The notes beneath the pieces are model-generated. The model was not told the origin of the DNA. It saw only the letters and a program-made list of their open reading frames with translations, and ran no database searches. Source: a virus. From it: a stretch of 64,000 nt of DNA. The stretch is from the IMG/VR virus record IMGVR_UViG_3300032289_001637, positions 1 through 64,000 of that record; one strand, given 5' to 3'. Shown here in pieces: positions 1 to 64,000 of this stretch. The translations under genes were made by a program, and so were the position numbers. The first letter of the stretch is position 1. Every line of letters begins with the position of its first letter.

Positions 1-24
1 AAACAAACAAACAAAGGAATAAAA

Positions 25-1014
25 ATGGCAGATGCAGTTGAAGTTATTAACGGTGTTGGTTCTATGTATTCATTTCGTGAACCTGCTTGGCATGGTCTAG
101 GAACTGTTGTTACAGAAGAACACACCACAAGTGAAGTCATGGACATAGCACACTTATCAAATTGGAATGTACGTCTTGAAGATGTTCAACTACCTGAGGA
201 TTACACATCAAGCAAATCTAACTTTCTTGTTGTTCGTGACCACCCAGAAGACGGACACCCAGATGTTCTAGCAGTTGTTGGTGAGCGTTACCAGACTTTA
301 CAGAATGAAGAACTATTTGCTTTTGCAGATAATCTTCTTGACGGTGCTCGTTGGGAAACCGCTGGTTCTCTAAAGAATGGTCGTGTTGTATTTGGTTCTC
401 TTGCTCTTGAGCGTGAAACCGTACTTGACCCAAGTGGAGTTGCAGATGTTGTGAAGTCTTACTTACTTGTAAACACATCACATGACGGTTCTCTTGCTGT
501 TCGTGCATCCGTAACACCTGTTCGTGTTGTGTGTGCTAACACTCTTGACATGGCTCTTCGTGGTGTTAAGCAGTCTTTCAAGATGCGACACACATCAACA
601 CTTGAGGGTCGTATCTTAGTTGCTCGTGAAGCATTGGGTCTTGCCAATACTTACATGGATGCTTTTGATAAAATGGCTCAAGAACTTATTGAAAAGGAAA
701 TCACAAAAGATACTTTCAATAAGATTGTTGAAAAGGCTTATCCAATGCCAAGCAAAGATGCAAAGGGTGCTATGACCAAGTGGGAAACCAAGATTGAATT
801 GTTAGATGAGATTTTTGCATCAGACACAAATTCAATGATTAACAATACCGCTTGGGGTGCTTTTAACACATTGACTGAAAGACTTGACTGGTATCGCTCT
901 GCCCGTAATGGCAACAACGAGGGAATCCTTGCAAGTGCATCAGGCTTTGACCCAGTTATCACAGCAGAAAAAAATAAGTTGCTTTCCATTGTAAAGGAAG
1001 TCGCTTTCGCCTAG
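25..1014 (+). CDS. DUF932 phage/plasmid-like protein
   Basis: A 329-residue protein of the DUF932 family (phage/plasmid-like protein type). It is recognised from WHGLG at residues 22-26, a VVGERY block near residue 85 and a C-terminal segment ending in a hydrophobic helix. Homologues occur on many phages and plasmids, often near replication or recombination genes, but no reaction is established. The ATG is preceded by AAAGGAAT at good spacing, inside an AAAC-repeat leader that begins at the window edge. The coding sequence uses more CGT, GTT and CTT codons and looks less AT-rich than the neighbouring small genes, which may mean high expression. It is followed by a stem-loop and a separate promoter, so it probably ends a transcription unit. 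Confidence 0.85.
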   Translation: MADAVEVINGVGSMYSFREPAWHGLGTVVTEEHTTSEVMDIAHLSNWNVRLEDVQLPEDYTSSKSNFLVVRDHPEDGHPDVLAVVGERYQTLQNEELFAFADNLLDGARWETAGSLKNGRVVFGSLALERETVLDPSGVADVVKSYLLVNTSHDGSLAVRASVTPVRVVCANTLDMALRGVKQSFKMRHTSTLEGRILVAREALGLANTYMDAFDKMAQELIEKEITKDTFNKIVEKAYPMPSKDAKGAMTKWETKIELLDEIFASDTNSMINNTAWGAFNTLTERLDWYRSARNGNNEGILASASGFDPVITAEKNKLLSIVKEVAFA

Positions 1015-1076
1015 TAGGACAAAACCGAACGGAAGAAACTCCTACAGCCACGGAGAATAAATAAAGGGGACAGTCC

Positions 1077-1107
1077 TGAGCACCATACCCAGACTATAAA
1101 CTGCTCC
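1077..1107 (+). other. TGAGCA/TGCTC stem-loop element, copy 1
   Basis: TCCTGAGCA is followed about 20 nt later by TATAAACTGCTC. TGAGC and GCTCC/GCTCA can pair, although the sixth pair is broken in this copy. The 3' arm overlaps a second possible hairpin, CTGC-CCCC facing GGGG-GCAG (1101-1123), so two mutually exclusive structures are possible. The element lies between the DUF932 gene and the promoter of the next gene. Three further copies of the same architecture lie at 2540, 8841(-) and 9419(-). Confidence 0.5.
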
Positions 1108-1163
1108 CCTTTCGGGGGCGCAGCCTAGATCCTAGCCAGCTCCTTTATGATTAAGGTAAAAAA

Positions 1164-1185
1164 TGTCAGACCCCTGTGGTATGAT
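1164..1185 (+). promoter_or_regulatory. TGTCAGACC-type promoter, copy 1
   Basis: TGTCAGACC (1164-1172) is followed 7 nt later by the extended -10 TGG-TATGAT (hexamer 1180-1185). No normal -35 hexamer sits 17 nt upstream of the -10. The box-to-hexamer distance (16 nt start to start) is identical in copies at 2650 and 5241. It would drive the gene at 1216 with a leader of about 24 nt. Confidence 0.6.
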
Positions 1186-1215
1186 GAATCATAACCTACT
1201 AAGAAATGAGACACA

Positions 1216-2010
1216 ATGCCAAACTGGGTATTTAACACATTAGTTGTATCTGGCGAACAGTCAGAATTAGATAAAATGGTTGAGCAATTAAATCAACCTT
1301 TTGTAAAACATTTTCCTGAACACAAATTTGAAAATGGTGAAATTGTTTGGGTTGCTGATGAACAGCACTATGACAATCCTGTCTTTGCTTTTTGGAACAT
1401 TGTAAAACCAACCGACCTTGAAGCATACTATGAAAGAGATACTTTCAAAGGTAATAAGAACATCAAGGTAAATGAAGATGGCAAAATGGACGGCGAATCT
1501 TTTATGCAAGAGTTTGTTCGCTCTATGAAAGAAGACCAAGACTGGTATCATTGGAACTGCCGTAACTGGGGAACTAAGTGGGACGTATCAGTTTCTAATG
1601 ACAATCAGTATCCAAACACTATTAAAACAGTTAATGATGATGGTTCTATCTTGTACCAATTTGAAACCGCTTGGAGTCCTGTTGGTGAGGTTCTAATGAA
1701 ACTATCAGAACAATACCCAACTCTTAACTTTGACTATGAGTATGAGGAAGAGCAAGGCTGGGGTGGTGCTTGTACATTCTTAGGTGGAGAAGACATTGCC
1801 TGTTATGAGTATGATTCCCCAATGTCTCACGCTGACCACAAGGAACGAGATAAAGAATGTATCTGTGAGTATGGAGACCCTGAAAACGGGTATGAAGATT
1901 GCCCTGTGGATACCACTAAATTCAAGTGGGATTCAGAACTAGAGGAATGGGTAGAATTGTCAGACCTCTCTGATACACTAGTTTCAACAACCAACCTACA
2001 AGGAGAATAA
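1216..2010 (+). CDS. Api92-like / YubB ferredoxin-like domain protein
   Basis: 264 residues. The N-terminus (MPNWVFNTLVVSG) is the hallmark of the Api92-like / YubB ferredoxin-like domain found on phages and plasmids. Later blocks rich in W, such as ETAWSPVGEVL and a GWGGACTFLGG segment, fit that family. The C-terminal third is acidic and has a Cys-containing stretch (CICEYG, DCP) that could bind a metal. The function is unknown. No strong Shine-Dalgarno precedes the ATG, and the start is set by family similarity. The gene lies 1 nt before the next gene, so the two are probably co-transcribed. Confidence 0.7.
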   Translation: MPNWVFNTLVVSGEQSELDKMVEQLNQPFVKHFPEHKFENGEIVWVADEQHYDNPVFAFWNIVKPTDLEAYYERDTFKGNKNIKVNEDGKMDGESFMQEFVRSMKEDQDWYHWNCRNWGTKWDVSVSNDNQYPNTIKTVNDDGSILYQFETAWSPVGEVLMKLSEQYPTLNFDYEYEEEQGWGGACTFLGGEDIACYEYDSPMSHADHKERDKECICEYGDPENGYEDCPVDTTKFKWDSELEEWVELSDLSDTLVSTTNLQGE

Positions 2011-2011
2011 A

Positions 2012-2512
2012 ATGGACGTTCAACTTCCAGAAACAAATGCAACATTCGTTAAAGAAATGGTAGAGGCAGGAGAACTTAAGCCTCTCTACGACCCAAAGGC
2101 AACCATTGTTGTCCGAAAGGGTTACTACTACGGTACACCGTCAGACTCAAAGTTTGAACTAGAAAATGCAGACGACATTTCAAGAGCATTCTGGAGAGTT
2201 GATTCGCTTACAGAAACTAACAACAGATTTTCAAGGTCACTAGACAAGTTAAAAGATTATCTTGTTGAGAACTTTGATGAGATTGGTGAAGAACACGCAA
2301 CTGAAATTGCAAGCATCTTTAGCATTGACTTATCTAAAGAAGTTGAAGTTGAGTTTAATGTAACAATCAAAGCAACTATCTCTATGCCTGTCAACGAAGA
2401 TGTGTCTGACTTAAGTATCTATGACTTTGACATCACAATTGAATCAAATGAATCTAAGTATGAGATTTTAGATTCTGATGCAGACATTGATTCGATAGAT
2501 GAAAGATACTAG
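2012..2512 (+). CDS. acidic hypothetical protein
   Basis: 166 residues, strongly acidic in the C-terminal half. I do not recognise a family. The ATG follows a good AAGGAGAATAAA site and starts right after the stop of the Api92-like gene, so it is the second gene of a two-gene unit. A stem-loop element and a new promoter follow it. Confidence 0.75.
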   Translation: MDVQLPETNATFVKEMVEAGELKPLYDPKATIVVRKGYYYGTPSDSKFELENADDISRAFWRVDSLTETNNRFSRSLDKLKDYLVENFDEIGEEHATEIASIFSIDLSKEVEVEFNVTIKATISMPVNEDVSDLSIYDFDITIESNESKYEILDSDADIDSIDERY

Positions 2513-2539
2513 GTTTATCTAGTAGGTAGGTAAAAGTGC

Positions 2540-2562
2540 TGAGCATCACTTTAAACTGCTCA
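2540..2562 (+). other. TGAGCA/TGCTCA stem-loop element, copy 2
   Basis: TGAGCA (2540-2545) and TGCTCA (2557-2562) form a perfect 6-bp inverted repeat. The loop ends in the TTTAAAC that is conserved in the other copies. It is followed by a GCTGCGCCCCCCC run (2569-2581), which is the reverse complement of the GGGGGCGCAGC that follows copy 1. It lies in the gap between the gene ending at 2512 and the promoter at 2650. Confidence 0.5.
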
Positions 2563-2649
2563 CTCAAGCTGCGCCCCCCCATTTAATAAGTCTATTAGTC
2601 TTAATATATGATTAAGAAGACATGAAAAAATCCCCAAGCCGTGCAAAAT

Positions 2650-2671
2650 TGTCAGACCCTTGTGATAGGAT
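2650..2671 (+). promoter_or_regulatory. TGTCAGACC-type promoter, copy 2
   Basis: TGTCAGACC (2650-2658) with the extended -10 TGA-TAGGAT (hexamer 2666-2671), at the same spacing as at 1164 and 5241. It drives the run of small genes beginning at 2701, whose ATG has an AAGGAAAG ribosome site. Confidence 0.6.
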
Positions 2672-2700
2672 ACAAGTATCAGCCTACGAAAAGGAAAGTA

Positions 2701-2868
2701 ATGATTGACACAACAAATCCTTTGCTAGAAAAATTAGCATTTGAGATAGCAGACCTACACAATGTTGGTGGCATTGAATTAGAACAATGGCAAACTGCTT
2801 ATGAATTTGTAAAGCATTTTTATCATACAGAAGAAATGGTTCAGATAGTTATTAGGGGTAAAAAGTAA
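2701..2868 (+). CDS. small hypothetical protein
   Basis: 55 residues, no family recognised. The ATG at 2701 is chosen over an upstream in-frame ATG at 2641, because the upstream codon lies inside the promoter and the 2701 ATG has AAGGAAAG just before it. The stop overlaps the next ATG by one base (TAATG), so the two are translationally coupled. Confidence 0.65.
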   Translation: MIDTTNPLLEKLAFEIADLHNVGGIELEQWQTAYEFVKHFYHTEEMVQIVIRGKK

Positions 2869-3125
2869 TGACATACTTAGTAGCAACAACAGAAGTAATT
2901 TATCAAGAAGCAGATTTAATAAAGATGATGTTAGATACAGGTGAGTATGGTATTCATGGACACCCAATTAGCCATGAGGCTATGGTTGAGTTTGTTAAAG
3001 ATCAAGAATGGCAAATAGAACATAATTTATTCCTTGACAAATTTGATGTACCTTGCCAGATTTCAATTAAAGATGAGGACGGCACAGACCTATTCTTTGC
3101 CAAGAACAGAGTGGAGATAGTGTAA
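2868..3125 (+). CDS. small hypothetical protein
   Basis: 85 residues, not recognised. It is coupled at both ends by TAATG overlaps with the genes before and after. It belongs to a run of small genes that share one promoter at 2650. Confidence 0.65.
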   Translation: MTYLVATTEVIYQEADLIKMMLDTGEYGIHGHPISHEAMVEFVKDQEWQIEHNLFLDKFDVPCQISIKDEDGTDLFFAKNRVEIV

Positions 3126-3370
3126 TGAAACTAAGAGGAATCTTTGAGGGAACTTTTGAATCTGTATGGAGTATGGAAGTACCACAAGCAGAGTGGGACT
3201 CTTATCTAGAACTACACCCTGACTTTGACGAAAATGATCGTGACGACATACAAGAGATGTGGGAACATTTCAAGAGCATTGGTTGTTATGATGAGATTGA
3301 CGACACGGTAGACACAGATGTAATTATGACAGGTATAGAAACCTATGGAGTAGAAGTGGAGATCAACTAA
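3125..3370 (+). CDS. small acidic hypothetical protein
   Basis: 81 residues, rich in Asp and Glu (for example DFDENDRDDIQ near residues 33-43), which gives a strongly negative protein. Not recognised. Small acidic phage proteins are sometimes DNA mimics or host-takeover factors, but nothing here proves that. Coupled to both neighbours by TAATG. Confidence 0.65.
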   Translation: MKLRGIFEGTFESVWSMEVPQAEWDSYLELHPDFDENDRDDIQEMWEHFKSIGCYDEIDDTVDTDVIMTGIETYGVEVEIN

Positions 3371-3576
3371 TGATGCCCTTGTATTGGTATGATGTAGAGT
3401 TTGTATTTGAACACATGGTTATCATTGTTAATACTGGATTTCCTGAACCGCCAGATGAGCAAGATGATGAAAAGGCGTTTGTAATTGAACAAGCAACTAA
3501 AGAACTAATGGCTAACTATAAGATAGACCCAGCAGTCTTGTTTGTGCAAGACATAATCGTACACGAGTGGGAGTAG
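3370..3576 (+). CDS. small hypothetical protein
   Basis: 68 residues, not recognised. It begins with two successive ATG codons (3370 and 3373) after a TAATG overlap, so the exact start is uncertain by one codon. A hydrophobic YDVEFVFEHMVIIV stretch near residues 7-20 is too polar to be a clear membrane segment. Confidence 0.6.
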   Translation: MMPLYWYDVEFVFEHMVIIVNTGFPEPPDEQDDEKAFVIEQATKELMANYKIDPAVLFVQDIIVHEWE

Positions 3577-3577
3577 T

Positions 3578-3709
3578 ATGTTGATGAACAAGGTCAAGTG
3601 CTGTATGTGTGACGCTACATTTCTAGAGTATGAAGATGAAATGGCATTTAGTTGCATAGAGTGTGGCAAGGAAGATTATCTAATGGATTTAGGAGAAGTA
3701 GAAGTATGA
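3578..3709 (+). CDS. tiny zinc-ribbon protein
   Basis: A 43-residue protein with two cysteine pairs: CCMC near residues 8-11, and C-x2-C (CIEC) near residues 27-30. This is the spacing of a minimal zinc ribbon. It fills the gap between the neighbours: it starts 1 nt after the previous stop, and its TGA overlaps the next ATG (ATGA). Its role is unknown; similar mini zinc ribbons bind nucleic acid or protein. Confidence 0.6.
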   Translation: MLMNKVKCCMCDATFLEYEDEMAFSCIECGKEDYLMDLGEVEV

Positions 3710-3939
3710 GCAATCAATACCATTGGGTAGTTGTGTATGACGAAGATTGGGGAGCCTTTATGGTAGACATAGAAACAACTATGGCAAAGCTTTCAGAAGA
3801 GCAAGGTGTTGTTTACAACAAGGATAGTGGAAAGTGGGAGTTTATGGAAGAAGGCTCTGAACTACATTTAGAGTATTTGAGGCTAGAAGAAATCCTGGCT
3901 TATAACCTAACACGTCTTGACTTAACAGAGAAAGTGTAG
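3706..3939 (+). CDS. small hypothetical protein
   Basis: 77 residues starting MSNQYHW. The ATG at 3706 overlaps the stop of the zinc-ribbon gene (ATGA) and has AGGAGAAG upstream. An in-frame ATG at 3652 is rejected because it would sit within the zinc-ribbon gene. No family recognised. Confidence 0.65.
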   Translation: MSNQYHWVVVYDEDWGAFMVDIETTMAKLSEEQGVVYNKDSGKWEFMEEGSELHLEYLRLEEILAYNLTRLDLTEKV

Positions 3940-3951
3940 TAGGATACGGAT

Positions 3952-4185
3952 ATGATTACATTACCTAAAGAACTACATTTATCAAGAACTATTACATATG
4001 ATGTTCAGAATATTGCAGAGAATATTTTAGACATGGATATGGAAAGAGACCCAAACAGCGTTACTCTTCAAGAGATTGTTGATTTTATTAAAGACTGGGT
4101 ATATGAAGATTTTGGAACTATGCAAAACTTTACCGTGCGTATGGAAAATGAAGACGGAGAGTATATAGGAGATATCAATGACTAA
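3952..4185 (+). CDS. small hypothetical protein
   Basis: 77 residues, not recognised. It has the purine-rich TAGGATACGGAT before the ATG. Its 3' end overlaps the next gene by 8 nt. Confidence 0.6.
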   Translation: MITLPKELHLSRTITYDVQNIAENILDMDMERDPNSVTLQEIVDFIKDWVYEDFGTMQNFTVRMENEDGEYIGDIND

Positions 4186-4612
4186 ACTATTAGAAGGCGT
4201 TACAGTAGAATACACACAGACAATACCAACCTCAAAACAAATGCCAGAGTTTTATGTGTGGCAGGAGGGTGCAGAGTCTTATGCAACTATCACATACTTG
4301 GACCGTGTGGTAGAGATAGAACGTAATGGTGAGATGAGTCTAACACTACCAAACTTAGTTAATGGTGAACTTTCAGATGAAGGTGTCACTATTGTGAGAT
4401 ACTCTGACGACTTAGAGGCTGCAGGTATCAACGATGACATTCAGTTGATGCAGTTTATTAAAACTATTAGTAATAGTGGATTTGAAATCTATCGTATGAA
4501 TCCTTGGTGGGAAGTGTTTGCACACAACGAAGATATGGGTGAAGTGTACGACACATTCTACGAAGCAATTGATGCTGGTATTGATCACATTTTAGATGAT
4601 AGGAACTGGTAA
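4178..4612 (+). CDS. hypothetical protein
   Basis: 144 residues, the largest of this run. Aromatic residues are frequent (MNPWWEVFAHNED near residues 107-119). No family recognised. Its start overlaps the previous gene, and its TAA shares a base with the following ATG (TAATG). Confidence 0.65.
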   Translation: MTKLLEGVTVEYTQTIPTSKQMPEFYVWQEGAESYATITYLDRVVEIERNGEMSLTLPNLVNGELSDEGVTIVRYSDDLEAAGINDDIQLMQFIKTISNSGFEIYRMNPWWEVFAHNEDMGEVYDTFYEAIDAGIDHILDDRNW

Positions 4613-4767
4613 TGGAAGAATCAGTTAATAGATTTATCAAACATACCGTGCTTAACTTAGAACGAGCATTGGAACTAGATGATGATGAACTAACTCTAGC
4701 AGTCTTAATAAACTTATCAAGTGTGATAGAATCCTATGTGGAGGCGATGCAACTTGAGCGAGTATGA
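4612..4767 (+). CDS. small helical hypothetical protein
   Basis: 51 residues, acidic and predicted mostly helical. It starts in a TAATG overlap and ends with TGA at 4765-4767, overlapping the next gene by 14 nt. The intact coupling at both ends is the main support; no homology is apparent. Confidence 0.5.
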   Translation: MEESVNRFIKHTVLNLERALELDDDELTLAVLINLSSVIESYVEAMQLERV

Positions 4768-4978
4768 AATTATAGATTATCTTCTAATTAACTTTATAGA
4801 GCCTGGAGATTTAATTAATTTTGCAGGTGAAGATTTTAGGGTATTAGAGATAGAACCATCAGATGATGGCTGGATATTAGAGGTGTTAGATAGAATGGAA
4901 GATCAAATAGATTTATTTGTTCCTGATGACTCTGTAATAGCCTTATTATCTGAGGGCATGGAAGTAACAGAACAATAG
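4754..4978 (+). CDS. small acidic hypothetical protein, TTG start
   Basis: 74 residues starting at TTG 4754 (MSEYEIIDYL). A strong GGAGG at 4740-4744 is placed 9 nt upstream of this TTG. The alternative in-frame ATG at 4736 would contain the ribosome site itself, so TTG is preferred. The protein looks like a small beta-rich fold (GDLINFAGEDFRVLEIEP), possibly SH3- or Tudor-like, but this is only an impression. Confidence 0.55.
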   Translation: MSEYEIIDYLLINFIEPGDLINFAGEDFRVLEIEPSDDGWILEVLDRMEDQIDLFVPDDSVIALLSEGMEVTEQ

Positions 4979-4980
4979 AT

Positions 4981-5009
4981 TTGACAATTCCGTCAAAAAC
5001 TGGTAAGAT
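4981..5009 (+). promoter_or_regulatory. sigma-70 (SigA-type) promoter
   Basis: TTGACA (4981-4986), a 17-nt spacer and TAAGAT (5004-5009) preceded by TGG, so it is both a consensus -35 and an extended -10. It is followed by a leader with AAGGAGAG before the ATG at 5041. Confidence 0.85.
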
Positions 5010-5040
5010 AAATAACAAGGTAACTCTTAAGGAGAGAACT

Positions 5041-5202
5041 ATGACAAGAGAGCAAATGCGTACTCTAAAGAAGCAACGTTTCACGTCACTAGAAAAGTGG
5101 GGCGACACAGAGCGTGTAGTAATTCGTGATGGTCTAGGACATTTTGTACATAACACAAACCTAACATCACTACGCCGCAACAAGGTAGTTAAGTCCCGTT
5201 AA
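5041..5202 (+). CDS. small basic hypothetical protein
   Basis: 53 residues, rich in Arg and Lys, so possibly nucleic-acid-binding. The ATG at 5041 follows AAGGAGAGAACT. An in-frame ATG at 4978 is rejected because it lies in the promoter. It is a single-gene unit: strong promoter at 4981, terminator at 5214. Its isolation and strong signals suggest high expression. Confidence 0.7.
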   Translation: MTREQMRTLKKQRFTSLEKWGDTERVVIRDGLGHFVHNTNLTSLRRNKVVKSR

Positions 5203-5213
5203 GGCTGGCTGGA

Positions 5214-5241
5214 GGGGCAGGGAAGGTCCTTGCCCCTTTTT
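5214..5241 (+). terminator. intrinsic terminator
   Basis: GGGGCA (5214-5219) pairs with TGCCCC (5231-5236), closed further by AGG/CCT, followed by five T. It is a classical rho-independent terminator for the 5041 gene. The T-run overlaps the next promoter box. Confidence 0.9.
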
Positions 5242-5262
5242 GTCAGACCTTAATGCTAGAAT
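5241..5262 (+). promoter_or_regulatory. TGTCAGACC-type promoter, copy 3
   Basis: TGTCAGACC (5241-5249) with the extended -10 TGC-TAGAAT (hexamer 5257-5262), the same 16-nt register as the copies at 1164 and 2650. The start site falls at about 5269-5271, on the ATG of the next gene, so the mRNA should be leaderless. Confidence 0.6.
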
Positions 5263-5270
5263 GGAATACT

Positions 5271-5486
5271 ATGGGAAAAACACCAAACGAGAAAATAGCA
5301 GACAAACTAATTGCCCTATTTTCAGACAGTAGAATCGGAATCGTAGATTGGCAACACTACATTCCATTTTACATCACACAGCAAAATAAACAAGTTATTT
5401 CAAGTGCTAAAAATCTGGCAGACGGAATAAATGAACAAATTGCTGATAGGGAAATTGGATTAGACAGAGAACAGTTAGGAAAGTAA
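5271..5486 (+). CDS. small hypothetical protein (leaderless)
   Basis: 71 residues, not recognised. The ATG at 5271 lies 8 nt after the -10 hexamer and has no Shine-Dalgarno, which fits leaderless translation. An in-frame ATG at 5253 would lie upstream of the -10. The TAATG overlap couples it to the next gene. Confidence 0.6.
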   Translation: MGKTPNEKIADKLIALFSDSRIGIVDWQHYIPFYITQQNKQVISSAKNLADGINEQIADREIGLDREQLGK

Positions 5487-5776
5487 TGTTAGACATAAGA
5501 GAAAAAGCAGAGATCATTTTTGAATTCATTAATGACTATCGAGGTGACGAAGCCTTTGAAGATTTCTTTTCATACAATGATTTAGGCGTACCACTTGCGG
5601 TAATGATTGTAAATGATTTAGTTATTCTTAATGAGGGTGGAGTAGAAGTAATTGATGAAACTTGGAAAAATCTTTGTGAAAATCTAAATGAAGCAAACCC
5701 AGAGTATGACTATGAAAGTCTTAATGAACTAATTGAATTGGCTGTTCCTTTTGAAGATCAGGAAGAGCAAGAATAG
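5486..5776 (+). CDS. acidic hypothetical protein
   Basis: 96 residues, strongly acidic, ending in a Glu-rich tail. Not recognised. It is coupled to the preceding gene and followed after 6 nt by the tRNA-Met gene, so the tRNA is probably cut out of this transcript. Confidence 0.65.
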   Translation: MLDIREKAEIIFEFINDYRGDEAFEDFFSYNDLGVPLAVMIVNDLVILNEGGVEVIDETWKNLCENLNEANPEYDYESLNELIELAVPFEDQEEQE

Positions 5777-5782
5777 TTCATA

Positions 5783-5856
5783 GGGGTGGTAGCTCAGTTG
5801 GTTAGAGCCCTGAACTCATAATTCAGTAGTCGTCAGTTCGAGCCTGACCCACCCCA
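5783..5856 (+). tRNA. tRNA-Met(CAT) or tRNA-Ile2(CAT)
   Basis: A 74-nt cloverleaf. The acceptor GGGGTGG pairs with CCACCCC, the D stem is GCTC/GAGC, the anticodon stem CTGAA/TTCAG has loop CTCATAA (anticodon CAT), and the T stem GTCAG/CTGAC has loop TTCGAGC. The discriminator is A, with no encoded CCA directly after it. From sequence alone CAT can be elongator Met, initiator Met or lysidine-modified Ile. Confidence 0.9.
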
Positions 5857-5953
5857 CCCCACGGGGGCGCAATCTGATAATTTTAATAAATGATTACGAA
5901 CACCCTTATATAACCCCATTTTTTCAATATTTTAAAAATCAAGGAAGAGAGAG

Positions 5954-5959
5954 TATAAT
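5954..5959 (+). promoter_or_regulatory. -10 hexamer, leaderless promoter
   Basis: TATAAT with exactly 6 nt to the ATG at 5966, which puts the start site on the A of the start codon. No good -35 is seen at 17 nt. The 109 bases between the tRNA and this gene also hold one GATTACGAA copy (5892-5900). Confidence 0.55.
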
Positions 5960-5965
5960 AGTATT

Positions 5966-6493
5966 ATGACTATAGTAATAGGACTCATAGATAATGGTAT
6001 TGTATATATGGGATCAGATAGAGGTATGTCTGATGAATATTCTATATCTTCTCCTATTACCCCGAAAATAAAAAAGAATGGACAATTCTTAATTGGGTAT
6101 GCATCTTCCAGGGGATCAGGACAAGTAGCTCATTACATTGATTTTCCAAATGTATTAAAAAAAGATGTAGATAAATATATGAGAACAGATTTTATATTTA
6201 CTTTGAAGAAAGCTATAGAACCATATGGTATTGATATATCAGATGATGATAAGGCAGCTGCAGATTTTTTGGTGGGAATTCATGGAAGACTATTTCAAAT
6301 ATCTACTAATGACTGGCAAGTAAATGAATATGATAAATATATAGCTATAGGATCTGGTAGTCAATTTGCAATAGGATCTCTTGATACTTCTTATACCTGG
6401 AAAGATCCAAATAAAAAGATTACGAAGGCATTAGAAGTCGCCATAAATAATTCACCTCAATGTATATATCCAATTGATATTTTACATTCTTAA
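5966..6493 (+). CDS. proteasome/HslV-like Ntn-hydrolase
   Basis: 175 residues that read like the Ntn-hydrolase (proteasome beta / HslV) fold. After Met1 comes Thr2, the expected catalytic N-terminal nucleophile. A beta-strand with GSDRGMS follows, then an FLIGYASSRG strand-turn, a FLVGIHGRLF strand, and the YIAIGSGSQFAIGSL signature near residues 127-141, followed by a helix of the ALEVAI type. Such short stand-alone members exist in bacteria and phages, but their substrates are mostly unknown. The -10 to ATG spacing suggests a leaderless mRNA, which would leave Thr2 exposed after Met removal. It is the last plus-strand gene. Confidence 0.7.
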   Translation: MTIVIGLIDNGIVYMGSDRGMSDEYSISSPITPKIKKNGQFLIGYASSRGSGQVAHYIDFPNVLKKDVDKYMRTDFIFTLKKAIEPYGIDISDDDKAAADFLVGIHGRLFQISTNDWQVNEYDKYIAIGSGSQFAIGSLDTSYTWKDPNKKITKALEVAINNSPQCIYPIDILHS

Positions 6494-6606
6494 AAAAGAT
6501 TACGAACCCCCCTAAAAATCCCCCCAGTTTTTGCGGGGGATAAATATTCTTGGTATCAATATCACCTATATAACTATATATAAAAATCTTTAAAAAAGAT
6601 TACGAA
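6491..6606 (+). repeat. TAAAAAAGATTACGAA direct repeats, 100 bp apart
   Basis: The identical 16-mer TAAAAAAGATTACGAA occurs at 6491-6506 and 6591-6606. The core GATTACGAA also occurs at 5892-5900, at 6418-6426 (inside the Ntn-hydrolase gene) and on the minus strand at 7089-7097 (inside the small membrane-protein gene). Five copies within 1.2 kb suggest a binding site or origin iteron. No further copy was noticed elsewhere in the window, though that reading was by eye. Confidence 0.55.
6519..6540. terminator. hairpin, possible terminator
   Basis: TCCCCC pairs with GGGGGA (6-bp stem, 10-nt loop) directly after the Ntn-hydrolase gene. There is no T-run, so it would be an I-shaped (stem-only) terminator. 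It sits where the two converging units meet. Confidence 0.45.
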
Positions 6607-6682
6607 AGGGCTTAAAAAATGCCAGTTTTTATTAAAATCTATATAGAATTTGCCAGAATATAAACACACCATATACAAGGAT

Positions 6683-6711
6683 TTGACATTACGATTAAGA
6701 TATGATATGCC
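6683..6711 (+). promoter_or_regulatory. candidate promoter into the gene-free region
   Basis: TTGACA (6683-6688), a 17-nt spacer and TATGCC (6706-6711) preceded by TGA. The -35 is perfect, the -10 is weak but extended. No coding frame lies downstream, so if active it would make a non-coding RNA ending perhaps near the 6980-6992 hairpin. Confidence 0.3.
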
Positions 6712-7082
6712 CTCTCACCCAATTCTCTCCACTATACTCCATTTCTATCCATTATTAATCAATAAATATCATATAATTCATCAGATGTGCTTATATTATA
6801 GTCATTAAAGGCTCTCAGAAGGCTTGTAAGAGACTTTCTTCTGGTTTATATAATCATATGCGAAGCATCATTTAAGACTCTTATATGTCATATAGTTAGT
6901 TATATATATAGTTATGTTTATATAGTGTATATAGTTAATAATCAGAAGATCTTTACTTCCCCCCCGCAAAATTTATAAAGAGGCTTTGCCTCATGTATTG
7001 AATATAGGGGATATTGTTATATATAATATAGTTGCTCATGTTGAGCATGTTTATACTATTTCCGCCGATTTTTTGCGATTTT

Positions 7083-7226
7083 TTATTTTTCGTAATCGCT
7101 GCCAATAGACTCTATGTATGCTTTTTTCTTCTTCTTATCCCAGGAATATCTAACTACATTTACATAGCAGTTAAGTGCTACGAATGCCAGGATTAGCATT
7201 TCAGCTATTGAGTGTGAGAATTTCAT
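7083..7226 (-). CDS. small membrane protein
   Basis: 47 residues: a short N-terminus, one hydrophobic segment (about residues 8-25), then a Lys-rich stretch of five lysines and a polar tail. This predicts one membrane helix with a cytoplasmic basic tail. The ATG at 7226 has a purine-rich AGAAAGATAG upstream. It is the last gene of the minus-strand unit. No family is recognised, and its small size keeps confidence moderate. Confidence 0.5.
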   Translation of the reverse strand: MKFSHSIAEMLILAFVALNCYVNVVRYSWDKKKKKAYIESIGSDYEK

Positions 7227-7272
7227 TTTCTATCTTTCTAATTACGAGCGTCTGCCTCCGACTTATATTGTA

Positions 7273-7674
7273 TCAGGAATTGGCTCTTTTGGCAAGTAGG
7301 GAGTCAAAGTCTTTCTTCTTTGTTCCCCCGTCATATTCCCAGGCATAGCCTTCATTAATCATCTTTTCATTAAGGGAAGTGTCTTCATCATTAATAAATA
7401 GCCAGCCTAAAATACGACCATATTTTTCAGAACTGTCTGGCTTTTCTGTTTGAATAATAATGTCTTCTGCATTTTCAAGTAAATGCTTTAGGTATTCTTT
7501 TACTTCTAGACCAAGTGCTTTTTCTCTAAGATCAGTTGTTCTAGATTCAGGAGTATCAATACCCGCCAATCTTACTCTTTGAGTAAAAGATACGTTAAAT
7601 CCAAGATCAATGTCAACATCAATGGTATCCCCATCAACTATCTTTAATACTTTTTTTACACGGTATTCATACAT
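7273..7674 (-). CDS. thermonuclease (SNase) family nuclease
   Basis: A 133-residue staphylococcal-nuclease-like protein. VDGDTIDVDIDLG (about residues 13-25) carries metal-binding Asp residues. RVRLAGIDTPE (about 33-43) has the first catalytic Arg, and KYGRILGWL (about 85-93) the second. The length fits a bare SNase domain with no signal peptide, so it should act inside the cell, perhaps on host DNA or RNA. A TATAAT at 7684-7689 lies 9 nt before the ATG, which would give a near-leaderless transcript. Confidence 0.88.
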   Translation of the reverse strand: MYEYRVKKVLKIVDGDTIDVDIDLGFNVSFTQRVRLAGIDTPESRTTDLREKALGLEVKEYLKHLLENAEDIIIQTEKPDSSEKYGRILGWLFINDEDTSLNEKMINEGYAWEYDGGTKKKDFDSLLAKRANS

Positions 7675-7706
7675 AACTATTCTATTATATATGTATATTT
7701 CTAAAG

Positions 7707-7779
7707 TCCCCGATAAGAGATTCGAACTCCTGACCTGTAGGGTAGAAACCTATCGCTCTATCCACTGAGCTAATCGGGG
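7707..7779 (-). tRNA. tRNA-Arg(TCT)
   Basis: A 73-nt cloverleaf on the minus strand. The acceptor CCCCGAT pairs with ATCGGGG, D arm GCTC/GAGC, anticodon loop TTTCTAC (anticodon TCT), T arm AGGAG-TTCGAAT-CTCTT, discriminator A, no encoded CCA. It reads AGA, a codon used often in this AT-rich phage but likely rarer in the host. Confidence 0.92.
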
Positions 7780-7844
7780 ATAAGTCAGTTTGCCATGCCA
7801 TTTAACATGTGGGAGTATATGCAACTGACAAACATATACTGCTG

Positions 7845-7917
7845 CTCCCCAACCTAGACTTGAACTAGGAACATTCAAATTAACAGTTTGACGCTCTGCC
7901 AATTGAGCTATTGGGGA
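7845..7917 (-). tRNA. tRNA-Asn(GTT)
   Basis: A 73-nt cloverleaf on the minus strand. The acceptor TCCCCAA pairs with TTGGGGA, D arm GCTC/GAGC, anticodon stem TCAAA/TTTGA with loop CTGTTAA (anticodon GTT), T arm CCTAG-TTCAAGT-CTAGG, discriminator G. It lies 65 nt upstream of tRNA-Arg in the same transcript. Confidence 0.92.
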
Positions 7918-7927
7918 CTATACTGGA

Positions 7928-8056
7928 TTAACGATTTTTAGAGTAACCAGTTTTTCTTTTATTCATAGATCCAGGAGTATTGTATCCACCCCTATTAGGA
8001 ACATTTCTGATTCTAATTTCTAAAGCCTTTGCAACTTTATCGTGATGTTTTCCCAC
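7928..8056 (-). CDS. small basic protein, GTG start
   Basis: 42 residues, very basic (Arg and Lys throughout). It starts at GTG 8056, which overlaps the TAG of the upstream gene (TAGTG), with AAGAAAG as ribosome site. It ends 10 nt before tRNA-Asn. Nucleic-acid binding is possible from its charge. No family recognised. Confidence 0.45.
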   Translation of the reverse strand: MGKHHDKVAKALEIRIRNVPNRGGYNTPGSMNKRKTGYSKNR

Positions 8057-8244
8057 TACTTTTCTTTCTTAGTAGATTCAACAGTTAGCTTAGAATCTTT
8101 TAGATTTTTAATCTCTTCATCTTTTGCCTGTAGTGCTTCGTTTGCCTGTACCTTTAAAATAGCCATTTGAGTTTCATACTGACTAGTAATCTGACCGATA
8201 CGGTTTTGTAATTCTTGAACTACAAGTTCTAATGTGTTTGACAT
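8056..8244 (-). CDS. small coiled-coil protein
   Basis: 62 residues with a heptad-like pattern over most of the length, predicted as one coiled coil with a Lys-rich end. Not recognised. It is coupled upstream to a small membrane-protein gene (TAATG) and downstream to the basic small gene (TAGTG). Confidence 0.6.
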   Translation of the reverse strand: MSNTLELVVQELQNRIGQITSQYETQMAILKVQANEALQAKDEEIKNLKDSKLTVESTKKEK

Positions 8245-8375
8245 TACATTAACCCCTTTCTAAGGATATTTTCTTTTTCTTTTTCTTTAGACTTTTGGTT
8301 TAATACATATTCTTTAATCTCATTAAGAATAAAAAGGTTTGTTACTAATATTGCTAATAAAATAATCTCAGCCAT
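8244..8375 (-). CDS. small membrane protein
   Basis: 43 residues: hydrophobic residues 3-18 form a single N-terminal membrane helix, followed by a charged tail with KEKEKE. The start at 8375 overlaps the end of the thioredoxin gene, and the stop overlaps the next start (TAATG). It could anchor or partner the adjacent coiled-coil protein, but that is speculation. Confidence 0.5.
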   Translation of the reverse strand: MAEIILLAILVTNLFILNEIKEYVLNQKSKEKEKENILRKGLM

Positions 8376-8634
8376 TTTCTGGGAATACTCTCTTTAAAAA
8401 AGCAAATTTAGGCTTTGCTCCAATAATACGATCTACTTCTTTTCCATCTTTTAGAATTACATATGTAGGAACTGATTGAATATTATATTGTTCAACCATG
8501 TCTTTGTTAGAATCAATATCAACTCTTGTAATAGTTAAATCAGAATATTCTTTTTCTACTTCGTCAAGAATTGGATTCATTAGTTTGCATGGACCACACC
8601 ATGTAGCCCAGAAATCAATCACTTCTGTTTTCAC
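8368..8634 (-). CDS. trxA: thioredoxin
   Basis: 88 residues with the thioredoxin active site WCGPC at residues 12-16 and the conserved cis-Pro region (SVPTYVILKDG). I choose the GTG at 8634: it overlaps the upstream TGA (GTGA) and has AAGGA before it. A TTG at 8658 would add eight residues but has no ribosome site. Thioredoxin would supply reducing power for ribonucleotide reduction or support phage enzymes in the cytoplasm. It is the second gene of the unit starting at 8798. Confidence 0.9.
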   Translation of the reverse strand: MKTEVIDFWATWCGPCKLMNPILDEVEKEYSDLTITRVDIDSNKDMVEQYNIQSVPTYVILKDGKEVDRIIGAKPKFAFLKRVFPENG

Positions 8635-8798
8635 TTTTTTTCCTTTGTATACTTCCAAGATGCCATACTAAAGTTAGGCTTAAGTTCTTTTTCAATACCT
8701 TCTGCAATGTCTCTTGCTTCTTCCTCACTCTTTACGCTGTAAAAGAATGATCGTCTTGAGCCACTGGGTTCTTCAATAATAACTTTTAATTTGTCCAT
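8631..8798 (-). CDS. small hypothetical protein (leaderless)
   Basis: 55 residues, not recognised. Its ATG sits exactly 6 nt after the TAAAAT -10 hexamer, so the transcript should begin at the A of the start codon. It overlaps the thioredoxin start by 4 nt, so it leads that operon. Confidence 0.6.
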   Translation of the reverse strand: MDKLKVIIEEPSGSRRSFFYSVKSEEEARDIAEGIEKELKPNFSMASWKYTKEKK

Positions 8799-8804
8799 AT
8801 CTAG

Positions 8805-8833
8805 ATTTTACACCATATCCTTTGTTTTGTCAA
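8805..8833 (-). promoter_or_regulatory. SigA-type leaderless promoter
   Basis: Minus strand: TTGACA (8833-8828), a 17-nt spacer, TAAAAT (8810-8805), then 6 nt to the ATG at 8798. It drives the 8798 gene, thioredoxin, the small genes and probably both tRNAs. A stem-loop element lies 7 nt upstream of the -35. Confidence 0.85.
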
Positions 8834-8840
8834 GTTTAAA

Positions 8841-8866
8841 TGAGCAGTTTTAAATCATACTCAGGA
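8841..8866 (-). other. TGAGCA/TGCTCA stem-loop element, copy 3
   Basis: Minus strand: TCCTGAGTA, then TTTAAAACTGCTCA. This is the same architecture as the other copies, with one change in the 5' arm (TGAGTA pairing TGCTCA through a G-T). It ends 7 nt before the -35 of the promoter at 8805-8833, a position matching copy 4. Confidence 0.55.
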
Positions 8867-8885
8867 TTTTCATATTTTTTAGCTA

Positions 8886-9326
8886 TTACCAAACATCGTA
8901 ATATTCAACATCTGGTCTAGATTCAATTTTTTGTAAAGCAATATTAAGAAGTCCTTCATCAAATCCAACCCCTCTTTCCATTACTTTAACGTTTTCAGAA
9001 AGAGTAAACTGTTTTTTAAATTTTCTTGAACTAATTCCTCTATGGAGATATGTAAACCCATCTTCAGGCTTTTCCTTGCTTTCTCCACTAATTGTTAGAA
9101 TATTGCCTTCTCTATATACTTTTATTTCATCTTCTTTAAATCCAGCAATAGCTAGATGAATTTCATAATCCCAATCATATTCATTTTCAAGCTTTTGCTC
9201 TTCAGAATATTTGATTACATTATATGGAGGGTATGAAGATTCATTTATCATACTGTTTGCCCTGTCAAATAGGCTTTCAAATCCAATCATAAATGGATTG
9301 ATTGTTGACATAGTTGTACTTACCAT
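8886..9326 (-). CDS. small heat-shock protein Hsp20 (IbpA-like)
   Basis: 146 residues. The N-terminal GFESLFD, the YPPYNV block and the alpha-crystallin core (HLAIAGFKEDEIKV, LTISG, YLHRGI, FTLSENV, GLLNIAL) match bacterial IbpA-type small heat-shock proteins almost block for block. It would hold unfolded proteins as an ATP-independent chaperone during virion assembly. The ATG at 9326 has an AAAGGAGC site; an earlier in-frame start at 9371 lies inside the leader. It has its own perfect consensus promoter at 9382-9410. Phage Hsp20 genes are known from cyanophages. Confidence 0.92.
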   Translation of the reverse strand: MVSTTMSTINPFMIGFESLFDRANSMINESSYPPYNVIKYSEEQKLENEYDWDYEIHLAIAGFKEDEIKVYREGNILTISGESKEKPEDGFTYLHRGISSRKFKKQFTLSENVKVMERGVGFDEGLLNIALQKIESRPDVEYYDVW

Positions 9327-9381
9327 TTTTTTGCTCCTTTTAAGCGAGTTAATTACAGTCCCGTTCGGCAACTGCTAGAAT

Positions 9382-9410
9382 ATTATAGCAAAATATAAAA
9401 ATATTGTCAA
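9382..9410 (-). promoter_or_regulatory. perfect-consensus SigA-type promoter for hsp20
   Basis: Minus strand: TTGACA (9410-9405), a 17-nt spacer, TATAAT (9387-9382) preceded by TGC. Both hexamers are perfect and the -10 is extended, making it one of the strongest promoters in the window. A leader of about 50 nt follows. Stem-loop copy 4 lies 8 nt upstream. Confidence 0.92.
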
Positions 9411-9418
9411 GTAGAAAA

Positions 9419-9446
9419 TGAGCAGTTTATGGGGTCATGCTCAGGA
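9419..9446 (-). other. TGAGCA/TGCTCA stem-loop element, copy 4
   Basis: Minus strand: GTCCTGAGCATGA, then CATAAACTGCTCA. TGAGCA (9443-9438) and TGCTCA (9424-9419) pair perfectly. It ends 8 nt upstream of the hsp20 -35 hexamer. The position fits an activator or UP-type site, or a terminator for the upstream gene ending at 9470. Confidence 0.55.
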
Positions 9447-9469
9447 CACTACTTAGCTAAACTAGTAAA

Positions 9470-10009
9470 TTAATACCAGCCCTTTTTCTTGAATGCACTC
9501 CATGCTCCACAAGGGGTCTCATATCGTTTGTCAATATATTTTAGACCCCATTTGATTTGTGTTTCTGGATTTGTTTTCCAATCTGCCCCTGCACTTGCCA
9601 TCTTACTTCCAGGCAGTGCTTGTGGAATACCATAGGCACTTGAGGTTGGGTTGTCAGCAGTATGCCTCCACCCACTCTCACGATTCCATAAATTCACAAG
9701 GCAAGAGTGCTGGTCTTCGCCCCAAGAGTACTTAGACTCCATGTAGGACTTTGCAAAAGCTTGATTAGTTTTTGCAGCAATAGAGCTTGGTCTATTGGAT
9801 CTAGAAGCTTTTTCATTACTTCTAGTTTTTTCTTTTTTCTTTTCTTTTTCAGATGTTGCAAGTTTAGCAATTTCGATACTTCTATCTTCACTGACTCTAC
9901 TTACTACATTTTGCGGTGCATTAGCACTGGTCTGACTGTGGCTTGTTGGTAGGGATGCAATTGCAAGAACCGCAACAAGGGCAATCGGAACCAAGGTTCT
10001 GATACGCAT
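9470..10009 (-). CDS. secreted lytic transglycosylase
   Basis: 179 residues. Residues about 5-25 are a signal peptide or signal anchor. A charged, Lys/Glu/Ser-rich linker (about 45-85) leads to a C-terminal SLT-like domain (about 90-179) with the catalytic Glu in WNRESGW and the SAYGIPQALPG block. This compact C-terminal domain is typical of actinobacterial secreted transglycosylases. It would cut glycan strands from outside the membrane during lysis. The ATG directly follows a promoter at leaderless distance. It stands just downstream of the M23 endopeptidase and holin-like genes. Confidence 0.85.
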   Translation of the reverse strand: MRIRTLVPIALVAVLAIASLPTSHSQTSANAPQNVVSRVSEDRSIEIAKLATSEKEKKKEKTRSNEKASRSNRPSSIAAKTNQAFAKSYMESKYSWGEDQHSCLVNLWNRESGWRHTADNPTSSAYGIPQALPGSKMASAGADWKTNPETQIKWGLKYIDKRYETPCGAWSAFKKKGWY

Positions 10010-10015
10010 CCTTCT

Positions 10016-10044
10016 AGGATAGCATGAAATAGTGACATAATCAA
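10016..10044 (-). promoter_or_regulatory. SigA-type leaderless promoter
   Basis: Minus strand: TTGATT (10044-10039), a 17-nt spacer, TATCCT (10021-10016) with TGC before it, then 6 nt (AGAAGG) to the ATG at 10009. AGAAGG is too close to the ATG to act as a ribosome site, so leaderless initiation is the better reading. Confidence 0.75.
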
Positions 10045-10084
10045 GTTTTTATTATAACAAAATGATAAATAGTTTTATTAAATA

Positions 10085-10107
10085 CAAAAGCCCCTATTTC
10101 TAGGGGC
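10085..10107 (-). terminator. intrinsic terminator after the M23 gene
   Basis: Minus strand: GCCCCTA (10107-10101) pairs with TAGGGGC (10096-10090) across a GAAA loop, followed by TTTT. It ends the lysis transcript before the transglycosylase promoter. Confidence 0.9.
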
Positions 10108-10125
10108 AATTGTTAATTTGATAGA

Positions 10126-10515
10126 TTAAGATGCAAGAATCTTAGCAGGATCAATGTCCTTGCCATCACTCCATCTAATGTTATCTCTCATTTCAAAGTG
10201 AAGATGAGGACCAGAAGAGTTGCCTGTATTACCAGACTCTGCAATATGCTGACCCTTCTTTACTACGTCTCCAGCCTTAACTAGAGCCTTTGAAAGGTGT
10301 GCATAGATTACCCAGCCACCTTCAACTTTTTGGACTAGCTGTGTGCCATAGCTGGCTCCCCAGTTAGCATTTTCAATCTTGCCATCAGCAACAGCAACAA
10401 TGTTTGTGCCTTCTTTACAAGCATAATCTACACCTGTATGGTAGCCTTTTGACCACATTTTTCCAAGCTTCTTGTAAGGTGTTGTAACCTTACCTCCAAC
10501 AATTGGTGAACCCAT
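10126..10515 (-). CDS. M23 family peptidase (endolysin)
   Basis: 129 residues. It is an LytM/M23 zinc endopeptidase with the zinc site H-x3-D (HTGVD, about residues 26-30) and HLHFE (about 104-108), plus the GNTGNSSGPHLH block. It is a bare catalytic domain with no signal peptide, so it needs the neighbouring holin-like proteins to reach the wall. It would cleave peptidoglycan cross-links. The ATG at 10515 has AAAGGAAATG upstream. Confidence 0.92.
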   Translation of the reverse strand: MGSPIVGGKVTTPYKKLGKMWSKGYHTGVDYACKEGTNIVAVADGKIENANWGASYGTQLVQKVEGGWVIYAHLSKALVKAGDVVKKGQHIAESGNTGNSSGPHLHFEMRDNIRWSDGKDIDPAKILAS

Positions 10516-10546
10516 TTAAATCATTTCCTTTTTTTCTATAGAATAA

Positions 10547-10569
10547 GGGAGTCCTTTGTGGGGACTCCC
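10547..10569 (-). terminator. terminator-like hairpin
   Basis: An 8-bp perfect stem (GGGAGTCC facing GGACTCCC, 7-nt loop) lies between the holin-like gene and the M23 gene. On the minus strand it is followed by a weak T-rich tail (TTATTCT). It may give partial read-through and so set the ratio of holin to endolysin. Confidence 0.65.
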
Positions 10570-10591
10570 CTACTATATTATATCCTACTTT

Positions 10592-10906
10592 CTATTCTGC
10601 TTTTTTGTCTACTGAACTAAATGCTGAGTTGATTTCACTTGCACTTAGTTTACCATCATCTAGGAATGCTCTTGCAAGCTTTTCAACAACGGTAGCAACA
10701 CCAAGCGTACCTGCCATAATAACAGCAGTAATGGTATCAATTCCAACTAGGGAACCTGCACCAATAATTGATAGACCAGATGCTGCAAATACTGCAACAA
10801 TTCTGAAGAATATATTCCATAAGTTTGTTACTGCTTTGGAACCAATTATTTCTTCTCCAGTTTCTTTATCAACTATTGTTATGTCTACGTTACTTTTGTT
10901 TGCCAT
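10592..10906 (-). CDS. holin-like membrane protein with EF-hand-like tail
   Basis: 104 residues with two hydrophobic segments (about residues 33-55 and 58-75), followed by DDGKLSASEIN (about 86-96), which resembles an EF-hand or dockerin-type calcium loop. Position between a second small membrane protein and the M23 endolysin suggests a holin. No specific holin family is recognised. The start has AGGAAGAAG upstream and overlaps the preceding gene. Confidence 0.6.
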   Translation of the reverse strand: MANKSNVDITIVDKETGEEIIGSKAVTNLWNIFFRIVAVFAASGLSIIGAGSLVGIDTITAVIMAGTLGVATVVEKLARAFLDDGKLSASEINSAFSSVDKKAE

Positions 10907-11090
10907 CTTCTTCCTCCTTTTCTTCTCTAAAATTCATTGAGAATAGCCATACAGCTAGTGACCACAATATTGCAAAAGCTACTACTGTTTTAGCACTTCC
11001 CTCTAAAACTACCCAAGCTACAAACATACCAAGAAGGGTAAATGTTTGATTTAGTGTTTCACGAATTTTATCTACTATCCATTTTTTCAT
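10890..11090 (-). CDS. small two-helix membrane protein, possible holin
   Basis: 66 residues with two membrane segments (about residues 14-30 and 34-52) and a highly charged C-terminal tail (EEKEEED). Size, topology and charged tail are those of a class II holin or antiholin. It starts after a GGAGGATGAGATA site and overlaps the next holin-like gene by 17 nt. Confidence 0.6.
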   Translation of the reverse strand: MKKWIVDKIRETLNQTFTLLGMFVAWVVLEGSAKTVVAFAILWSLAVWLFSMNFREEKEEEDGKQK

Positions 11091-12637
11091 TATCTCATCC
11101 TCCCTGTTATACTACTTGTTGAAAGTATTTGTGCAGCAATAACTGATGCAACAATTACTTTCTGTGATTCCTCACGTTTTTCTGGTGTCATATCTGCACC
11201 AATATTAGCTACAGCAGTAAGAGCCTTTCCAGGATCTGTAAGTACTGCACCTAAAATTTCTGATGGATTTTCAAATATTTCAAGAGCGTCTGCAACTTCA
11301 GCAAACAAGACTACTCCATTATCAAGCATAACTGGCTGATCATCTGGCAAGTCTTCATAATCAAGACCAAGTTCATCAATTAACTCAATAGATATTGCAT
11401 TACCATCTGCTTGTTCTAAGATAACATCTACAAGCAATTCTTTTTCATCTTCCGTCAAAACTCCATCTTCAGTTAAAGATTCTGAAAGACCAGATACTTC
11501 ATCTTCAGAGATAAATCCATCATTCAAGAAATTATCAATTAACTGTTCTGTCTCAGCATCTGAGATACTGCCACTTTCAGTAAAGTCTTCAACAAATGTA
11601 TTTATTTGTTCACCTGTTGTTTCTGTGATATTATTATCAGATGGAAGATCAATGGATGGAAGATCTGGATCAGGAGATGGACTCTCTTCTGGAATTGGAG
11701 TTAATGATTCTGGAGATGAAATCTCTGGCTCAGGACTTGGGTCTTGAGTTGGCTCAGGTTCTACTGGGGGCAACGGAGATTCTGAGGGAATTAAAGAAGG
11801 GGTTGGACTAGGTGAAGAAGTTTCTGAAGGTTGCACAACAGGTTCTGACGGTTCTGGGCTTGGCTCTGATGGCTGGGGTGACGGCTCTACTGTTGGCTCT
11901 GGTGATTGTGATTGCTGTGGCTCAGGGCTGGCAGTAGGACTTGGCTCAAGTGTTGGCTCAGGTGTTGGCTCAAGTGTTGGCTCAGGTGTTGGCTCAGGTG
12001 TTGGGCTTGGAGTTTCACTAGGAACTACTGGAGGATCTGTAAAGTTTGATGGTGTTGGCTCTGGCTCAACTTCAATTGGAACGCCACCATTAACATCAAA
12101 AGCTGCTTCCATAGGGACAACGGGCTGACCTCTTTCAAACCTTATGGCTCTTCTTGCATCTGCTGGAAGGTCTGTCATTGTAACAATTTCACCATGCCAC
12201 CCACCATTTGAAAACTTAGTTACAACCAATCTCATTTGAGTTAAAGGTCCAGTTGATTGTGGGAATGGTCGAACAGACCACTCTATGCAGAATGAGCTAT
12301 CATTGTATCCGTAAGATGTATAAGCACCTTCTCCAAAAGAAACCCAGTCTTTTCCAGCTATTGATATAGATGGTGTTTGTGGATAGTCCCAATAAGTTCC
12401 ATCTGACTGTCCAAATGTTACAGTTGCGTTGGTGCTATAAAAAATTTGATTGTATTCCGTGCTTCCTAAAGTTAAACTAAAAGGTAAAAGCATTGGAAAT
12501 GATCCATCATCATCTCCAGTAATAGTGGACATGTTACAGACTAATGGAGTGTCTGCTTGGGTAACTGGGGATGCTAAAAACATAGTGCCAATTAGTAATA
12601 TTGGAATTAATAGTAGGTAGGAAAAGATTTTTTTCAA
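11090..12637 (-). CDS. secreted Pro/Ser/Glu-rich protein with EF-hand-like repeats
   Basis: 515 residues. Residues 1-30 form a signal peptide (KKIFSYLLLIPILL..., cut near VTQA). Residues about 31-180 form a beta-rich globular domain containing two Cys. Residues about 195-335 are a low-complexity linker of PEPTPEPS-type repeats. Residues about 340-405 carry three EF-hand-like repeats of the form D/SG-x-I/L-S/T-x-x-E. The last part is helical. It starts at TTG 12637, with GAGGAG 13 nt upstream and a two-codon ATG-CAA-TAA frame in between. It heads the lysis operon and may be cell-surface or virion-displayed; the function is unknown. Confidence 0.65.
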   Translation of the reverse strand: MKKIFSYLLLIPILLIGTMFLASPVTQADTPLVCNMSTITGDDDGSFPMLLPFSLTLGSTEYNQIFYSTNATVTFGQSDGTYWDYPQTPSISIAGKDWVSFGEGAYTSYGYNDSSFCIEWSVRPFPQSTGPLTQMRLVVTKFSNGGWHGEIVTMTDLPADARRAIRFERGQPVVPMEAAFDVNGGVPIEVEPEPTPSNFTDPPVVPSETPSPTPEPTPEPTLEPTPEPTLEPSPTASPEPQQSQSPEPTVEPSPQPSEPSPEPSEPVVQPSETSSPSPTPSLIPSESPLPPVEPEPTQDPSPEPEISSPESLTPIPEESPSPDPDLPSIDLPSDNNITETTGEQINTFVEDFTESGSISDAETEQLIDNFLNDGFISEDEVSGLSESLTEDGVLTEDEKELLVDVILEQADGNAISIELIDELGLDYEDLPDDQPVMLDNGVVLFAEVADALEIFENPSEILGAVLTDPGKALTAVANIGADMTPEKREESQKVIVASVIAAQILSTSSITGRMR

Positions 12638-12678
12638 TTTATTGCATAGACTCCTCGTTAGACGTATCTAACAAATCT

Positions 12679-12684
12679 ATTATA
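12679..12684 (-). promoter_or_regulatory. extended -10 promoter of the lysis operon
   Basis: Minus strand: TGA-TATAAT (hexamer 12684-12679), giving a leader of about 35 nt before the TTG at 12637. No clear -35. Just upstream (about 12722-12740), ACGAC and GTCGT form a small hairpin that may end the glycan operon. Confidence 0.5.
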
Positions 12685-12755
12685 TCATTGTTAATAAACT
12701 AATTAATATAGACAGTTTTACGACTTGTCTAGGTCGTTTCCCATCCTAAGGAAAT

Positions 12756-13511
12756 TTATAAATCTCTAGGAGGAATATTTCTATTTTCAACGGCAAGTAG
12801 CTGACCTCTATGCTCTGCTTTTATATCTTTTCTTACCCAAGTCCCACCATAAGTATCTTCAAATACTTCAACACCAACTCTTCTTTTTAATCTTTCAGCC
12901 ATTGATTGGAATGTTGGATCATCACTTAAATGAAGATATGCATTGTGATACCAGGGTAGGTCATAGAATGCAGGAGAATTAACTAAAAGCATAGCTGCAG
13001 TATTCCAATGCTCTTCAATTCTTGGATTATCACAAACAGCTTTTCCTCTTAGTCCATATGCTGGAACATCTGCACTAACAATTGGATGGTCTACTTCAAA
13101 TAACTTTTCAATAAGTTCTGCAGTTAAAACTGTATCTGAATCAACATACAATATTGCATCATAATAAATATAAAAAATTTCTATTGGTCTTTGTGCAAAC
13201 TCTCTAATTAAATTTCTACCAGTTTCAATCCTTATCAATCTATTTTCAGCAGTTACTTGACTTTTCATATCATTTATTGAGTATGTCCAGAAATCTCCAT
13301 TGACTTCCTTTAAACTATTTAAAACTCTTTCAAAAGGTTCTAGACCTCTGCTATCAAGTTCTAATGCAGTAAAGAATTTTGCATTCGGGAATTTTTCAAT
13401 TATTTGTTTTGAGTTTTCAAGCCATGACATTTCCTCACCCATGTCTGCTTTCCATCCTACAAGCGGTGTACCAATAACAAAGTGTTTGTTGTAATCTATC
13501 TCTTTAAACAT
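12756..13511 (-). CDS. GT-A fold glycosyltransferase
   Basis: 251 residues. The GRNLIREFA block followed by ILYVDSDT (a DxD metal site, about residue 125) is the pattern of phage GT-A glycosyltransferases related to the Anp1 group. A conserved later block (EEHWNTAAMLLVN, GGTWVRKD) supports a complete catalytic domain. The ATG at 13511 has AAGGAG 8 nt upstream; a GTG three codons earlier is less well placed. It is the last gene of the second glycan block and may put a sugar on a virion or host glycan. Confidence 0.75.
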   Translation of the reverse strand: MFKEIDYNKHFVIGTPLVGWKADMGEEMSWLENSKQIIEKFPNAKFFTALELDSRGLEPFERVLNSLKEVNGDFWTYSINDMKSQVTAENRLIRIETGRNLIREFAQRPIEIFYIYYDAILYVDSDTVLTAELIEKLFEVDHPIVSADVPAYGLRGKAVCDNPRIEEHWNTAAMLLVNSPAFYDLPWYHNAYLHLSDDPTFQSMAERLKRRVGVEVFEDTYGGTWVRKDIKAEHRGQLLAVENRNIPPRDL

Positions 13512-13965
13512 TGTGAACACTCCTTATGTATTCAATTATATCAGAGCAGTAGCCATGATAGTCTAAATATTTTATTTCTTCTATAGTTCTAAATAGTTCT
13601 GGAAGAACTGCAATTGTATTTGAATTTGCTTTTGCAACTCCTGGAAATGCCCAAACAAATCTTTTACTTGTTAAAGTATAATCATCTTGATTGTGAAAAA
13701 AACAATTCAAATCTTCATCAAGAGCATACTTCAAAGACTCTTTATCCTTGCAATGGACCCACAAGCTTTCCCTACATTCATCAATAAAGTTATCATCTAT
13801 TAAATACTGTGGCTTATCGTGACCTAAAAATATTTGTCCATCTTTGTGACGAATATCAATCTCTACATCAAAACCTTTATCTATGGCTTGATAAATATAA
13901 ACTGGACTATTTTCTAGTTCTAGTTTTTTTCCAGTTAAATTTCCACGATGAGATATGTATATCAT
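13504..13965 (-). CDS. GDPD/PI-PLC-like TIM-barrel protein
   Basis: 153 residues. It opens with ISHRGNL and continues with VEIDIRHKDGQIFLGHD, the HRG, E-x-D and GHD motifs of glycerophosphodiester phosphodiesterases. It is much shorter than a full GDPD barrel (about 240 residues) but keeps the N-terminal catalytic residues. It might hydrolyse a glycerophosphodiester or a cyclic phosphate, perhaps linked to wall glycans. Coupled to both neighbours by short overlaps. Confidence 0.65.
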   Translation of the reverse strand: MIYISHRGNLTGKKLELENSPVYIYQAIDKGFDVEIDIRHKDGQIFLGHDKPQYLIDDNFIDECRESLWVHCKDKESLKYALDEDLNCFFHNQDDYTLTSKRFVWAFPGVAKANSNTIAVLPELFRTIEEIKYLDYHGYCSDIIEYIRSVHNV

Positions 13966-14564
13966 TCTGCTACCTTATTAAAATGAACATCTGCTTCTTT
14001 GCCTACATTGTCTGGAACTATTTTACACTCAAATCCTTTGTCTGTCAACCATTCACATATATCATTTACATTATTTTCAGTATTAACATATAGATCAACA
14101 GTATAAGCACCTTCACACTTTCCTTCTTTTACAATTGAAATTTTTTCTCCAAGGCTTTTTAAAACTCTAAAATCATTTCCCTGAGCATCAATCCATAAGT
14201 AATCAATTGATTCAATATTATTTTCATTAATAAATGAATCAAGCCTTACTGTTTCTACAGTAACCTTATGAGTAGTATTAAAGTCTGGTCTCCCTTTCCA
14301 TTTTTCATGTATGTCTGGAGCAAATTCATAAAGTGAAGAGCATCCCCAGTCTCCACCACCTGCTATATTGAATATTTTTTCTCCTTCTTCAACATCAACA
14401 GCTTTATCTATAAGATTAAAATTAGTATCATTCTTAAATCTATCTTTTAAATGTTCAACTAATTCTGGAGTTGGTTCAAAAGCCCATACATTATTATTTT
14501 TATCTTGAACAAATCTTTCTGTGTCATGACCATAGTTAGCTCCAACTTCAACAATAGTTTTCAT
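13962..14564 (-). CDS. FkbM-family methyltransferase
   Basis: 200 residues with a SAM-binding start (VEVGANYGHDTERF, residues about 4-17), an acidic residue in VWAFEPTPE, and DYLWIDAQGNDFRVLKSLG, which is the FkbM family signature. Such enzymes O-methylate sugars in glycans. The ATG at 14564 has CAAGGAGAAATA upstream and overlaps the upstream TAA (TAATG); a start 20 codons earlier would lie in the neighbouring gene. It likely caps a phage-made glycan. Confidence 0.85.
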   Translation of the reverse strand: MKTIVEVGANYGHDTERFVQDKNNNVWAFEPTPELVEHLKDRFKNDTNFNLIDKAVDVEEGEKIFNIAGGGDWGCSSLYEFAPDIHEKWKGRPDFNTTHKVTVETVRLDSFINENNIESIDYLWIDAQGNDFRVLKSLGEKISIVKEGKCEGAYTVDLYVNTENNVNDICEWLTDKGFECKIVPDNVGKEADVHFNKVAE

Positions 14565-15943
14565 TATTTCTCCTTGTGATTTTCTAAAAAATAATTTAAA
14601 TCTTCTGGTGTTCCAATACCCCACATTTTGTCAATCATTTTTAGCCTAATCTTCTTACCATCTTTGATTGCTTCATTGAATACTGGACACACATAAAATT
14701 CATTATTTGTTCTAACATTATTTTCTATCATTTGATTTGCATACTTAACATAGTCTGAACCATGTTTCCAAAAATAAATTCCTACCGTTGCATTATCAGA
14801 GATTGGATTCTTTTCTGCAACTTCAGATACAAAACCATCTTCACCAATCTTAGCAAATGACCACTTAGGATGTGTTGCTTTGAAAGATAAAATTCCACCA
14901 TCTGAATTACTTGCAGTAAATTCGTAAAGTGCTTCATTAGAATCCCACTCAACATACTGATCTGAGTTAGCCATTAGAAGTGGCTTTTCGCTATCAATTA
15001 AATGCTCTGCAAGTAGTGTTGTACATGCTGCACCTTCAGTCATTCCATCAACAACAACTATGTCACAATCTGGTGCAATTAAATTTAGTAACTGTTTTAG
15101 GTTGTATTTTTCATAATGTTCTTTTTGTACTAAGAAAATATAGTGAGCATCAATATTAAGATTTTCTACAACTACCTGAATCATAGGCTTACCATTGACT
15201 TCAATTAGTGGCTTTGGAAATGTGTAGCCAGCTTGAGCAAACCTTGAACCTGCACCAGCCATTGGAATAAGAACATTCATCTCTTTATTTTTCCAAGGCA
15301 CTTGTCCAGTTCTCTCTTTCTGTTCAAATTTTTTAATAAAATCTATAAACATTGTATAACTTAGATCATAAGAGTCTTTAATTGGGTATAGGTTTGCTCC
15401 AGAATTTATAGCACCTTGCCTTCCAACATGTGAGTCTTCAACAATAACCGTATCTTTTGGAAATGCTCCAAGGCTTACCATGCATTTCCAGTACATTTCT
15501 GGATGTGGTTTTGGATGCCAGACATCTTCATTGCTAACTATAAAGTCAACCAGATGTAGGACATCTATTGAATGCAAAGATTTAATTATTGTTTCTCTAA
15601 TACTATTTGATGCTATAGCAATCTTCCAACCGTTTTGCTTTAAGTAAGTCATAATATTATTAGCGACAAGGTTTCTTGGCAAATCTTCTAATAGTCTAAA
15701 AGTAGCTTCTTGCTTATTTGCCCAAACCTCATCATGCTTATCTATTGGAAGACCTTTTTCTTGGGTAAGCATGTTAAGCTTTTTTCTTGTATTAAGACCA
15801 TCATATCTTGACAAGTGTTCTGAATAGGATATCTTAAAATCCTCTCCAACAATACCTAGAGCATTATTTAAAGCCTTATAGTGTAAATCTTTAGAGTCTA
15901 TTAGAACACCATCTAAATCAAATATAACTAATTTATTACTCAT
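14564..15943 (-). CDS. HAD phosphatase fused to sugar nucleotidyltransferase
   Basis: 459 residues, two domains. Residues 1-215 are a HAD phosphatase (FDLDGVLIDSK near 8-18, IASNS near 110, KPHPEMY near 145, VEDSHVG near 168). Residues about 222-459 are an RmlA/GlmU-type nucleotidyltransferase (MAGAGSRF, FPKPLIEVNGKPM, MANSDQYVEW). The pair would remove a phosphate from a sugar bisphosphate and then activate the sugar as an NDP-sugar, or the HAD half may act separately. Fusions of this type occur in capsule and heptose pathways. It is central to the second glycan block. Confidence 0.88.
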   Translation of the reverse strand: MSNKLVIFDLDGVLIDSKDLHYKALNNALGIVGEDFKISYSEHLSRYDGLNTRKKLNMLTQEKGLPIDKHDEVWANKQEATFRLLEDLPRNLVANNIMTYLKQNGWKIAIASNSIRETIIKSLHSIDVLHLVDFIVSNEDVWHPKPHPEMYWKCMVSLGAFPKDTVIVEDSHVGRQGAINSGANLYPIKDSYDLSYTMFIDFIKKFEQKERTGQVPWKNKEMNVLIPMAGAGSRFAQAGYTFPKPLIEVNGKPMIQVVVENLNIDAHYIFLVQKEHYEKYNLKQLLNLIAPDCDIVVVDGMTEGAACTTLLAEHLIDSEKPLLMANSDQYVEWDSNEALYEFTASNSDGGILSFKATHPKWSFAKIGEDGFVSEVAEKNPISDNATVGIYFWKHGSDYVKYANQMIENNVRTNNEFYVCPVFNEAIKDGKKIRLKMIDKMWGIGTPEDLNYFLENHKEK

Positions 15944-16587
15944 CCTTGTGGACCTGCATGTCTATGCCATTTGTTATGTCTAACAATACTTTTTCCATTA
16001 CATTTCATAACATATTTATTTCTTACTCTGTAAGACCACTCAACATCTTCTTCTTCATTCCATACAAGACTTTCATCAAGTGGTTCTTCAATCATTACAT
16101 GACGCTTAACCATAAAGAATCCACCAGAAATATACATATATTGAGTTTGAGACCAATCGTTATAGTCTAAAGACCATGCTCTTCCATAACCAGGCTTATC
16201 CCAAAGAGACCAGTCCATTGGATTTCTTGCACCTGTAATTAAATATTGTGGGCAAGAGCAGATTTCCCAATCAGTTCCAAATTCAACAAAGTTTTTATAC
16301 CAATCTTTATCAAAGATATGGTAGTCATGCATTAAAACTATATTTTCATACTTAGCTTCTTTTACAAGAATATTCTTTTTTCTAGTAATCCATCTTTCTT
16401 TTACTGACTCATCAAAATTAATTTTTCTAATATCAACACCATCAATACTAGAACTATCTCCACCACCAACAAATAAAATTTCATACTCTGGGATATTAAG
16501 ATTACGAATGCTTTCTATGATCTCTTGAAGTCTCTGTTTATCTTCATAAACTGTTATAATTCCAAATGTCCATTGGATATCATTCAT
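15940..16587 (-). CDS. family 2-like glycosyltransferase
   Basis: 215 residues: a GT-A fold with a FGIITVYED first strand, ILFVGGGDSS, a DYHIFDKDWY metal-binding-like DxD/DYH site, and SGGFFMVKR plus WNEEEDVEWSYR, the ED motif typical of GT2 enzymes. It starts within the end of the ftsZ-like gene (8-nt overlap), so the two are co-expressed. Confidence 0.75.
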   Translation of the reverse strand: MNDIQWTFGIITVYEDKQRLQEIIESIRNLNIPEYEILFVGGGDSSSIDGVDIRKINFDESVKERWITRKKNILVKEAKYENIVLMHDYHIFDKDWYKNFVEFGTDWEICSCPQYLITGARNPMDWSLWDKPGYGRAWSLDYNDWSQTQYMYISGGFFMVKRHVMIEEPLDESLVWNEEEDVEWSYRVRNKYVMKCNGKSIVRHNKWHRHAGPQG

Positions 16588-17515
16588 TTACAAAGCCTGT
16601 CGCTATTACAGTTACTAGAATACCATCCTCAAGATCTGTATCTAAAACTGTTCCAAATATGATGTCAGCATCTTCATGTGCTTTTTCTGAAACTAATGAG
16701 GCTATCATGCTTACCTCAGACATTTTTACATCTCCAGAAGATGCAATTGAAATCAAAACTCCAGTTGCACCATTTAAATCTACATCAAGAATAGGACTTG
16801 TAATTGCTTCATTACCTGCAATTGCAGCACGATTATCTCCAGATGCATAACCAATTCCCATAAATGCAGATCCTGCATCTTTCATAACTCTTTTAATATC
16901 TGCAAAGTCAATGTTAATTTGACCAGGAGTTGTTACTAAATCTGATACTGCTGCTATTGCTTTTAGTAAAATGTTATCGGATTCCTTAAAGGCATCTTCC
17001 ATTGATATATCTGAATCTAGCATAGAAATAAGATTTTGATTTGGAACAACAATTAAGGTGTCAACTTCCTTGCTAAAACTATTAATTCCCTCTAAGGCAT
17101 TTATCATACGCTTCTTGCCCTCAAACCCAAATGGCGTAGTTACAATGCCTACAGTTAAAGCTCCAGCCTTTTTAGCAGCCCCAGCCACTATTGGTGCAGA
17201 GCCAGTTCCAGTTCCTCCACCCATTCCAGCCGTTACAAAAACAACGTCAGCACCTGAAACTACTTCAGAAATTTCATGAATACTATCTTTTGCCGAAAGT
17301 CTTCCTATATTTGGATCTGCTCCAGCACCAAGACCGTTAGTTCTATCTCTTCCAATATCAACTTTAACATCTGCCAAACTTGGCATTAATGCTTGAACAT
17401 CAGTATTTATTGCAATAAACTCTACGCCAGATAGACCTGATTTTATCATTCCATCTACAGCGTTAACTCCTCCACCACCACAACCAATGACTCTTATATC
17501 AATTAAATTACTCAT
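16580..17515 (-). CDS. ftsZ: FtsZ homologue lacking the C-terminal tail
   Basis: 311 residues, a true bacterial-type FtsZ. The N-terminal GCGGGGVNAV (11-20), IAINTD (35-40), the tubulin signature GGGTGTG (99-105), PNQNLL-like block (158-162) and T7 loop NIDFAD (201-206, with Asp203 and Asp206) are all present, so GTP binding, hydrolysis and polymerisation look possible. The protein stops right after the GTPase core (VTVIATGF). It has no linker and no C-terminal peptide of the D-I-P-x-F type that binds FtsA, SepF or ZipA. It could co-assemble with or poison the host Z-ring, or form its own filament. TATAAT lies 5 nt before the ATG. The gene is followed by glycosyltransferases. Confidence 0.93.
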   Translation of the reverse strand: MSNLIDIRVIGCGGGGVNAVDGMIKSGLSGVEFIAINTDVQALMPSLADVKVDIGRDRTNGLGAGADPNIGRLSAKDSIHEISEVVSGADVVFVTAGMGGGTGTGSAPIVAGAAKKAGALTVGIVTTPFGFEGKKRMINALEGINSFSKEVDTLIVVPNQNLISMLDSDISMEDAFKESDNILLKAIAAVSDLVTTPGQINIDFADIKRVMKDAGSAFMGIGYASGDNRAAIAGNEAITSPILDVDLNGATGVLISIASSGDVKMSEVSMIASLVSEKAHEDADIIFGTVLDTDLEDGILVTVIATGFVNE

Positions 17516-17520
17516 ACCTA

Positions 17521-17526
17521 ATTATA
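17521..17526 (-). promoter_or_regulatory. -10 hexamer upstream of the ftsZ-like gene
   Basis: Minus strand: AAGG-TATAAT-TAGGT-ATG. TATAAT (17526-17521) lies 5 nt from the ATG, close to the leaderless spacing seen elsewhere. No -35 is evident, and AAGG could alternatively serve as a distant ribosome site. Confidence 0.4.
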
Positions 17527-17535
17527 CCTTAAAAA

Positions 17536-17679
17536 CTATCCTATTTCTTTTCTTAAATCTGCCCACATATTTCTAGTTTCTTCTATCTTAATTATGGCAT
17601 CTAGCACTGTCATTTCCATAAGTTCATCTACATCCATGCCAATTTTTTCTGCAAATTTTATCATCTTTGTTAAAAACAT
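17536..17679 (-). CDS. small hypothetical protein
   Basis: 47 residues, amphipathic and helical, with several Met and charged residues. The ATG at 17679 overlaps the upstream TGA (TGATG). It ends 21 nt before the ftsZ-like start. Not recognised. Confidence 0.5.
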   Translation of the reverse strand: MFLTKMIKFAEKIGMDVDELMEMTVLDAIIKIEETRNMWADLRKEIG

Positions 17680-17897
17680 CAACTAAAACTATCCATTCCA
17701 ATATAAAGAGATTCTGCAAAAGAAGCATTTTCTACTGCCAAGTCAACAATATGACACTTCTTTGATCTATCTCCAAGCTGTCTACTAAGCAAGTAAGAAG
17801 TTAGTGCTTTTGAATATTTAATCACAAACTCATCAACAGTATACATTTTACTTTCATAGATAATTGTTCTTTCATCTTTTACTTCTTTATTTTTCAT
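17679..17897 (-). CDS. small hypothetical protein
   Basis: 72 residues, not recognised. It has Lys/Glu at the N-terminus and a mixed alpha/beta appearance. It overlaps the preceding gene by 11 nt and the following by the TGATG junction. Confidence 0.6.
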   Translation of the reverse strand: MKNKEVKDERTIIYESKMYTVDEFVIKYSKALTSYLLSRQLGDRSKKCHIVDLAVENASFAESLYIGMDSFS

Positions 17898-18084
17898 TTA
17901 ACATTGTCCTAACTACTTCAAGAGCCATATCAATACCACCAACTGGTAAACCTAGCTTGGCTCGTTCATCTCTAACATATTCTATCCTATTTTGCACAGA
18001 AAGTAAAGTATTACTTTTAACAAAACTATTAACAGTTTGAAGTTCTTTTACTTGATCTCTATAGTAATAATAATCATCTGACAT
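17887..18084 (-). CDS. small hypothetical protein
   Basis: 65 residues, starting with a run of four Tyr (MSDDYYYYRDQ). Otherwise helical and unrecognised. Its start overlaps the upstream stop. Confidence 0.6.
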   Translation of the reverse strand: MSDDYYYYRDQVKELQTVNSFVKSNTLLSVQNRIEYVRDERAKLGLPVGGIDMALEVVRTMLNEK

Positions 18085-18323
18085 TATAGTAAATCATCTG
18101 TTAGGTGCTCAAATTGAGGCAACGGATCAAGGTCTTGGAAAAATGTCATTTGATTATGTGGGGTAGACAAATCATCTTCTTCATAATCATCCCACACTGC
18201 TGTATACATGTCTGCATAATCATAAAGTGGCTTTTCAACTGTATGCAAAATTGCTAACATCTTTGTTGCAAACCAACGCACTATTGGTCCAGCATCTTTT
18301 TCGTGGTGTAGTTCAAATTTCAT
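18084..18323 (-). CDS. hypothetical protein
   Basis: 79 residues, acidic in the C-terminal half. The HHEKDAGPIVRWFA start is distinctive but not assigned to a family. Coupled at both ends by short overlaps. Confidence 0.6.
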   Translation of the reverse strand: MKFELHHEKDAGPIVRWFATKMLAILHTVEKPLYDYADMYTAVWDDYEEDDLSTPHNQMTFFQDLDPLPQFEHLTDDLL

Positions 18324-18502
18324 AGCTTCCTCATTCTTATTTTACCATCTGATCTATTTGACTTTATTTTTTGATTCAAATACTCATCTTCATACTTTAA
18401 ATAAAAATGAACAAATAATTTTTCATAGTCTTTTTCATCAAGAGCCCCATGTTCATCTTGATACTCTTTTAACATTTCTTTAATTTTTGCAACTAATGAC
18501 AT
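18320..18502 (-). CDS. small hypothetical protein
   Basis: 60 residues starting MSLVAKIKE. The ATG at 18502 shares bases with the upstream stop (TAATG) and has AGGAGATTTC before it; a longer frame to 18553 would run into the phosphatase gene. Charged and helical; not recognised. Confidence 0.6.
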   Translation of the reverse strand: MSLVAKIKEMLKEYQDEHGALDEKDYEKLFVHFYLKYEDEYLNQKIKSNRSDGKIRMRKL

Positions 18503-18912
18503 TAGAAATCTCCTGGGGCAACCTGTAAACATGTAAGACCAATTTCTCTCCACATGTCTACTACCTGTTGACGATCATCAATAACACAAAGTACTTCATA
18601 GAATGGGGCAATAGATTGTTTAAATATTTCTTTTTTAATTTCTGCATCTTTTCTATTGTCACCAGCTTTTCTCATATGAAGTTTTATAAAAGGTGGACAG
18701 TTTTTTGTAAGCCATAAATATGTATCAGCAAAGCATGAATCAGGTCTACCAGATAAAAATATAATCTTGTGACCAGATTTCCAAAGTGAATTTACAACTT
18801 CTATAACTTCAGGCTTAGGAGAGTCTGTTAAAACTTTTTTATAATCAAATATATGTCTGTCAGTTTTTTCTGCTACTGTTCCATCAATATCAACAATTAC
18901 TACTTTATACAT
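18502..18912 (-). CDS. Pnkp-type HAD phosphatase (3'-phosphatase domain alone)
   Basis: 136 residues. DIDGTVA (residues 8-14) is the HAD nucleophile motif. FLSGRPDSC, the LHMRKAGDNRKDAEIK block, IDDR and the end VAPGDF line up with the phosphatase half of T4 polynucleotide kinase. The kinase half is absent. It would remove 3' phosphates (or 2',3' cyclic phosphates) from RNA or DNA ends, for example during repair of host-cleaved tRNAs, though no ligase was found here. Confidence 0.82.
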   Translation of the reverse strand: MYKVVIVDIDGTVAEKTDRHIFDYKKVLTDSPKPEVIEVVNSLWKSGHKIIFLSGRPDSCFADTYLWLTKNCPPFIKLHMRKAGDNRKDAEIKKEIFKQSIAPFYEVLCVIDDRQQVVDMWREIGLTCLQVAPGDF

Positions 18913-19190
18913 TAGCTACTCCAAGGATCAATATATTCATGCAGTATTAAAGGAGTTAATTCGCCCATCCAAGCACCCTCACAGTTATACATTATATACT
19001 CATCAGCTTCTTCCCAAGTCATATTATCACGCTCAACAAGAATTTCCATCATCTTAAGAAATGAATATGTTGCAAGTGTTGGCTGACCACATCTATTAGA
19101 AAGACCTACAAAAGCTTCTTCAAAGCCATCCATAACCATAATTTCTTCATCTGAATGAGATAAAAATTTTTCTAATTCTTCTTTATTCAT
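18912..19190 (-). CDS. hypothetical protein
   Basis: 92 residues, acidic, with a C-terminal EYIDPW. The ATG at 19190 has GGAGG 6 nt upstream and overlaps the upstream TAA (TAATG); six codons further upstream is an alternative without a ribosome site. Not recognised. Confidence 0.65.
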   Translation of the reverse strand: MNKEELEKFLSHSDEEIMVMDGFEEAFVGLSNRCGQPTLATYSFLKMMEILVERDNMTWEEADEYIMYNCEGAWMGELTPLILHEYIDPWSS

Positions 19191-19342
19191 TACCAACCTC
19201 CAATGCAATCATTTGAGTGTGTATGCAGCCAAAAATTACCTTCCATATGTTTTTTAGTTGGTGCATATAATTCCGTTCCACAAGCACGACATTCATGATA
19301 CCATTCTTCCGCAAAAAAGTCAAACTGAAATCCTTTAGCCAT
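19190..19342 (-). CDS. small zinc-finger-like protein
   Basis: 50 residues with C-x2-C (ECRACG, about residues 17-22) and a later HTHSNDC (about 40-46), a spacing suited to one zinc ion. It overlaps the neighbours by a few bases on both sides. Its function is unknown. Confidence 0.55.
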   Translation of the reverse strand: MAKGFQFDFFAEEWYHECRACGTELYAPTKKHMEGNFWLHTHSNDCIGGW

Positions 19343-19604
19343 CGTAAATTACATAACTTATGCTAGAAGAATCATTTGTATCAAGCATCTTTTGTTCTTT
19401 CATCTTTGTTCTTGCAGCATCTTCTGCATCTTCTCTTGAAGTAAACTTAATATTTTTTAGTCCACAAGGAACCTTTTCCCATTCGTTAACAGAAATTCTT
19501 CTTTGCACAGAAGCTTTCCAAAATGTTCTGTTTTTGTTTAAACTTATTACTGCACGATACTGATGTTCATTTACATTTTTTGAATCTTTTTTTATTCTAA
19601 ACAC
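19335..19604 (-). CDS. hypothetical protein
   Basis: 89 residues, basic, with a beta-rich first half (YRAVISLNKNRTFWKASVQ) and a helical second half; it resembles small double-stranded-RNA- or AP2-like folds only loosely. Not recognised. It follows the FmdB-like gene after 1 nt. Confidence 0.6.
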   Translation of the reverse strand: MFRIKKDSKNVNEHQYRAVISLNKNRTFWKASVQRRISVNEWEKVPCGLKNIKFTSREDAEDAARTKMKEQKMLDTNDSSSISYVIYDG

Positions 19605-19605
19605 T

Positions 19606-19779
19606 TTATCCTCCTGTACTATAGAAGCCTTTTCCTTTAAAGGCTATCCCTCCAACACTAAAAACTCTTTTAATGTTGCTACCGCAATCTGGACAATTTT
19701 CTGGATCAGGATCATTCATTCCTTTAAACAAATCTTTATTGTCCTCGCACTTTTCACATGCATATAAATATACTGGCAT
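19606..19779 (-). CDS. FmdB-like zinc-ribbon protein (leaderless)
   Basis: 57 residues starting MPVYLYACEKCED, then CPDCG near residue 29-33: the two C-x2-C knuckles of FmdB-type regulatory zinc ribbons. The start site of a consensus promoter falls exactly on its ATG. It heads a transcription unit that runs toward the ftsZ-like gene. FmdB-type proteins are loosely tied to gene regulation; the target here is unknown. Confidence 0.7.
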   Translation of the reverse strand: MPVYLYACEKCEDNKDLFKGMNDPDPENCPDCGSNIKRVFSVGGIAFKGKGFYSTGG

Positions 19780-19785
19780 TAATAT

Positions 19786-19814
19786 ACTCTACCAAACTTT
19801 TTGTATTTTGTCAA
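19786..19814 (-). promoter_or_regulatory. SigA-type leaderless promoter
   Basis: Minus strand: TTGACA (19814-19809), a 17-nt spacer, TAGAGT (19791-19786) preceded by TGG, then 6 nt to the ATG at 19779. It drives the block of small genes, the phosphatase and possibly ftsZ. Confidence 0.85.
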
Positions 19815-19823
19815 TATTGAAAC

Positions 19824-19841
19824 GTCCCCCTTTCGGGGGAC
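19824..19841 (-). terminator. terminator after ssb
   Basis: Minus strand: GTCCCCC, a GAAA tetraloop, GGGGGAC, then GTTTCAATATT. It has a strong 7-bp stem with a moderate T-rich tail, directly after the ssb gene and just upstream of the next promoter. Confidence 0.8.
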
Positions 19842-19847
19842 ATCCAA

Positions 19848-20258
19848 CTAAGCCCAGGGATCAGGCTCTTCTGCTCCAACTGAAACTGTTGAGTTTGAAA
19901 CATTGTTAGTTTTATTAAATGTTCCAGACTTAATTGATAAAGATGCACCAACATCAGTTGCATCAATCTCAAAGGCATTGCCCTTAGTTCCGTCTTTTCT
20001 GTCAAATTCACGGTACTTTAACTTACCATGAACGATTACTTTATTTCCTTTTGAAAGATTAGATGAGACATTTTCTGCCAGAGTTCTCCAACATACAACA
20101 TCATAAAATGCCGTGTCCCCATCTTTCCAAGTTCCATCAGAATCTTGGAATCTTTCTGTGCTTGCAATGCGAAGCTTTGCAAGAACCTTTCCTGATCCAA
20201 GATCCTTCTTTTCTGGATCTTTTACCAGGTTTCCTATTACCGTAATTGTTGTAGCCAT
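19848..20258 (-). CDS. ssb: single-stranded DNA-binding protein
   Basis: 136 residues: an OB-fold SSB (TVIGNLVKDPE near residues 6-16, LAKLRIAST, TAFYDVVCWRTLAENVSSNLSKGNKVIV-type central block). The linker is short and the acidic tip is EEPDPWA rather than the bacterial DDDIPF, so host SSB-partner contacts may be altered. It has AAGGAG before the ATG. It binds ssDNA during replication and recombination. A second, unrelated SSB-like protein lies at 38463. Confidence 0.93.
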   Translation of the reverse strand: MATTITVIGNLVKDPEKKDLGSGKVLAKLRIASTERFQDSDGTWKDGDTAFYDVVCWRTLAENVSSNLSKGNKVIVHGKLKYREFDRKDGTKGNAFEIDATDVGASLSIKSGTFNKTNNVSNSTVSVGAEEPDPWA

Positions 20259-20267
20259 TTTTACTCC

Positions 20268-20522
20268 TTATAGCTGTCTTTCATCATTATACTTTATATC
20301 TAGAATTGGGTCAAGTGTCACATTCGCACCTAAAGATTCTAAGATATTTTTTACTCTCGTCATATACTGTATACAACGAAGCCTTTCGTTGTCATTTAAA
20401 TGTCTCCAATGGCTTTCATAAAATTGGATAGCAAGAAAATGATTATAGTCTACAATTGCTATTTCAAAATCTTTTGGAGGCTTTACGCTTCTAATAGCAT
20501 GTCTCATGTTATCTGTATACAT
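20268..20522 (-). CDS. hypothetical protein
   Basis: 84 residues, alpha/beta, not recognised. It lies between whiB and ssb with a one-base overlap to whiB, so the three are probably co-transcribed. Confidence 0.6.
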   Translation of the reverse strand: MYTDNMRHAIRSVKPPKDFEIAIVDYNHFLAIQFYESHWRHLNDNERLRCIQYMTRVKNILESLGANVTLDPILDIKYNDERQL

Positions 20523-20803
20523 TAGTCACTCTCCATTGTAATTGCAGACCAGATATCAAACCAATTAGTCTTTTCTTTATGACTATTAAATTCTTTAGAT
20601 ATCTTTCCGCCCTCCAAATAAACGCCACCCCAAACACCCCATTCAGCATTACTAACTCCATATGCTAAACATTGTCTTTGTACTGGACACCTTATACACA
20701 AAAGATCTACCTTTTTTGAAACTTCTGGATTTTCTTCATATTGATCAAAGAAAAGATTTGTATCCATATTAAGGCATAGAGCTTTTTCATCAAACTTGTA
20801 CAT
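20522..20803 (-). CDS. WhiB-family Fe-S transcription regulator
   Basis: 93 residues. The four cluster cysteines are at 10, 36, 39 and 45 (C...C-x2-C-x5-C), preceded by the LFF block (17-19) and followed by the GVWGG turn (56-60), all diagnostic of WhiB. WhiB proteins bind a 4Fe-4S cluster and region 4 of the housekeeping sigma factor, and are confined to Actinobacteria and their phages. The C-terminal basic helix is short. It probably redirects host RNA polymerase or represses the host whiB2-type division regulon, as known for mycobacteriophage WhiB. Confidence 0.95.
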   Translation of the reverse strand: MYKFDEKALCLNMDTNLFFDQYEENPEVSKKVDLLCIRCPVQRQCLAYGVSNAEWGVWGGVYLEGGKISKEFNSHKEKTNWFDIWSAITMESD

Positions 20804-21017
20804 TGCCCTTCCTTAATATAGCATCTGGAATATCCCAAACACCACCAGTATTTTCAAACACAACTTTTTTGTGCCAACTAGAATCAATAAAGGCTGCGTT
20901 CTTTTTTAGACTAGCATCCTGATCTTTTTCAAGATATATAACATTCCAACCATCCCATGTTAATGATGGATTTCCACTTACAATTGATTCCATTTTATTT
21001 AAATCAGATATTTTCAT
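20790..21017 (-). CDS. hypothetical protein
   Basis: 75 residues from the ATG at 21017 (MKISDLN); an in-frame ATG at 21035 is an alternative, and neither has a strong ribosome site. It has a mixed alpha/beta pattern with a WHKKVVFENTGGVWDIP block. Not recognised. It overlaps whiB by 14 nt. Confidence 0.55.
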   Translation of the reverse strand: MKISDLNKMESIVSGNPSLTWDGWNVIYLEKDQDASLKKNAAFIDSSWHKKVVFENTGGVWDIPDAILRKGNVQV

Positions 21018-21267
21018 TGGTACGTCTTTCTGCATTAATAATTACTGTTAAAATTGTAACAATAAATTGAAATATAAACATTAAAATAAATCCTATTTGA
21101 TCTGTAGCAAGACCATACCATAGGGTAACTATTTGATACACCATCCAAGATGCTACCATAAACGCCACCTTTGTAACACTTGTTTTTAATGTTACTGCTA
21201 AAAGCATTGACAAATAAAATAAACTATAAGATGCAAAAATTATTAAAGACCAGATTGTTAAACTCAT
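21004..21267 (-). CDS. three-helix membrane protein
   Basis: 87 residues, mostly hydrophobic: three membrane segments at about residues 4-25, 31-53 and 57-79, then a short charged tail. No family recognised. It lies in a unit that starts at the promoter at 21644-21672. Confidence 0.6.
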   Translation of the reverse strand: MSLTIWSLIIFASYSLFYLSMLLAVTLKTSVTKVAFMVASWMVYQIVTLWYGLATDQIGFILMFIFQFIVTILTVIINAERRTNENI

Positions 21268-21618
21268 TTAATACCTAAATATCCCCATCTCAACACCTTC
21301 TTGATGTTCCATGTATGTAGCAAATTTTGACAATGGCTCTTTTGGTAAACTAAAATATGCATAGTATGTTACATGCTCAATATTTTGTCTGACCCATTGT
21401 TCATTTATTTTAGAAAAAGAAACTTTGAATCCTTTTTGCTTTAAATAGTTTTCTGCAGAATTACAAAACGCTGCGGTAAAATTATTAATCTTGTGTGGTC
21501 CAAGACTCCAAACTTGTATTTGATTATTATCATTTGGAGTTGACAAAGCTACTGTCATTGCTCTCATAAATATTTCATAATCAGAGAACTCTTTTGTCCC
21601 CTCAACTACAATAACCAT
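21268..21618 (-). CDS. hypothetical protein, possibly SLOG-like
   Basis: 116 residues. The start (VIVVEGTKEFSDYEIFMRA) and the LGPHKINNF...AENYLKQKGFKV region resemble the Rossmann-like SLOG/DUF2493 layout, but the usual GG-x-GAD motif is missing, so this is a weak match. It is the first gene after a consensus promoter, with AAAAGG before the ATG. Confidence 0.55.
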   Translation of the reverse strand: MVIVVEGTKEFSDYEIFMRAMTVALSTPNDNNQIQVWSLGPHKINNFTAAFCNSAENYLKQKGFKVSFSKINEQWVRQNIEHVTYYAYFSLPKEPLSKFATYMEHQEGVEMGIFRY

Positions 21619-21643
21619 CGTAAATCCTTTTCTATTAAATACT

Positions 21644-21672
21644 ATTATACATTTTTATTTGGATAATGTCAA
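21644..21672 (-). promoter_or_regulatory. perfect-consensus SigA-type promoter
   Basis: Minus strand: TTGACA (21672-21667), a 17-nt spacer, TATAAT (21649-21644). It has a leader of about 20 nt with AAAAGG before the ATG at 21618. It drives the 21618 gene, the membrane protein, WhiB and SSB. Confidence 0.9.
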
Positions 21673-21679
21673 CTTTAAA

Positions 21680-22042
21680 CTAGCTACTTATAGTATCAAT
21701 TATTGAAAGAAGGTTGTTTACTTCTTTTTCAGAAAGGTCAAATACGTTTACCCTTTCAGCATTTTCGTTAAGAATTCTTCCATCTTTACTGACATTTGCA
21801 GTATATAGAATGTTGTCTATAACCCAATACGCACTATTATCTTGGATTGCCACCCTTACAGTATTTTCATCTAAAACTTTACGCATTTGACTTTTTTTAG
21901 AAAATCCTTTAAATGATACGGAAAAATCTTCTTCTATATTTTCTTTAACTATAGAGTTAATTATTACAATTAAGTTTACTGCAAAAAAGTTTATAGCAAT
22001 TAAACATGCCGATATTCTTTCCAAGGGAGATAGTTTTTTCAT
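21680..22042 (-). CDS. membrane-anchored hypothetical protein
   Basis: 120 residues: one membrane segment (about residues 11-31), then a soluble domain of about 85 residues with beta-strand pattern. Not recognised. It ends just before the promoter at 21644. Confidence 0.6.
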   Translation of the reverse strand: MKKLSPLERISACLIAINFFAVNLIVIINSIVKENIEEDFSVSFKGFSKKSQMRKVLDENTVRVAIQDNSAYWVIDNILYTANVSKDGRILNENAERVNVFDLSEKEVNNLLSIIDTISS

Positions 22043-22053
22043 ATAGCCTCCAA

Positions 22054-23370
22054 TTATTTATAAAAAGAAAACGGTGAGTCTTTCCAAGTATCATCTGATT
22101 TAGATGCTCTTGCATTTTGAATTGCCTTCCACTTTTGTGTTGACCAAGCAAAGCCAGAATCTCCACCCCAAAGTAGCCATGCTATTTTTCCATTTGATGG
22201 ACGTTCTGCATTATCCCAGTCCTTGCCTTTTTTATCTACTTCATGTCTAGAAAAGAAAGAGTACATTCTTGCAACAGTTTCAGGACTTAAGTCTCTACCA
22301 TTAACTAAATCACGAGCACGAGCAACTCCTACTGCAGTTCCACCTCTACCAAACTTTGCTCTAAGTTCAAGACCTCTTCTAGCATTGTTAGCCATAGACT
22401 CGGTTGGTTTTAGATCAATATCAGAAACGTCTCTCTTTTCTACATCGTATCCTTTTCTTTTAGATTTTGGCTTCCATTCTTCTGGAAGCAAATCTGTTCT
22501 ACCAAGTGCTTCTGCTCTTCTTATAATGTGATTACGAGCCCTTGCATAATTTGATGCACGACCAACTGCCTGGACTGCATTACTTAGATCTGCTGCAGTA
22601 ACAATTGGAAAAGATCCATCTGGCAAAGCCATATCTCTACGAGCTAACATCTGTCTTTCTTTATCAGAATAATCTTTTTTACCCATTGAATGTTGTGGGC
22701 AATTTTTGTCATTGCAATCTTCCATTGAATGAGGTCTTGTATTTGGAACATCATCATTGCCAATAACGCCATCTTCTGATTTTGAAGTTGATACTCTTAA
22801 AGTGTCTACTCTGTGACCAACCAAAGTTTCTGTTGGCTTTCCATCTCTATAAATTCTAATAAGTGCTGCTGGATTATCTGGGGTTCCTGTAATTGTAAAA
22901 TCAGAATTAGGAACATTGATAGAACCATTTCTAACAACTCTTACAACTTTTCCTCTTGCAGTACCACCGCTAGAGTTCCAAGAAACCATTTGACCAACTC
23001 TAACTGAATCAGCTTTTGACATTTCAGGAATCATTTCCATAAATTCTTCTCCAGAATTTTTCATGTCAGCATTTACATAACCATCTGGAATTACTGCAAG
23101 TCTGCAAGCACCCTCTTCTTCAATTTGCTGTGAGATAATTGCACAAGAAACTGCAGATTTATGAAGTGCACAGTTTCCACACTTAACACCAATAGAAGCA
23201 TTTTGATTTGTAGAACCATCTTCATAACCAATCCAAATGCCTTCTGACTGATCTAGTGGTCCAAGTTCTTCTGTTAATTTTAATAATGAATCTGCAAAGG
23301 CTTTTTCATCTTCTGAAAGCATGTTATAAAGGGGTTCGCCTTCCCATTCTGCTGACTTAATAATATCCAT
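22054..23370 (-). CDS. multidomain phage protein (Tudor-like plus DUF6582-like)
   Basis: 438 residues with several parts. Residues about 40-100 have cysteines (CGNCALH...C...C) that could hold a metal. Residues about 140-200 (VRVGQMVSWNSSGGTARGKV...HRVDTL) look like the DUF2945/hypervirulence-associated Tudor domain. Residues about 255-300 resemble DUF6582 (a domain often on phage capsid-protease proteins). Residues about 325-425 form a conserved C-terminal phage block with WGGDSGFAWS. Domain mixtures like this occur on capsid maturation or portal-linked proteins, but no protease residues are seen here. Confidence 0.6.
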   Translation of the reverse strand: MDIIKSAEWEGEPLYNMLSEDEKAFADSLLKLTEELGPLDQSEGIWIGYEDGSTNQNASIGVKCGNCALHKSAVSCAIISQQIEEEGACRLAVIPDGYVNADMKNSGEEFMEMIPEMSKADSVRVGQMVSWNSSGGTARGKVVRVVRNGSINVPNSDFTITGTPDNPAALIRIYRDGKPTETLVGHRVDTLRVSTSKSEDGVIGNDDVPNTRPHSMEDCNDKNCPQHSMGKKDYSDKERQMLARRDMALPDGSFPIVTAADLSNAVQAVGRASNYARARNHIIRRAEALGRTDLLPEEWKPKSKRKGYDVEKRDVSDIDLKPTESMANNARRGLELRAKFGRGGTAVGVARARDLVNGRDLSPETVARMYSFFSRHEVDKKGKDWDNAERPSNGKIAWLLWGGDSGFAWSTQKWKAIQNARASKSDDTWKDSPFSFYK

Positions 23371-23385
23371 AACTACTATTATATC

Positions 23386-23745
23386 TTATCTTTGCTCATA
23401 ATGTGCTAACAATGTTTCAAGAAAAAATCTTTCATCATCAGTAAAATTATTTATATTTTCTTTTATTGAGTCTACTTGTTCTGGAGTTACTCCAACAATT
23501 GTCTGCCCCTCAGTAAATACTATATCTATTACATCTTGCATCCAAAGACTTGATGCTAATTCTCCAACAGCTTCATAGTGTGCATAATATAATTCTGGAT
23601 AAAGCTCTTTACACTTTGAAGTAACCTTGTATGTAAACTGATCTGATATAGAATCATACCCCATAATTTCCATAGCACCTATTTCAATTAGATACTCAAT
23701 CATTTCAGATAACTCTTGATTATCAATATCCTCATTATCTTCCAT
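23386..23745 (-). CDS. acidic hypothetical protein
   Basis: 119 residues, acidic and helical, with a winged-helix-like pattern (LIEIGAMEIMGYDSISDQFTY, then a long helix). Not recognised. Its start overlaps the end of the IMPDH-like gene by 11 nt. Confidence 0.6.
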   Translation of the reverse strand: MEDNEDIDNQELSEMIEYLIEIGAMEIMGYDSISDQFTYKVTSKCKELYPELYYAHYEAVGELASSLWMQDVIDIVFTEGQTIVGVTPEQVDSIKENINNFTDDERFFLETLLAHYEQR

Positions 23746-24766
23746 GGGGTAATGACTCCTTTACAGATAGTGGTGACACTCTTGTATACATAGAATCTTT
23801 ATACAGTTCATGAAGAAAGTCAACTCCAGAGTAAGAGCAGCCACTTCCAAGCCCACCTTTAATGTCTTTAATTACATCCTTTACAGATCCTTTATAAGCA
23901 ATCTTTGTAGATATTCCTTCTGCAACTGCAATGTCTTTATCTTTGTTCGCTTCTTTACTAGCCATTCCTCTAAAAGATTTAAATTTCTTATCCCCCTCAA
24001 AGTATAGATCTCCAGGAGACTCTTCAGTACCTGCCAACATTGATCCTAGCATTACAGCATCTGCTCCTGCAGCAAAAGCTTTTACCATATCTCCAGTACT
24101 TCTAATTCCACCATCTGCTATGATTCCAGCATTTAAGTTAAACTTATCTTTTGCTTCTCGGATGTTTATAATTGAAGATAGTGTTGGAATACCATGTCCA
24201 GATACTATTCTTGTAGTGCACATGCTACCCCCACCAATGCCTACTCTAATAGAATCTGCACCTGCAATATCTAGGGCTATAAATCCCTCTATGGTAGAAA
24301 CATTTCCAGCCATAATATGAACAGAATTTCCTACAATATTTTTAAGCCTAGCAACTGCATCAATAGCCATCTTACTATGACCATTTGCAGTGTCAACTAA
24401 TAGCATAGAGGCTCCTGCCAAAATAAGCTTTTCTACATGCTCCTGAATAAATGTAGAAGATAGTGCTGCACCAACAGGCAGTTTTAGATCGCTGTGATTA
24501 TAAACTTCTTCAACCATTTTTATTTGATTTTTTGCAGACATGAATCTATGAATAATTCCAATTCCACCAGACTCTGCCATAGCAATAGCCATATCTCTTT
24601 CGCATACTGTATCCATTGGGGAAGCAATTACGGGTAAGTTTAGCAATAAGCTTCCACCAATAGGCATAGCAGTATCTACAGAACTTCTACTAACAACTTC
24701 TGAATATTGTGGAACCATTAATATATCATCAAAGCAAATATAGTTATTTGCTAAATATTCTTTCAT
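23735..24766 (-). CDS. IMPDH/GMP reductase family enzyme without CBS domains
   Basis: 343 residues, a full (beta/alpha)8 barrel of the IMPDH/GMPR family. FDDILMVPQYS (12-22) and SPMDTV (49-54) are IMPDH-like. The catalytic loop is GGGSMCTTR with Cys183. IADGGIRSTGD (216-226) and MLGSMLAGTEESPG (239-252) bind the nucleotide phosphate. The CBS pair is absent, and the length equals GMP reductase. The flap (KEANKDKDIAVAEG, 271-284) lacks the Arg-Tyr dyad of IMPDH. It could make XMP from IMP or recycle GMP to IMP. Either way it acts on the guanine pool. Confidence 0.88.
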   Translation of the reverse strand: MKEYLANNYICFDDILMVPQYSEVVSRSSVDTAMPIGGSLLLNLPVIASPMDTVCERDMAIAMAESGGIGIIHRFMSAKNQIKMVEEVYNHSDLKLPVGAALSSTFIQEHVEKLILAGASMLLVDTANGHSKMAIDAVARLKNIVGNSVHIMAGNVSTIEGFIALDIAGADSIRVGIGGGSMCTTRIVSGHGIPTLSSIINIREAKDKFNLNAGIIADGGIRSTGDMVKAFAAGADAVMLGSMLAGTEESPGDLYFEGDKKFKSFRGMASKEANKDKDIAVAEGISTKIAYKGSVKDVIKDIKGGLGSGCSYSGVDFLHELYKDSMYTRVSPLSVKESLPHGR

Positions 24767-24769
24767 AGA

Positions 24770-25855
24770 CTACTTCCATTTCTTAATCGTATTAATTATA
24801 TGCATTTTTTCTTTATCTGTCAACCACCATCCAACTGGTATATTTAACTGATTTTCATTAAAAAAGTCTAATCCAGGAAGTGGTCCTTCTTTAAATTCCA
24901 AGGTACAAGTATTATGATCATTTCTATGATGAGTAGGACTTGAAACAATTCTATTATCTAGCAAATATTTCATAAAGTTTTCTCTGTTAACATTATTTAA
25001 AATTATTGGGAATATCCAATATGAGCAAGTTTCATCAAATGGTAGTACTGTGATGTGGTCTAATCCAGAAAGTTCATCGCAGAATAGTTTTGCATTCTTT
25101 CTGCTTTCTTTAACTGCATTATTAGCATATTCAATGTTAGCAAGTCCGATAGTCGCACAAACATCGTTCATATGATACTTAAATCCAGCTCTTTTTATAT
25201 CCTGTTTATATCTAAAACTTTCATTACTAGTTCTATCTAATCCAAACCATCTAAGATTTTTTGCTTCACGTTCTGTTTCTACTGGACAAATAATTGCTCC
25301 ACCATCAGAAGTTGTTAAAAACTTAATAGCCTGAAAGCTATAGCAGATATAATCTCCTCTTTCAACATCTTTTGTTTCAAAAGTATCCCAACAATGTGCT
25401 GCATCTTCGATAACTGGAATTCCAAAAGACTTTAATTTTTTGTAGTCTGGAATTCTACCAGCCCAGTTAACTGCAATAATTACTTTTGTTTTTTTTGTAA
25501 TTAATTTTTCAACGCTATCTGGATCAATAAGACCTGTTAAAGAATCTACATCTGCCCATCTAATTTTTGCACCACGATGTATAGCACCTATCTGTGTTGC
25601 AAAGCATGTCATTGGTGTTGATATAATTTCGTCACCTGGATTAACATTGCATAGCTCTACTGCTAAGTTTATTGCACTAGTTCCAGAATTTACTGTGACT
25701 GGCTTAGTCTTAGCAGTATTCAAAGAACGCCATAGAGCATCTTCAAAGAGTTCAACCCTATGACCCTGTGCAACATATCCAGAAGATAATACTGGATCTA
25801 ACATTTTTGTAGCATCTGGAGACATTGTTACTTGAAATAGTTCAATGTTTTTCAT
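24770..25855 (-). CDS. DegT/DnrJ/EryC1-family sugar aminotransferase
   Basis: 361 residues, a PLP-dependent fold-I enzyme. VNSGTSAINLA, ISTPMTCFAT, VIEDAAHCWDT and SFQAIKFLTTSDGGAI (with the Schiff-base Lys) are the family blocks in order. Such enzymes put an amino group on a keto-sugar nucleotide, which the RmlB-like product of the upstream gene could supply. It shares a base with the acyltransferase gene (TAATG), making a four-gene aminosugar block. Confidence 0.92.
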   Translation of the reverse strand: MKNIELFQVTMSPDATKMLDPVLSSGYVAQGHRVELFEDALWRSLNTAKTKPVTVNSGTSAINLAVELCNVNPGDEIISTPMTCFATQIGAIHRGAKIRWADVDSLTGLIDPDSVEKLITKKTKVIIAVNWAGRIPDYKKLKSFGIPVIEDAAHCWDTFETKDVERGDYICYSFQAIKFLTTSDGGAIICPVETEREAKNLRWFGLDRTSNESFRYKQDIKRAGFKYHMNDVCATIGLANIEYANNAVKESRKNAKLFCDELSGLDHITVLPFDETCSYWIFPIILNNVNRENFMKYLLDNRIVSSPTHHRNDHNTCTLEFKEGPLPGLDFFNENQLNIPVGWWLTDKEKMHIINTIKKWK

Positions 25856-26616
25856 TACGCCTTCCTAAATTTAGCTTTTGCATTAAATAACCATTTGTTT
25901 ATTTTAATCTCACCATTACTATTTGTTTTTGTATAAGTTCTATCTGTAATATTATAGTAGGTTATTCCAGACTGTTTAATATCTGGGGTACTATATACAA
26001 CCTTGAACATATCTTTATCTAAGTTAAACTTATTACATCCTTCTTCAACAAGTTTTTCCATTCTTAAAAACTTTTCAGATTCTGTTTTATTTATCCAGGG
26101 CAAACCAGTTTTATGAGTAATATTCACTGCTGGATTACCACCATATACAGAATTTTCTTCCATGTTTTTTATAACAACAGACCCAAGCATAGCCATTGAT
26201 TTATCTTTTGCAATTATTGGGGAAACAAAACATTCTCCAACAAACCAAACATCATTTCCAATTATTAACTCTGACTCTTTTTCATACAGGCATCCTTCTG
26301 TAACATCCCCATGTCTGATATGAGAGTACAGTCCAGATCCTATTCCTACTCCAAGAAAGTCTCCTGCCCAAAGCTTTCCAGTTCCATCAAGAACCACCCT
26401 CTCTCCAACCCAAGTAGCTTCCCCTAGCCTGACTACTCCACTAGCATTAATAAAACAATTTCTATTAATCTTTGAGTAATCTCCGATAAAAAGATCTCCA
26501 CCCCCAAGGATTTTTACACCCTCACCAATTTCAACATTGTCTCCAATTTCAAATGAATTAAATTCTCCAATGAATTCAACCGAACTATGAATTTTTGTAT
26601 TGTATCCTATTTTCAT
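25855..26616 (-). CDS. left-handed beta-helix (hexapeptide) acyltransferase
   Basis: 253 residues with a long run of hexapeptide turns between about residues 10 and 180 (IGDNVEIGEGVKI, IGDYSKI, IGNDVWFVGECFVSP) ending VYGGNPAV, as in WbbJ/Maa-type O- or N-acetyltransferases. A C-terminal extension of about 70 residues is unassigned. Placed after the aminotransferase, it probably N-acylates the aminosugar. Confidence 0.88.
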   Translation of the reverse strand: MKIGYNTKIHSSVEFIGEFNSFEIGDNVEIGEGVKILGGGDLFIGDYSKINRNCFINASGVVRLGEATWVGERVVLDGTGKLWAGDFLGVGIGSGLYSHIRHGDVTEGCLYEKESELIIGNDVWFVGECFVSPIIAKDKSMAMLGSVVIKNMEENSVYGGNPAVNITHKTGLPWINKTESEKFLRMEKLVEEGCNKFNLDKDMFKVVYSTPDIKQSGITYYNITDRTYTKTNSNGEIKINKWLFNAKAKFRKA

Positions 26617-27344
26617 AATTCATCTCCTGAACTGTATGGATCTGGTCTGTTTCCAAGTTGCTGTGGATAAATACCTTTATATTGAGCAACACATTCATTT
26701 GCATGACACTTTCCAAAAGCTGCCTCTAGCTGCTGATACAAGTTTGCGTCTAAGGCAACAGTTTGTGGAGATGGAAATTTTATTCCTGCCTCTTTAAAAT
26801 TATTAAGTCTCCAAGAAACCTGGCTTGCGTCTACAGTGTTAGCTGGAGAAATAGAACCTTCTCTATGATTTAACATATTATTAAAATTATCTTCTAATGT
26901 TTCAAAACTAATAAAATCATTTGGATTATAGATAGAAACTTTACCATAAGAGTAAATTGAATTTGGATTATTGTTATAGAAATTAACAAGATTCTTTAAG
27001 TAATCTTTATACAAAGCATCATCATCACAAAGTATAAAAGCTATGTCAGCATCAGACTCTTGCATAGCTTCATTTAACATCTGCCCATGCTTACTTCCAC
27101 CCTGATTTTTCTTTTGTTCTGGAGAGTCTCCTGTTGCATAAAACTTAATTTTTTTTAAATATTTTTTAGAAAAAATTTCTTCAACTATTGGCTTTCCTAA
27201 ATAGTTTATTCCATCATCACAAAAAGCTACCTCCCAATTATGGTAAGACTGCCTTTTTATTGATTCTAAGGCAGTCTTAACCATATTAGGTCGTTCAAAA
27301 TATGCAAGCAATATTAAAACTTTCATATCTTTTTTTTTAGGCAT
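26613..27344 (-). CDS. family 2 glycosyltransferase
   Basis: 243 residues. It has a VLILLAYFERPNMV start, SIKRQSYHNWEVAFCDDG (GT2 nucleotide-binding), and FILCDDDALY (DxD metal site, about residue 106). The ATG at 27344 overlaps the stop of the RmlB-like gene (TAATG); longer in-frame starts lie inside that gene. It would transfer the sugar made by its neighbours. Confidence 0.88.
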   Translation of the reverse strand: MPKKKDMKVLILLAYFERPNMVKTALESIKRQSYHNWEVAFCDDGINYLGKPIVEEIFSKKYLKKIKFYATGDSPEQKKNQGGSKHGQMLNEAMQESDADIAFILCDDDALYKDYLKNLVNFYNNNPNSIYSYGKVSIYNPNDFISFETLEDNFNNMLNHREGSISPANTVDASQVSWRLNNFKEAGIKFPSPQTVALDANLYQQLEAAFGKCHANECVAQYKGIYPQQLGNRPDPYSSGDEL

Positions 27345-28357
27345 TACAGAGAAAGCCATTCTTCGTGCTTTAAAGTCCACTCTACAGTCTTCTGAATAGA
27401 TTCTTCAAGAGGTATTGGAAGCTTCCAACCAGTCTCAGAGATCTTCTTTCCATCCAGGGCATACCTTAAGTCATGACCTGGACGAGAAGAGTGGAAGTCT
27501 TCTAATTCATACCTCAATGGCTTCCCAACTGCTTTTGCAATCATCTGAGCCATTTCCAAGTTGTCTACTTCTCTTTCACCGACAATGTGAAATTTTGCTG
27601 GTACATTAGATTCTCCATATGCTGGGAAGTGTTGCTTAAGAACATGTAGAAGTCCATCTGCTTGATTACGAGCATGTAGATAAAAACGAGTTCCAATTTC
27701 TCCTTCTGGAGATGCATGTATCTTAACAGTTTCCCCATTAAGAACTTTTTTAATTACCATTGGCATAAACTTTTCTGTGTCTTGAGTTTCTCCAATAATA
27801 TTCATGGTATTAGTAATTGCAAGAGGAACTCCATAAGTCCTCCAGTATGAGAATGCAATGCTTTCTTGTGCTGCCTTTGAAGCGGAGTATGGATTGCTTG
27901 GGAAGAATTGGTCTACCCACTCTTTATGAGCATACCCCTTTGGAGCTGGACCATAAACTTCATCAGTTGAAATATGCAAGAACTTTTCTGGCTTTGCAAC
28001 TCTTGCCCAGTCAAGTAAATTACAAATTAAAGATACATTGTTTAATATAAAAGGAGTTGGCTCTTCTATGCTTCTATCAACATGACTTTCACTAGCTACA
28101 TTTATAACATAGTCAATTTTTCCAAACTGATGTGAAGTTACTGGAGAAATTGGTGCAGTCAAGTCTGTCTTAATAACTTTAATACGACTATAAGCATCTG
28201 GCAAGTCATCACATGCCACGTTTATTCTATCTGTCAAACCTTTATGTGTAAATGTTGTTGGACATACCACAAACCAGTCTGTATTAACTAAAATATGTCT
28301 AAGCACATGGCTACCAACAAATCCACTAGCACCTGTTAAAAGAACTCTTTTACTCAT
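27344..28357 (-). CDS. RmlB-like NAD-dependent sugar-nucleotide 4,6-dehydratase/epimerase
   Basis: 337 residues, an extended short-chain dehydrogenase. GASGFVG (9-15) binds NAD, STDEVYG carries the catalytic Thr-Asp-Glu of dehydratases, YSASK is the Tyr-x3-Lys pair, and RPGHDLRYA near residue 295 is typical of RmlB. It likely turns an NDP-hexose into the 4-keto-6-deoxy form for the aminotransferase. First gene of the block, 15 nt after the terminase gene. Confidence 0.9.
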   Translation of the reverse strand: MSKRVLLTGASGFVGSHVLRHILVNTDWFVVCPTTFTHKGLTDRINVACDDLPDAYSRIKVIKTDLTAPISPVTSHQFGKIDYVINVASESHVDRSIEEPTPFILNNVSLICNLLDWARVAKPEKFLHISTDEVYGPAPKGYAHKEWVDQFFPSNPYSASKAAQESIAFSYWRTYGVPLAITNTMNIIGETQDTEKFMPMVIKKVLNGETVKIHASPEGEIGTRFYLHARNQADGLLHVLKQHFPAYGESNVPAKFHIVGEREVDNLEMAQMIAKAVGKPLRYELEDFHSSRPGHDLRYALDGKKISETGWKLPIPLEESIQKTVEWTLKHEEWLSL

Positions 28358-28372
28358 GTTTTTCCTTTTCTG

Positions 28373-30157
28373 TTAAATTAAATTAAAATTTATGAGATAA
28401 TCTCTAATGTCTTCTGTCATCTCAGGTTTAGATTTTATCACATTATCAATATCTTTGTCAACTTTTGGACGAGATTTGTATGTATGAATTTCTACTTCCT
28501 GAATCTTTTCTCTTCTTGTATGGCTGATTGCATTGTATACAGATCCGCACATAGCATCTGCAAGGTCCTTAGACTTTTTTCTTGGGTGGTCAACTCTATT
28601 ATTATTCATAATTCTAAGCTCTTGCATTTCCTCAAGTAATAAATCTATTTGAGGCAAAACTATTCTTTCTTCATAAATAAGCATGGATAAGTCTTCGTAG
28701 TGTTTTTTAGCTACCGACAAAGTTTCTGTTTTTATTCCTACACTTGTTAAGTCTCTTTGAATATCAAAAGAATTCCATCGGTCAAAAGTTACTAAGCCAA
28801 GATTAAACCCAAGTCTCCTTAGATTAATAATCCAATTTTTTACTTCTGACAAATCTACTGGACCTTCTTTTTTTGGCTCCCAATAAACAATAGCATCAAC
28901 TACAATAAAAGGAACTACTTGCTCATACCCATTAAAAGATTGAAGACTTACCCACTTATCAACATGGCAAATAGAAACTGCACACTTATCATGCTTTTGT
29001 GCCAAGTCAGCATGAACGTAGTATGTAATTTCAGGATCTGGCTGAAAAGAGTGTTCTATTCTTTTTGAAACATCAATTGGATTAATTTTTTTAAATGCCA
29101 TAGATAGCTTTTCTCTATTCTTAAAGAATGCATCTGATGAAGTTGTTGGCATACATGCAAAACGCATTTGTGCATCAGCCATGTCAGTTAAGAATGCTAT
29201 CTTAAAGTCTTCGATATTTCTTGTTGGGTTAATTTCCCAAGTTGGTCTTTTTAATGCAAACACTCCAGGAATTCTGTATGAATTAATAACGTCTTCATCC
29301 CATTCAACAGTAAACTTATTATTTGGATCGTCTTCAGAAAGTAATGGGTTAATAATAAACTCATGTGACCTAAGAAGAGTTTCTTTTTCAGCAATTACAT
29401 CTTCATACCTTGTTGTAATAAAGTCACCCTTAAAACGAGGAAAAGATAGAAGTACTACCTTTCCATAATCTGGAAAACGTGAGTCTACAGATCCACGAAA
29501 TGCTTTATAAATATTGTCAGCAGTTTTAGCTTGATCATTTCCACTTGCAGATTCCATTGCAAAGCCAGAAATCTCATCCAAGATTGCAAGTATAAGGTTT
29601 AAGCCTTCAGCAGATTCTCTTTCAGAGTGTCCAGAATAAACTGTAATTGACTTATCAAATTCTATACTATCAATTTTTGGTGGATCAAACTTTCCTGCAA
29701 ACCAAGGTGATCCAGTAATTTTTGTCTTAAATCCTTTAAAAAAAACATTTTTTGCCTGTTGAGCATTGATAGCAACATTCATAATATCAATAGCATCATT
29801 GGTTGGCTTACCAAAATATCTTGATGGATCTTTTAAACATAATAGTTTATAAACTAAGTATGCACATCCAACTGTTGAAGAAAAGTCTTTTCCGCTACCC
29901 TTACCAAGCTGCATAATTATTTCATTTTTTGTATACTTCTTAAAATGTTCTTTACCTGCCTCTTCACCCATAAATCTAATTAAATCTTTTTCTTTGTAAA
30001 TTTGACTCATACATTCTACTAAAGTATATTGATACTCGGAAAGCGGTGGTTGATTTAAATATTTTTCACCTTCAACAAATGTTTTTGCATCTACTGGAGT
30101 TTCTGCAAATGGAGACTCGTCAAGAGCTTCCATAAACTCACTAATATCAATTGTCAA
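28373..30157 (-). CDS. terL: terminase large subunit
   Basis: 594 residues. The ATPase half has Walker A GKGSGKD (85-91) and Walker B ILAILDEISG (about residue 190). The nuclease half starts near residue 370 with YYVHADLAQ, which has the first acidic residue of the RNase-H-like site; further acidic residues follow (VTFDRW, and DAM near the end). It cuts and pumps DNA into the prohead. It overlaps the putative small subunit gene by 11 nt. Its place between replication and sugar genes, far from the tail operon, is unusual. Confidence 0.92.
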   Translation of the reverse strand: MTIDISEFMEALDESPFAETPVDAKTFVEGEKYLNQPPLSEYQYTLVECMSQIYKEKDLIRFMGEEAGKEHFKKYTKNEIIMQLGKGSGKDFSSTVGCAYLVYKLLCLKDPSRYFGKPTNDAIDIMNVAINAQQAKNVFFKGFKTKITGSPWFAGKFDPPKIDSIEFDKSITVYSGHSERESAEGLNLILAILDEISGFAMESASGNDQAKTADNIYKAFRGSVDSRFPDYGKVVLLSFPRFKGDFITTRYEDVIAEKETLLRSHEFIINPLLSEDDPNNKFTVEWDEDVINSYRIPGVFALKRPTWEINPTRNIEDFKIAFLTDMADAQMRFACMPTTSSDAFFKNREKLSMAFKKINPIDVSKRIEHSFQPDPEITYYVHADLAQKHDKCAVSICHVDKWVSLQSFNGYEQVVPFIVVDAIVYWEPKKEGPVDLSEVKNWIINLRRLGFNLGLVTFDRWNSFDIQRDLTSVGIKTETLSVAKKHYEDLSMLIYEERIVLPQIDLLLEEMQELRIMNNNRVDHPRKKSKDLADAMCGSVYNAISHTRREKIQEVEIHTYKSRPKVDKDIDNVIKSKPEMTEDIRDYLINFNLI

Positions 30158-30671
30158 TTACAACTACCCCACCCTCATTAACTTGAGAAAGCTTTGATAA
30201 AACTTTTGGTCTACAAGATTCACATGATGAAGTAACTTCTTTAAGAATACTTATAAGTATTTCTTGCTTTCTTTCTGTTTCTAAAAGTTCATCAGCAAGT
30301 TCCTGATTATCAAGTAACCCTGCTTTTTGTAGCATCTCAAGTCTTTTACCTTCAATATCAGCAATAAGTTTAATAGATGTAGTTTTTGCTGTTAAGTTTG
30401 CAGTAGCATCTGCAGAATCTATAACTTCATATGCTTTTTTAATTAAAGATGAGAAGTGTTGGTCTGCACCAGCAAGGGCTTCTTTTGCACGAGCGTGAAT
30501 TGCCTGATTATTAGCAGCCATCACTCTCCAGTCAGTAAGAAGCTCAGTAACCTTTACTCTAGGAATGTCAAGTATTTTTGAGATCTCTGAAGCATCAGAG
30601 CCTTTTAGATACTCTGAAGCAACCTTGTTAACAAGGTCTAAATGGTTAACTAATGCTGCTTCGCTTGACAC
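30147..30671 (-). CDS. putative terminase small subunit
   Basis: 174 residues with an N-terminal helix-turn-helix (YLKGSDASEISKILDIPRVKVTELL split over residues 19-43), a long helical middle and a C-terminal tail. Order and overlap with terL, plus the HTH, suggest the DNA-recognition subunit. The sequence itself is not a firm family match. Confidence 0.65.
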   Translation of the reverse strand: MSSEAALVNHLDLVNKVASEYLKGSDASEISKILDIPRVKVTELLTDWRVMAANNQAIHARAKEALAGADQHFSSLIKKAYEVIDSADATANLTAKTTSIKLIADIEGKRLEMLQKAGLLDNQELADELLETERKQEILISILKEVTSSCESCRPKVLSKLSQVNEGGVVVIDN

Positions 30672-30933
30672 GTTTACCTCTCTTATTTACTGCCTTTACT
30701 CTGTCAGGATAAAAAGACCTTGTTGGTCCAGAAATATCTTTAAACATTTGAAAGCAATCTATCCATTCTACACCATTTACAGGGTTTTTTACAAGACTTT
30801 TAAACTTAAAAGTAGAACCATGTTCTCCAGTGATCTTTATAAGATCTCCTTCATTTACTTCATGACCGCTTTCAGTTACCATTAAAGATTTTCTCTCAAA
30901 CTTGTCATTGAATATAGTTTTCTTTTTAGCCAC
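30646..30933 (-). CDS. hypothetical phage protein
   Basis: 95 residues, basic ends, beta-rich centre with a GDLIKITGEHG SH3-like turn and a WIDCFQMFKD block. It resembles small phage proteins of the DUF7246 kind, a weak recognition. Overlaps both neighbours. Confidence 0.55.
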   Translation of the reverse strand: MAKKKTIFNDKFERKSLMVTESGHEVNEGDLIKITGEHGSTFKFKSLVKNPVNGVEWIDCFQMFKDISGPTRSFYPDRVKAVNKRGKRVKRSSIS

Positions 30934-31261
30934 GTTTTTTAGCCTTTTTTAGTAAAAGATAGCCGATTAAATCGTCTTCATCGTTATCACCTGCGTATAA
31001 CTTTTTATTTTTAATTCTATTCAACTTATCATCAATACGAACATTTAACTGCTCCATATCATCTGCATCACTAAAAATACGAATTGGATTAAGAGCAGAG
31101 TTACCATAGGCTACATTCTTTTCTAAAAGCATTTCTGTAATGTCTAAGCAAGCAGCAAGAATGCTGTACCCAGCTGGTGCGGTTTTAGAAAGTTCAAAAA
31201 TCTTTTTAATCTTTTCTTCGTTCTTATTTACATAAAATACTTCTGACGGATATTCAGCCAT
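30926..31261 (-). CDS. nucleotide-modification-associated (DUF1599-like) protein
   Basis: 111 residues. The block KNVAYGNSALNPIRIF, then RIDDKLNRI and a closing EDDLIGYLLL, is that of the DUF1599 / nucleotide-modification-associated domain found on phages, possibly a MazG-like all-helical phosphohydrolase. It would act on a nucleotide; the substrate is unknown. An AGGAGAAAATA site precedes the ATG. Confidence 0.7.
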   Translation of the reverse strand: MAEYPSEVFYVNKNEEKIKKIFELSKTAPAGYSILAACLDITEMLLEKNVAYGNSALNPIRIFSDADDMEQLNVRIDDKLNRIKNKKLYAGDNDEDDLIGYLLLKKAKKRG

Positions 31262-31413
31262 TATTTTCTCCTGCTTTTTCTTAATCCAAATTTACCAAGA
31301 TATACATAAACAGTCTCAACTGAAACACCACATTCTTTTGCAATATCTTCTGGAGATTTTTTATCCACTAAAAATCTTTTTCTTAGCCAATTTTCATTCG
31401 TGTACATTTTCAT
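31261..31413 (-). CDS. small helix-turn-helix protein
   Basis: 50 residues, basic, with one clear HTH (SPEDIAKECGVSVETVYVYLG, read in two parts at residues 20-30 and 31-40) like the resolvase or sigma-70-region-4 type. The ATG at 31413 lies 6 nt after TATAAT (31425-31420), suggesting a leaderless transcript and a possible regulator; a second ATG two codons later is an alternative. Confidence 0.65.
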   Translation of the reverse strand: MKMYTNENWLRKRFLVDKKSPEDIAKECGVSVETVYVYLGKFGLRKSRRK

Positions 31414-31429
31414 AGTATCATTATATCCT

Positions 31430-32017
31430 TTATAAGTCAAGCTTAGTTATCTTATTCCAGTTATTTGTTGCATACCATCCAATAGCAATTGCATCTGCAA
31501 CATCATTATCATTTACATCGGTCATAAATTCTATGTTAACAAGTCTAATAGTTCTATTCTTTCTAAACTCTCTTTCCTTGCCTTTGTACCAAGAGTCTGA
31601 CTTTCCAGGAGTTTGTTTTCTTAATTCAACCTTCTCTTCTTTTGTTAAAACCTTATTTCCAATCCAGTTCTGCCAAGCAACTGGTACGCAAGGGTAGATA
31701 TCTTTTACGCCATTAATATATGCTGCACTAACAATAGCCCCTTGTGCAAGGGCTAACTGCATTGATGTTTTTGGAGAGTTTGCAAAAATAGTATTTTCAA
31801 TTACAACTGCATCAAAATCAAAGTCTTTAAACAATGGAGTAAGTTTTTTACAAGCATCTCCAGCTTTTTTATAATGATCATTTCCAGTAAAATTAATCTT
31901 TCCAAATTTTATTAACTCATTATTTTCAAATATTGCAAAGGCAGCTGAAGTAGAAGAAGCATCTATTGAGATAAATCTTTTTGGCTTTCCAATATCTTTC
32001 CAACTACTTTTGCTCAT
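31430..32017 (-). CDS. RuvC-like Holliday junction resolvase
   Basis: 195 residues, an RNase-H fold. FISIDASSTSAAFAIF (first Asp), VVIENTIF (Glu), and the final DNDVADAIAIG (Asp residues) are the four-acid RuvC pattern. It would cut branched intermediates before packaging. The ATG at 32017 is chosen because the two codons before it (TTG ATT) lack a ribosome site. It overlaps the zinc-finger gene. Confidence 0.85.
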   Translation of the reverse strand: MSKSSWKDIGKPKRFISIDASSTSAAFAIFENNELIKFGKINFTGNDHYKKAGDACKKLTPLFKDFDFDAVVIENTIFANSPKTSMQLALAQGAIVSAAYINGVKDIYPCVPVAWQNWIGNKVLTKEEKVELRKQTPGKSDSWYKGKEREFRKNRTIRLVNIEFMTDVNDNDVADAIAIGWYATNNWNKITKLDL

Positions 32018-32297
32018 AATCAAAAAATCCTTTTATGTCTTTTAAAGTTTGATCAAGTTTTCTTTTACTCATCATACATCCATTACAAAAACCAATATCG
32101 TTATAAATGCTAATTTCTATACCACACCCACCAGAACATTTTCTAGACTTAGTAGCACGAGACTTAACCTTTGAAACCTTGTATCTTTGCATAATCTTTT
32201 CCTTTGTAGCAGTAGACCTGCAATCAGGTGAGCAATATATTTGATTTTTATTATTGCTTTGAAATTGATTATCACATAGTTTACAAAATTTACTCAA
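32004..32297 (-). CDS. double zinc-finger protein
   Basis: 97 residues with two metal knuckles: C-x2-C...YCSPDC (residues 5-26) and C-x3-C...C-x2-C (about 53-74). The first resembles FCS/MYND-like fingers. It is basic, likely binds DNA, and sits between two nuclease genes. Its function is unknown. Confidence 0.6.
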   Translation of the reverse strand: MSKFCKLCDNQFQSNNKNQIYCSPDCRSTATKEKIMQRYKVSKVKSRATKSRKCSGGCGIEISIYNDIGFCNGCMMSKRKLDQTLKDIKGFFDYEQK

Positions 32298-33069
32298 GGT
32301 CTTTCCTTGGTGCTATTTTAATATCACCCTTTGGCTTAGTGCGACATACTGTTTCGAAATCACAACCTTTACAAACCTTTGAGTTTGAACGGTAAGGATT
32401 TTCAGGCAAAAGACCATCGTCATATGCTTTCTTTACTTCTCGCATCCAATCAAAAAAGTAGTTAATAAAGTTTTTATAATGGTCAGTTAGTTTAACTGGA
32501 AACAAAGAAAGTTCATGACTATTCTTTGATTCATAAACTAAGAATGCAAAACTCTTTTTAAGAATTTTCATGTAAATAAGAAGCTGTTCAACATGATACT
32601 TTCTAGCTTCCCCCTTTACATTTAAGTAATGAAAAGAATCTTCATTAAGTGTTTTAATTTCAGTAAGAATATCCATTTCATTCCACTTAATAATTGCATC
32701 AGTTCTTCCAGAAATTGGAGGATCTTCGTAAGACAAACGCTCCTCATTAGTTACAAGAATACCAGCAGACTCCATAGCTTTTTCAATACGACCATGACGA
32801 TCAGTACCACTATCCATATTGGCTACCGAATACCAATCTGTTTTTACATCTGATTCATTTCCTTCAAACCATAAGTACCAAAATCTAGGACACTTACCTG
32901 CACCATAAGTTAATGTTGATGGAGTAAAACTATCTCTTTTCTTAAAGGATGCTTTTCTTTGTAAAGCATATCCTTCTTTAATCTTGTCAACAATTGCCTG
33001 ACTATCAATTAAATTTTCTTCACTCTTCTTTGGTTTTTCAACCAACTTATTAATAAGGCTTTTAGCCAT
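32290..33069 (-). CDS. Cas4/RecB-like PD-(D/E)XK exonuclease
   Basis: 259 residues. The nuclease core is GRTDAII (Asp) followed by LTEIKT (E-x-K), with a QLLIYM helix. One Cys near the N-terminus (GAGKCPRF) and three near the C-terminus (VCKGCDFETVC) match the 4Fe-4S arrangement of Cas4/AddB-type nucleases. It would resect DNA ends for RecA-dependent recombination. The ATG at 33069 has AGGATTAACA upstream. There is no CRISPR array nearby. Confidence 0.85.
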   Translation of the reverse strand: MAKSLINKLVEKPKKSEENLIDSQAIVDKIKEGYALQRKASFKKRDSFTPSTLTYGAGKCPRFWYLWFEGNESDVKTDWYSVANMDSGTDRHGRIEKAMESAGILVTNEERLSYEDPPISGRTDAIIKWNEMDILTEIKTLNEDSFHYLNVKGEARKYHVEQLLIYMKILKKSFAFLVYESKNSHELSLFPVKLTDHYKNFINYFFDWMREVKKAYDDGLLPENPYRSNSKVCKGCDFETVCRTKPKGDIKIAPRKDLE

Positions 33070-33379
33070 TGTTAATCCTAACTGCATATTTCAATGCATC
33101 TACTAGTCTATCCGTTGCTTCTTTAGCTGAATAGTATATATTCTTCTTTGCTCTTTCATCTTTCTTAACATTAGTATACCAGGAAGCAAGCATTGCAAAT
33201 TTAGCAGAATACGCTTGTAGCTTTACAATTAGTTCAACACCAACGGCTGCAGGAACATCTGGTTTAGAAATTAACTTAGCAACCAAAACCAAAGTCTGTG
33301 TGAGTTCATCATCCTGCATATGCTCAGATATTTCATTAAAACCATTTACTTGATTTAATAGTTCAATCGTTGTTTCCAT
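33062..33379 (-). CDS. helical hypothetical protein
   Basis: 105 residues, all-helical, no recognised motifs. It is tightly coupled between the resolvase/nuclease genes, so a recombination role is possible by context only. Confidence 0.6.
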   Translation of the reverse strand: METTIELLNQVNGFNEISEHMQDDELTQTLVLVAKLISKPDVPAAVGVELIVKLQAYSAKFAMLASWYTNVKKDERAKKNIYYSAKEATDRLVDALKYAVRINNG

Positions 33380-33662
33380 TATTCCTCAATTCTTCAAACA
33401 CTTCCCATTCAATAACAGCAAGTCTAACTTTTTTATTTCCTTCACCGATAACAAGCATCAATGCTGGATTCTTAGATCTATCAACCTTTAAAGTGTCTGT
33501 AACAATTTTTGCCCAGTTGTCTTGACTTATAGAGAATGATTTGCTATATTCTTTCACATCAACAACAAATTCATCATCACTTCCATCAGCTTTTACTGCA
33601 CCTCTACCAGAATTTTTATGAGCTTTTAAACCTGCTTTTTTAAGCTCTGCACGTTCGCTCAT
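33363..33662 (-). CDS. possible Hjc-like Holliday junction resolvase
   Basis: 99 residues. HKNSGRGAVK, FVVDVKEY (D-x-K core), a Ser/Trp helix (SQDNWAKIV) and NPALMLVIG correspond in order to small archaeal-type Hjc or VRR-like nucleases. The first catalytic Glu is not obvious, so the call is tentative. Overlaps both neighbours. Confidence 0.5.
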   Translation of the reverse strand: MSERAELKKAGLKAHKNSGRGAVKADGSDDEFVVDVKEYSKSFSISQDNWAKIVTDTLKVDRSKNPALMLVIGEGNKKVRLAVIEWEVFEELRNNGNND

Positions 33663-33817
33663 GATGATCCTCTTGTTAAAATAACTTGAGACATATGTCT
33701 ATTTGAACAAAGCCAAGTTAGCTTCATATCTTCCCTATAAAATCTTGCAATCAAAACTAATTGCTTACATGAATGGCAAGAGAATTTTCCTCTGTACTCA
33801 GAAAAGTTTTTATACAT
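33659..33817 (-). CDS. small zinc-ribbon protein
   Basis: 52 residues with C-x2-C (SCHSC, residues 13-17) and C-x3-H (CSNRH, residues 37-41), giving one zinc site. The start overlaps the recA-like stop by 8 nt, and the stop overlaps the next ATG (ATGA). The couplings support it as a real gene; function unknown. Confidence 0.6.
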   Translation of the reverse strand: MYKNFSEYRGKFSCHSCKQLVLIARFYREDMKLTWLCSNRHMSQVILTRGSS

Positions 33818-34823
33818 CTAATTTTGCTTCTAAGTCTAAGACTCTTTTAGGATCTTCTTTTAACCAATCAATAACTTTTGCTCTACCCTGCAATCGCTCT
33901 TCTCCTATGGTATACCAGGCTCCACCCTTTTGTATAGCACCAACAAGTTCTGCGGTATCAACTAAGTCTGCAACCCTGTCTACACCCATAGATCCATCTC
34001 CATCGAAGTAGAAGTCGTAAGAACCTGCAACGAATGCTGGACCAGTCTTATTAAAATCAACGTGCCAGTTAACTACACGACCAATCTTAGACTCAATAAT
34101 CTTATCTCCTGAAACTATCTTACCCTTAATTGCCTGATTGTCAGACTCACTTGACCAAAGTTTAACAATGGTACTACTAAAGAATTTAACAGCATGTCCA
34201 CCAGTTGGTTGATGGGATGCAAACATTGCACCAATATTATTTCTTTGTTGAGAAATTAAAACAAGCAATGTTGGCTTATCATTATTATTTGCATAGTTAA
34301 GCATCTTTACTGCATTAGTCATGTCTCTTGCCTCTGCACCAATTTGTTTAGTATTTTCTAACTGCTTTAATTCTTCTGAATCTTTTTCAAAGTAAATAGC
34401 AGGAAGGAGTGCAGAGATAGAATCAACAATTAAAATATCTACGCCAGCTTTCATTAGCTGAACTCCAACGTCTACCATTTCATTTATACTTCTAGCATTT
34501 GAATAAATTAGTTGTTCTACATCTACCCCAAGTTTTCTTGCCCACTCTGGATCAAAAGATGCTTCTGCATCAATCCAAGCACATATCTTTCCATCTTTTT
34601 GAGCATCAGCAATCATTTGTAAACAAAATGAAGATTTTCCTGCAGATTTATTTCCCCAAATAAGGACTTGACGACCATAACCAAACCCACCTTTTAGTGC
34701 ATTGTTCAAACTAATGCTTGGAGTTTTTTGCTTAGTTATTTCAATAGTGTTTCCACTAGTTATTTTCTTACGCAACTTTGGATCTAATTGAGACAAAAAC
34801 TCATCAAGGTCTATTTTACTCAT
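33810..34823 (-). CDS. RecA-like recombinase
   Basis: 337 residues. Walker A GNKSAGKS (57-64), ICAWIDAEASFDPEWA (the RecA ID-E block), ILIVDSISALLP (Walker B), and LISQQRNNIGAMF with GGHAVKFFSS (L2 loop and following strand). It is a full-length phage RecA core without a long C-terminal acidic domain. It pairs homologous DNA for recombination and repair. It overlaps the MazG-like gene by 4 nt and is followed by the nuclease genes. Confidence 0.95.
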   Translation of the reverse strand: MSKIDLDEFLSQLDPKLRKKITSGNTIEITKQKTPSISLNNALKGGFGYGRQVLIWGNKSAGKSSFCLQMIADAQKDGKICAWIDAEASFDPEWARKLGVDVEQLIYSNARSINEMVDVGVQLMKAGVDILIVDSISALLPAIYFEKDSEELKQLENTKQIGAEARDMTNAVKMLNYANNNDKPTLLVLISQQRNNIGAMFASHQPTGGHAVKFFSSTIVKLWSSESDNQAIKGKIVSGDKIIESKIGRVVNWHVDFNKTGPAFVAGSYDFYFDGDGSMGVDRVADLVDTAELVGAIQKGGAWYTIGEERLQGRAKVIDWLKEDPKRVLDLEAKLDV

Positions 34824-35143
34824 GCTAGTAGCCCATGCATATTTGGTCGTTCTAAATTATATTGAGCTTTGTCCAACAAGTTTTCTTGCAATGATTCTTT
34901 TGTATATTCATCTTCTACAAGACCTGCATACAAATCTAGAGTTCTAATAATAATATCCGCCAACTCTCTAACAACAGCACGATCACCTTCGCTCTTACGA
35001 AGAGCCTCTGCTACCTCTGCCACTTCAGTTGTTATCATCATTAGCTGTTTAAGATAAAAGATTATCCCATTGTTGTCATCCCAAAATCCTTTTTGCTTTG
35101 CAGTTTTGTGCAAACTACTTGCTAATTCATCTATGTCAATCAT
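34820..35143 (-). CDS. MazG-like nucleotide pyrophosphohydrolase
   Basis: 107 residues, all-helical. TTEVAEVAEAL (E-x2-E) and VRELADIIIRTLD (E-x2-D) give the metal-binding acidic set of MazG. It would hydrolyse NTPs or lower (p)ppGpp-like signals, as suggested for cyanophage MazG. Overlaps recA by 4 nt and dnaE by 1 nt. Confidence 0.85.
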   Translation of the reverse strand: MIDIDELASSLHKTAKQKGFWDDNNGIIFYLKQLMMITTEVAEVAEALRKSEGDRAVVRELADIIIRTLDLYAGLVEDEYTKESLQENLLDKAQYNLERPNMHGLLA

Positions 35144-38100
35144 TAATTTACTTCTTTCAATGTAATAGTTCCTTCTTTTGTTTCACCAAAATTAATTTTT
35201 GCTACTTTTCCAGGCTGACATTTCATATATCCAGTAGAAAACATTGTTGGGAATACCATTACAGCAGTCATTTCTCTTGAACTATCAGCAACAATCATGT
35301 TAGCCATTCTTTTTCCAGCCTTAGTAACTCTAGGAGTAAATGATAGCACAAAGTGTTCATCATTTGCAAATGGTATTTGCTTATAGTTTAAAAACTTTAT
35401 AAGTGGATTTTCTTTATGCTCTTTTAATTCATCAATTGGAATTGCTTCAGAAATTCTATTTGCACCTGCAAGAATTAAATAAGTTCTTCCTGGCTCAATT
35501 TTAGTCTCTTCTTCATCAAAGATTCCAATGACTCCAGTAGAGTCCATAATTTCTACTCTTGACCAGCCCTTGCCACGCTTAATATTTTTTGCAATACCAA
35601 GTAGTACAAAGACACCCTGTTCATCAAAGTCTTCTACAAGATCTATATATGCATAGTAATGTTGTGGGACACTTGTATTTAATTCTGGAAGATTTAGATA
35701 CTCATAAAGATTATCTCTAACCTTTGCCTCATCTCTTGGATTATCTTCAAATGTTAGTGCACCAATAAGATCTAACGCTTCTACTGCTCTTGAATTTATT
35801 CCACTACCTTTTTGAATAGCAAATTTTTTAAATTGATCTTTGGATTCAAAAGGTCTTCCAGCAATGATCTTATTTGCAACACCCTCAGAAAGCCATTTTA
35901 TTGCAGCAAGTCCAAATCTAATACCCTTACCTTCAATTTTAAAATCTGAATCAGACTCATTGATATGTGGAAGCTTTAGAGACAATCCCATACGCTTAGA
36001 CTCAATTAAATACTCAGTACGAGTATCACTATCCTTTTCACTTTTTAACAACGAAAACATAAATTCAATAGGGTAGTGGTACTTTAGCCAAGCGGTCCAA
36101 TAGGACAGTGTTGAGTACGCAACAGCGTGAGACTTATTAAAAGAATAACCAGCATGTGCTTCAAAATCATGCCATAAATCTTTTGCTCTAATGCCAATAT
36201 GCTTTTCTGCATTGTTAACAAACTTATCTTTAAATATGTCAAACTCTTTAGCATCTTTTTTCTTACCAATAATTTTTCGAACTTTGTCAGCTTCAACCAT
36301 TGTCATTCCGCCAAGAACTACACAAGCTTGCATAACTTGTTCTTGATACAAGACACAACCATAAGTATCTTTTAGATAATCATTCATAGAAGGATGAATA
36401 TATTCAACCATCTCCCTGCCGTGCTTACGGGCAATGTATGACTTTCCAATTGTATTCATAGCACCTGGACGAACAAGAGCATTTGATGCAACAAGTTCAT
36501 CAAAGTTTCCAACTCTCATTTTAACTAAAAGATTTGTATATGGAGTTGCTTCACACTGGAAAACACCCTTTGTACGCCCCTCAGAGAGCATCTCAAAGAC
36601 TTTCTTGTCATTTAGGGGTATCTGCTTTAGATTTATATCTGTTCCGTGGCGTTCTTTAATTGTTTTAATAGTCTGATCAATTACAGTAAGAGTTTTTAGA
36701 CCAAGTACGTCAAGCTTAATTAGCCCAATTTCTGCAGCCTCTTCCATGTCTACTGCAACTACTGGAATTCTTTCTTTACTTCCTGGAGCAATTCGTGTTT
36801 CAAGTGGAGCGTACCTAAATATTGAATCTTTTGCAGTAACTACACCTGCAGCATGGATGCCAGTACCACGAATTCTTCCACGAAGTTGCTCTCCGTATTT
36901 AACAATTTCAGGATACTTCATTCTAAACCACTGAGCATTAGTTGACCTTGTAAAGTCATCCCAACTATCTACACCTTTAAGAACTTTATTAACATCGTTA
37001 AGAGGAATATTAAATGCTCTAGCAACATCTCTTACAACACCCTTATCTTTAAATGCCAGAAACGTAGCAATAGAAGCAACATTCTTATATTCACGCTCAA
37101 GGTATGCTTTAACTTCATCTCTTCTATCGTCTGCTATATCAGAGTCAATGTCAGGAAAATCATCTCTATCTGGATTAATAAAACGGAAAAACAGAAGACC
37201 ATATTCAATCGGATCAATTTCTGTAATTCCTAATGCATAACAAACCAAAGAACCTGCTGCTGAACCACGACCTGGACCAACCATGATTCCCTGATCTTTT
37301 GCCCAGTTAAGCATATTATGAACAACCAAAAAATATGGTGAAAAGTTTTTACTTTTAATAACATCAAGTTCTAAGTTTAATCTATCCAAATATTCTTTAT
37401 TTTCAGAAAGACCTTTTAAAACTAATCCTCTAGATGCAAGTGCAAGAAGTTCTTCATTTGGATTCTCAACTTTTATTGGAAGAAGATCTAAGTTACTTTT
37501 AATAGTATATTCTTCTATCTTGTTTGCAATCTCAACAGTATTTTCATAAATATCTTCACGCTTAATTCCCTGCTGTTGCATTGCTGATTTTATTTCTTCA
37601 TAAGAAAGCAAGTGAATATCAAAACTTCTAAAAGACATCATTCTATCTTCACCATATAAATAGTCAAGTCTTTTCATAGGGTCTTCAATTTTTGATGCCT
37701 TGTCAAAAGTTGCTTCCTTATTTAACTTAGCGTGAGTATTAAGAAGAAGCATCATTTCTTGAATTACCTTTTGACTCTTGTCAGAGTGATGGCAATCAGG
37801 AGTTACAACTGGCTTTACGTCATAAATATCAGCCATCTCAAGCAATTCTTTATTTAATTCTGCAGAATTGTGTGGCATAACCTCTACATAAAAATCGTCA
37901 CCAAAGGTTTCTTTAAACCATGTCATGTGTTTTTTTGCAGCAGCATATTCTTTATACTCAATTGCTTTTGCAAGAAGTCCACTCATACATGCTGATAAAA
38001 CTATTACACCCTCTTTATACTTTGATAGAATTTCAAAATCAATTCTTGGCTTTCTATAATATCCTTCAGTCCAAGCAAGTTCGTTAAGCTTATTTAAATT

Positions 38101-38412
38101 TTCTAATCCCTTATCATTTTTTGCAAGAAGAACAATATGGTTATAAACCATATCAAGTGGTTCAATTCTTTCAGACTTATCTCTGTTATCAAATCTATCT
38201 GCAGTAATATATCCTTCTATACCCAAAATTGGCTTAATGCCATTTGCTTTTGCAGCTCTATACATAGGTCTATGACCAGACAGAACGCCATGGTCAGTTA
38301 TTGCAATTGCTGATAGTCCAATTTCAGAAGCACGTTTTGCATACTCTTCTGGAGTTGCAACACCATCCATAAGGGAGTAGTGTGTGTGAACGTGTAGTGG
38401 AACGTAAGTCAT
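35143..38412 (-). CDS. dnaE: DNA polymerase III alpha subunit (DnaE type)
   Basis: 1089 residues. The N-terminal PHP domain has HVHTHYSLMDG (residues 7-17) and ITDHGVLSG. The polymerase core has GPGRGSAAGSLV (near 385) and PDIDSDI (about 417-423), the catalytic Asp pair. The fingers carry KSHAVAYS, followed by a C-terminal helix-hairpin-helix and an OB-fold (FVLLGIAK near 950). It is slightly shorter than host DnaE and makes the phage self-sufficient for replication. The start is the ATG at 38412 after a hairpin. Confidence 0.96.
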   Translation of the reverse strand: MTYVPLHVHTHYSLMDGVATPEEYAKRASEIGLSAIAITDHGVLSGHRPMYRAAKANGIKPILGIEGYITADRFDNRDKSERIEPLDMVYNHIVLLAKNDKGLENLNKLNELAWTEGYYRKPRIDFEILSKYKEGVIVLSACMSGLLAKAIEYKEYAAAKKHMTWFKETFGDDFYVEVMPHNSAELNKELLEMADIYDVKPVVTPDCHHSDKSQKVIQEMMLLLNTHAKLNKEATFDKASKIEDPMKRLDYLYGEDRMMSFRSFDIHLLSYEEIKSAMQQQGIKREDIYENTVEIANKIEEYTIKSNLDLLPIKVENPNEELLALASRGLVLKGLSENKEYLDRLNLELDVIKSKNFSPYFLVVHNMLNWAKDQGIMVGPGRGSAAGSLVCYALGITEIDPIEYGLLFFRFINPDRDDFPDIDSDIADDRRDEVKAYLEREYKNVASIATFLAFKDKGVVRDVARAFNIPLNDVNKVLKGVDSWDDFTRSTNAQWFRMKYPEIVKYGEQLRGRIRGTGIHAAGVVTAKDSIFRYAPLETRIAPGSKERIPVVAVDMEEAAEIGLIKLDVLGLKTLTVIDQTIKTIKERHGTDINLKQIPLNDKKVFEMLSEGRTKGVFQCEATPYTNLLVKMRVGNFDELVASNALVRPGAMNTIGKSYIARKHGREMVEYIHPSMNDYLKDTYGCVLYQEQVMQACVVLGGMTMVEADKVRKIIGKKKDAKEFDIFKDKFVNNAEKHIGIRAKDLWHDFEAHAGYSFNKSHAVAYSTLSYWTAWLKYHYPIEFMFSLLKSEKDSDTRTEYLIESKRMGLSLKLPHINESDSDFKIEGKGIRFGLAAIKWLSEGVANKIIAGRPFESKDQFKKFAIQKGSGINSRAVEALDLIGALTFEDNPRDEAKVRDNLYEYLNLPELNTSVPQHYYAYIDLVEDFDEQGVFVLLGIAKNIKRGKGWSRVEIMDSTGVIGIFDEEETKIEPGRTYLILAGANRISEAIPIDELKEHKENPLIKFLNYKQIPFANDEHFVLSFTPRVTKAGKRMANMIVADSSREMTAVMVFPTMFSTGYMKCQPGKVAKINFGETKEGTITLKEVN

Positions 38413-38433
38413 TTTAACCTTTCAGTTGTATAG

Positions 38434-38458
38434 GGTGGGGGAGTATTTCTCCCCCACC
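38434..38458. terminator. 10-bp hairpin between the SSB-like gene and dnaE
   Basis: GGTGGGGGAG pairs perfectly with CTCCCCCACC around a 5-nt loop. No T-run follows on either strand. Only 21 nt separate it from the dnaE start, so it may attenuate transcription or stabilise the 3' end of the upstream mRNA rather than end it completely. Confidence 0.7.
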
Positions 38459-38462
38459 ACTT

Positions 38463-39113
38463 TTACCAGTCTACAGAAGTAGATACAGATGGATTGTCAA
38501 AGCCAAGATAGAAAGACTCTTGTTCAGCGTAAGGAACTTCTCTTACAACTGCCTCAAGATCTGGAACCTCATGCTTGGACCAATCAAACTTTTCTTCATC
38601 CTGCTTAATTGGAATTAGAATATAGGTTGTCTCAGTTCCCTTACCATTTCGCTTTAGCTTCCATGTCATGTTTGAAAGACTTTGAGAATCTTGAACATAT
38701 TCACGAATTGTATCAAATGTTGCAGACTTTGCAACACCCATGCTCCATACAGCAATGTATGGTTCATTAGATCCATCATCAACTAGAACATTTATGTAAA
38801 AACGAAGACGTGATCTCCAACCTGCCTTCATGTCTTTTCTGTGCATCTCACAACCAAAGCAGCGACCTTCGCTTTCAGCAGAACAAGCTGCCTTACGCTT
38901 ATAGTCCTTTGGGTTTGTATGTTCAGAAACAACAATAGCTAGACCATTTTTTTCGTCATAGCTTGGCGAGTCTCCATCAAGTTCATTTACAAAACGAACG
39001 GATACACTCTGATTATCTTCTAGTTTTAGCCACGTTACTCGTGGACCATTATTTTCAAATTTTGGCTTATCTAGCATTGCTTCGATATTTTTTAGCCCTT
39101 TTACAATTGCCAT
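38463..39113 (-). CDS. SSB-like / replication-associated zinc protein
   Basis: 216 residues. A conserved start (IVKGLKNIEAML) leads to a beta-rich domain. Cysteines at CSAESEGRCFGCE (about residues 73-85) can bind zinc, recalling the zinc-stabilised OB-fold of T4 gp32-type proteins. The C-terminus is acidic and ends near the stop with SVDW. Position between primase and polymerase supports an ssDNA-binding role. The family is not certain. Confidence 0.55.
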   Translation of the reverse strand: MAIVKGLKNIEAMLDKPKFENNGPRVTWLKLEDNQSVSVRFVNELDGDSPSYDEKNGLAIVVSEHTNPKDYKRKAACSAESEGRCFGCEMHRKDMKAGWRSRLRFYINVLVDDGSNEPYIAVWSMGVAKSATFDTIREYVQDSQSLSNMTWKLKRNGKGTETTYILIPIKQDEEKFDWSKHEVPDLEAVVREVPYAEQESFYLGFDNPSVSTSVDW

Positions 39114-39155
39114 AATATTTCTCCTAATATTTTGTCCTATAGATGAACAGTTGTA

Positions 39156-40109
39156 CTATTGTAACACATTTGCTATTAGATCGTCAAATTGTGAAACAAA
39201 CTTTTTTAAATCTTCATCTGATAAGTCTGATACATCTTTTACTGATTCTGGAAGACTTGCATTTATTGCACTTGAACCAAGTATGTTAGATAGCTTTTTA
39301 GCCATTTCTTTTCCAGCATCATCGTTATCTCCTAAAATAATTACATTATTAAAATACTGTTTTAAAAGTTCTCTCTGCTTACCTGACACAGATGCTCCTA
39401 AAGTGGCTACAGCGTGTGCTCCTACTTGTTCTAGACGTATTGCATCAAAAGATGACTCTACAACAAATACCTTATCAAATCTTTTTGCTCTAAATAAATT
39501 AAACATTGTCTTTGCTTTTGGAAGTCCTGGAGTATTTTTAAACTCTTTACCCTCTACAGACCTACCAACAAATCCTAAGCACATGCCATCTGGAGAGTGA
39601 ACTGGTATTGTAACCATGTCTTGGGATTCAGAGTATCCAAGTAGATACCTTTCAACACTTTCCTTTTTTATTCCTCTACCAAGATAGTACTGGGCAGCCC
39701 TTTGTGAATTAAGTGCAGAAACATTTAGTCTTTTAATTAATTCATTATCAAACTCTACAAACTCAGGCTTTTTATTAAGCTTTGATTCAAGGCTTTCAAT
39801 AAAATTAATACTCTCTGATTTAGAATCAATCATTCTTGCTGATTCAAAGTATGATCTTTTTGTTACATGCATTATTACTTCAATGAGTGAATGAGATTCT
39901 TGACATCCAAAGCAGTAAAATAATCCGCTTTCTTTTGAAATTTCTGCAGCAGGAGATCTATAATTATTATGATATGGACAAAAAATTATGAAGTCAGACT
40001 CTACTTCGTATACTACATCAATTCCTGCAGCTAACAGACTTCTTCGGACTTGATCCTCTGAGTAGAAGTAGCCATTACTGGCTTGTTTTTGTCTATCCCT
40101 GATATACAC
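39156..40109 (-). CDS. DnaG-type primase (CHC2 zinc finger plus Toprim)
   Basis: 317 residues from the GTG at 40109. The CHC2 zinc site is Cys44-x2-His47 and Cys66-x2-Cys69. The Toprim domain has VVESSFDAIRL (Glu) and LGDNDDAGKEMA (Asp-x-Asp). There is no helicase-binding C-terminal domain, so it is shorter than bacterial DnaG. It makes RNA primers with the DnaB-like helicase upstream. The start overlaps the previous gene by 79 nt; a later start would cut into the zinc domain, so GTG is kept. Confidence 0.9.
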   Translation of the reverse strand: MYIRDRQKQASNGYFYSEDQVRRSLLAAGIDVVYEVESDFIIFCPYHNNYRSPAAEISKESGLFYCFGCQESHSLIEVIMHVTKRSYFESARMIDSKSESINFIESLESKLNKKPEFVEFDNELIKRLNVSALNSQRAAQYYLGRGIKKESVERYLLGYSESQDMVTIPVHSPDGMCLGFVGRSVEGKEFKNTPGLPKAKTMFNLFRAKRFDKVFVVESSFDAIRLEQVGAHAVATLGASVSGKQRELLKQYFNNVIILGDNDDAGKEMAKKLSNILGSSAINASLPESVKDVSDLSDEDLKKFVSQFDDLIANVLQ

Positions 40110-40342
40110 TCTGCTGTTCTCTTTCCTACATATACGCCATATATTGATATTTCAAAATTAAATGTCTTACCATTATAACTAATTGTAAAGTCTGTGTCAA
40201 TATCATATCTTGGAACATATCCATCAGATCTCATTCCAGCGACTATCATGCTATAGTACTGCTCTTTAAGTCTTATAATATGAGAGTCATCATAAATCTC
40301 ACCATCAAGGCTAAACTTTTTTATTGACTTATGAGCGTACAT
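40031..40342 (-). CDS. hypothetical protein (leaderless candidate)
   Basis: 103 residues, beta-rich (DFTISYNGKTFNFEISIYGVYVG), not recognised. It overlaps the primase gene by 79 nt in another frame, which is long; both frames look coding there. The ATG lies 7 nt after an extended -10. Confidence 0.55.
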   Translation of the reverse strand: MYAHKSIKKFSLDGEIYDDSHIIRLKEQYYSMIVAGMRSDGYVPRYDIDTDFTISYNGKTFNFEISIYGVYVGKRTAECISGIDKNKPVMATSTQRIKSEEVC

Positions 40343-40349
40343 ATCATCA

Positions 40350-40355
40350 ATTATA
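40350..40355 (-). promoter_or_regulatory. extended -10 promoter upstream of the primase unit
   Basis: Minus strand: TGA-TATAAT (hexamer 40355-40350), 7 nt from the ATG at 40342. No consensus -35. It lies in the 32-nt gap after dnaB and would start the primase, SSB-like, dnaE and recA unit. Confidence 0.5.
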
Positions 40356-40374
40356 TCAATGGAATTAACTAGTT

Positions 40375-41589
40375 TTATTCAAAATCCTTATAAATAAAGC
40401 GACCTGAGTCAAAATCAATATCTACCATAAATTCACCACAGAATCCATGACGGTTTTTTCTAAATATACATTCAAGAATTGTACTTCCAGTAGCACGACC
40501 AAGAGCTAGTACCCAGTCAGCATCATAGGCTAATTGCTTTGACCACGCTACTTGACCAAGAGACGGAACACTATTCATATCAGTTGCATCATCAGGTGTA
40601 GCAGAAGCAATCGCAACAATTGGTACTTGAGAAGAAATTGCAAGAACCTTTAATTCTCTAGATATATTCTTAATCTTTACAACTTCATTATCATTTCCTT
40701 GATTTGAATTCATCAATTGAATATAGTCAACAAATACAACATCAGGGGAATATTGATCTATTTTTCCTCTAATGACAGAAGGAGACACATCTGCAAGACC
40801 ATCATTAGAGATTATATAAAATGGTGGCTTATCTTTTAAGTTTTGCTTAGCCCAATTTTCAAAACCTTCAATATCAACTATTCCTGCACTTAGTTTTCTA
40901 TGCGAAAAATATCCCTCAGCCATGATTGTGTAAACACGATTTCTAACTTCTTTCTCTGTCATTTCAAGAGAAATTATTAAAGGTTTCTTGCCAGCTTTCC
41001 ACGCTTGTACAGCCATAAAAATAGCAAGCCAAGACTTACCAATGGCAGGGTAAGCAAGAAGAATACCAAATTGACCAGGAGCAATACCACCAGGTAGATA
41101 GTTATCAAAACCTGCCAAGTTTGTTCTAACACCGTGTATACCTTTTTCACTTAACTCCTTAATATGTGTAAAGTGTGCAGAAGCATCCTCTACATCTGTT
41201 GCATCAATGTCTCTTACATCAGAGCTAATTCTTTTAAGGTCTGATGTTTTTGAAATTATTGAATTAAGAGCCTCAATTGGTTGATGCTCGTTCAATTGCT
41301 TTGCACTAGTCATTAGTGCATTTCTTAAATTATCTTCAAGGAACTGTATTCTTAATTCTTCTAGGTGATGCTTTGTTGTACCAATTTCACCTACTGGTTG
41401 AAAGTCTCTAAACTTTTCTACCAAAAGTGACTTAGTAGGAACGGTTGAATTTTGCTCATAATAATTTTTTACAAAATCCCAAACATCTTTATGAGTTCTA
41501 AACAAAGTATCTGGATTTGCCTGAAATAGCACATGAATTTGCTTATCATTTAAAACTGCAGATATTACCTTTGCTTCTAAATCAGACAT
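40375..41589 (-). CDS. DnaB-type replicative helicase
   Basis: 404 residues, RecA-fold hexameric helicase. Walker A AYPAIGKS (179-186), IISLEMTEKEVRNR (motif H1a), VVFVDYIQLMN (Walker B), and the closing LGQVAWSKQLAYDADWVLALGR (H3/H4) split by short linkers. The N-terminal domain is shorter than in bacterial DnaB. It unwinds the fork and works with the primase downstream. Confidence 0.94.
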   Translation of the reverse strand: MSDLEAKVISAVLNDKQIHVLFQANPDTLFRTHKDVWDFVKNYYEQNSTVPTKSLLVEKFRDFQPVGEIGTTKHHLEELRIQFLEDNLRNALMTSAKQLNEHQPIEALNSIISKTSDLKRISSDVRDIDATDVEDASAHFTHIKELSEKGIHGVRTNLAGFDNYLPGGIAPGQFGILLAYPAIGKSWLAIFMAVQAWKAGKKPLIISLEMTEKEVRNRVYTIMAEGYFSHRKLSAGIVDIEGFENWAKQNLKDKPPFYIISNDGLADVSPSVIRGKIDQYSPDVVFVDYIQLMNSNQGNDNEVVKIKNISRELKVLAISSQVPIVAIASATPDDATDMNSVPSLGQVAWSKQLAYDADWVLALGRATGSTILECIFRKNRHGFCGEFMVDIDFDSGRFIYKDFE

Positions 41590-41897
41590 TACCTATTTAG
41601 CCATTCCTTTGCTTGTTCTCTAAGTAGCTTTCTAGCTACATCATCTTCTTCTTTAATTCTTTTTGCATCATAAATTTTATCAGCATTATTGACTAACCAT
41701 TTCCAGGTTGGTGATGCAGAAACGCTGACGTAGTATTCAATTAGATCATAACTTTGCTCTATACCGTATGATTCAATCAATGAGTCTGCAGCCCACTGTT
41801 GAATGTGTATGTTTATATTTTCTTCTTTTAAGTTTTTTTCTTTTGTTATTTTCTTATATCTAGATATTAGTGCAAAGCGATCTTTCTTATCCGCCAC
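41589..41897 (-). CDS. hypothetical protein, possible helicase partner
   Basis: 102 residues, helical and basic, with WAADSLIESYG and WKWLVNNAD blocks. Directly coupled to dnaB (one-base overlap), the place where loaders often sit, but no ATPase or loader motif is present. Function not assigned. Confidence 0.6.
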   Translation of the reverse strand: MADKKDRFALISRYKKITKEKNLKEENINIHIQQWAADSLIESYGIEQSYDLIEYYVSVSASPTWKWLVNNADKIYDAKRIKEEDDVARKLLREQAKEWLNR

Positions 41898-42100
41898 TAG
41901 TCCTCTAGTTCTTTCTTAGCTTCTTCAACCTTTTGAATTACTTTGTTTTCTACAAATTGATAAACTCTGTCAAGAGCTTGATCTGTATTTTCTCCGCTAC
42001 GAACAAAGTCTGTAATTCCTAAATCAATTCTAAGACTTTGAAAATTTCCAAGGTTTAATGTATATCCTAGTGTTACTGAAACATTTGTTGTTTCTGACAT
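41897..42100 (-). CDS. small hypothetical protein
   Basis: 67 residues: a beta-hairpin-like first half (VSVTLGYTLNLGNFQSLRIDLG) and a helical second half. Reminiscent of small proteins found beside replication genes in other actinophages, but no name can be given. One-base overlap with the next gene. Confidence 0.6.
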   Translation of the reverse strand: MSETTNVSVTLGYTLNLGNFQSLRIDLGITDFVRSGENTDQALDRVYQFVENKVIQKVEEAKKELED

Positions 42101-42109
42101 TTTGGTCTC

Positions 42110-42622
42110 CTACCATGTCTCTTCTTGCCAAGTCGGAATGAAACGCCCATCCGATGTCTTCGTATAAAGCATTATAGCATCTCCCATTCTAGAACGCAAG
42201 TCTTGCTCTGTTAACACGTTTCTAGGGGTAATCTTACCATCTTTTCTTGGTCTACCACCATGTATAGTTGCCATAATATCCCTAATTTCAAAAATATGAT
42301 CTTCAGAATAATAAGCATTAATTTGAAAACCTCTTTCTCCACCAAGACTATCACCAATTGGCTCAGGAATCAAACCATTTGCAATTATTCTTTGAAACTG
42401 TACTCTTGATCTATTTAAAATCCTTGCAGTATTAGCAATTGTGTAAGCCCTTTTTCTATGTTTTTTAAAATCTGAGTACAGCATACTTTGCTCTTTACCC
42501 TGAGTTACATTATAAAAATTAACGATATTGCTACTTTTATTTATATGAAAAACTTTTACAAGCTCTTTGTTTATAAAAAATATTTTTTTACAAGGATTTA
42601 TTTTATCCTGAGGTTGAGACAT
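42110..42622 (-). CDS. MerR/excisionase-like HTH protein
   Basis: 170 residues. A central HTH (AYTIANTARILNRSRVQFQR, residues about 54-73) followed by IIANGLIPEP gives the winged-helix start of MerR or excisionase-like proteins. The N-terminal part is beta-rich. It stands at the border between the tail genes and the replication genes, so it may regulate one of these sets. Confidence 0.65.
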   Translation of the reverse strand: MSQPQDKINPCKKIFFINKELVKVFHINKSSNIVNFYNVTQGKEQSMLYSDFKKHRKRAYTIANTARILNRSRVQFQRIIANGLIPEPIGDSLGGERGFQINAYYSEDHIFEIRDIMATIHGGRPRKDGKITPRNVLTEQDLRSRMGDAIMLYTKTSDGRFIPTWQEETW

Positions 42623-42631
42623 GTCCCCTGC

Positions 42632-43066
42632 CTAAGAACTAATTCTTTCACCAATTGCAATTATTGAAACGTCAGCAGAAAAGTCTCCAGCAGTTGATGA
42701 TGAAAATACATTTACTGTACAAGAGCTTTGAGTAACTCCATTTAGGACTGCATATAAGTTTGAAACTCCAGTTACAGAAGTTACTGAGCACAATACTACT
42801 GGAGTGGTTTTAAATATTCCAGGATATTGGAATGAAGCAGGGGCATTTGGCTGAACGGACAATTTTGCATCAATGATTTTTTGAGTTTCTGCATAGAATG
42901 TTAAATTTGATGTTAACACTTGAGATGGAGTAGACGTATCTCTATATTTAATTTTTGAAAGGCTACTTCCAACCAACTCTGAAACTTTATTTATTTCTTG
43001 AGCTATTCTAAATAAATAAGATATGTCAAGTGGTTGACCTCTATCTGGTAATTCAATTTGTGCCAT
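42632..43066 (-). CDS. minor virion protein (putative)
   Basis: 144 residues, a short helical start followed by a Ser/Thr/Val-rich beta region as in small tail-tip or fibre proteins. Position at the end of the tail operon supports a virion role. No family named. Confidence 0.6.
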   Translation of the reverse strand: MAQIELPDRGQPLDISYLFRIAQEINKVSELVGSSLSKIKYRDTSTPSQVLTSNLTFYAETQKIIDAKLSVQPNAPASFQYPGIFKTTPVVLCSVTSVTGVSNLYAVLNGVTQSSCTVNVFSSSTAGDFSADVSIIAIGERISS

Positions 43067-43088
43067 CTTTTTCTCCTAGTTAATTATA

Positions 43089-43667
43089 TCAGGTTAGTGA
43101 TACAACGCCTGTATCAAATATTTTAAATAGATCATACACGCCTTGTGCAGATCCAGAAATTCCTAAGTAATTGTCAAACGTTTGCTGATATGCTGATGCC
43201 GATTGAAAAATTCCTATTACAGGAACGTCTTTTAATGCAACAGTTCCAATAACTCTGACTGAAGCAGAGCCATTCGGTATAACAATACTTGTTGTATCTG
43301 AAGAAACTCTATCATGATATTCAAAATTTCCCATATCAAATCCTGATCCCCATTGAACAAATACATCAGTTTCGTGCTGCTTAGAAGCTCCTGAATTATT
43401 ATGAGCTATAGAAGCACTGGTAATTGAAGCAGAATTATAGTTATAAATTCTTGGAGTATCCCAAGTTAGACTTACTTCTTGTAGAGAAATTACTGCAGTA
43501 ACATCTGATTCTAAGGGTCTATACTGACCAATACTTTTAATTATATAAAGTTGAGACCAAGCTGACCATTGGTTTTTATCAACAGATATAATTCTAAATT
43601 GGAAAGCATGATCTCCATTTTTATCTGGTGGAGGTAATTTTTCTACAGGAATTCTTATCTCTGCCAT
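43089..43667 (-). CDS. minor tail protein, fibronectin-like
   Basis: 192 residues, beta-rich. It has a fibronectin-III-like pattern (AFQFRIISVDKNQWSAWSQLYII near the start, VSLTWDTPRIYNY in the middle). Such domains are common on siphovirus tail tips. One-base overlap with the preceding tail gene. Confidence 0.65.
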   Translation of the reverse strand: MAEIRIPVEKLPPPDKNGDHAFQFRIISVDKNQWSAWSQLYIIKSIGQYRPLESDVTAVISLQEVSLTWDTPRIYNYNSASITSASIAHNNSGASKQHETDVFVQWGSGFDMGNFEYHDRVSSDTTSIVIPNGSASVRVIGTVALKDVPVIGIFQSASAYQQTFDNYLGISGSAQGVYDLFKIFDTGVVSLT

Positions 43668-44854
43668 TAAGAAACCCCTATACCAAACCTATATTCTACA
43701 TAACTTGTAGAATTTTCTCTCTTTAAAATTGGATTTTTATCTAAAGTTTTTACATACTCACCAGCAACTAAAGAATATAATGGATTATAGCTAGAAACAT
43801 TTTCAAATCTTAAGCCGTCATAAAATACAAAATGTTCTCCAGTTCTAACATTAGAGTCATTATGAATACATGTATAAATTCTTACACCATTTACAGAACT
43901 CCAAGAAAAGTTAGGCTCTGTTGTAAAATCTGACAATTTCCTTGTTACAACTTGATACCTTGAATTATCTAAAGATTTACTTGGATCTAATGCATCTATA
44001 TCTTGAAGTGCAATGTTTACAAAAGCTTTTGATGTAGAATTTCCTGAATTATTCAAGAACTCTAACCTAATTTTAACATTGTCTGGAGCTAATGCATTGA
44101 CTCCTTCTCTTGATAAACTTACTACTGAAAAAGCTAACTTTATTTGATCTGTTGGTAAATTTTTTCCTAAGTTTAAACTAATAGAATTATTTTCAATATA
44201 ATATGAAGCACTACTAGATATATTAATTGAAGCAGAACTTGCTGGCATTGCTGCATTTACAACAGAAGTGCTACCAGAAACGCTTAGACTTCTATTCAAA
44301 TATCTTGGTGGCTCTCCTCTATTTAGTCTATCTGAATATTCAAAAATTGAAGAGTTACTATTTATAAAAACAAAATCGTCCCAGTTTATAGCAAATATAT
44401 CAATATCTCCTACAGGGGAATTTTTAATTGGAACTGGTCCTGCATACAAAACAGTTCCAGAATTATTTAAATTATTAGAATATGCCCATGGCTCTGAATT
44501 AGAAAATGTTGAAATAATTCTACTATCAAAATTTCCAGCTACTGCGTTTGTTGCTGCTGGATATAGTCCAAGTTCAGTAATTTTATACCTTTGTTCAATA
44601 GGAAGTTCTGCTTTAAAAACAATTTTTTCAACATATTCGTTTGCTTGTTGATCAAATTCTTTTAACAAACCTTTTGACAAAATTGGAACTCTTCCTACTT
44701 CAAATTCTAAAGACTGGACACTTGCAGAAAATGTTGCAGAAGAAGATGTTGGATAAGCCTGTCCACCAACACCAATTGCAATATGACTTGCGAATTCTGG
44801 AGCTTGGTTTAAAAGATATTTAGCTACGATATTTTTTCCATTTGTTGTAATCAT
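43667..44854 (-). CDS. minor tail protein
   Basis: 395 residues. The start (TNGKNIVAKYLLNQ...HIAIGVGG) resembles tail-fibre or tail-collar proteins with a LYPA segment near residue 105. A beta-sandwich (about 230-350) follows. It lies among the tail-tip genes and probably takes part in adsorption. Confidence 0.7.
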   Translation of the reverse strand: MITTNGKNIVAKYLLNQAPEFASHIAIGVGGQAYPTSSSATFSASVQSLEFEVGRVPILSKGLLKEFDQQANEYVEKIVFKAELPIEQRYKITELGLYPAATNAVAGNFDSRIISTFSNSEPWAYSNNLNNSGTVLYAGPVPIKNSPVGDIDIFAINWDDFVFINSNSSIFEYSDRLNRGEPPRYLNRSLSVSGSTSVVNAAMPASSASINISSSASYYIENNSISLNLGKNLPTDQIKLAFSVVSLSREGVNALAPDNVKIRLEFLNNSGNSTSKAFVNIALQDIDALDPSKSLDNSRYQVVTRKLSDFTTEPNFSWSSVNGVRIYTCIHNDSNVRTGEHFVFYDGLRFENVSSYNPLYSLVAGEYVKTLDKNPILKRENSTSYVEYRFGIGVS

Positions 44855-45411
44855 GATTCCACCTTATATATTGTACCATTTGTGTCTATTTGAATTTCTA
44901 CTTGTTGATTTTTTTCTAAATTAATAAGCTCTATAACTAAATCGCCATTTGTATCAATATAGTAATATCCTTTTTGACGAGTAACTATTTTATTATTTTC
45001 ATCAAGATATTGGTATGTTGAGTTTAAACTTTCTAATGCTATATAGTCTTCTTGAGGTATTTTATCTTGAATATTAATAGTATAAATACTTGTAAGAGGC
45101 TTAAGCTTATCCATAATGCTTAATTGTTTTACTGTGTCATACTTTTTTCTTACTTCAGAAAGGTTAGAAATAATTGAATATTTTTGACTAATGCCTTCAA
45201 TTGTGTCATGTCTTTCAACTTTTGATAGTTCTATTGCAGAAATATTTTCAAATATTAGTTTTTGAATTTGTTCTGCATCAAATTGTGGAACTAAAGAAGA
45301 AATTTCTGTAACATTTCTTGTTGGAGTCCTTACAACACTAGAAGTAGATCCTGTGCTTGTTGGACTAGGATTTGGAGGCATTGGACTACTGCTGTCTATA
45401 TCTGTTGGCAT
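44851..45411 (-). CDS. tail-associated protein, Pro/Ser-rich start
   Basis: 186 residues. The first 35 are Pro/Ser/Thr-rich and probably flexible; the rest is helical, then a small beta domain (YYYIDTNGDLVIELI). No family recognised; context is tail tip. Confidence 0.6.
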   Translation of the reverse strand: MPTDIDSSSPMPPNPSPTSTGSTSSVVRTPTRNVTEISSLVPQFDAEQIQKLIFENISAIELSKVERHDTIEGISQKYSIISNLSEVRKKYDTVKQLSIMDKLKPLTSIYTINIQDKIPQEDYIALESLNSTYQYLDENNKIVTRQKGYYYIDTNGDLVIELINLEKNQQVEIQIDTNGTIYKVES

Positions 45412-45412
45412 C

Positions 45413-48400
45413 TTAAACCTCCACCACTCTTAACTGAGTTTTAATATCTGAAGAAGATCTTTGGTAAGTGGCAGATATAACTACAAACTTTTTATCTTTA
45501 TCTACTAATTTAACACCTTCTGGCAAATCATAATTAATTTTTATTAAATCACCAAGTTGAACATGTTGGGTTCCAAAAGTATCTAATTCAAAAACTTTTC
45601 TTGGTCTAATTGTTTTATCTAAAATCCATTTCATAATATCTTTTGCGGAGTCTTCATTTTGAATATAAACTGAGTCAATAGAAAAAGATTTATTTCCATA
45701 TATAGATCTACTATTTTTAATATTATCATAAATTTTTTCAGATCTTCCAGGAGACAGGATTGTATTTTCAAGAGTCACTGGATCAGAAAAATTAGAAAGC
45801 TCTTTAAAATAATCGTCTACCGTAAGAACATTAGAAATATTTTGAGTAAATGTTATTCCTTGAATCATAATTCTATTTGTAGAACTTTCACTTAAATCAA
45901 TTGCCTTATCTGTTGTATTAAATATTAGGAATTCAGCCCCATAAGATCCTGGCAAAAATCCTGATATTTCATAAGATTTTTCTACAGTAAATGGAGGAAC
46001 AATCTTTGCTATTAATGCTGGATAGGCTTGATCGTATTTAATATTAAAGTATGCACACTCTCTTAAAATTGTTCCAAACTCTTCAAAATAAAAGTCTACA
46101 GTTGGTCTTGTCTCTGTACTAATAGAGGATAAAAAAGTATTTTGAATTATTGCTGGTACAGAGTATTTTCTTAGAGATTCAGCAGATACCACATTATTTA
46201 CCTTTTTTGACAAAGAAACATCATCTTCCTTTATATTTTTTAAAGCAAAAATATTTTCAAACATACACTTAGAAGATCCTCTTGTAAACAAGCAAGTTTT
46301 TAATCCACTGCTTGGCATTTGTAAAGGATTGTTATCAGTTACTGTTCCTATTAATTTGTTATTTAAATAAATATTAAAGTCAATTCTATAAATTCCTTTT
46401 GAATTTCTTTGAATTTCAGCATCCAAAGATAGGTCATATACGGGTATATCTTGAGAAGTTAGCCTATCAGATCCTACAAACTTTCCTTCATCAACAATAA
46501 TTCTTGCAAGACCTCCCCAAAGTTTTTTAGGAATTGCAATGTTTATTTTTCCTAATTCTTGTGTAGAATATGGAGTTTTTTCTATTTTATAAAAAATTAT
46601 ATTTTCAATTACAGATTCGTAAGAAGCGGATCCAGAACTTACAGAGCGAGGTGATCCATAATATTCAAGAATATCTTCAGACATAGATGCAATTTCAAGG
46701 TAGTATCCAGAATTTGTATTTGGATCAACCATATATCCAATTCCACCAGCTCCACCAGATAAGGTTTCTAGATTTACATCTCCTACACCTCTATCAATTT
46801 TAAAAAGATCTATAGCATTCAAAGCAGACTGAGTTTTATCATCCTTTGTTTTTCCAATAATTCTCATTCTAGTTCCAACATGCCTATAATCTGTGTCTAA
46901 GTCTTTATAAACATAGCTTATCAAATCTCTGTCAGTAGTTGAAGATAGATTTAAAAGTTTATATTTTGGATCTTGTAATGCTGGAACAGGATATGGTCCA
47001 TTAAATATTAATGCAGATGATTGAATTCCTGCAACATCTTGTTGGCTATAGCTAGAAAATCCTTCAGACCTTGTTGACTGCTTCATAAAATTAGCAATCT
47101 TACTAGTTATTAAAGATTGATTTTGCGATGCCGTATCATTTCCAAGCGGATAAACAGACGCTGAAACTGAAGCAGAAATTTCTCCATAAGATAAAAACTC
47201 TATTGGTGTTGTGCTAAATATATTTTTAGAATCCATTCTAAAAGATTTTCTATTATTTAAATTTTCCCAGTAAGGATTTAACCCAGCAAAGTGACTAGTA
47301 ACAGAAGTTCCAAATTGACCTCTACCACTAGATCTTACTGCACCATTTTTATATCTAACATTTTCTTCTAGGTCATCAAAATTAGACCCAGATGCATTTT
47401 CATAGTAAGGCTCTGTATAAATTCTAAGAAGTCCTGTTAAAACCATTTTTCCATTAAATACCAATTCAGAAAAATACTTTTGATATTCACTATTACTTGT
47501 AATCCAAACAAGACCATTTGTTGCAGAAGCAGACGGAGAGTCTACTTGATATTGTTGTGCATCATATCTTATAATTTCTCCATTAGCAAATAGGTATCCT
47601 TGAAATCTTGGAAGCCAAAAAGCACTTTCTCCAACATCAATTGTATTATTAATTATTTTATGATTTACTACAGTTGGCACAGCACTTCCAAGACTATTTT
47701 GCAATGGTACTGCTCCAAGTGCATAACCTACATTTCCTGTTGGTTGATTTATTGTTCTTGCTTCTTGCTGATCTCCAAGTTCCCAAAGTATTGCACTTTT
47801 ATATCCATAAGTTCTTTCACTAAGGCTTAAGCTTGCTTGTTCTAGTTTTGATACTTCTCTTTGTATATATCTAGTTGTATAATTAATTTGACCATCATTT
47901 AATATTTTTGTTTCAAAACTAGAAATTGCCTCAATATTTGGAACAATACTATTAGTTTTTTGTCCATAAAGGGTTGTTAGTCTTTCAGAAATTGCAGAGT
48001 TGTCTTCTCTTACAGAAATATCTGGCATTAAATATTCTTTTGGCATTATTACAAAATTATTATATTCATCAAAAAACATTGCAGTTTGAGTAGCTTGTGC
48101 AAGCCTTTGCAAAATTTCTGAAACAGAAGCATCTGGCTCAACAAAGAAGAATGGAATTACTGGATCATTAGCAGTATTAATATTTTTAAATACATAGTTA
48201 CTAAAACCAATATTGTCTAATAGCAATGCTACTGCTTTCGTTAGGGTAGAGTTTTGTAAAAATATTGAAGTAGCATTATTAGACTCTAGTATAAAAAAGG
48301 CATCTCTTAAATTTAATGAAACATCTTCCATGCCACTAGTAGCAGCTGCAGCATTTTCTGAATAAAATGTTTTTAATGGAATAAATTTATCATATCCATT

Positions 48401-49930
48401 AACATCTAAAATAGCTTCATAAAAATCAAACTTAATCTGTGGCTTAAGATTATTTGCAATTATACTTCCAGTTCTAGTTGTACTATTAAAAATATTTAAT
48501 TCTGTAAATACCCCATCATGATTAGATAGATTAATCTCTCCAGTTGAAGCAACCAGACCACCAACTGGAAGACCAAAATCTGTTGCCATAATATTCTTAG
48601 TAATTTGATAATCTATAGTATAGTCTGTTATATCAACTTTTAATCTTGGTGATAGCTCAATTAATTCAAATGGTTTATTTGGGGCATACATTGTTTCTAC
48701 AACAACTCTAATTCCTTTAATAAAAATAAAATCCCTATAGATATCATTACTTCCAGTATTAAAATAATCTGGATTCAATATTTTTTTAATTAATCCAACT
48801 CTTTTTGTATCATCCTCTTCTAATAGTGAAAATCCATATTCTACATTGTAAGTTTTCCACTCTTCATCTTCTTGGCTCCAAACATAAAGAGTTCCTGGCT
48901 GTGTAGTAGAGCTACCAAGTATATAAGCATCTCCATCTCTAACATTTTTTGTGTTATTGTATATACTTGTATCTGGTAGCTGATCTACTGTGTCAAGATA
49001 TTGATATAAATGAAAATTTTGTTTAAACTGTTCTGGTATTTTTATACCATAATATATTTCTACATGACCATCCCAAGGAACAATTCTAGAACCATCTTTT
49101 CTTGTAGATGATTCACTAAACCCTATTGCATCTATCCAGTTGTTATTGTCATTAAGATACTGTATTTTCCATCTTTTTGGAACTGATGATTTTGTTATAT
49201 CTTGAAGTGGATCTATAACTAAATTATTATTAGTTCTAATTTTTCCTGGAACTAAAAACTCTCCATTAATTCCAACTGCTTCTGGATCTGCTAAATTAGT
49301 TTGTAACTTTATAACTATTCTATTTGTAGCAACCTTATTTTTATAAGTAACAAAAGGAGCACAGTCATTTATTTTGTAAGAAGGGTCTCCAGTAGTAAAG
49401 AATGTAGCAGCCTGACTTGATATACCAAACTCCACCCCATCTTCTTTTCTATAAGAATTCCAATATTTAAACTTATCAAATCTTGAGCAAAAGTAATATC
49501 TTGGTCTTTTCCCAGATCTAATACTATCTACAAACTTTGTATTATTTATGTTTGACTCTCCAAAATAAAGAATCTTATTAATTCCAGACCTTGGTCTAAA
49601 TGGTTTAATACAATCTTTTAAAGAGTAGTAAAGCTCTCTGCTTGTTTCTCCTGAATAAAATGTTAAAGGTTCGTTTGGATCTTCTGTTTTATATTGAGAA
49701 ATATAATTAGAGTCTAGAGCATTTGTATAAACATCTGCATTATCTTGAGAGTCATACTCTGAATATAAATTTCTATAAACAACATTTGCACTATCTGGTC
49801 TATATCTATAATTTCCATAATTATCTAGATTTGAAAAATCATTTTGATTCCATTCAGCAATAACTAAAGAATCTACATCAATGCTATTTTTTGTCTGAAG
49901 ATAATTTATTAAGTCGTTGTCTAAAAACAT
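45413..49930 (-). CDS. large minor tail protein (tail tip/hub)
   Basis: 1505 residues, the second largest protein. It is rich in Asn, Ser and Tyr, with several beta-sandwich modules. One near residues 970-1160 (YRHVGTRMRIIGKTKDD, then GYYLEIASMS) resembles a concanavalin/LamG-type jelly roll. The C-terminal region (SIYGNKSFSIDS to the end) looks like a tail hub domain. By position, directly downstream of the distal-tail gene, it probably builds the tip and binds the host surface. Confidence 0.75.
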   Translation of the reverse strand: MFLDNDLINYLQTKNSIDVDSLVIAEWNQNDFSNLDNYGNYRYRPDSANVVYRNLYSEYDSQDNADVYTNALDSNYISQYKTEDPNEPLTFYSGETSRELYYSLKDCIKPFRPRSGINKILYFGESNINNTKFVDSIRSGKRPRYYFCSRFDKFKYWNSYRKEDGVEFGISSQAATFFTTGDPSYKINDCAPFVTYKNKVATNRIVIKLQTNLADPEAVGINGEFLVPGKIRTNNNLVIDPLQDITKSSVPKRWKIQYLNDNNNWIDAIGFSESSTRKDGSRIVPWDGHVEIYYGIKIPEQFKQNFHLYQYLDTVDQLPDTSIYNNTKNVRDGDAYILGSSTTQPGTLYVWSQEDEEWKTYNVEYGFSLLEEDDTKRVGLIKKILNPDYFNTGSNDIYRDFIFIKGIRVVVETMYAPNKPFELIELSPRLKVDITDYTIDYQITKNIMATDFGLPVGGLVASTGEINLSNHDGVFTELNIFNSTTRTGSIIANNLKPQIKFDFYEAILDVNGYDKFIPLKTFYSENAAAATSGMEDVSLNLRDAFFILESNNATSIFLQNSTLTKAVALLLDNIGFSNYVFKNINTANDPVIPFFFVEPDASVSEILQRLAQATQTAMFFDEYNNFVIMPKEYLMPDISVREDNSAISERLTTLYGQKTNSIVPNIEAISSFETKILNDGQINYTTRYIQREVSKLEQASLSLSERTYGYKSAILWELGDQQEARTINQPTGNVGYALGAVPLQNSLGSAVPTVVNHKIINNTIDVGESAFWLPRFQGYLFANGEIIRYDAQQYQVDSPSASATNGLVWITSNSEYQKYFSELVFNGKMVLTGLLRIYTEPYYENASGSNFDDLEENVRYKNGAVRSSGRGQFGTSVTSHFAGLNPYWENLNNRKSFRMDSKNIFSTTPIEFLSYGEISASVSASVYPLGNDTASQNQSLITSKIANFMKQSTRSEGFSSYSQQDVAGIQSSALIFNGPYPVPALQDPKYKLLNLSSTTDRDLISYVYKDLDTDYRHVGTRMRIIGKTKDDKTQSALNAIDLFKIDRGVGDVNLETLSGGAGGIGYMVDPNTNSGYYLEIASMSEDILEYYGSPRSVSSGSASYESVIENIIFYKIEKTPYSTQELGKINIAIPKKLWGGLARIIVDEGKFVGSDRLTSQDIPVYDLSLDAEIQRNSKGIYRIDFNIYLNNKLIGTVTDNNPLQMPSSGLKTCLFTRGSSKCMFENIFALKNIKEDDVSLSKKVNNVVSAESLRKYSVPAIIQNTFLSSISTETRPTVDFYFEEFGTILRECAYFNIKYDQAYPALIAKIVPPFTVEKSYEISGFLPGSYGAEFLIFNTTDKAIDLSESSTNRIMIQGITFTQNISNVLTVDDYFKELSNFSDPVTLENTILSPGRSEKIYDNIKNSRSIYGNKSFSIDSVYIQNEDSAKDIMKWILDKTIRPRKVFELDTFGTQHVQLGDLIKINYDLPEGVKLVDKDKKFVVISATYQRSSSDIKTQLRVVEV

Positions 49931-50514
49931 TATACTTCCTCAAGAGAAATAGAAATATCCCAAAGGTCGTGGTTAGTTCCGCCTCTTTTAACAACATTGT
50001 AGCTAAAATCTGAAACAAAAACTTCTAAGATGTCAGAGTATTTGTCAAGTTTACTATAAGATCCTACAGAAAAACTTTGTGGCTTATCATAAGACAAGAA
50101 CATGTAAAAAGATCCAGGATTAGTGCTGTACCAGTCTAACAGCTCTGCTCCACCTGCACCGCCATCTGCGGTATATTCAACTAAATCATCTATATACTGA
50201 CCACTTGCAGTAAAAGATTGACTTCCACTAAATGATCTGGATGGTAGTAAATTGTAAGAAAAAGAAATATTTATCTTATCTGCAATGTGATAAGAACGCA
50301 TGTGACCGTTTACCATTCTTTTTTTATTTTCAAGTCTATTTGTATTAAAACTAATATCACTTCTATTGTGATCAGAGAGTATTATGAAGTCTTCTCCTTC
50401 TACCCCAGAAATTTGTGGAACACCGTCTAGAAGCCCTCCAGAATTATTAGAAAAAATAACTGCTTGTGGTCTAATCCATTTTTTTCTACTACTTAAATAT
50501 GCACTACTAACCAT
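49930..50514 (-). CDS. putative distal tail protein
   Basis: 194 residues directly after the tape measure gene, the standard place of the Dit protein. The beta-rich pattern and size fit a Dit N-terminal ring domain. No sequence motif makes this certain. One-base overlaps on both sides. Confidence 0.65.
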   Translation of the reverse strand: MVSSAYLSSRKKWIRPQAVIFSNNSGGLLDGVPQISGVEGEDFIILSDHNRSDISFNTNRLENKKRMVNGHMRSYHIADKINISFSYNLLPSRSFSGSQSFTASGQYIDDLVEYTADGGAGGAELLDWYSTNPGSFYMFLSYDKPQSFSVGSYSKLDKYSDILEVFVSDFSYNVVKRGGTNHDLWDISISLEEV

Positions 50515-53500
50515 TAGTATCTACTACTCCTTAAATTTCCTCTATTTTGCTGTGAAAGCTTAGCCATTACAACATTTGCAATATCATCTGGACTTGCATC
50601 TGTACCAGCAACATTTACATTTACGTTGTATGTATTATTATACATTGTTTCAGGTCCTTGTGCTTTACCAGATTGAGGAATGTCGTATCTAGATCCACTA
50701 ACTCCAAATGTTGGCTGACTCATTTCTGGCAATTCAAAAGCACCCAGATTAATTGCTTCAAGAAGTGGCATTCCATATTTTCCAACCATTGCTTTTCTTA
50801 TTACAAATTCTCCAGGAGTTAGTCTTGCGGAAACACTGTCTAGACTTCCAATACCTGGAACAATTCCTCCAGTATTAAAATAGTTTGTTGATGCAATTGC
50901 TTTCTTTACAAATTTTGTAATTTCTATCTTTTTATCATTGCTAAGAGTTGCATACTTTTCATCCATTTCATCTGCTTTTACAGTATATGCTTTTGGATCT
51001 ACATATCCCATTTTTTGAGCAATATAGTGTTGTTCTTTATTTTTACCAAAGGAAAGCTTAGAATTTAAAATACCTGCTTTAAATTCAGCTTTGGTATAAG
51101 GAACATAGGCAGCAACAGGGGATATGACAGGAGGCTTCACAGGAGTTGTTACAGGAGTTGCCACAGGAGTTGCCACAGGAGTTGTCACAGGAGTTGTCAC
51201 AGGAGTTGTCACAGGAGTTGTCACAGGAGTAGGGGAAAGAGAGTCAACTTTTTCAACAACAACTGGTGCAGCAATATTATCGGCTGTACCACCGCCACCA
51301 CCAGTACCAAGAATTGTGTTATCAGCCTGTCCAGGAGTTCCAATTTTCTCAACAACTGCAGCTTTTTCTGCAACGTTATATGCATCAATATAGTCTTGCA
51401 AGTCTTTTAGTGCTTTACCAGTTAAACCTGCTGCCCTCAATGCTTCAATATTTTGCTTCATCTTTGTTAGCAATATCTTGTATTCTAATTTAGCTCTTTC
51501 CTTATCTATATCATTCTGTTTTTTAGAATTTTCATATATTGCATCTTGAACCACTTGCATATCTTGTTCATTTTTGTAAATTGTTTCACCAAAAGAGGAG
51601 ATTTGTTCTGTAATTTGCTTTCTTGTCATTAAGACACCATTTACAGATATAGATAGTGACTCAAGTTCTTTTTGTCTTTGTGTTTCTAATGCAGCCCTTG
51701 CATCTTCAATTTGATATTGAGCATCTTGTGTTTGAATTTCACTAGCCATATTTGCTGCTGCTGCAATATCTCCAGATGCTAAGGCTGATGCTAATCCAAC
51801 TCTTGAACGGTTTTGTTGATCAATTCTGTTATTTGCTTTTTCAACCTTATCAAGTGCAGAAATTCTATCATCATAAGTTTTATTAACCTTTTCTTCTTCT
51901 TTTGCAAGAAGATCCAAAGCATGGTTTCTTATATTTATTTGACGTTGTATTAATTCATTTTCTCTTTCCATTCCAGAAAGTTTTGTTTCTAATGCTGAGT
52001 TTTCAAGAGTTATTGCTGAAGCTGCAAGATCTAACGTATCTAAAGTTCTTTCTTCTGAACTCTTTGTTAAAAATTCAAGTGCTCTTTGAACATTTAATTG
52101 CTCTTTTAATGTATCTATATACTCTTTCTTTGCAGCAGTAGTAGAATGTTGATAAAGTTCTACATCTATCAATCCAGCAATTTCACCATTAATACCTTGA
52201 GTTACAAGTTGCTTGGTTATGTCTAACTGATCTTTTAATCCATTTACATTTTTCTTTATATCTACAAGACCTTGTACTGCATTTAGTTTCTTTTGAGCCT
52301 CAGTTTGCTTATTTAATTCTTCAATATAGGATTTTCTTTGTTGAGTTGTCATAGCCAAGAATGCTTTTTGATCAATCATTCCTTCAACATCTGAATTTAT
52401 TTCAACGCCTAGCTTATTTAATGCATCAGAATATTCGCTTATCTCTTTTGTTTGTTTTTTAGCATCAGCAAGTGCCATTGTTGCTGCTAGTGTAGATTGT
52501 GCCTGTACTTGTTTGTTTAACTCTGCAATGTAAACCTTTCTTTCTGCAGTGGTCATTGCTAAGAAAGCCTTTTGATCAATCATTCCTTCAACATCAGAAT
52601 CTATTACAACTCCTAAACCACTTAGTACAGAAGAATAGTCACTCATCTCTTTTGTTTGTTTTTTAGCATCAGCAAGTGCCATTGTTGCTGCCAACCTAGT
52701 TTGTGCTGATGCTTGTTTGTTTAACTCTGCAATGTAAACCTTTCTTTCTGCAGTGGTCATTGCAAGGAATGCTTTCTGATCAATCATCCCTTCAATGTCA
52801 GAAGTTATTACAACACCCAAAGATCCAAGTGTCTTTGAATATTTACTTAGGTCTGATGTAGCTTTTTGAGTTTCTGCAAGAACCATTACTGCATTTAATC
52901 TATTCTGCAATGCAATTTGAGATTGCATGGTCTTAATAAGGTCTGCTCTTTTATTTTTTGCAGTATTTAAATATACATCTTGAGGAATCATGCTAAGAGC
53001 TTCTACATTATTGGCATCTGCAACACCCTTAATCAGATTTGTATAATTTTTAATTTCTTTATTTTGACTCTCAGCATCTTTTAAGAATGTTACTGCCTGT
53101 TCTTTTTTAGTAGGAGGTTTTGTCCCTCCTCCTCCTCCTCCTCCATCTTCATTAAAAGGAGTTTGACCTGTACCATCAATGTTTAATGATTGAATAAAGT
53201 CTGCCTGATCTTTTATCTTTTTTGCATAGTCTGCTTTTATTTTTGCATTTGCTGCTGCTACCCCTGCACCACCTCTACCATCTGTTTCTTGTTGAAGCTG
53301 TGGCATTGCTCCAACTGTTTGCATTGCAATCACAAAAGATGTTAAATATGTTTTTTGCTGACTTGCAGGAAGTGCGTTAAATGCATCCACTTCTTTTTGA
53401 GTTGCATCATATCCAACTGATTCAAATACGGTTGTTAATGCTTTTTCATTATCACCACCACTTTGCATTATAAGATTATTAGCTTTTGTTACAGCATCTT

Positions 53501-56500
53501 TAATTTCTTTTTCAGGGTCCTTTCCAGTTCCATCAAATAGTTTAAATAGTTCAATTGGATCAAATCCCTTTGGTGCAACTTTAGCAATTTTATCTATTGT
53601 GTCTTGTATTGACTTAGTGTAAGCTTCTGGATCTGTAAACTCTGTATCTCCATTTAAATATGATGTATACATTGAAAGGTCAAATCCATCAGGAAGACTG
53701 TTTAAAACTTCTTCTAAATCTTTTATAGAGTCTGCATTTGTTCCAATTTTTATTGCAATATCTGGATCTCCAAGTTCTGTAAGAGCAGATTCTATTTGAG
53801 TAAACGATAAAGTTGTTCCAGAATCTGTAATAGCTTTTTGCATATTTGTTGCTACTGTTTGAGGGTCATAATTTTTAGTAGGACTAGAGGCAATGGTAGC
53901 TCCAACAAATTTTTCAAGTTGGGCAGACTCCATAATTGCTTTCATTTCTTGCGGAGTTGGGGTTGTTCCATCTTCAGATGCCTTTAGCAACTTTTCTTTG
54001 TATAAAGCCCAAACGCCTTGAATATCTCCTATTTTTGCTCCATAGTTTTCTGGAGTTAGTCCATCTAATGTACTTGCAATAATAGTTGAAACAATTTCTT
54101 GCTGGGCTGTATCAAGCTTTGAAAAGTCTGCTTGTCCAAAAACTTCTGCAGCAACCTTATCTCTATCGGTTGCCCTTGCTACTACAGCTGCTGAATCTGA
54201 ACTAAATCCTGAAAGAAATAATTGATCAGCTATTGTTTGCTGAGTCGCTCCAGAATCTTTTGTATTCATTACTGCATTTTCAATATTGTCATAAGATATC
54301 TGTCTAATCTCTTGAATCTTTTTTTCTCTAGTTTCAAATTCTTGAGTAGTGATGCTTCCATTTTTTCTTTCTTCGTTTAAAAGAGCTTCTGCATTTTTTA
54401 ATTCTTTTAATGTTTGTATTGAAGATCCAAAAGTTTTTCCTACTGCTGCAACATTTGCTTCTATTGCTTTCTTGTTAGCAAAAAATGCAGTTGCTGCACC
54501 GCCAACTGCACCAATTACAGCACCAAGGGCTATACCAAAAGCTGCAAATGGACCACTCCAGGATGTTAAAACTCCACCAAGAACTGCACCTGCTGCTCCA
54601 CCAGCAATAGCTCCACCAGCAAAACTTTGATTTGCAGTAAAGCGGTTAGAGTTAATTTCAGGCAGGTCTTTATTTAAAGCGGCTTGTCTTTTTTCAATAG
54701 AAGAAATCATTGCTTTAGATCCAGATTCTAAAGTGCCAGATCTAATAAGACCAATAACCTTTGATTTTAATAATGAATCGTCTAATGCAAAAGCAATTGC
54801 AGATCCAAAAGATTCTGCTTTTTTAGGATCCATTCCGTCTGCAATAGCCATTTCAAGCATAGATGCAACTTTTTTATACCTATCTTCTGATGAAGATTTT
54901 TTAAGATCCTCAACTAACTTCTTTCCTTCATCAGTATCAAAGTAAGGCATAATTTCAGAAGCACCCTGTGCTTGTTTTTCTGTAAACCTATAGTCTTGCG
55001 TTCCAGATCTAACTGATGCAAAAGAATATCCAGTAGCAGAACTTATTTCTTCCATTCTATTTGCAGTCCCACCAAGATTTGCTCCTGCAATTGCAGAAGA
55101 CTTTGCAAGACCATCAACATGCTTTCTCATCATTACAAAACCTGCTGCCAGTAGTCCAACTCCAGCAGTAACTGTTCCAGCTGTTTTTCCTAGTTGCTGA
55201 AGCATTGGAATAATAGCCATAGCAGCACCAACACCCATAAGAGCTTGTTGTTGTTTTGGATTTTCTACGAAACTTGAAGCCATCATTGGAACCATTGATG
55301 CCATCATCATTCCTTGACCTGCTTTTTGCATTCTTTGTGCTCTAGCTTCTGCTCTTGCTGCTTTTGCTTCAGGAGTATTCCTAGCTTCTTTTCTAGCTAA
55401 CATAGCAGCTTTTTTATTTTCAATTAAGCTTAAAGCCATATTTTTTCCAAGTAGGGCTGTATTTTTTGCAGCACCAGTCATTGCTGTTCCAATATTTCCA
55501 AGCTGTCTATTTATTCCAATCATTCTATCTTTATTAATGATTTGTTGTTGAACTACCTTCTTTTCAATTGCCTCTCTTGCTTGAAAATATCTTTCTCCAG
55601 CCCTTGCATATACCATATTGTTTGCTGATATAGTTTTAAAAGTTTCTGTCATTTTTTTTGCAGTAGATGAAAGTGTGGCTGAAGTATCTTTAAATACTCC
55701 TTGACCAGTATTAGATCTACTTTGCAACTGATATGGATCACTCATGCCCATCATAATTCTTGCTCTTCTTGATGGCATTCCAGGAAGTGTTGGAAGAACT
55801 ACTCTCTGTCTATTTTCTTTAGCAAAATATTGCATACCTGGTACTTTTCCACCAGAATTCATCATTAGTCTTGGAGGAGCTTCTCTAGAACCCTTGTAAG
55901 CAATTCCTCCCATATTTAGTCCTTGTGCATTTCCACTATTAATAGCAGTTAATAAATCATAATTTCTTCTTGTTGCATCTTTATTAACTACAAATTCTCC
56001 AGGAGTTAACATTGCAGGAACTGTATCTGTATTGCCTTGACCTGGAACAATACTTCCTTTATTTGCTTTTAGCATTCCTTGGAATCTTGAAGCACTTGAA
56101 TAAATATCTCCACCGAGACCTCTGATTGAAGTTAGATCTCTAAGCATAATTGCAGAGTAAGCTTCATCTGCATTTCTATAACCAGCTGATTTTGCTGCTT
56201 CATCTAATGCTGATCTATCTCCAATTCTTGAAGGAAGTTTGAAAGAAGGAACTCTAGCAATAGCTGACTCAACAGCATCATCATACATTTTTGCAAATTG
56301 TGCTTTAGTTAATCCTTCACGAGCAATAGCATCTCCAAGCATCTTAACAAAGTCTTTTGATGCCCCTGTTTTTTCAGTTACTTGTGTAATTGCTCTTGCA
56401 GTATAAGCCCCAGTATTTGTTGCCTCATTTCCAAAACTAATTTCAGACCCAGTTGCTCTTCTAAATACACCCTTTGAGTTTCTAATTAATTTAACAGCTG

Positions 56501-59500
56501 CAGCACCAGGATCAATTGTTGCAAGTCTTCCTCCACCAGTTGAAAGAATGTTTCCAGCTGTTGCATCCATGTCTCCAAGCATTGATGAAGCAGGTATTTG
56601 TTTTAAAAGTTCTTTAGTAGGAAGCGTTGTTCCTGCCTTCATTCCTGGAATCATTGGAGCAGTTGTTGCAAAGATTTCTCCCTCAGGACCATCCATTCTT
56701 ACAATTCTTGATCCAGGAGTTGCAGTACCTGCAATTCTTCTTCTTGCGGCATTTCCAATTAATTCTGCTTGAGCCTCTGCAAGAGTAGGAAATGGCTTAA
56801 CAAACATCTTTCTACCATCAACATCATAGACTCCAGCTATGTCTCTAAACCTACTGCTATGTCCTGTTGAATCTTCAACCTTTGTTCCAGTAAACTTTTT
56901 AATTTGAGATTTTGCAACAACACGATTTGGCATTCTTGCACCAAAGTATTGAACAGCTCCACCAGCATTATAACCAAGTCTGCTGCCTCCTGTTGTAAGA
57001 TATTTTTCTAAACCAATTAGTTGGCTTGGAACAAAGTTTTGAGGACCAGTACCAGAAGCCATAAAGACTTTTCCATCACCTTGACCATCTGATGCTACAA
57101 AGGAAATTTTTCCAGGTGTACCTGAAGAACCAATACTTCTATATACTCCAACTCTTCCTTCAGAATCTCTGTAATTAGCCCCAATACCTCCAAGGCTTTT
57201 TAAATCTATAACTTCTTGACGAGACAAGACTCTATATCCTTCTCTTTCTAGTCTGGAAATAACTTCAGGCTTATCTAAATCTGATGGTCCTGAAACTTTA
57301 AGCTGTCTATTAATTTCCGAAGTTTCAGTTCTAAATTGCATAGGTTTTTTTAATAGTTTATAAATTTCTGGATTATTCTTTTTAATAATGCTTTGATAAA
57401 TTGGACCAATATCTGCATCCATTAAAGTTTTGCTTGGATCCATTCTTCTAATTCTTTCTACAAACTGAGCTTTTATTTTTTCTAAGTTTGCTGGAGATTC
57501 AAGTCTTCCTGCAACAGCCGACAATGGTTCAAACATTTTAGAGGCTGGAACATTTTCTAATCTTTGAGCCAATTCTGATGGACTAAATCCACTTCCACCT
57601 CTTCTTAAGTTTTGGTTAATGCTTCTTGGAAGATTAACTGTAAACCCAGTTTGAAGAGTTAAGGGGGATCCGCCAATTGTTTCAAATATTCTTCTTAACA
57701 ATGGATGCTTGATTTGCTTAGCTTGAGAAATATTTACCGATTCTAAATCTTTTCTAGAAAGCATATGTGTTAATTCATATTTTTCATCTATTTGTCCAGC
57801 TCCAACAGGCTGATTTCTTGGTTGTAATGGTACTGCTACATTTCCTCTCCTTACTGCTTGACCTTGTGCAATATTTTCTAGCTCTCTTTGTCTTCTTGCA
57901 TTTTCTCCTACTCCAACCTGTCCAAATGGAACATCTTCTCTTCTAAGATTATTATTTCTATTTCTAACTACACGATTTGGTCTTGGTCCTGCAAAATATT
58001 GCATTCCAGGAATCATTCCACCATTATTAAAATTATTACCGCTATTAATTGCATCAAGAAGTGCATAGTTTTGTGCAGTAGCCTGTTTGTTTACAACAAA
58101 TTCTCCAGGTGTAAGCATCGCTGGAACTGTGTCTGTATTTCCAACTCCAGGAACAGTAGTTCCTCCAGACATAAAGATTGGTCCACCTTTATTTCTTCTT
58201 AGACCTCTTATTCTAATTGAACTAGCTTTTACTCCACTTGCTGCTGCAGCTCCAGCTGCTGCTGCCACTCCAAGCCCAGGTCTGGTCGCTGCTGCTTGTT
58301 GCTGAACTGATATTAATGCTCTGTATTCTGCAACAAGACCTGCTACTGCATTCCTAGCTGCTCCTGTAGAAGTTGCTTGTTCTAGCATTGCAGCGTTTGC
58401 TATCTGTGTAGAACTTGCTAATTGTTTTGCAGCACCAGCTGCTTCTAATTCTTCAATTGATAAATATTTTGCAGATTGTGTAAGTGCTTTTACTGCTGCT
58501 ACTGGACCACCCTTAATAAGTGCCTTTCCAAAAATTCCAAATCCATGAGTAATTTTTCCAAGGGTTCCAAGTAAGTTAATTAAAAGACCAAGGAACATTG
58601 TTCCAGCAGGAACTACAACACCAACAATTACTGCTGCAATAGCTGCAAATTGTTTTTGACCATCTGAAAGACCATCAAATTTTTCAACAATTTTTGTTAA
58701 GAAGTTTACAACTGGAATTGCCATCTTAATAAATATTTCACCAATTGGTTCAAGAGATAGTTTTAATCTTTCTACTGCTCCAGTAAGCTGTGTTCCTAAA
58801 GCATTTTCTACCGCTGCAAGTTCTTTTTCTGCTGTAGTTCTTAATGCTGTAACATCATATTCCATCAAACTTAAAACTTGACTTGCTTGAGATCCATCTC
58901 TAACAATATTTTCAAACAAAGCTCCAAGTCTTGCATATTGATACTTTCCAAACACCTTTTCAAGTGCTTGTTGCTTTGAAAAATCATCTAATCCTTTAAG
59001 GGCTTCACCAAAAGCAAATACTGTTCCCATCAAATCTCCACGATTTGCAGAAATAATTTTATCTAAATTAATTCCAAATCCTGACAAAGTTTCTGTTGCT
59101 GCTTTTGTTGGATTAATTAAAGATGCAAGACCAGACTTTAATGCGTTAGCACCTTGCTCTGCACTTACACCACCTTCTTGCATTGCTGCAAGGAATACTG
59201 ACATGTCTCGTACATCTCCACCAAGACCTTTAATAACTGGAGCAACTCTTGGAATTGCTGCGGATAAGTCTTGCAAAGAAACTACTGTTTGGTTTTCAAC
59301 CATATTCAAAAAGTTAATTGTATCTGCTAAATCTTCTCCAGATAATCTAAAAGCAGACTGTAGGGCTATTGTAGTTTTTAATGCCTCTTGCTGTTCCATT
59401 TGACCAAGCGTTGCAAGTCTTGTCGCTTGTCTTGTTGCATCTATCAAATCACCATTTCTTGCACCAGATGCTGCTGCGTTTGCAGCCAACCCAATAGTAT

Positions 59501-60245
59501 CTTTTACTGCAATTCCATATTTTGTATATTCTTCAGCAAGTTGTCTAACTTGTGCAATGTTTTGATTAACTTCTTCTGGAGTTGTAAAAGCATCTCCATA
59601 TACCTTTTTAAGGTTTACTAATTGCTTTTCAATATCCATAAAGGTTCTACCTGCAACTGATCCTAGTACAGTTAATGGAACAGTAAATCCAACCATAAGC
59701 TGACGACCAGACCATTGAACATTTTTACCAAAGTTAATCATGTGGGTAGTACCCTGTCTAAACATTGTATTTAGAAGAGCTTGTCTTTCTGCAGCTATTG
59801 CTGCTTTAGAAGAAAAAGCATCAAGTGGTCTAATTGCAAGGGCTTCTCCCATACCCTTTGCTGATGCACCAGTATTAATAAACTGTGTTTGCAGTGTAGA
59901 AGCTCTTCTTGCTGCAAGATCCATAGTTGCTGCAAAAGCAGCACTGTTCTTATTAAATGCAGAACTAAAGAATTGACCTAAAGTTCCTCTACCCTTTTTT
60001 AAAGTACTATCAAGATTTGCAGCTGCAGAATTCATCTTCATAAATTCTGAAGTGAATAGCCCACTTGAATTTATTGCTTTTGAAAGATCTCTTGTATAGT
60101 CGGAAGCAAACTTGCCTTGGGCAAGATTCCCCTTAGCCAAGGCAGCGTTAAATGAGTTTATTTGATTTTGAAGTGCTTTAAGCTCAGCAGCAGCAGATCC
60201 AGTATTAATCTGGATATCAATAATACCTTTAGCTACTCCAGCCAT
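50514..60245 (-). CDS. tape measure protein with embedded kinase-like domain
   Basis: 3243 residues. The N-terminal about 550 residues are a TP901-type tape-measure core (GKNVQWSGRQLMVGF, AASGARNGDLIDATRQATRLATLGQM in blocks), followed by hydrophobic stretches near 540-580. A TPGEFVV-containing repeat occurs at Thr712, Thr1414 and Thr3143. Residues about 1110-1290 look like a protein/lipid-kinase fold (Lys1150, Glu1161, Asp1227, Asn1232, Asp1245). Residues about 1900-1950 are Gly/Ala-rich membrane-like. Residues about 2410-2725 hold five 68-residue repeats, then coiled coil. It sets tail length and probably enters the cell on injection. Confidence 0.95.
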   Translation of the reverse strand: MAGVAKGIIDIQINTGSAAAELKALQNQINSFNAALAKGNLAQGKFASDYTRDLSKAINSSGLFTSEFMKMNSAAANLDSTLKKGRGTLGQFFSSAFNKNSAAFAATMDLAARRASTLQTQFINTGASAKGMGEALAIRPLDAFSSKAAIAAERQALLNTMFRQGTTHMINFGKNVQWSGRQLMVGFTVPLTVLGSVAGRTFMDIEKQLVNLKKVYGDAFTTPEEVNQNIAQVRQLAEEYTKYGIAVKDTIGLAANAAASGARNGDLIDATRQATRLATLGQMEQQEALKTTIALQSAFRLSGEDLADTINFLNMVENQTVVSLQDLSAAIPRVAPVIKGLGGDVRDMSVFLAAMQEGGVSAEQGANALKSGLASLINPTKAATETLSGFGINLDKIISANRGDLMGTVFAFGEALKGLDDFSKQQALEKVFGKYQYARLGALFENIVRDGSQASQVLSLMEYDVTALRTTAEKELAAVENALGTQLTGAVERLKLSLEPIGEIFIKMAIPVVNFLTKIVEKFDGLSDGQKQFAAIAAVIVGVVVPAGTMFLGLLINLLGTLGKITHGFGIFGKALIKGGPVAAVKALTQSAKYLSIEELEAAGAAKQLASSTQIANAAMLEQATSTGAARNAVAGLVAEYRALISVQQQAAATRPGLGVAAAAGAAAASGVKASSIRIRGLRRNKGGPIFMSGGTTVPGVGNTDTVPAMLTPGEFVVNKQATAQNYALLDAINSGNNFNNGGMIPGMQYFAGPRPNRVVRNRNNNLRREDVPFGQVGVGENARRQRELENIAQGQAVRRGNVAVPLQPRNQPVGAGQIDEKYELTHMLSRKDLESVNISQAKQIKHPLLRRIFETIGGSPLTLQTGFTVNLPRSINQNLRRGGSGFSPSELAQRLENVPASKMFEPLSAVAGRLESPANLEKIKAQFVERIRRMDPSKTLMDADIGPIYQSIIKKNNPEIYKLLKKPMQFRTETSEINRQLKVSGPSDLDKPEVISRLEREGYRVLSRQEVIDLKSLGGIGANYRDSEGRVGVYRSIGSSGTPGKISFVASDGQGDGKVFMASGTGPQNFVPSQLIGLEKYLTTGGSRLGYNAGGAVQYFGARMPNRVVAKSQIKKFTGTKVEDSTGHSSRFRDIAGVYDVDGRKMFVKPFPTLAEAQAELIGNAARRRIAGTATPGSRIVRMDGPEGEIFATTAPMIPGMKAGTTLPTKELLKQIPASSMLGDMDATAGNILSTGGGRLATIDPGAAAVKLIRNSKGVFRRATGSEISFGNEATNTGAYTARAITQVTEKTGASKDFVKMLGDAIAREGLTKAQFAKMYDDAVESAIARVPSFKLPSRIGDRSALDEAAKSAGYRNADEAYSAIMLRDLTSIRGLGGDIYSSASRFQGMLKANKGSIVPGQGNTDTVPAMLTPGEFVVNKDATRRNYDLLTAINSGNAQGLNMGGIAYKGSREAPPRLMMNSGGKVPGMQYFAKENRQRVVLPTLPGMPSRRARIMMGMSDPYQLQSRSNTGQGVFKDTSATLSSTAKKMTETFKTISANNMVYARAGERYFQAREAIEKKVVQQQIINKDRMIGINRQLGNIGTAMTGAAKNTALLGKNMALSLIENKKAAMLARKEARNTPEAKAARAEARAQRMQKAGQGMMMASMVPMMASSFVENPKQQQALMGVGAAMAIIPMLQQLGKTAGTVTAGVGLLAAGFVMMRKHVDGLAKSSAIAGANLGGTANRMEEISSATGYSFASVRSGTQDYRFTEKQAQGASEIMPYFDTDEGKKLVEDLKKSSSEDRYKKVASMLEMAIADGMDPKKAESFGSAIAFALDDSLLKSKVIGLIRSGTLESGSKAMISSIEKRQAALNKDLPEINSNRFTANQSFAGGAIAGGAAGAVLGGVLTSWSGPFAAFGIALGAVIGAVGGAATAFFANKKAIEANVAAVGKTFGSSIQTLKELKNAEALLNEERKNGSITTQEFETREKKIQEIRQISYDNIENAVMNTKDSGATQQTIADQLFLSGFSSDSAAVVARATDRDKVAAEVFGQADFSKLDTAQQEIVSTIIASTLDGLTPENYGAKIGDIQGVWALYKEKLLKASEDGTTPTPQEMKAIMESAQLEKFVGATIASSPTKNYDPQTVATNMQKAITDSGTTLSFTQIESALTELGDPDIAIKIGTNADSIKDLEEVLNSLPDGFDLSMYTSYLNGDTEFTDPEAYTKSIQDTIDKIAKVAPKGFDPIELFKLFDGTGKDPEKEIKDAVTKANNLIMQSGGDNEKALTTVFESVGYDATQKEVDAFNALPASQQKTYLTSFVIAMQTVGAMPQLQQETDGRGGAGVAAANAKIKADYAKKIKDQADFIQSLNIDGTGQTPFNEDGGGGGGGTKPPTKKEQAVTFLKDAESQNKEIKNYTNLIKGVADANNVEALSMIPQDVYLNTAKNKRADLIKTMQSQIALQNRLNAVMVLAETQKATSDLSKYSKTLGSLGVVITSDIEGMIDQKAFLAMTTAERKVYIAELNKQASAQTRLAATMALADAKKQTKEMSDYSSVLSGLGVVIDSDVEGMIDQKAFLAMTTAERKVYIAELNKQVQAQSTLAATMALADAKKQTKEISEYSDALNKLGVEINSDVEGMIDQKAFLAMTTQQRKSYIEELNKQTEAQKKLNAVQGLVDIKKNVNGLKDQLDITKQLVTQGINGEIAGLIDVELYQHSTTAAKKEYIDTLKEQLNVQRALEFLTKSSEERTLDTLDLAASAITLENSALETKLSGMERENELIQRQINIRNHALDLLAKEEEKVNKTYDDRISALDKVEKANNRIDQQNRSRVGLASALASGDIAAAANMASEIQTQDAQYQIEDARAALETQRQKELESLSISVNGVLMTRKQITEQISSFGETIYKNEQDMQVVQDAIYENSKKQNDIDKERAKLEYKILLTKMKQNIEALRAAGLTGKALKDLQDYIDAYNVAEKAAVVEKIGTPGQADNTILGTGGGGGTADNIAAPVVVEKVDSLSPTPVTTPVTTPVTTPVTTPVATPVATPVTTPVKPPVISPVAAYVPYTKAEFKAGILNSKLSFGKNKEQHYIAQKMGYVDPKAYTVKADEMDEKYATLSNDKKIEITKFVKKAIASTNYFNTGGIVPGIGSLDSVSARLTPGEFVIRKAMVGKYGMPLLEAINLGAFELPEMSQPTFGVSGSRYDIPQSGKAQGPETMYNNTYNVNVNVAGTDASPDDIANVVMAKLSQQNRGNLRSSRY
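51141..51230. repeat. 12-bp tandem repeat in the tape measure gene
   Basis: Seven and a half copies of AGGAGTTGTCAC (variants TTAC and CCAC), encoding a Thr-Pro-Val-Thr repeat on the minus strand. It forms a flexible linker near residue 3020 and is prone to length change by slippage. It is not a CRISPR: there are no spacers. Confidence 0.9.
52070..53020 (-). repeat. five 68-residue repeats in the tape measure protein
   Basis: The block EGMIDQKAFLAMTT recurs at Glu2485, 2553 and 2621, a period of 204 bp. A weaker unit lies before and another after. The middle units are nearly identical at DNA level (for example GCATCAGCAAGTGCCATTG occurs twice 204 bp apart), which indicates recent duplication. 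Confidence 0.85.
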
Positions 60246-60616
60246 TAATTAACCACCTCATAATCCAAGCCCATTCCAATTCCGAATCCAGCTCTTTGAG
60301 CTGCTATTCCTTGTAGGGCAAGAATATCATCTGGATTAGAAGTCGCACCTTTGCTATATGCTCTGGCTTTGATTTCTTCCCATTTATTACTAGACGAAGA
60401 GGATTCATCTATATTAACACCTTGAAGTGCTGCTAAAAATTTTCTATCTTCATAGTCTTGATTATTTTTAGCCTCTAGTATTGCTACTAATTCAGGCATT
60501 GATATAGATTCCTCCATTTCAGAATAATTCTTCCAGAATCCTAGAAGAAATACTCTTGATTCTAACTCAGCAAGATCTAGTTCGTCCCAACTAGAGCCGC
60601 TGCCAGTGCGTTTGGG
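60245..60616 (-). CDS. tail assembly chaperone, frameshift-extended part (GT-type)
   Basis: The downstream part of a -1 frameshift fusion. After slippage at CCCAAAC (60616-60610) the frame reads PKRTGSGSSWDELDLAEL and on to the stop at 60245. LDLAELESRVFLLGFW is typical of the T part of gpG-T chaperones. An internal ATG at 60517 exists but has no ribosome site. The fusion is made in small amounts and holds the tape measure protein during tail assembly. Confidence 0.85.
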   Translation of the reverse strand, partial: PKRTGSGSSWDELDLAELESRVFLLGFWKNYSEMEESISMPELVAILEAKNNQDYEDRKFLAALQGVNIDESSSSSNKWEEIKARAYSKGATSNPDDILALQGIAAQRAGFGIGMGLDYEVVN

Positions 60617-60912
60617 TCATTCAATTTAATCCCTGCAGCAACCTCAATTACCTTATACACAGTTGGGAGATCCATGATCTCTTCCAATTGCTCCTTAGTT
60701 GCTAACTCTGCATTGTATTGCTTCATTGCAATAACAGCACAGTTTAACAAAAGATCCATTGATTTGATATTATCTTCTGCAATTTTTGGATCACTAATCT
60801 TTTGAAACTCTTTCATAAAATCTCTTAACAAAGAAATTTTAAGTGGTTTCATAGAAATGTTAGAACCATCTAGTAGCTCTACTTCTACAACTTCATATAC
60901 GCTAGTTGCCAT
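60577..60912 (-). CDS. tail assembly chaperone (G-type)
   Basis: 111 residues, helical and acidic, the N-terminal form of the tail chaperone pair upstream of the tape measure gene. Most ribosomes stop at 60577; some shift at CCCAAAC and make the longer form. The ATG at 60912 has AGGAGGAATA upstream. It lies after the terminator of the major tail protein, so some read-through or a promoter in 60913-60970 is needed. Confidence 0.85.
   Translation of the reverse strand: MATSVYEVVEVELLDGSNISMKPLKISLLRDFMKEFQKISDPKIAEDNIKSMDLLLNCAVIAMKQYNAELATKEQLEEIMDLPTVYKVIEVAAGIKLNDPNALAAALVGTN
60610..60616 (-). other. -1 ribosomal frameshift site CCCAAAC
   Basis: On the minus strand, codons CCA AAC of the short chaperone are preceded by C, giving the canonical X-XXY-YYZ heptamer C-CCA-AAC. 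The zero frame stops at 60577, and the -1 frame is open through the 60245 stop. The position matches the conserved chaperone frameshift of siphoviruses. Confidence 0.88.
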
Positions 60913-60970
60913 TTATTCCTCCTATAGAATATATTCAATTATATCATAGAAGCCTTGTAAAACAAACAAT

Positions 60971-60995
60971 GCCCACCCTTTTTGGGGGTGAGCAC
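60971..60995 (-). terminator. terminator after the major tail protein
   Basis: Minus strand: TGCTCACCC pairs with GGGTGGGCA (one G-T) around CCAAAAA, followed by TTGTTTGTTTTA. It is a 9-bp stem with a T-rich tail. Partial termination here would keep the abundant tail-tube protein above the level of chaperones and tape measure. Confidence 0.88.
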
Positions 60996-61019
60996 TGTTT
61001 CTATATTTAGTTTTGTTGG

Positions 61020-61721
61020 TTATCCAACGGTACGATCAACGATCTTACCATAGACACCATTGGATGCTGGAAGTAAACGGAATGTAACTTCAAACATAGA
61101 TGCTTCGTCACGCTTTGCAGATACAGTCACATTCTCAATTGAGAGAACACGATTTGCTATATACACACGCTCTACCTTTGCATTACCAGTTGCTAAAGGA
61201 TCACCAGAACCTGGACCAACAGCGATAAGTGCACGTTCTACAGGAACGTCACCTATTTCGCCACCTGATAGACTAAGGTCGAATTCTCCAGAAGTCAATC
61301 TACCTGAAGCATTCACAGATGCTGAAACACTTGTAACACTTGTTGGTGATGCAATTGCTACAACAAGGTTTTCAAGAGTGGCTTCAGCAAATGCTGTTAC
61401 CATGTTTACTTGCATACCTTGCTTGTAAAGCTTTGCAACATCAAGAAGCTGATCTACCTGAACTTCACCGAAGTCTGGTTGGAACTGTAGTTCTAAACCA
61501 TTCATTGTGAATCCTAGATTTCTCCAGTTTACAGATGCAGATGCTGTTTCAAGAAGGTCTGCGTAAGCTCCAGAACCACTTAGTGCTGGAAATGCATTTG
61601 CACTACCACTTGAAAATCTGTAATCACTGTTAGCTGTGTTAAATTCTAGTGCACCCTGCTTCGAAACGAAGAGTTGGGCTGCACCAACGATAATTTGATT
61701 GGAATTTCCACGAGTTGCCAT
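61020..61721 (-). CDS. major tail (tube) protein
   Basis: 233 residues, beta-rich, with the layout of a siphovirus tube protein: an N-terminal VGAAQLFVSKQG strand, GLELQFQPDFGEVQVDQL, and a C-terminal MFEVTFRLLPAS. It has a strong AGAGGTGAAAAAA ribosome site. Codons and terminator suggest high expression. It sits just upstream of the chaperone genes as expected. Confidence 0.88.
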   Translation of the reverse strand: MATRGNSNQIIVGAAQLFVSKQGALEFNTANSDYRFSSGSANAFPALSGSGAYADLLETASASVNWRNLGFTMNGLELQFQPDFGEVQVDQLLDVAKLYKQGMQVNMVTAFAEATLENLVVAIASPTSVTSVSASVNASGRLTSGEFDLSLSGGEIGDVPVERALIAVGPGSGDPLATGNAKVERVYIANRVLSIENVTVSAKRDEASMFEVTFRLLPASNGVYGKIVDRTVG

Positions 61722-61799
61722 ATTTTTTTCACCTCTTTTTTGATCTTAAATTTATGGGGAGATTGGCGTTTCCTAACTTAAGTATACATCTAGTTTTTA

Positions 61800-62381
61800 T
61801 CATTCATTAAACTGTTTTGAATGATAATCATATTTAATAATAAGATCTCTAGTTGGATTATATTCCATAAAGTCTGATACGTCTTGTTGATTATCTGTGA
61901 ATCCAGACTGATAAACATTTACACAATGAAAATGATACCTATTTAACTCTGGATAACTAGGACTATTGTAGTCTGGCAAATTTTTAGTAAATTCGTTAAT
62001 ATCTTTTCCTGCATCATCTTCCCTATCTAGTATGCTTTGAACTAAAGAAGTAAGATTGTAAGTAGTTTCAAACCTATCTTGCTGGAACTTATTAACGCCC
62101 CACAGAGAGCCACCATGGATAGTATATCTCATCTGATCAGTTTTGATAGGGTAAAAATATTTATACCCTCCACGGATTCTACTAAACTTATCAAACACAA
62201 TATATGGTAGATCATTTTCTAAAACTTGGGATGGAAGGTTAGAAGCTGGTGCTGGAAAAAATGGAACTATTTGAGAACCTCCAGAACTTGGTGGATATAA
62301 AGATGAAAATTGCGGAGCATAAGTTTTAAACTGTTCCCAAACATATAAGTTTATAATTTGCTCTGGTCTATAAATTATCAT
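61800..62381 (-). CDS. putative tail terminator/completion protein
   Basis: 193 residues, alpha/beta with aromatic-rich strands (YIVFDKFSRIRGGYKYFYPI). Placed just before the major tail protein, where the tail terminator usually is. The sequence itself gives no firm family. Confidence 0.6.
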   Translation of the reverse strand: MIIYRPEQIINLYVWEQFKTYAPQFSSLYPPSSGGSQIVPFFPAPASNLPSQVLENDLPYIVFDKFSRIRGGYKYFYPIKTDQMRYTIHGGSLWGVNKFQQDRFETTYNLTSLVQSILDREDDAGKDINEFTKNLPDYNSPSYPELNRYHFHCVNVYQSGFTDNQQDVSDFMEYNPTRDLIIKYDYHSKQFNE

Positions 62382-63061
62382 AAGGCTTCTCCTGGAGCTT
62401 TAGCTATCCAAGAAAGTGCAGTTGCTCTTCCTGTAGAAGATCCTCCACCATTTACACCTGATGAAAAATAATCTTCATACACTTTTGGATTTGAAAAATA
62501 ATCATAAAATTTTATTGCAGGAAGGTAAACATTTGTAAAGTAGGATCCATAGAACTCATTGAAGGCTTCTACAAAAGATCCTCTTGTTGCTTCTCCGCCA
62601 GGATTAGCAATTATAATTGGACCAACTCTAAAATATTCTTCACCATTAATTGTAAATGCAAGAGCTTTTGCATTTTTTTCATTAATAGTTACTGGAATTC
62701 CCTCTTCCATAATAATAGCTTTATTATAAAATGGCTCTCCTCCATCTTGAGATGGTATATTTGATTGTAAAAATTCTGCATCAATAACTGCTGAAGTATT
62801 ATTAACTTGAAGAGATAAGTCATATAGTCTTTCCATTGGATTTCCAACTTCTCCCCACTCATAAACATGGTGCAACATTCCAGGGTGGGATCTGGCTAAA
62901 CCATCAAGGTATTCGTAAAATACTGAAATAGAAGTAGCACCAACTTTTTGATTTAACAAAGACTTATTTTTATTTAATTCTGTAACAAATCCATTTGAAT
63001 ACTTAACTGTATTATTTAACTTTTTAATTAAATCATCTGCTTTAATTCTTGAACGAATCAT
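62378..63061 (-). CDS. putative HK97-gp10-like head-tail protein
   Basis: 227 residues: helical start with basic residues, then a beta-rich region with a GEEYFRVGPIIIANPGG turn. Position between the stopper-like gene and the terminator-like gene suggests a gp10-type connector. The match is contextual. Confidence 0.6.
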   Translation of the reverse strand: MIRSRIKADDLIKKLNNTVKYSNGFVTELNKNKSLLNQKVGATSISVFYEYLDGLARSHPGMLHHVYEWGEVGNPMERLYDLSLQVNNTSAVIDAEFLQSNIPSQDGGEPFYNKAIIMEEGIPVTINEKNAKALAFTINGEEYFRVGPIIIANPGGEATRGSFVEAFNEFYGSYFTNVYLPAIKFYDYFSNPKVYEDYFSSGVNGGGSSTGRATALSWIAKAPGEAL

Positions 63062-63534
63062 AATTCTTCATCCCATTTCTGATTTCCAGACCTTGAAATA
63101 AACATTCTATACATGCCAATATTATGAAACATGTCAAATGATGGAACTATTGTTTTTATTTCATACTTTGTTTTTGTAGCACCTTGTTCATATTTAAGGT
63201 TTTCTCCATTAACCCAGGCAGGTTCTCCTGACGGGTCTTTTATATTTGTAATTGCTATTGCAGTTATTGGATAATACTTTCCAGTATTAGATTTTCTAAC
63301 ATCTTCTGAAACTCTAAAAGCAATGTTTGAACTATAGTCAAAAGTTTTATTTCTCACTTTTAATTCTGGTGCAATCATTGCATCAACAAGTTCACTAATT
63401 GCAGAACAGTTAATTGTTCTATTAAAAACCCATTTTCTAATAATATTTCCATATGGTGATTGAGTTTCTTCTGCATAGTATATGTCTGCAGTCATTGGGT
63501 AAAAAATACTGTCTAATGAGGAATTAAAAAGCAT
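63058..63534 (-). CDS. putative head-tail stopper protein
   Basis: 158 residues, beta-barrel-like (TADIYYAEETQSPYGNIIRKW). The layout and context fit a head-completion stopper of the SPP1 gp16 kind. Overlaps the next gene by 4 nt. Confidence 0.6.
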   Translation of the reverse strand: MLFNSSLDSIFYPMTADIYYAEETQSPYGNIIRKWVFNRTINCSAISELVDAMIAPELKVRNKTFDYSSNIAFRVSEDVRKSNTGKYYPITAIAITNIKDPSGEPAWVNGENLKYEQGATKTKYEIKTIVPSFDMFHNIGMYRMFISRSGNQKWDEEL

Positions 63535-64000
63535 TTATAACACCCCAATACGAATATTATTCTTATACTTTGTTAGGATTCTGTCAACAACAAGATTTCC
63601 AGTTGATGCATTAAAATTCTTTGCAAACTTAATTTTAAAATCAGCATTATCAAATGATTCAATATACTTATTTAAATATTTCATATTGTCACTTGAAATG
63701 TCAGCAACTAAAAGCTCTGTTGCTTCTTTTATGTCTTGAGGAATTACCTTCCATCCAAAATCTGCATCAACAAGGTATTCAAATCCATCTGCAAAGTCAA
63801 CATCCAAGTATCTATCTCTCCATACCCTGTTGTAGTTAACTCTATTAGTTTCAGTTTGTGTTAGCACAATAGATGTCTTATCTTTTGAAATTTCAAATTC
63901 TTGGTCATTTACTGCTGCCGTTGCATCATAAACAAGTTCTAAATTTTCATATAGCTTATGAAGTTTATGAATCTTTTCATCAATAACGAGATAATCAGAT
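63535..64000 (-). CDS. head-tail adaptor-like protein, cut by window edge
   Basis: At least 154 residues; the open frame runs to the window edge, so the GTG at 63867 is not the real start. It is mostly helical with EATELLVADI and a C-terminal KYKNNIRIGVL strand, as in SPP1 gp15-type adaptors. The head genes are expected further right. Confidence 0.6.
   Translation of the reverse strand, partial: SDYLVIDEKIHKLHKLYENLELVYDATAAVNDQEFEISKDKTSIVLTQTETNRVNYNRVWRDRYLDVDFADGFEYLVDADFGWKVIPQDIKEATELLVADISSDNMKYLNKYIESFDNADFKIKFAKNFNASTGNLVVDRILTKYKNNIRIGVL

Follow-up and report, generated by a model that had tools for sequence, protein, structure and literature searches.

PafBC promoters are known as the DNA-repair promoters of host bacteria. 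In the M. tuberculosis definition the PafBC motif reads TGTC[G/A]G-10N-TA-3N-T (PMC8151990), and the consensus of the recA P1 (RecA-NDp) promoter is tTGTCRgtg-8-TAnnnT, the lower-case gtg being weakly conserved (PMC5656591). In the solved PafBC initiation complex, the helix-turn-helix of PafB touches the -26 element (PMC11804915). Recognition of recA P1 has also been reported for ClgR (PMC5656591), and in Streptomyces the activator AfsR/SARP adapts SigA to promoters that have no proper -35 element (PMC11804915). Our literature search found no paper on phages using PafBC promoters. The analysis described here suggests that a group of actinobacterial viruses carries copies of a host DNA-damage promoter in front of a small-gene block, and uses the damage-sensing activator of the host.

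Promoters in the phage record

The stretch of DNA analysed (hereafter the window) comprises the first 64,000 nucleotides of the 94,158-bp virus record IMGVR_UViG_3300032289_001637. The initial annotation described three copies of a promoter with the box TGTCAGACC, at positions 1164, 2650 and 5241. All three boxes are present, each with an extended -10 (TGGTATGAT, TGATAGGAT and TGCTAGAAT, respectively, all TGnTAnnAT) at 16 nt. As annotated, none of the three has a -35 hexamer, and the promoters point towards the small-gene island. The family is, in contrast, larger than the three copies described: the window holds four TGTCAGACC boxes, including an overlooked one at 1958 (TGATACACT), and three more lie beyond it, at 93436, 93706 and 94104 of the record. 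The seven boxes of the whole record are all on the + strand, and TGnTAnnnT follows each of them at exactly 16 nt, counted from start to start. An eighth promoter, at 93194(-), has a canonical box with a TGTCGG core and a GTG extension (TTGTCGGTG-8-TAAGTT). The promoters of the window and the genes next to them are as follows.

25 to 1014, + strand: DUF932 gene at the contig edge (Pfam PF06067, E 3e-50)
1164 to 1185, + strand: P1164, PafBC-type promoter; TGTCAGACC at 1164-1172, TGG-TATGAT with the -10 at 1180-1185, predicted start ~1192
1216 to 2010, + strand: gene for an Api92-like protein (DUF1281_C; Pfam PF18406, E 7e-13), served by P1164
1958 to 1979, + strand: P1958, PafBC-type promoter; TGTCAGACC at 1958-1966, TGA-TACACT with the -10 at 1974-1979, predicted start ~1986
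2012 to 2512, + strand: gene without assigned function, served by P1958
2650 to 2671, + strand: P2650, PafBC-type promoter; TGTCAGACC at 2650-2658, TGA-TAGGAT with the -10 at 2666-2671, predicted start ~2678
2701 to 4978, + strand: run of short ORFs without assigned functions downstream of P2650, the first ORF at 2701
5241 to 5262, + strand: P5241, PafBC-type promoter; TGTCAGACC at 5241-5249, TGC-TAGAAT with the -10 at 5257-5262, predicted start ~5269
5271 to 5776, + strand: two short ORFs downstream of P5241 (5271-5486 and 5486-5776)

P1958 is located inside the 3' end of ORF 1216-2010, 54 nt upstream of the ATG of ORF 2012-2512. The start predicted for P5241 would give ORF 5271-5486 a leaderless or nearly leaderless mRNA. 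A hairpin (GGGGCA...TGCCCC) with a T run, at ~5214-5240, adjoins the P5241 box. In relatives, a PafBC-type promoter precedes the DUF932 gene (G023 at 2731 and G035 at 96527), and the corresponding copy of the present phage therefore probably lies just beyond the contig end.

In Markov simulations of the same genome, TGTCAGACC occurred 0.47 times per genome and at most twice, versus the seven copies observed. When the distance between TGTCRG and TAnnnT was varied across the genome, a spacing of 10 nt gave 12 matches and every other spacing five or fewer; this distance is exactly 10 nt, and direction-bound, in all eight promoters of the record.

All seven TGTCAGACC sites fit the published PafBC/recA P1 motif to the base. 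The -26 element, TGTC[A/G]G, is TGTCAG in the seven boxes and TGTCGG at 93194(-). The initial annotation had read the fixed register as the mark of one activator or of an alternative -35 contact, and this reading is well supported, as the box occupies ~-28 to -20, the place contacted by the PafB helix-turn-helix (PMC11804915). The sites differ in the extension: ACC follows TGTCAG in the seven boxes, and GTG occurs only at 93194(-). We treat gtg as non-defining, because (i) the M. tuberculosis definition does without it, and (ii) recA sites of the candidate hosts described below show CCC, TCC and ACC forms. The ACC box preferred by the phages is, judged by its sequence, a new subtype of the PafBC-type -26 element.

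Conservation in related viral DNA

The search of the full genome and of relatives that the initial annotation had proposed showed the motif to be conserved. It was found in at least 119 viral stretches, compared with four for a scrambled box, and 50 records yielded 282 matches versus three for the reversed pattern. A single record may hold as many as 28 promoter copies. While the flanks diverge among relatives, the box and the -10 are kept: those of P1164 are identical in L124, G023, L012 and L121, whose upstream flanks are 18-25% identical, and the P1958 site is found in the same four records. Start codons stand at the expected position in 379 of 385 sites. A short motif could recur by chance in an AT-rich genome; this explanation is refuted by the controls above, as well as by the conserved footprint and the placement of the start codons, and its probability is negligible.

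Spacing is equally constrained. Over the phage record and its relatives, TAnnnT stands at the same distance in 380 of 387 boxes, and boxes with up to one mismatch precede TGnTAnn[A/C]T at 16 nt in 373 cases, versus at most one case at each of seven other spacings. In a logo built from unique sites, a -35 consensus is missing and only an A-rich tract adjoins the box, whereas TGn is present in 91% of sites and the -10 is near consensus (TATAAT-like). Such strong -10 regions, together with a box within the RNA polymerase footprint, would suit an operator at which a phage or host repressor controls self-sufficient extended -10 promoters, and an operator under a phage regulator was among the options of the initial annotation. 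A pure phage-repressor operator is disfavoured by the invariant and direction-bound distance to the -10. The box also has a single orientation and no dyad symmetry, and it is identical to that of an activator-dependent class of host promoters; we thus regard a repressor operator as very unlikely. A dyad across the -10 and +3 (TANNNT-nnn-ANNNTA), to which a few sites had pointed, was rejected as well, as only one strong pair (offsets 20/25) was found among 258 unique sites.

DNA selected by TGTCAGACC also carries 86 copies of TGTCAGTGG, 33 of TGTCAGTGC and 22 of TGTCGGTGG at the same spacing, TGTCAGTGG and TGTCGGTGG being canonical forms, and TGTCAG was found there 569 times at this spacing versus three times pooled over nine other spacings. 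ACC and canonical types occur together in 97 contigs. In cultured phages, no convincing hit was obtained by BLAST with a consensus 36-mer, and 18 whole phage records searched with the pattern had no match.

Search for phage-encoded regulators

No WYL protein was detected in the phage record or in any of 50 related records, in a search that detected its positive controls, and a phage-encoded WYL activator was therefore rejected. Given the PafBC motif and this result, the activator is most likely made by the host. A sigma factor of the phage was likewise rejected, no Sigma70_r2 match being found in the record or in 26 related records (27 in total). A -35-like role of the box, with an alternative sigma factor encoded by the phage, would agree with the fixed spacing, and among isolated Nanopelagicales phages, E7 and F5 possess a sigma-70 gene (PMC10202952). 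Besides the failure to find such a gene in the 27 records, the 16 nt from box to -10 are too close for region 4, and the -10 and TGn are of the SigA type, so that we consider this possibility extremely improbable.

The initial annotation named WhiB, HTH or FmdB-like proteins as candidate regulators. These are neither supported by the analysis nor needed as an explanation, since the motif is that of a WYL-domain activator of the host, PafBC. It is nonetheless conceivable that a non-WYL activator encoded by the phage, either WhiB-like or another small protein, reads the PafBC layout, having evolved to bind a -26 element like that of PafBC, perhaps specifically in the ACC form, which prevails in phages and is rare on host chromosomes. 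A WhiB gene is present in 23 of the 50 records, many of which are fragments, in 13 of 14 records of 90-115 kb, and at 20522-20803 of the present record. G007, of 98 kb, lacks it, as do many fragments, and the same phages carry canonical TGTCRGTG promoters alongside ACC promoters. Moreover, the WhiB gene of the present phage sits in an other-strand block distant from these promoters, ill-suited to activating the block expressed first. An activator of this kind is, on balance, unlikely.

Candidate host family

Nanopelagicaceae are a plausible host family. In these candidate hosts the motif is found upstream of recA, radA, dinB, dnaE2 and imu-type genes, with a strict match before recA in only a minority of those sampled. 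Extensions at the host sites are mostly TGG, TGC and CCC, ACC being rare, and the recA sites have a TACCTT -10, weaker than the extended -10 of the phages. WYL proteins were found in 61 of 61 genomes of this candidate family, and the loci read contain pafB-pafC orthologues. The exact ACC promoter was also looked for on host chromosomes and recovered from 14 stretches in 257 Gb, about the chance expectation. The convincing ‘host’ stretches among them, namely L133, which has a DUF932 gene, and the six-copy L136 record, resemble phage contigs that were placed in bacterial bins.

Proposed mechanism and implications

The motif, its register and conservation, the placement of start codons, the match to DNA-repair promoters of candidate hosts possessing PafBC, and the lack of a phage WYL or sigma gene in the records searched point to promoters with a -26 element for sigma adaptation, likely driven by host PafBC together with SigA RNA polymerase. 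TGTCAG and its extension would represent the -26 element, TGn-TAnnnT the extended -10 of SigA, and transcripts would start ~7 nt past the -10. After infection, the RNA polymerase-SigA holoenzyme would find no -35, and PafBC of the host would hold it on the promoter, with the PafB helix-turn-helix on the -26 element and PafC on region 4 of SigA. PafBC would be activated by single-stranded DNA, possible sources of which are injection, replication and breakdown of host DNA. The small-gene block, which probably consists of early, host-interaction genes, would then be switched on via the DNA-damage activator of the host and not by a phage-coded regulator. Several counterpoints are to be noted: the near-consensus extended -10s might fire without an activator, the prevailing ACC of the phages departs from the gtg of mycobacteria and is seldom seen at host sites, a strict match before recA is confined to a minority of the sampled hosts, and ClgR is another reported reader of recA P1.

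We lean towards the view that a large, probably freshwater, group of actinophages has put its small-gene, host-interaction block under the ssDNA-sensing PafBC of the host, the trigger being DNA damage or phage ssDNA. PafBC may bind the ACC form of the -26 element in a different way, or a phage-modified PafBC may read it. In many phages of aquatic actinobacteria, the small-gene block appears to rely mainly on promoters of the PafBC type. If PafBC dependence is genuine, the timing of infection in such phages is tied to the damage sensor of the host. The sites further provide a promoter catalogue that includes predicted start sites and leaderless genes, in phages of which very few have been cultured, and their hundreds of natural -26 element variants are material for studies of sigma adaptation.

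Comparison with known systems

The phage promoters share with PafBC promoters of mycobacteria and other actinobacteria the direction-bound TGTC[A/G]G-10 nt-TAnnnT layout, the box at ~-28 to -20 and the lack of a -35, and the same phages also carry the canonical TGTCRGTG form, with one copy in the present record. They differ in preceding small genes without assigned function, in many copies per genome, in an extension that is mostly ACC instead of gtg, and in an extended -10 (TGn, near TATAAT) stronger than the TACCTT of host recA; their dependence on PafBC is presumed. Large phages such as the Streptomyces BE phages (e.g. Yaboi) have host-takeover promoter arrays in their terminal repeats. There, too, a small-gene block stands beside a DUF932/945 gene, with an own promoter for most genes, and the terminal region of Streptomyces BE-type phages holds a duplicated homologue of the DUF932 gene. 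The Yaboi promoters are, in contrast, ordinary TTGnnn-17-TGnTAGACT promoters, and the PafBC motif is absent. L5-type stoperators of mycobacteriophages are dispersed, asymmetric and co-oriented sites containing TGTCA. They have no fixed register with a -10, whereas the phage boxes described here always have one. With AfsR/SARP, the phage promoters share sigma adaptation, although the activator family and the DNA site are different.

Copies of the promoter in the phage genome

The phage record (94,158 bp, 35% GC), whose first 64 kb form the window, carries seven copies of TGTCAGACC, all on the + strand, against a mean of 0.47 expected from Markov simulations of its own genome. All seven are followed at the identical distance by TG-n-TA-nnn-T. 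The initial annotation proposed a family of three copies; those at 1164, 2650 and 5241 are present, but the count was too low, as the copy at 1958 had been overlooked in the window. The predicted promoters, named below by box start (P1164 and so on), are as follows.

1164 (+): TGTCAGACC, inside the window
1958 (+): TGTCAGACC, inside the window, within the 3' end of ORF 1216-2010 and directly 5' of the next gene
2650 (+): TGTCAGACC, inside the window
5241 (+): TGTCAGACC, inside the window
93436 (+): TGTCAGACC, beyond the window
93706 (+): TGTCAGACC, beyond the window
94104 (+): TGTCAGACC, beyond the window
93194 (-): canonical promoter TTGTCGGTG-8-TAAGTT, outside the window, divergent from P93436, with a short leader and then ATG

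The block served by the seven + strand promoters consists of small genes on the + strand, running from 93436 to about 5776 across both contig ends, and the large genes for replication, packaging and structure (7273 to about 91920) lie, with few exceptions, on the opposite strand. Because the left contig end (aaacaaacaaacaaagg...) is similar to the 5' leader following the DUF932 promoter of relatives, one more promoter is likely to be located immediately outside that end. A terminator-like hairpin with a T run (5214-5240, +) abuts the P5241 box exactly, and relatives have G/C-rich blocks ahead of their P5241 counterparts as well, an arrangement in which each gene appears to be insulated on its own. 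Adjoining the small-gene island is a gene for a proteasome-subunit-like (Ntn hydrolase) protein (5966-6493, +; weak Pfam match, E 6e-5). An FtsZ-like protein, unusual for a phage, is encoded at 16580-17515 (-; Tubulin/FtsZ GTPase, E 1e-44; FtsZ_C, E 5e-29).

Conservation and class of the promoter

In a scan of viral_contigs, the TGTCAGACCYYYNTGNTANNAT pattern was found in at least 119 viral stretches, compared with four when the box was reversed and six when TGTCGGACC took its place. Fifty large records gave 282 matches versus three for the reversed pattern (at most one mismatch), mostly on one strand per record. TAnnnT stood at 16 nt for 380 of 387 boxes in the phage record and the relatives' stretches, partly through selection by the search pattern, albeit the stretches were selected through a minority of box copies and the remaining copies were not needed for selection. 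At 16 nt before TGnTAnn[A/C]T, the box (at most one mismatch) occurred 373 times; none of seven other spacings had more than one instance. Each of P1164, P2650 and P5241 has the same box and -10 hexamer as its counterparts before homologous genes in a related viral record (G023) and the stretches L012, L121 and L124, whereas the 55 nt upstream of P1164 and P2650 share only 18-33% identity across this set. The coding-embedded P1958 is fully conserved, box and surroundings alike, and the P93436 counterpart in G023 retains the box and only part of the -10.

The phage promoters fit to the base the PafBC motif of Mycobacterium tuberculosis, TGTC[G/A]G-10N-TA-3N-T (PMC8151990); the consensus of recA P1, the promoter class of this activator pair, is tTGTCRgtg-8nt-TAnnnT (PMC5656591). 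ACC is the prevailing extension at phage sites. Among the matches listed, ACC-selected DNA held 86 TGTCAGTGG, 33 TGTCAGTGC and 22 TGTCGGTGG promoters of the same spacing, and TGTCAG occurred 569 times at that spacing versus three times pooled from nine others. Conversely, contigs among the matches listed in a scan with TGTCAGTGG hold ACC sites too; 97 of the contigs listed carry both types.

The logo of unique phage sites comprises an A-rich tract, TGTCAG[A>T,C]CC, a C/T-rich stretch, TG (91%), n and TAnnnT, with no -35 consensus. Exactly 7 nt past the -10, mostly after a pyrimidine, 76% of unique sites have an A, the expected transcription start as predicted from sequence. Start-codon placement agrees with this prediction: an ORF starts within 120 nt of it at 379 of 385 unique sites (16-40 nt downstream at 286 of the 379), and 29 sites are leaderless or nearly so, the start codon falling exactly on the predicted start in 18. 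The related record G048 (stretch L069) holds an array of such promoters:

about 26400-34100: 27-28 promoters spaced by about 190 bp, 27 of them within 7.6 kb, each ahead of its own ORF of around 50 aa (about 35-70 aa), several leaderless

Putative activator

In the solved complex, PafB is bound to the -26 motif through its HTH, and PafC to region 4 of SigA; ssDNA activates PafBC (PMC11804915). The phage box, at -28 to -20, lies where that -26 motif does. WYL proteins were absent from the phage record and from 50 related ones, and sigma factors from 27 records including that of the phage, which makes a host adaptor the simplest reading from sequence. WhiB, which is encoded by 13 of the 14 records that measure 90-115 kb, is possible as an accessory at these promoters. 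Under the host-adaptor reading, host PafBC, activated by ssDNA, would drive the phage promoters via the -26 box, both dependence and trigger being proposals. Since ssDNA is the PafBC ligand, it is relevant that the phage encodes a RecA homologue (33810-34823, -; PF00154, E 2e-39), adjoined by a replication block that includes genes for two ssDNA-binding proteins.

The candidate host

We infer Nanopelagicaceae as the host family from low GC, actinophage markers (WhiB), MAG associations and the aquatic-actinophage literature (PMC10202952). WYL proteins occurred in all 61 sampled genomes of this family. At three loci, two WYL proteins of about 300-350 aa are encoded in tandem, flanked by a methyltransferase gene and by tatC and helicase genes, as in the actinobacterial pafBC neighbourhood. 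One such pair was compared with the solved PafB and PafC chains and matched them with E 9e-47 and 8e-25, respectively. TTGTCRGNSS-n5-GnTAnnnT gave 33 matches versus 16 for the reversed pattern in 101 genomes, most of them preceding recA, radA, dinB, dnaE2 and genes that we presume, without a database match, to be imu/DUF6504-like. The radA site is leaderless, with ATG on the predicted start, and host sites often overlap a LexA-like box, TTCGAACATATGT. Host recA forms include TGTCGGACC-CCCTCTA-TATACT, TGTCAGCCC-CTCCTGC-TACCTT and TGTCAGTCC-TTATCTC-TATCTT. These forms and the position before repair genes indicate that the same class, CC-type extensions included, is the DNA-repair promoter of Nanopelagicaceae.

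PafBC-type promoters also lie at a gene for a cysteine-rich protein, a candidate new member of the damage regulon, in two genomes of the family (L184 and L194), and, nearly leaderless, at a CPBP-like membrane protein gene in three genomes of the family (L349, L350 and L351). Myxococcales/Deltaproteobacteria MAG contigs (L134, L140 and L143) carry TGTCAGACCCC-n-TGATACAATCCGACTCGGG, before an FtsK-like gene in L134 and L143, hinting at a putative related promoter outside actinobacteria.

Comparison with other actinophages

In Streptomyces BE-type phages, which have terminal repeats of about 11 kb (PMC5764925), the homologous DUF932 gene occurs twice in each record, at the ends; by analogy, this suggests that the small-gene block may be an early host-interaction block. 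Unlike the PafBC-type promoters described here, those of the BE-type phages are ordinary:

1-13000 of Streptomyces phage Yaboi (L182): terminal small-gene block with individual TTGnnn-17-TGnTAGACT promoters before most genes

Many promoters of the Yaboi block are preceded by terminator-like hairpins. The PafBC motif with TGn was absent in 15 cultured actinophages and three controls. Given this absence and the ordinary promoters of the BE-type phages, PafBC-type promoters look like a trait of the aquatic group rather than of actinophages generally.
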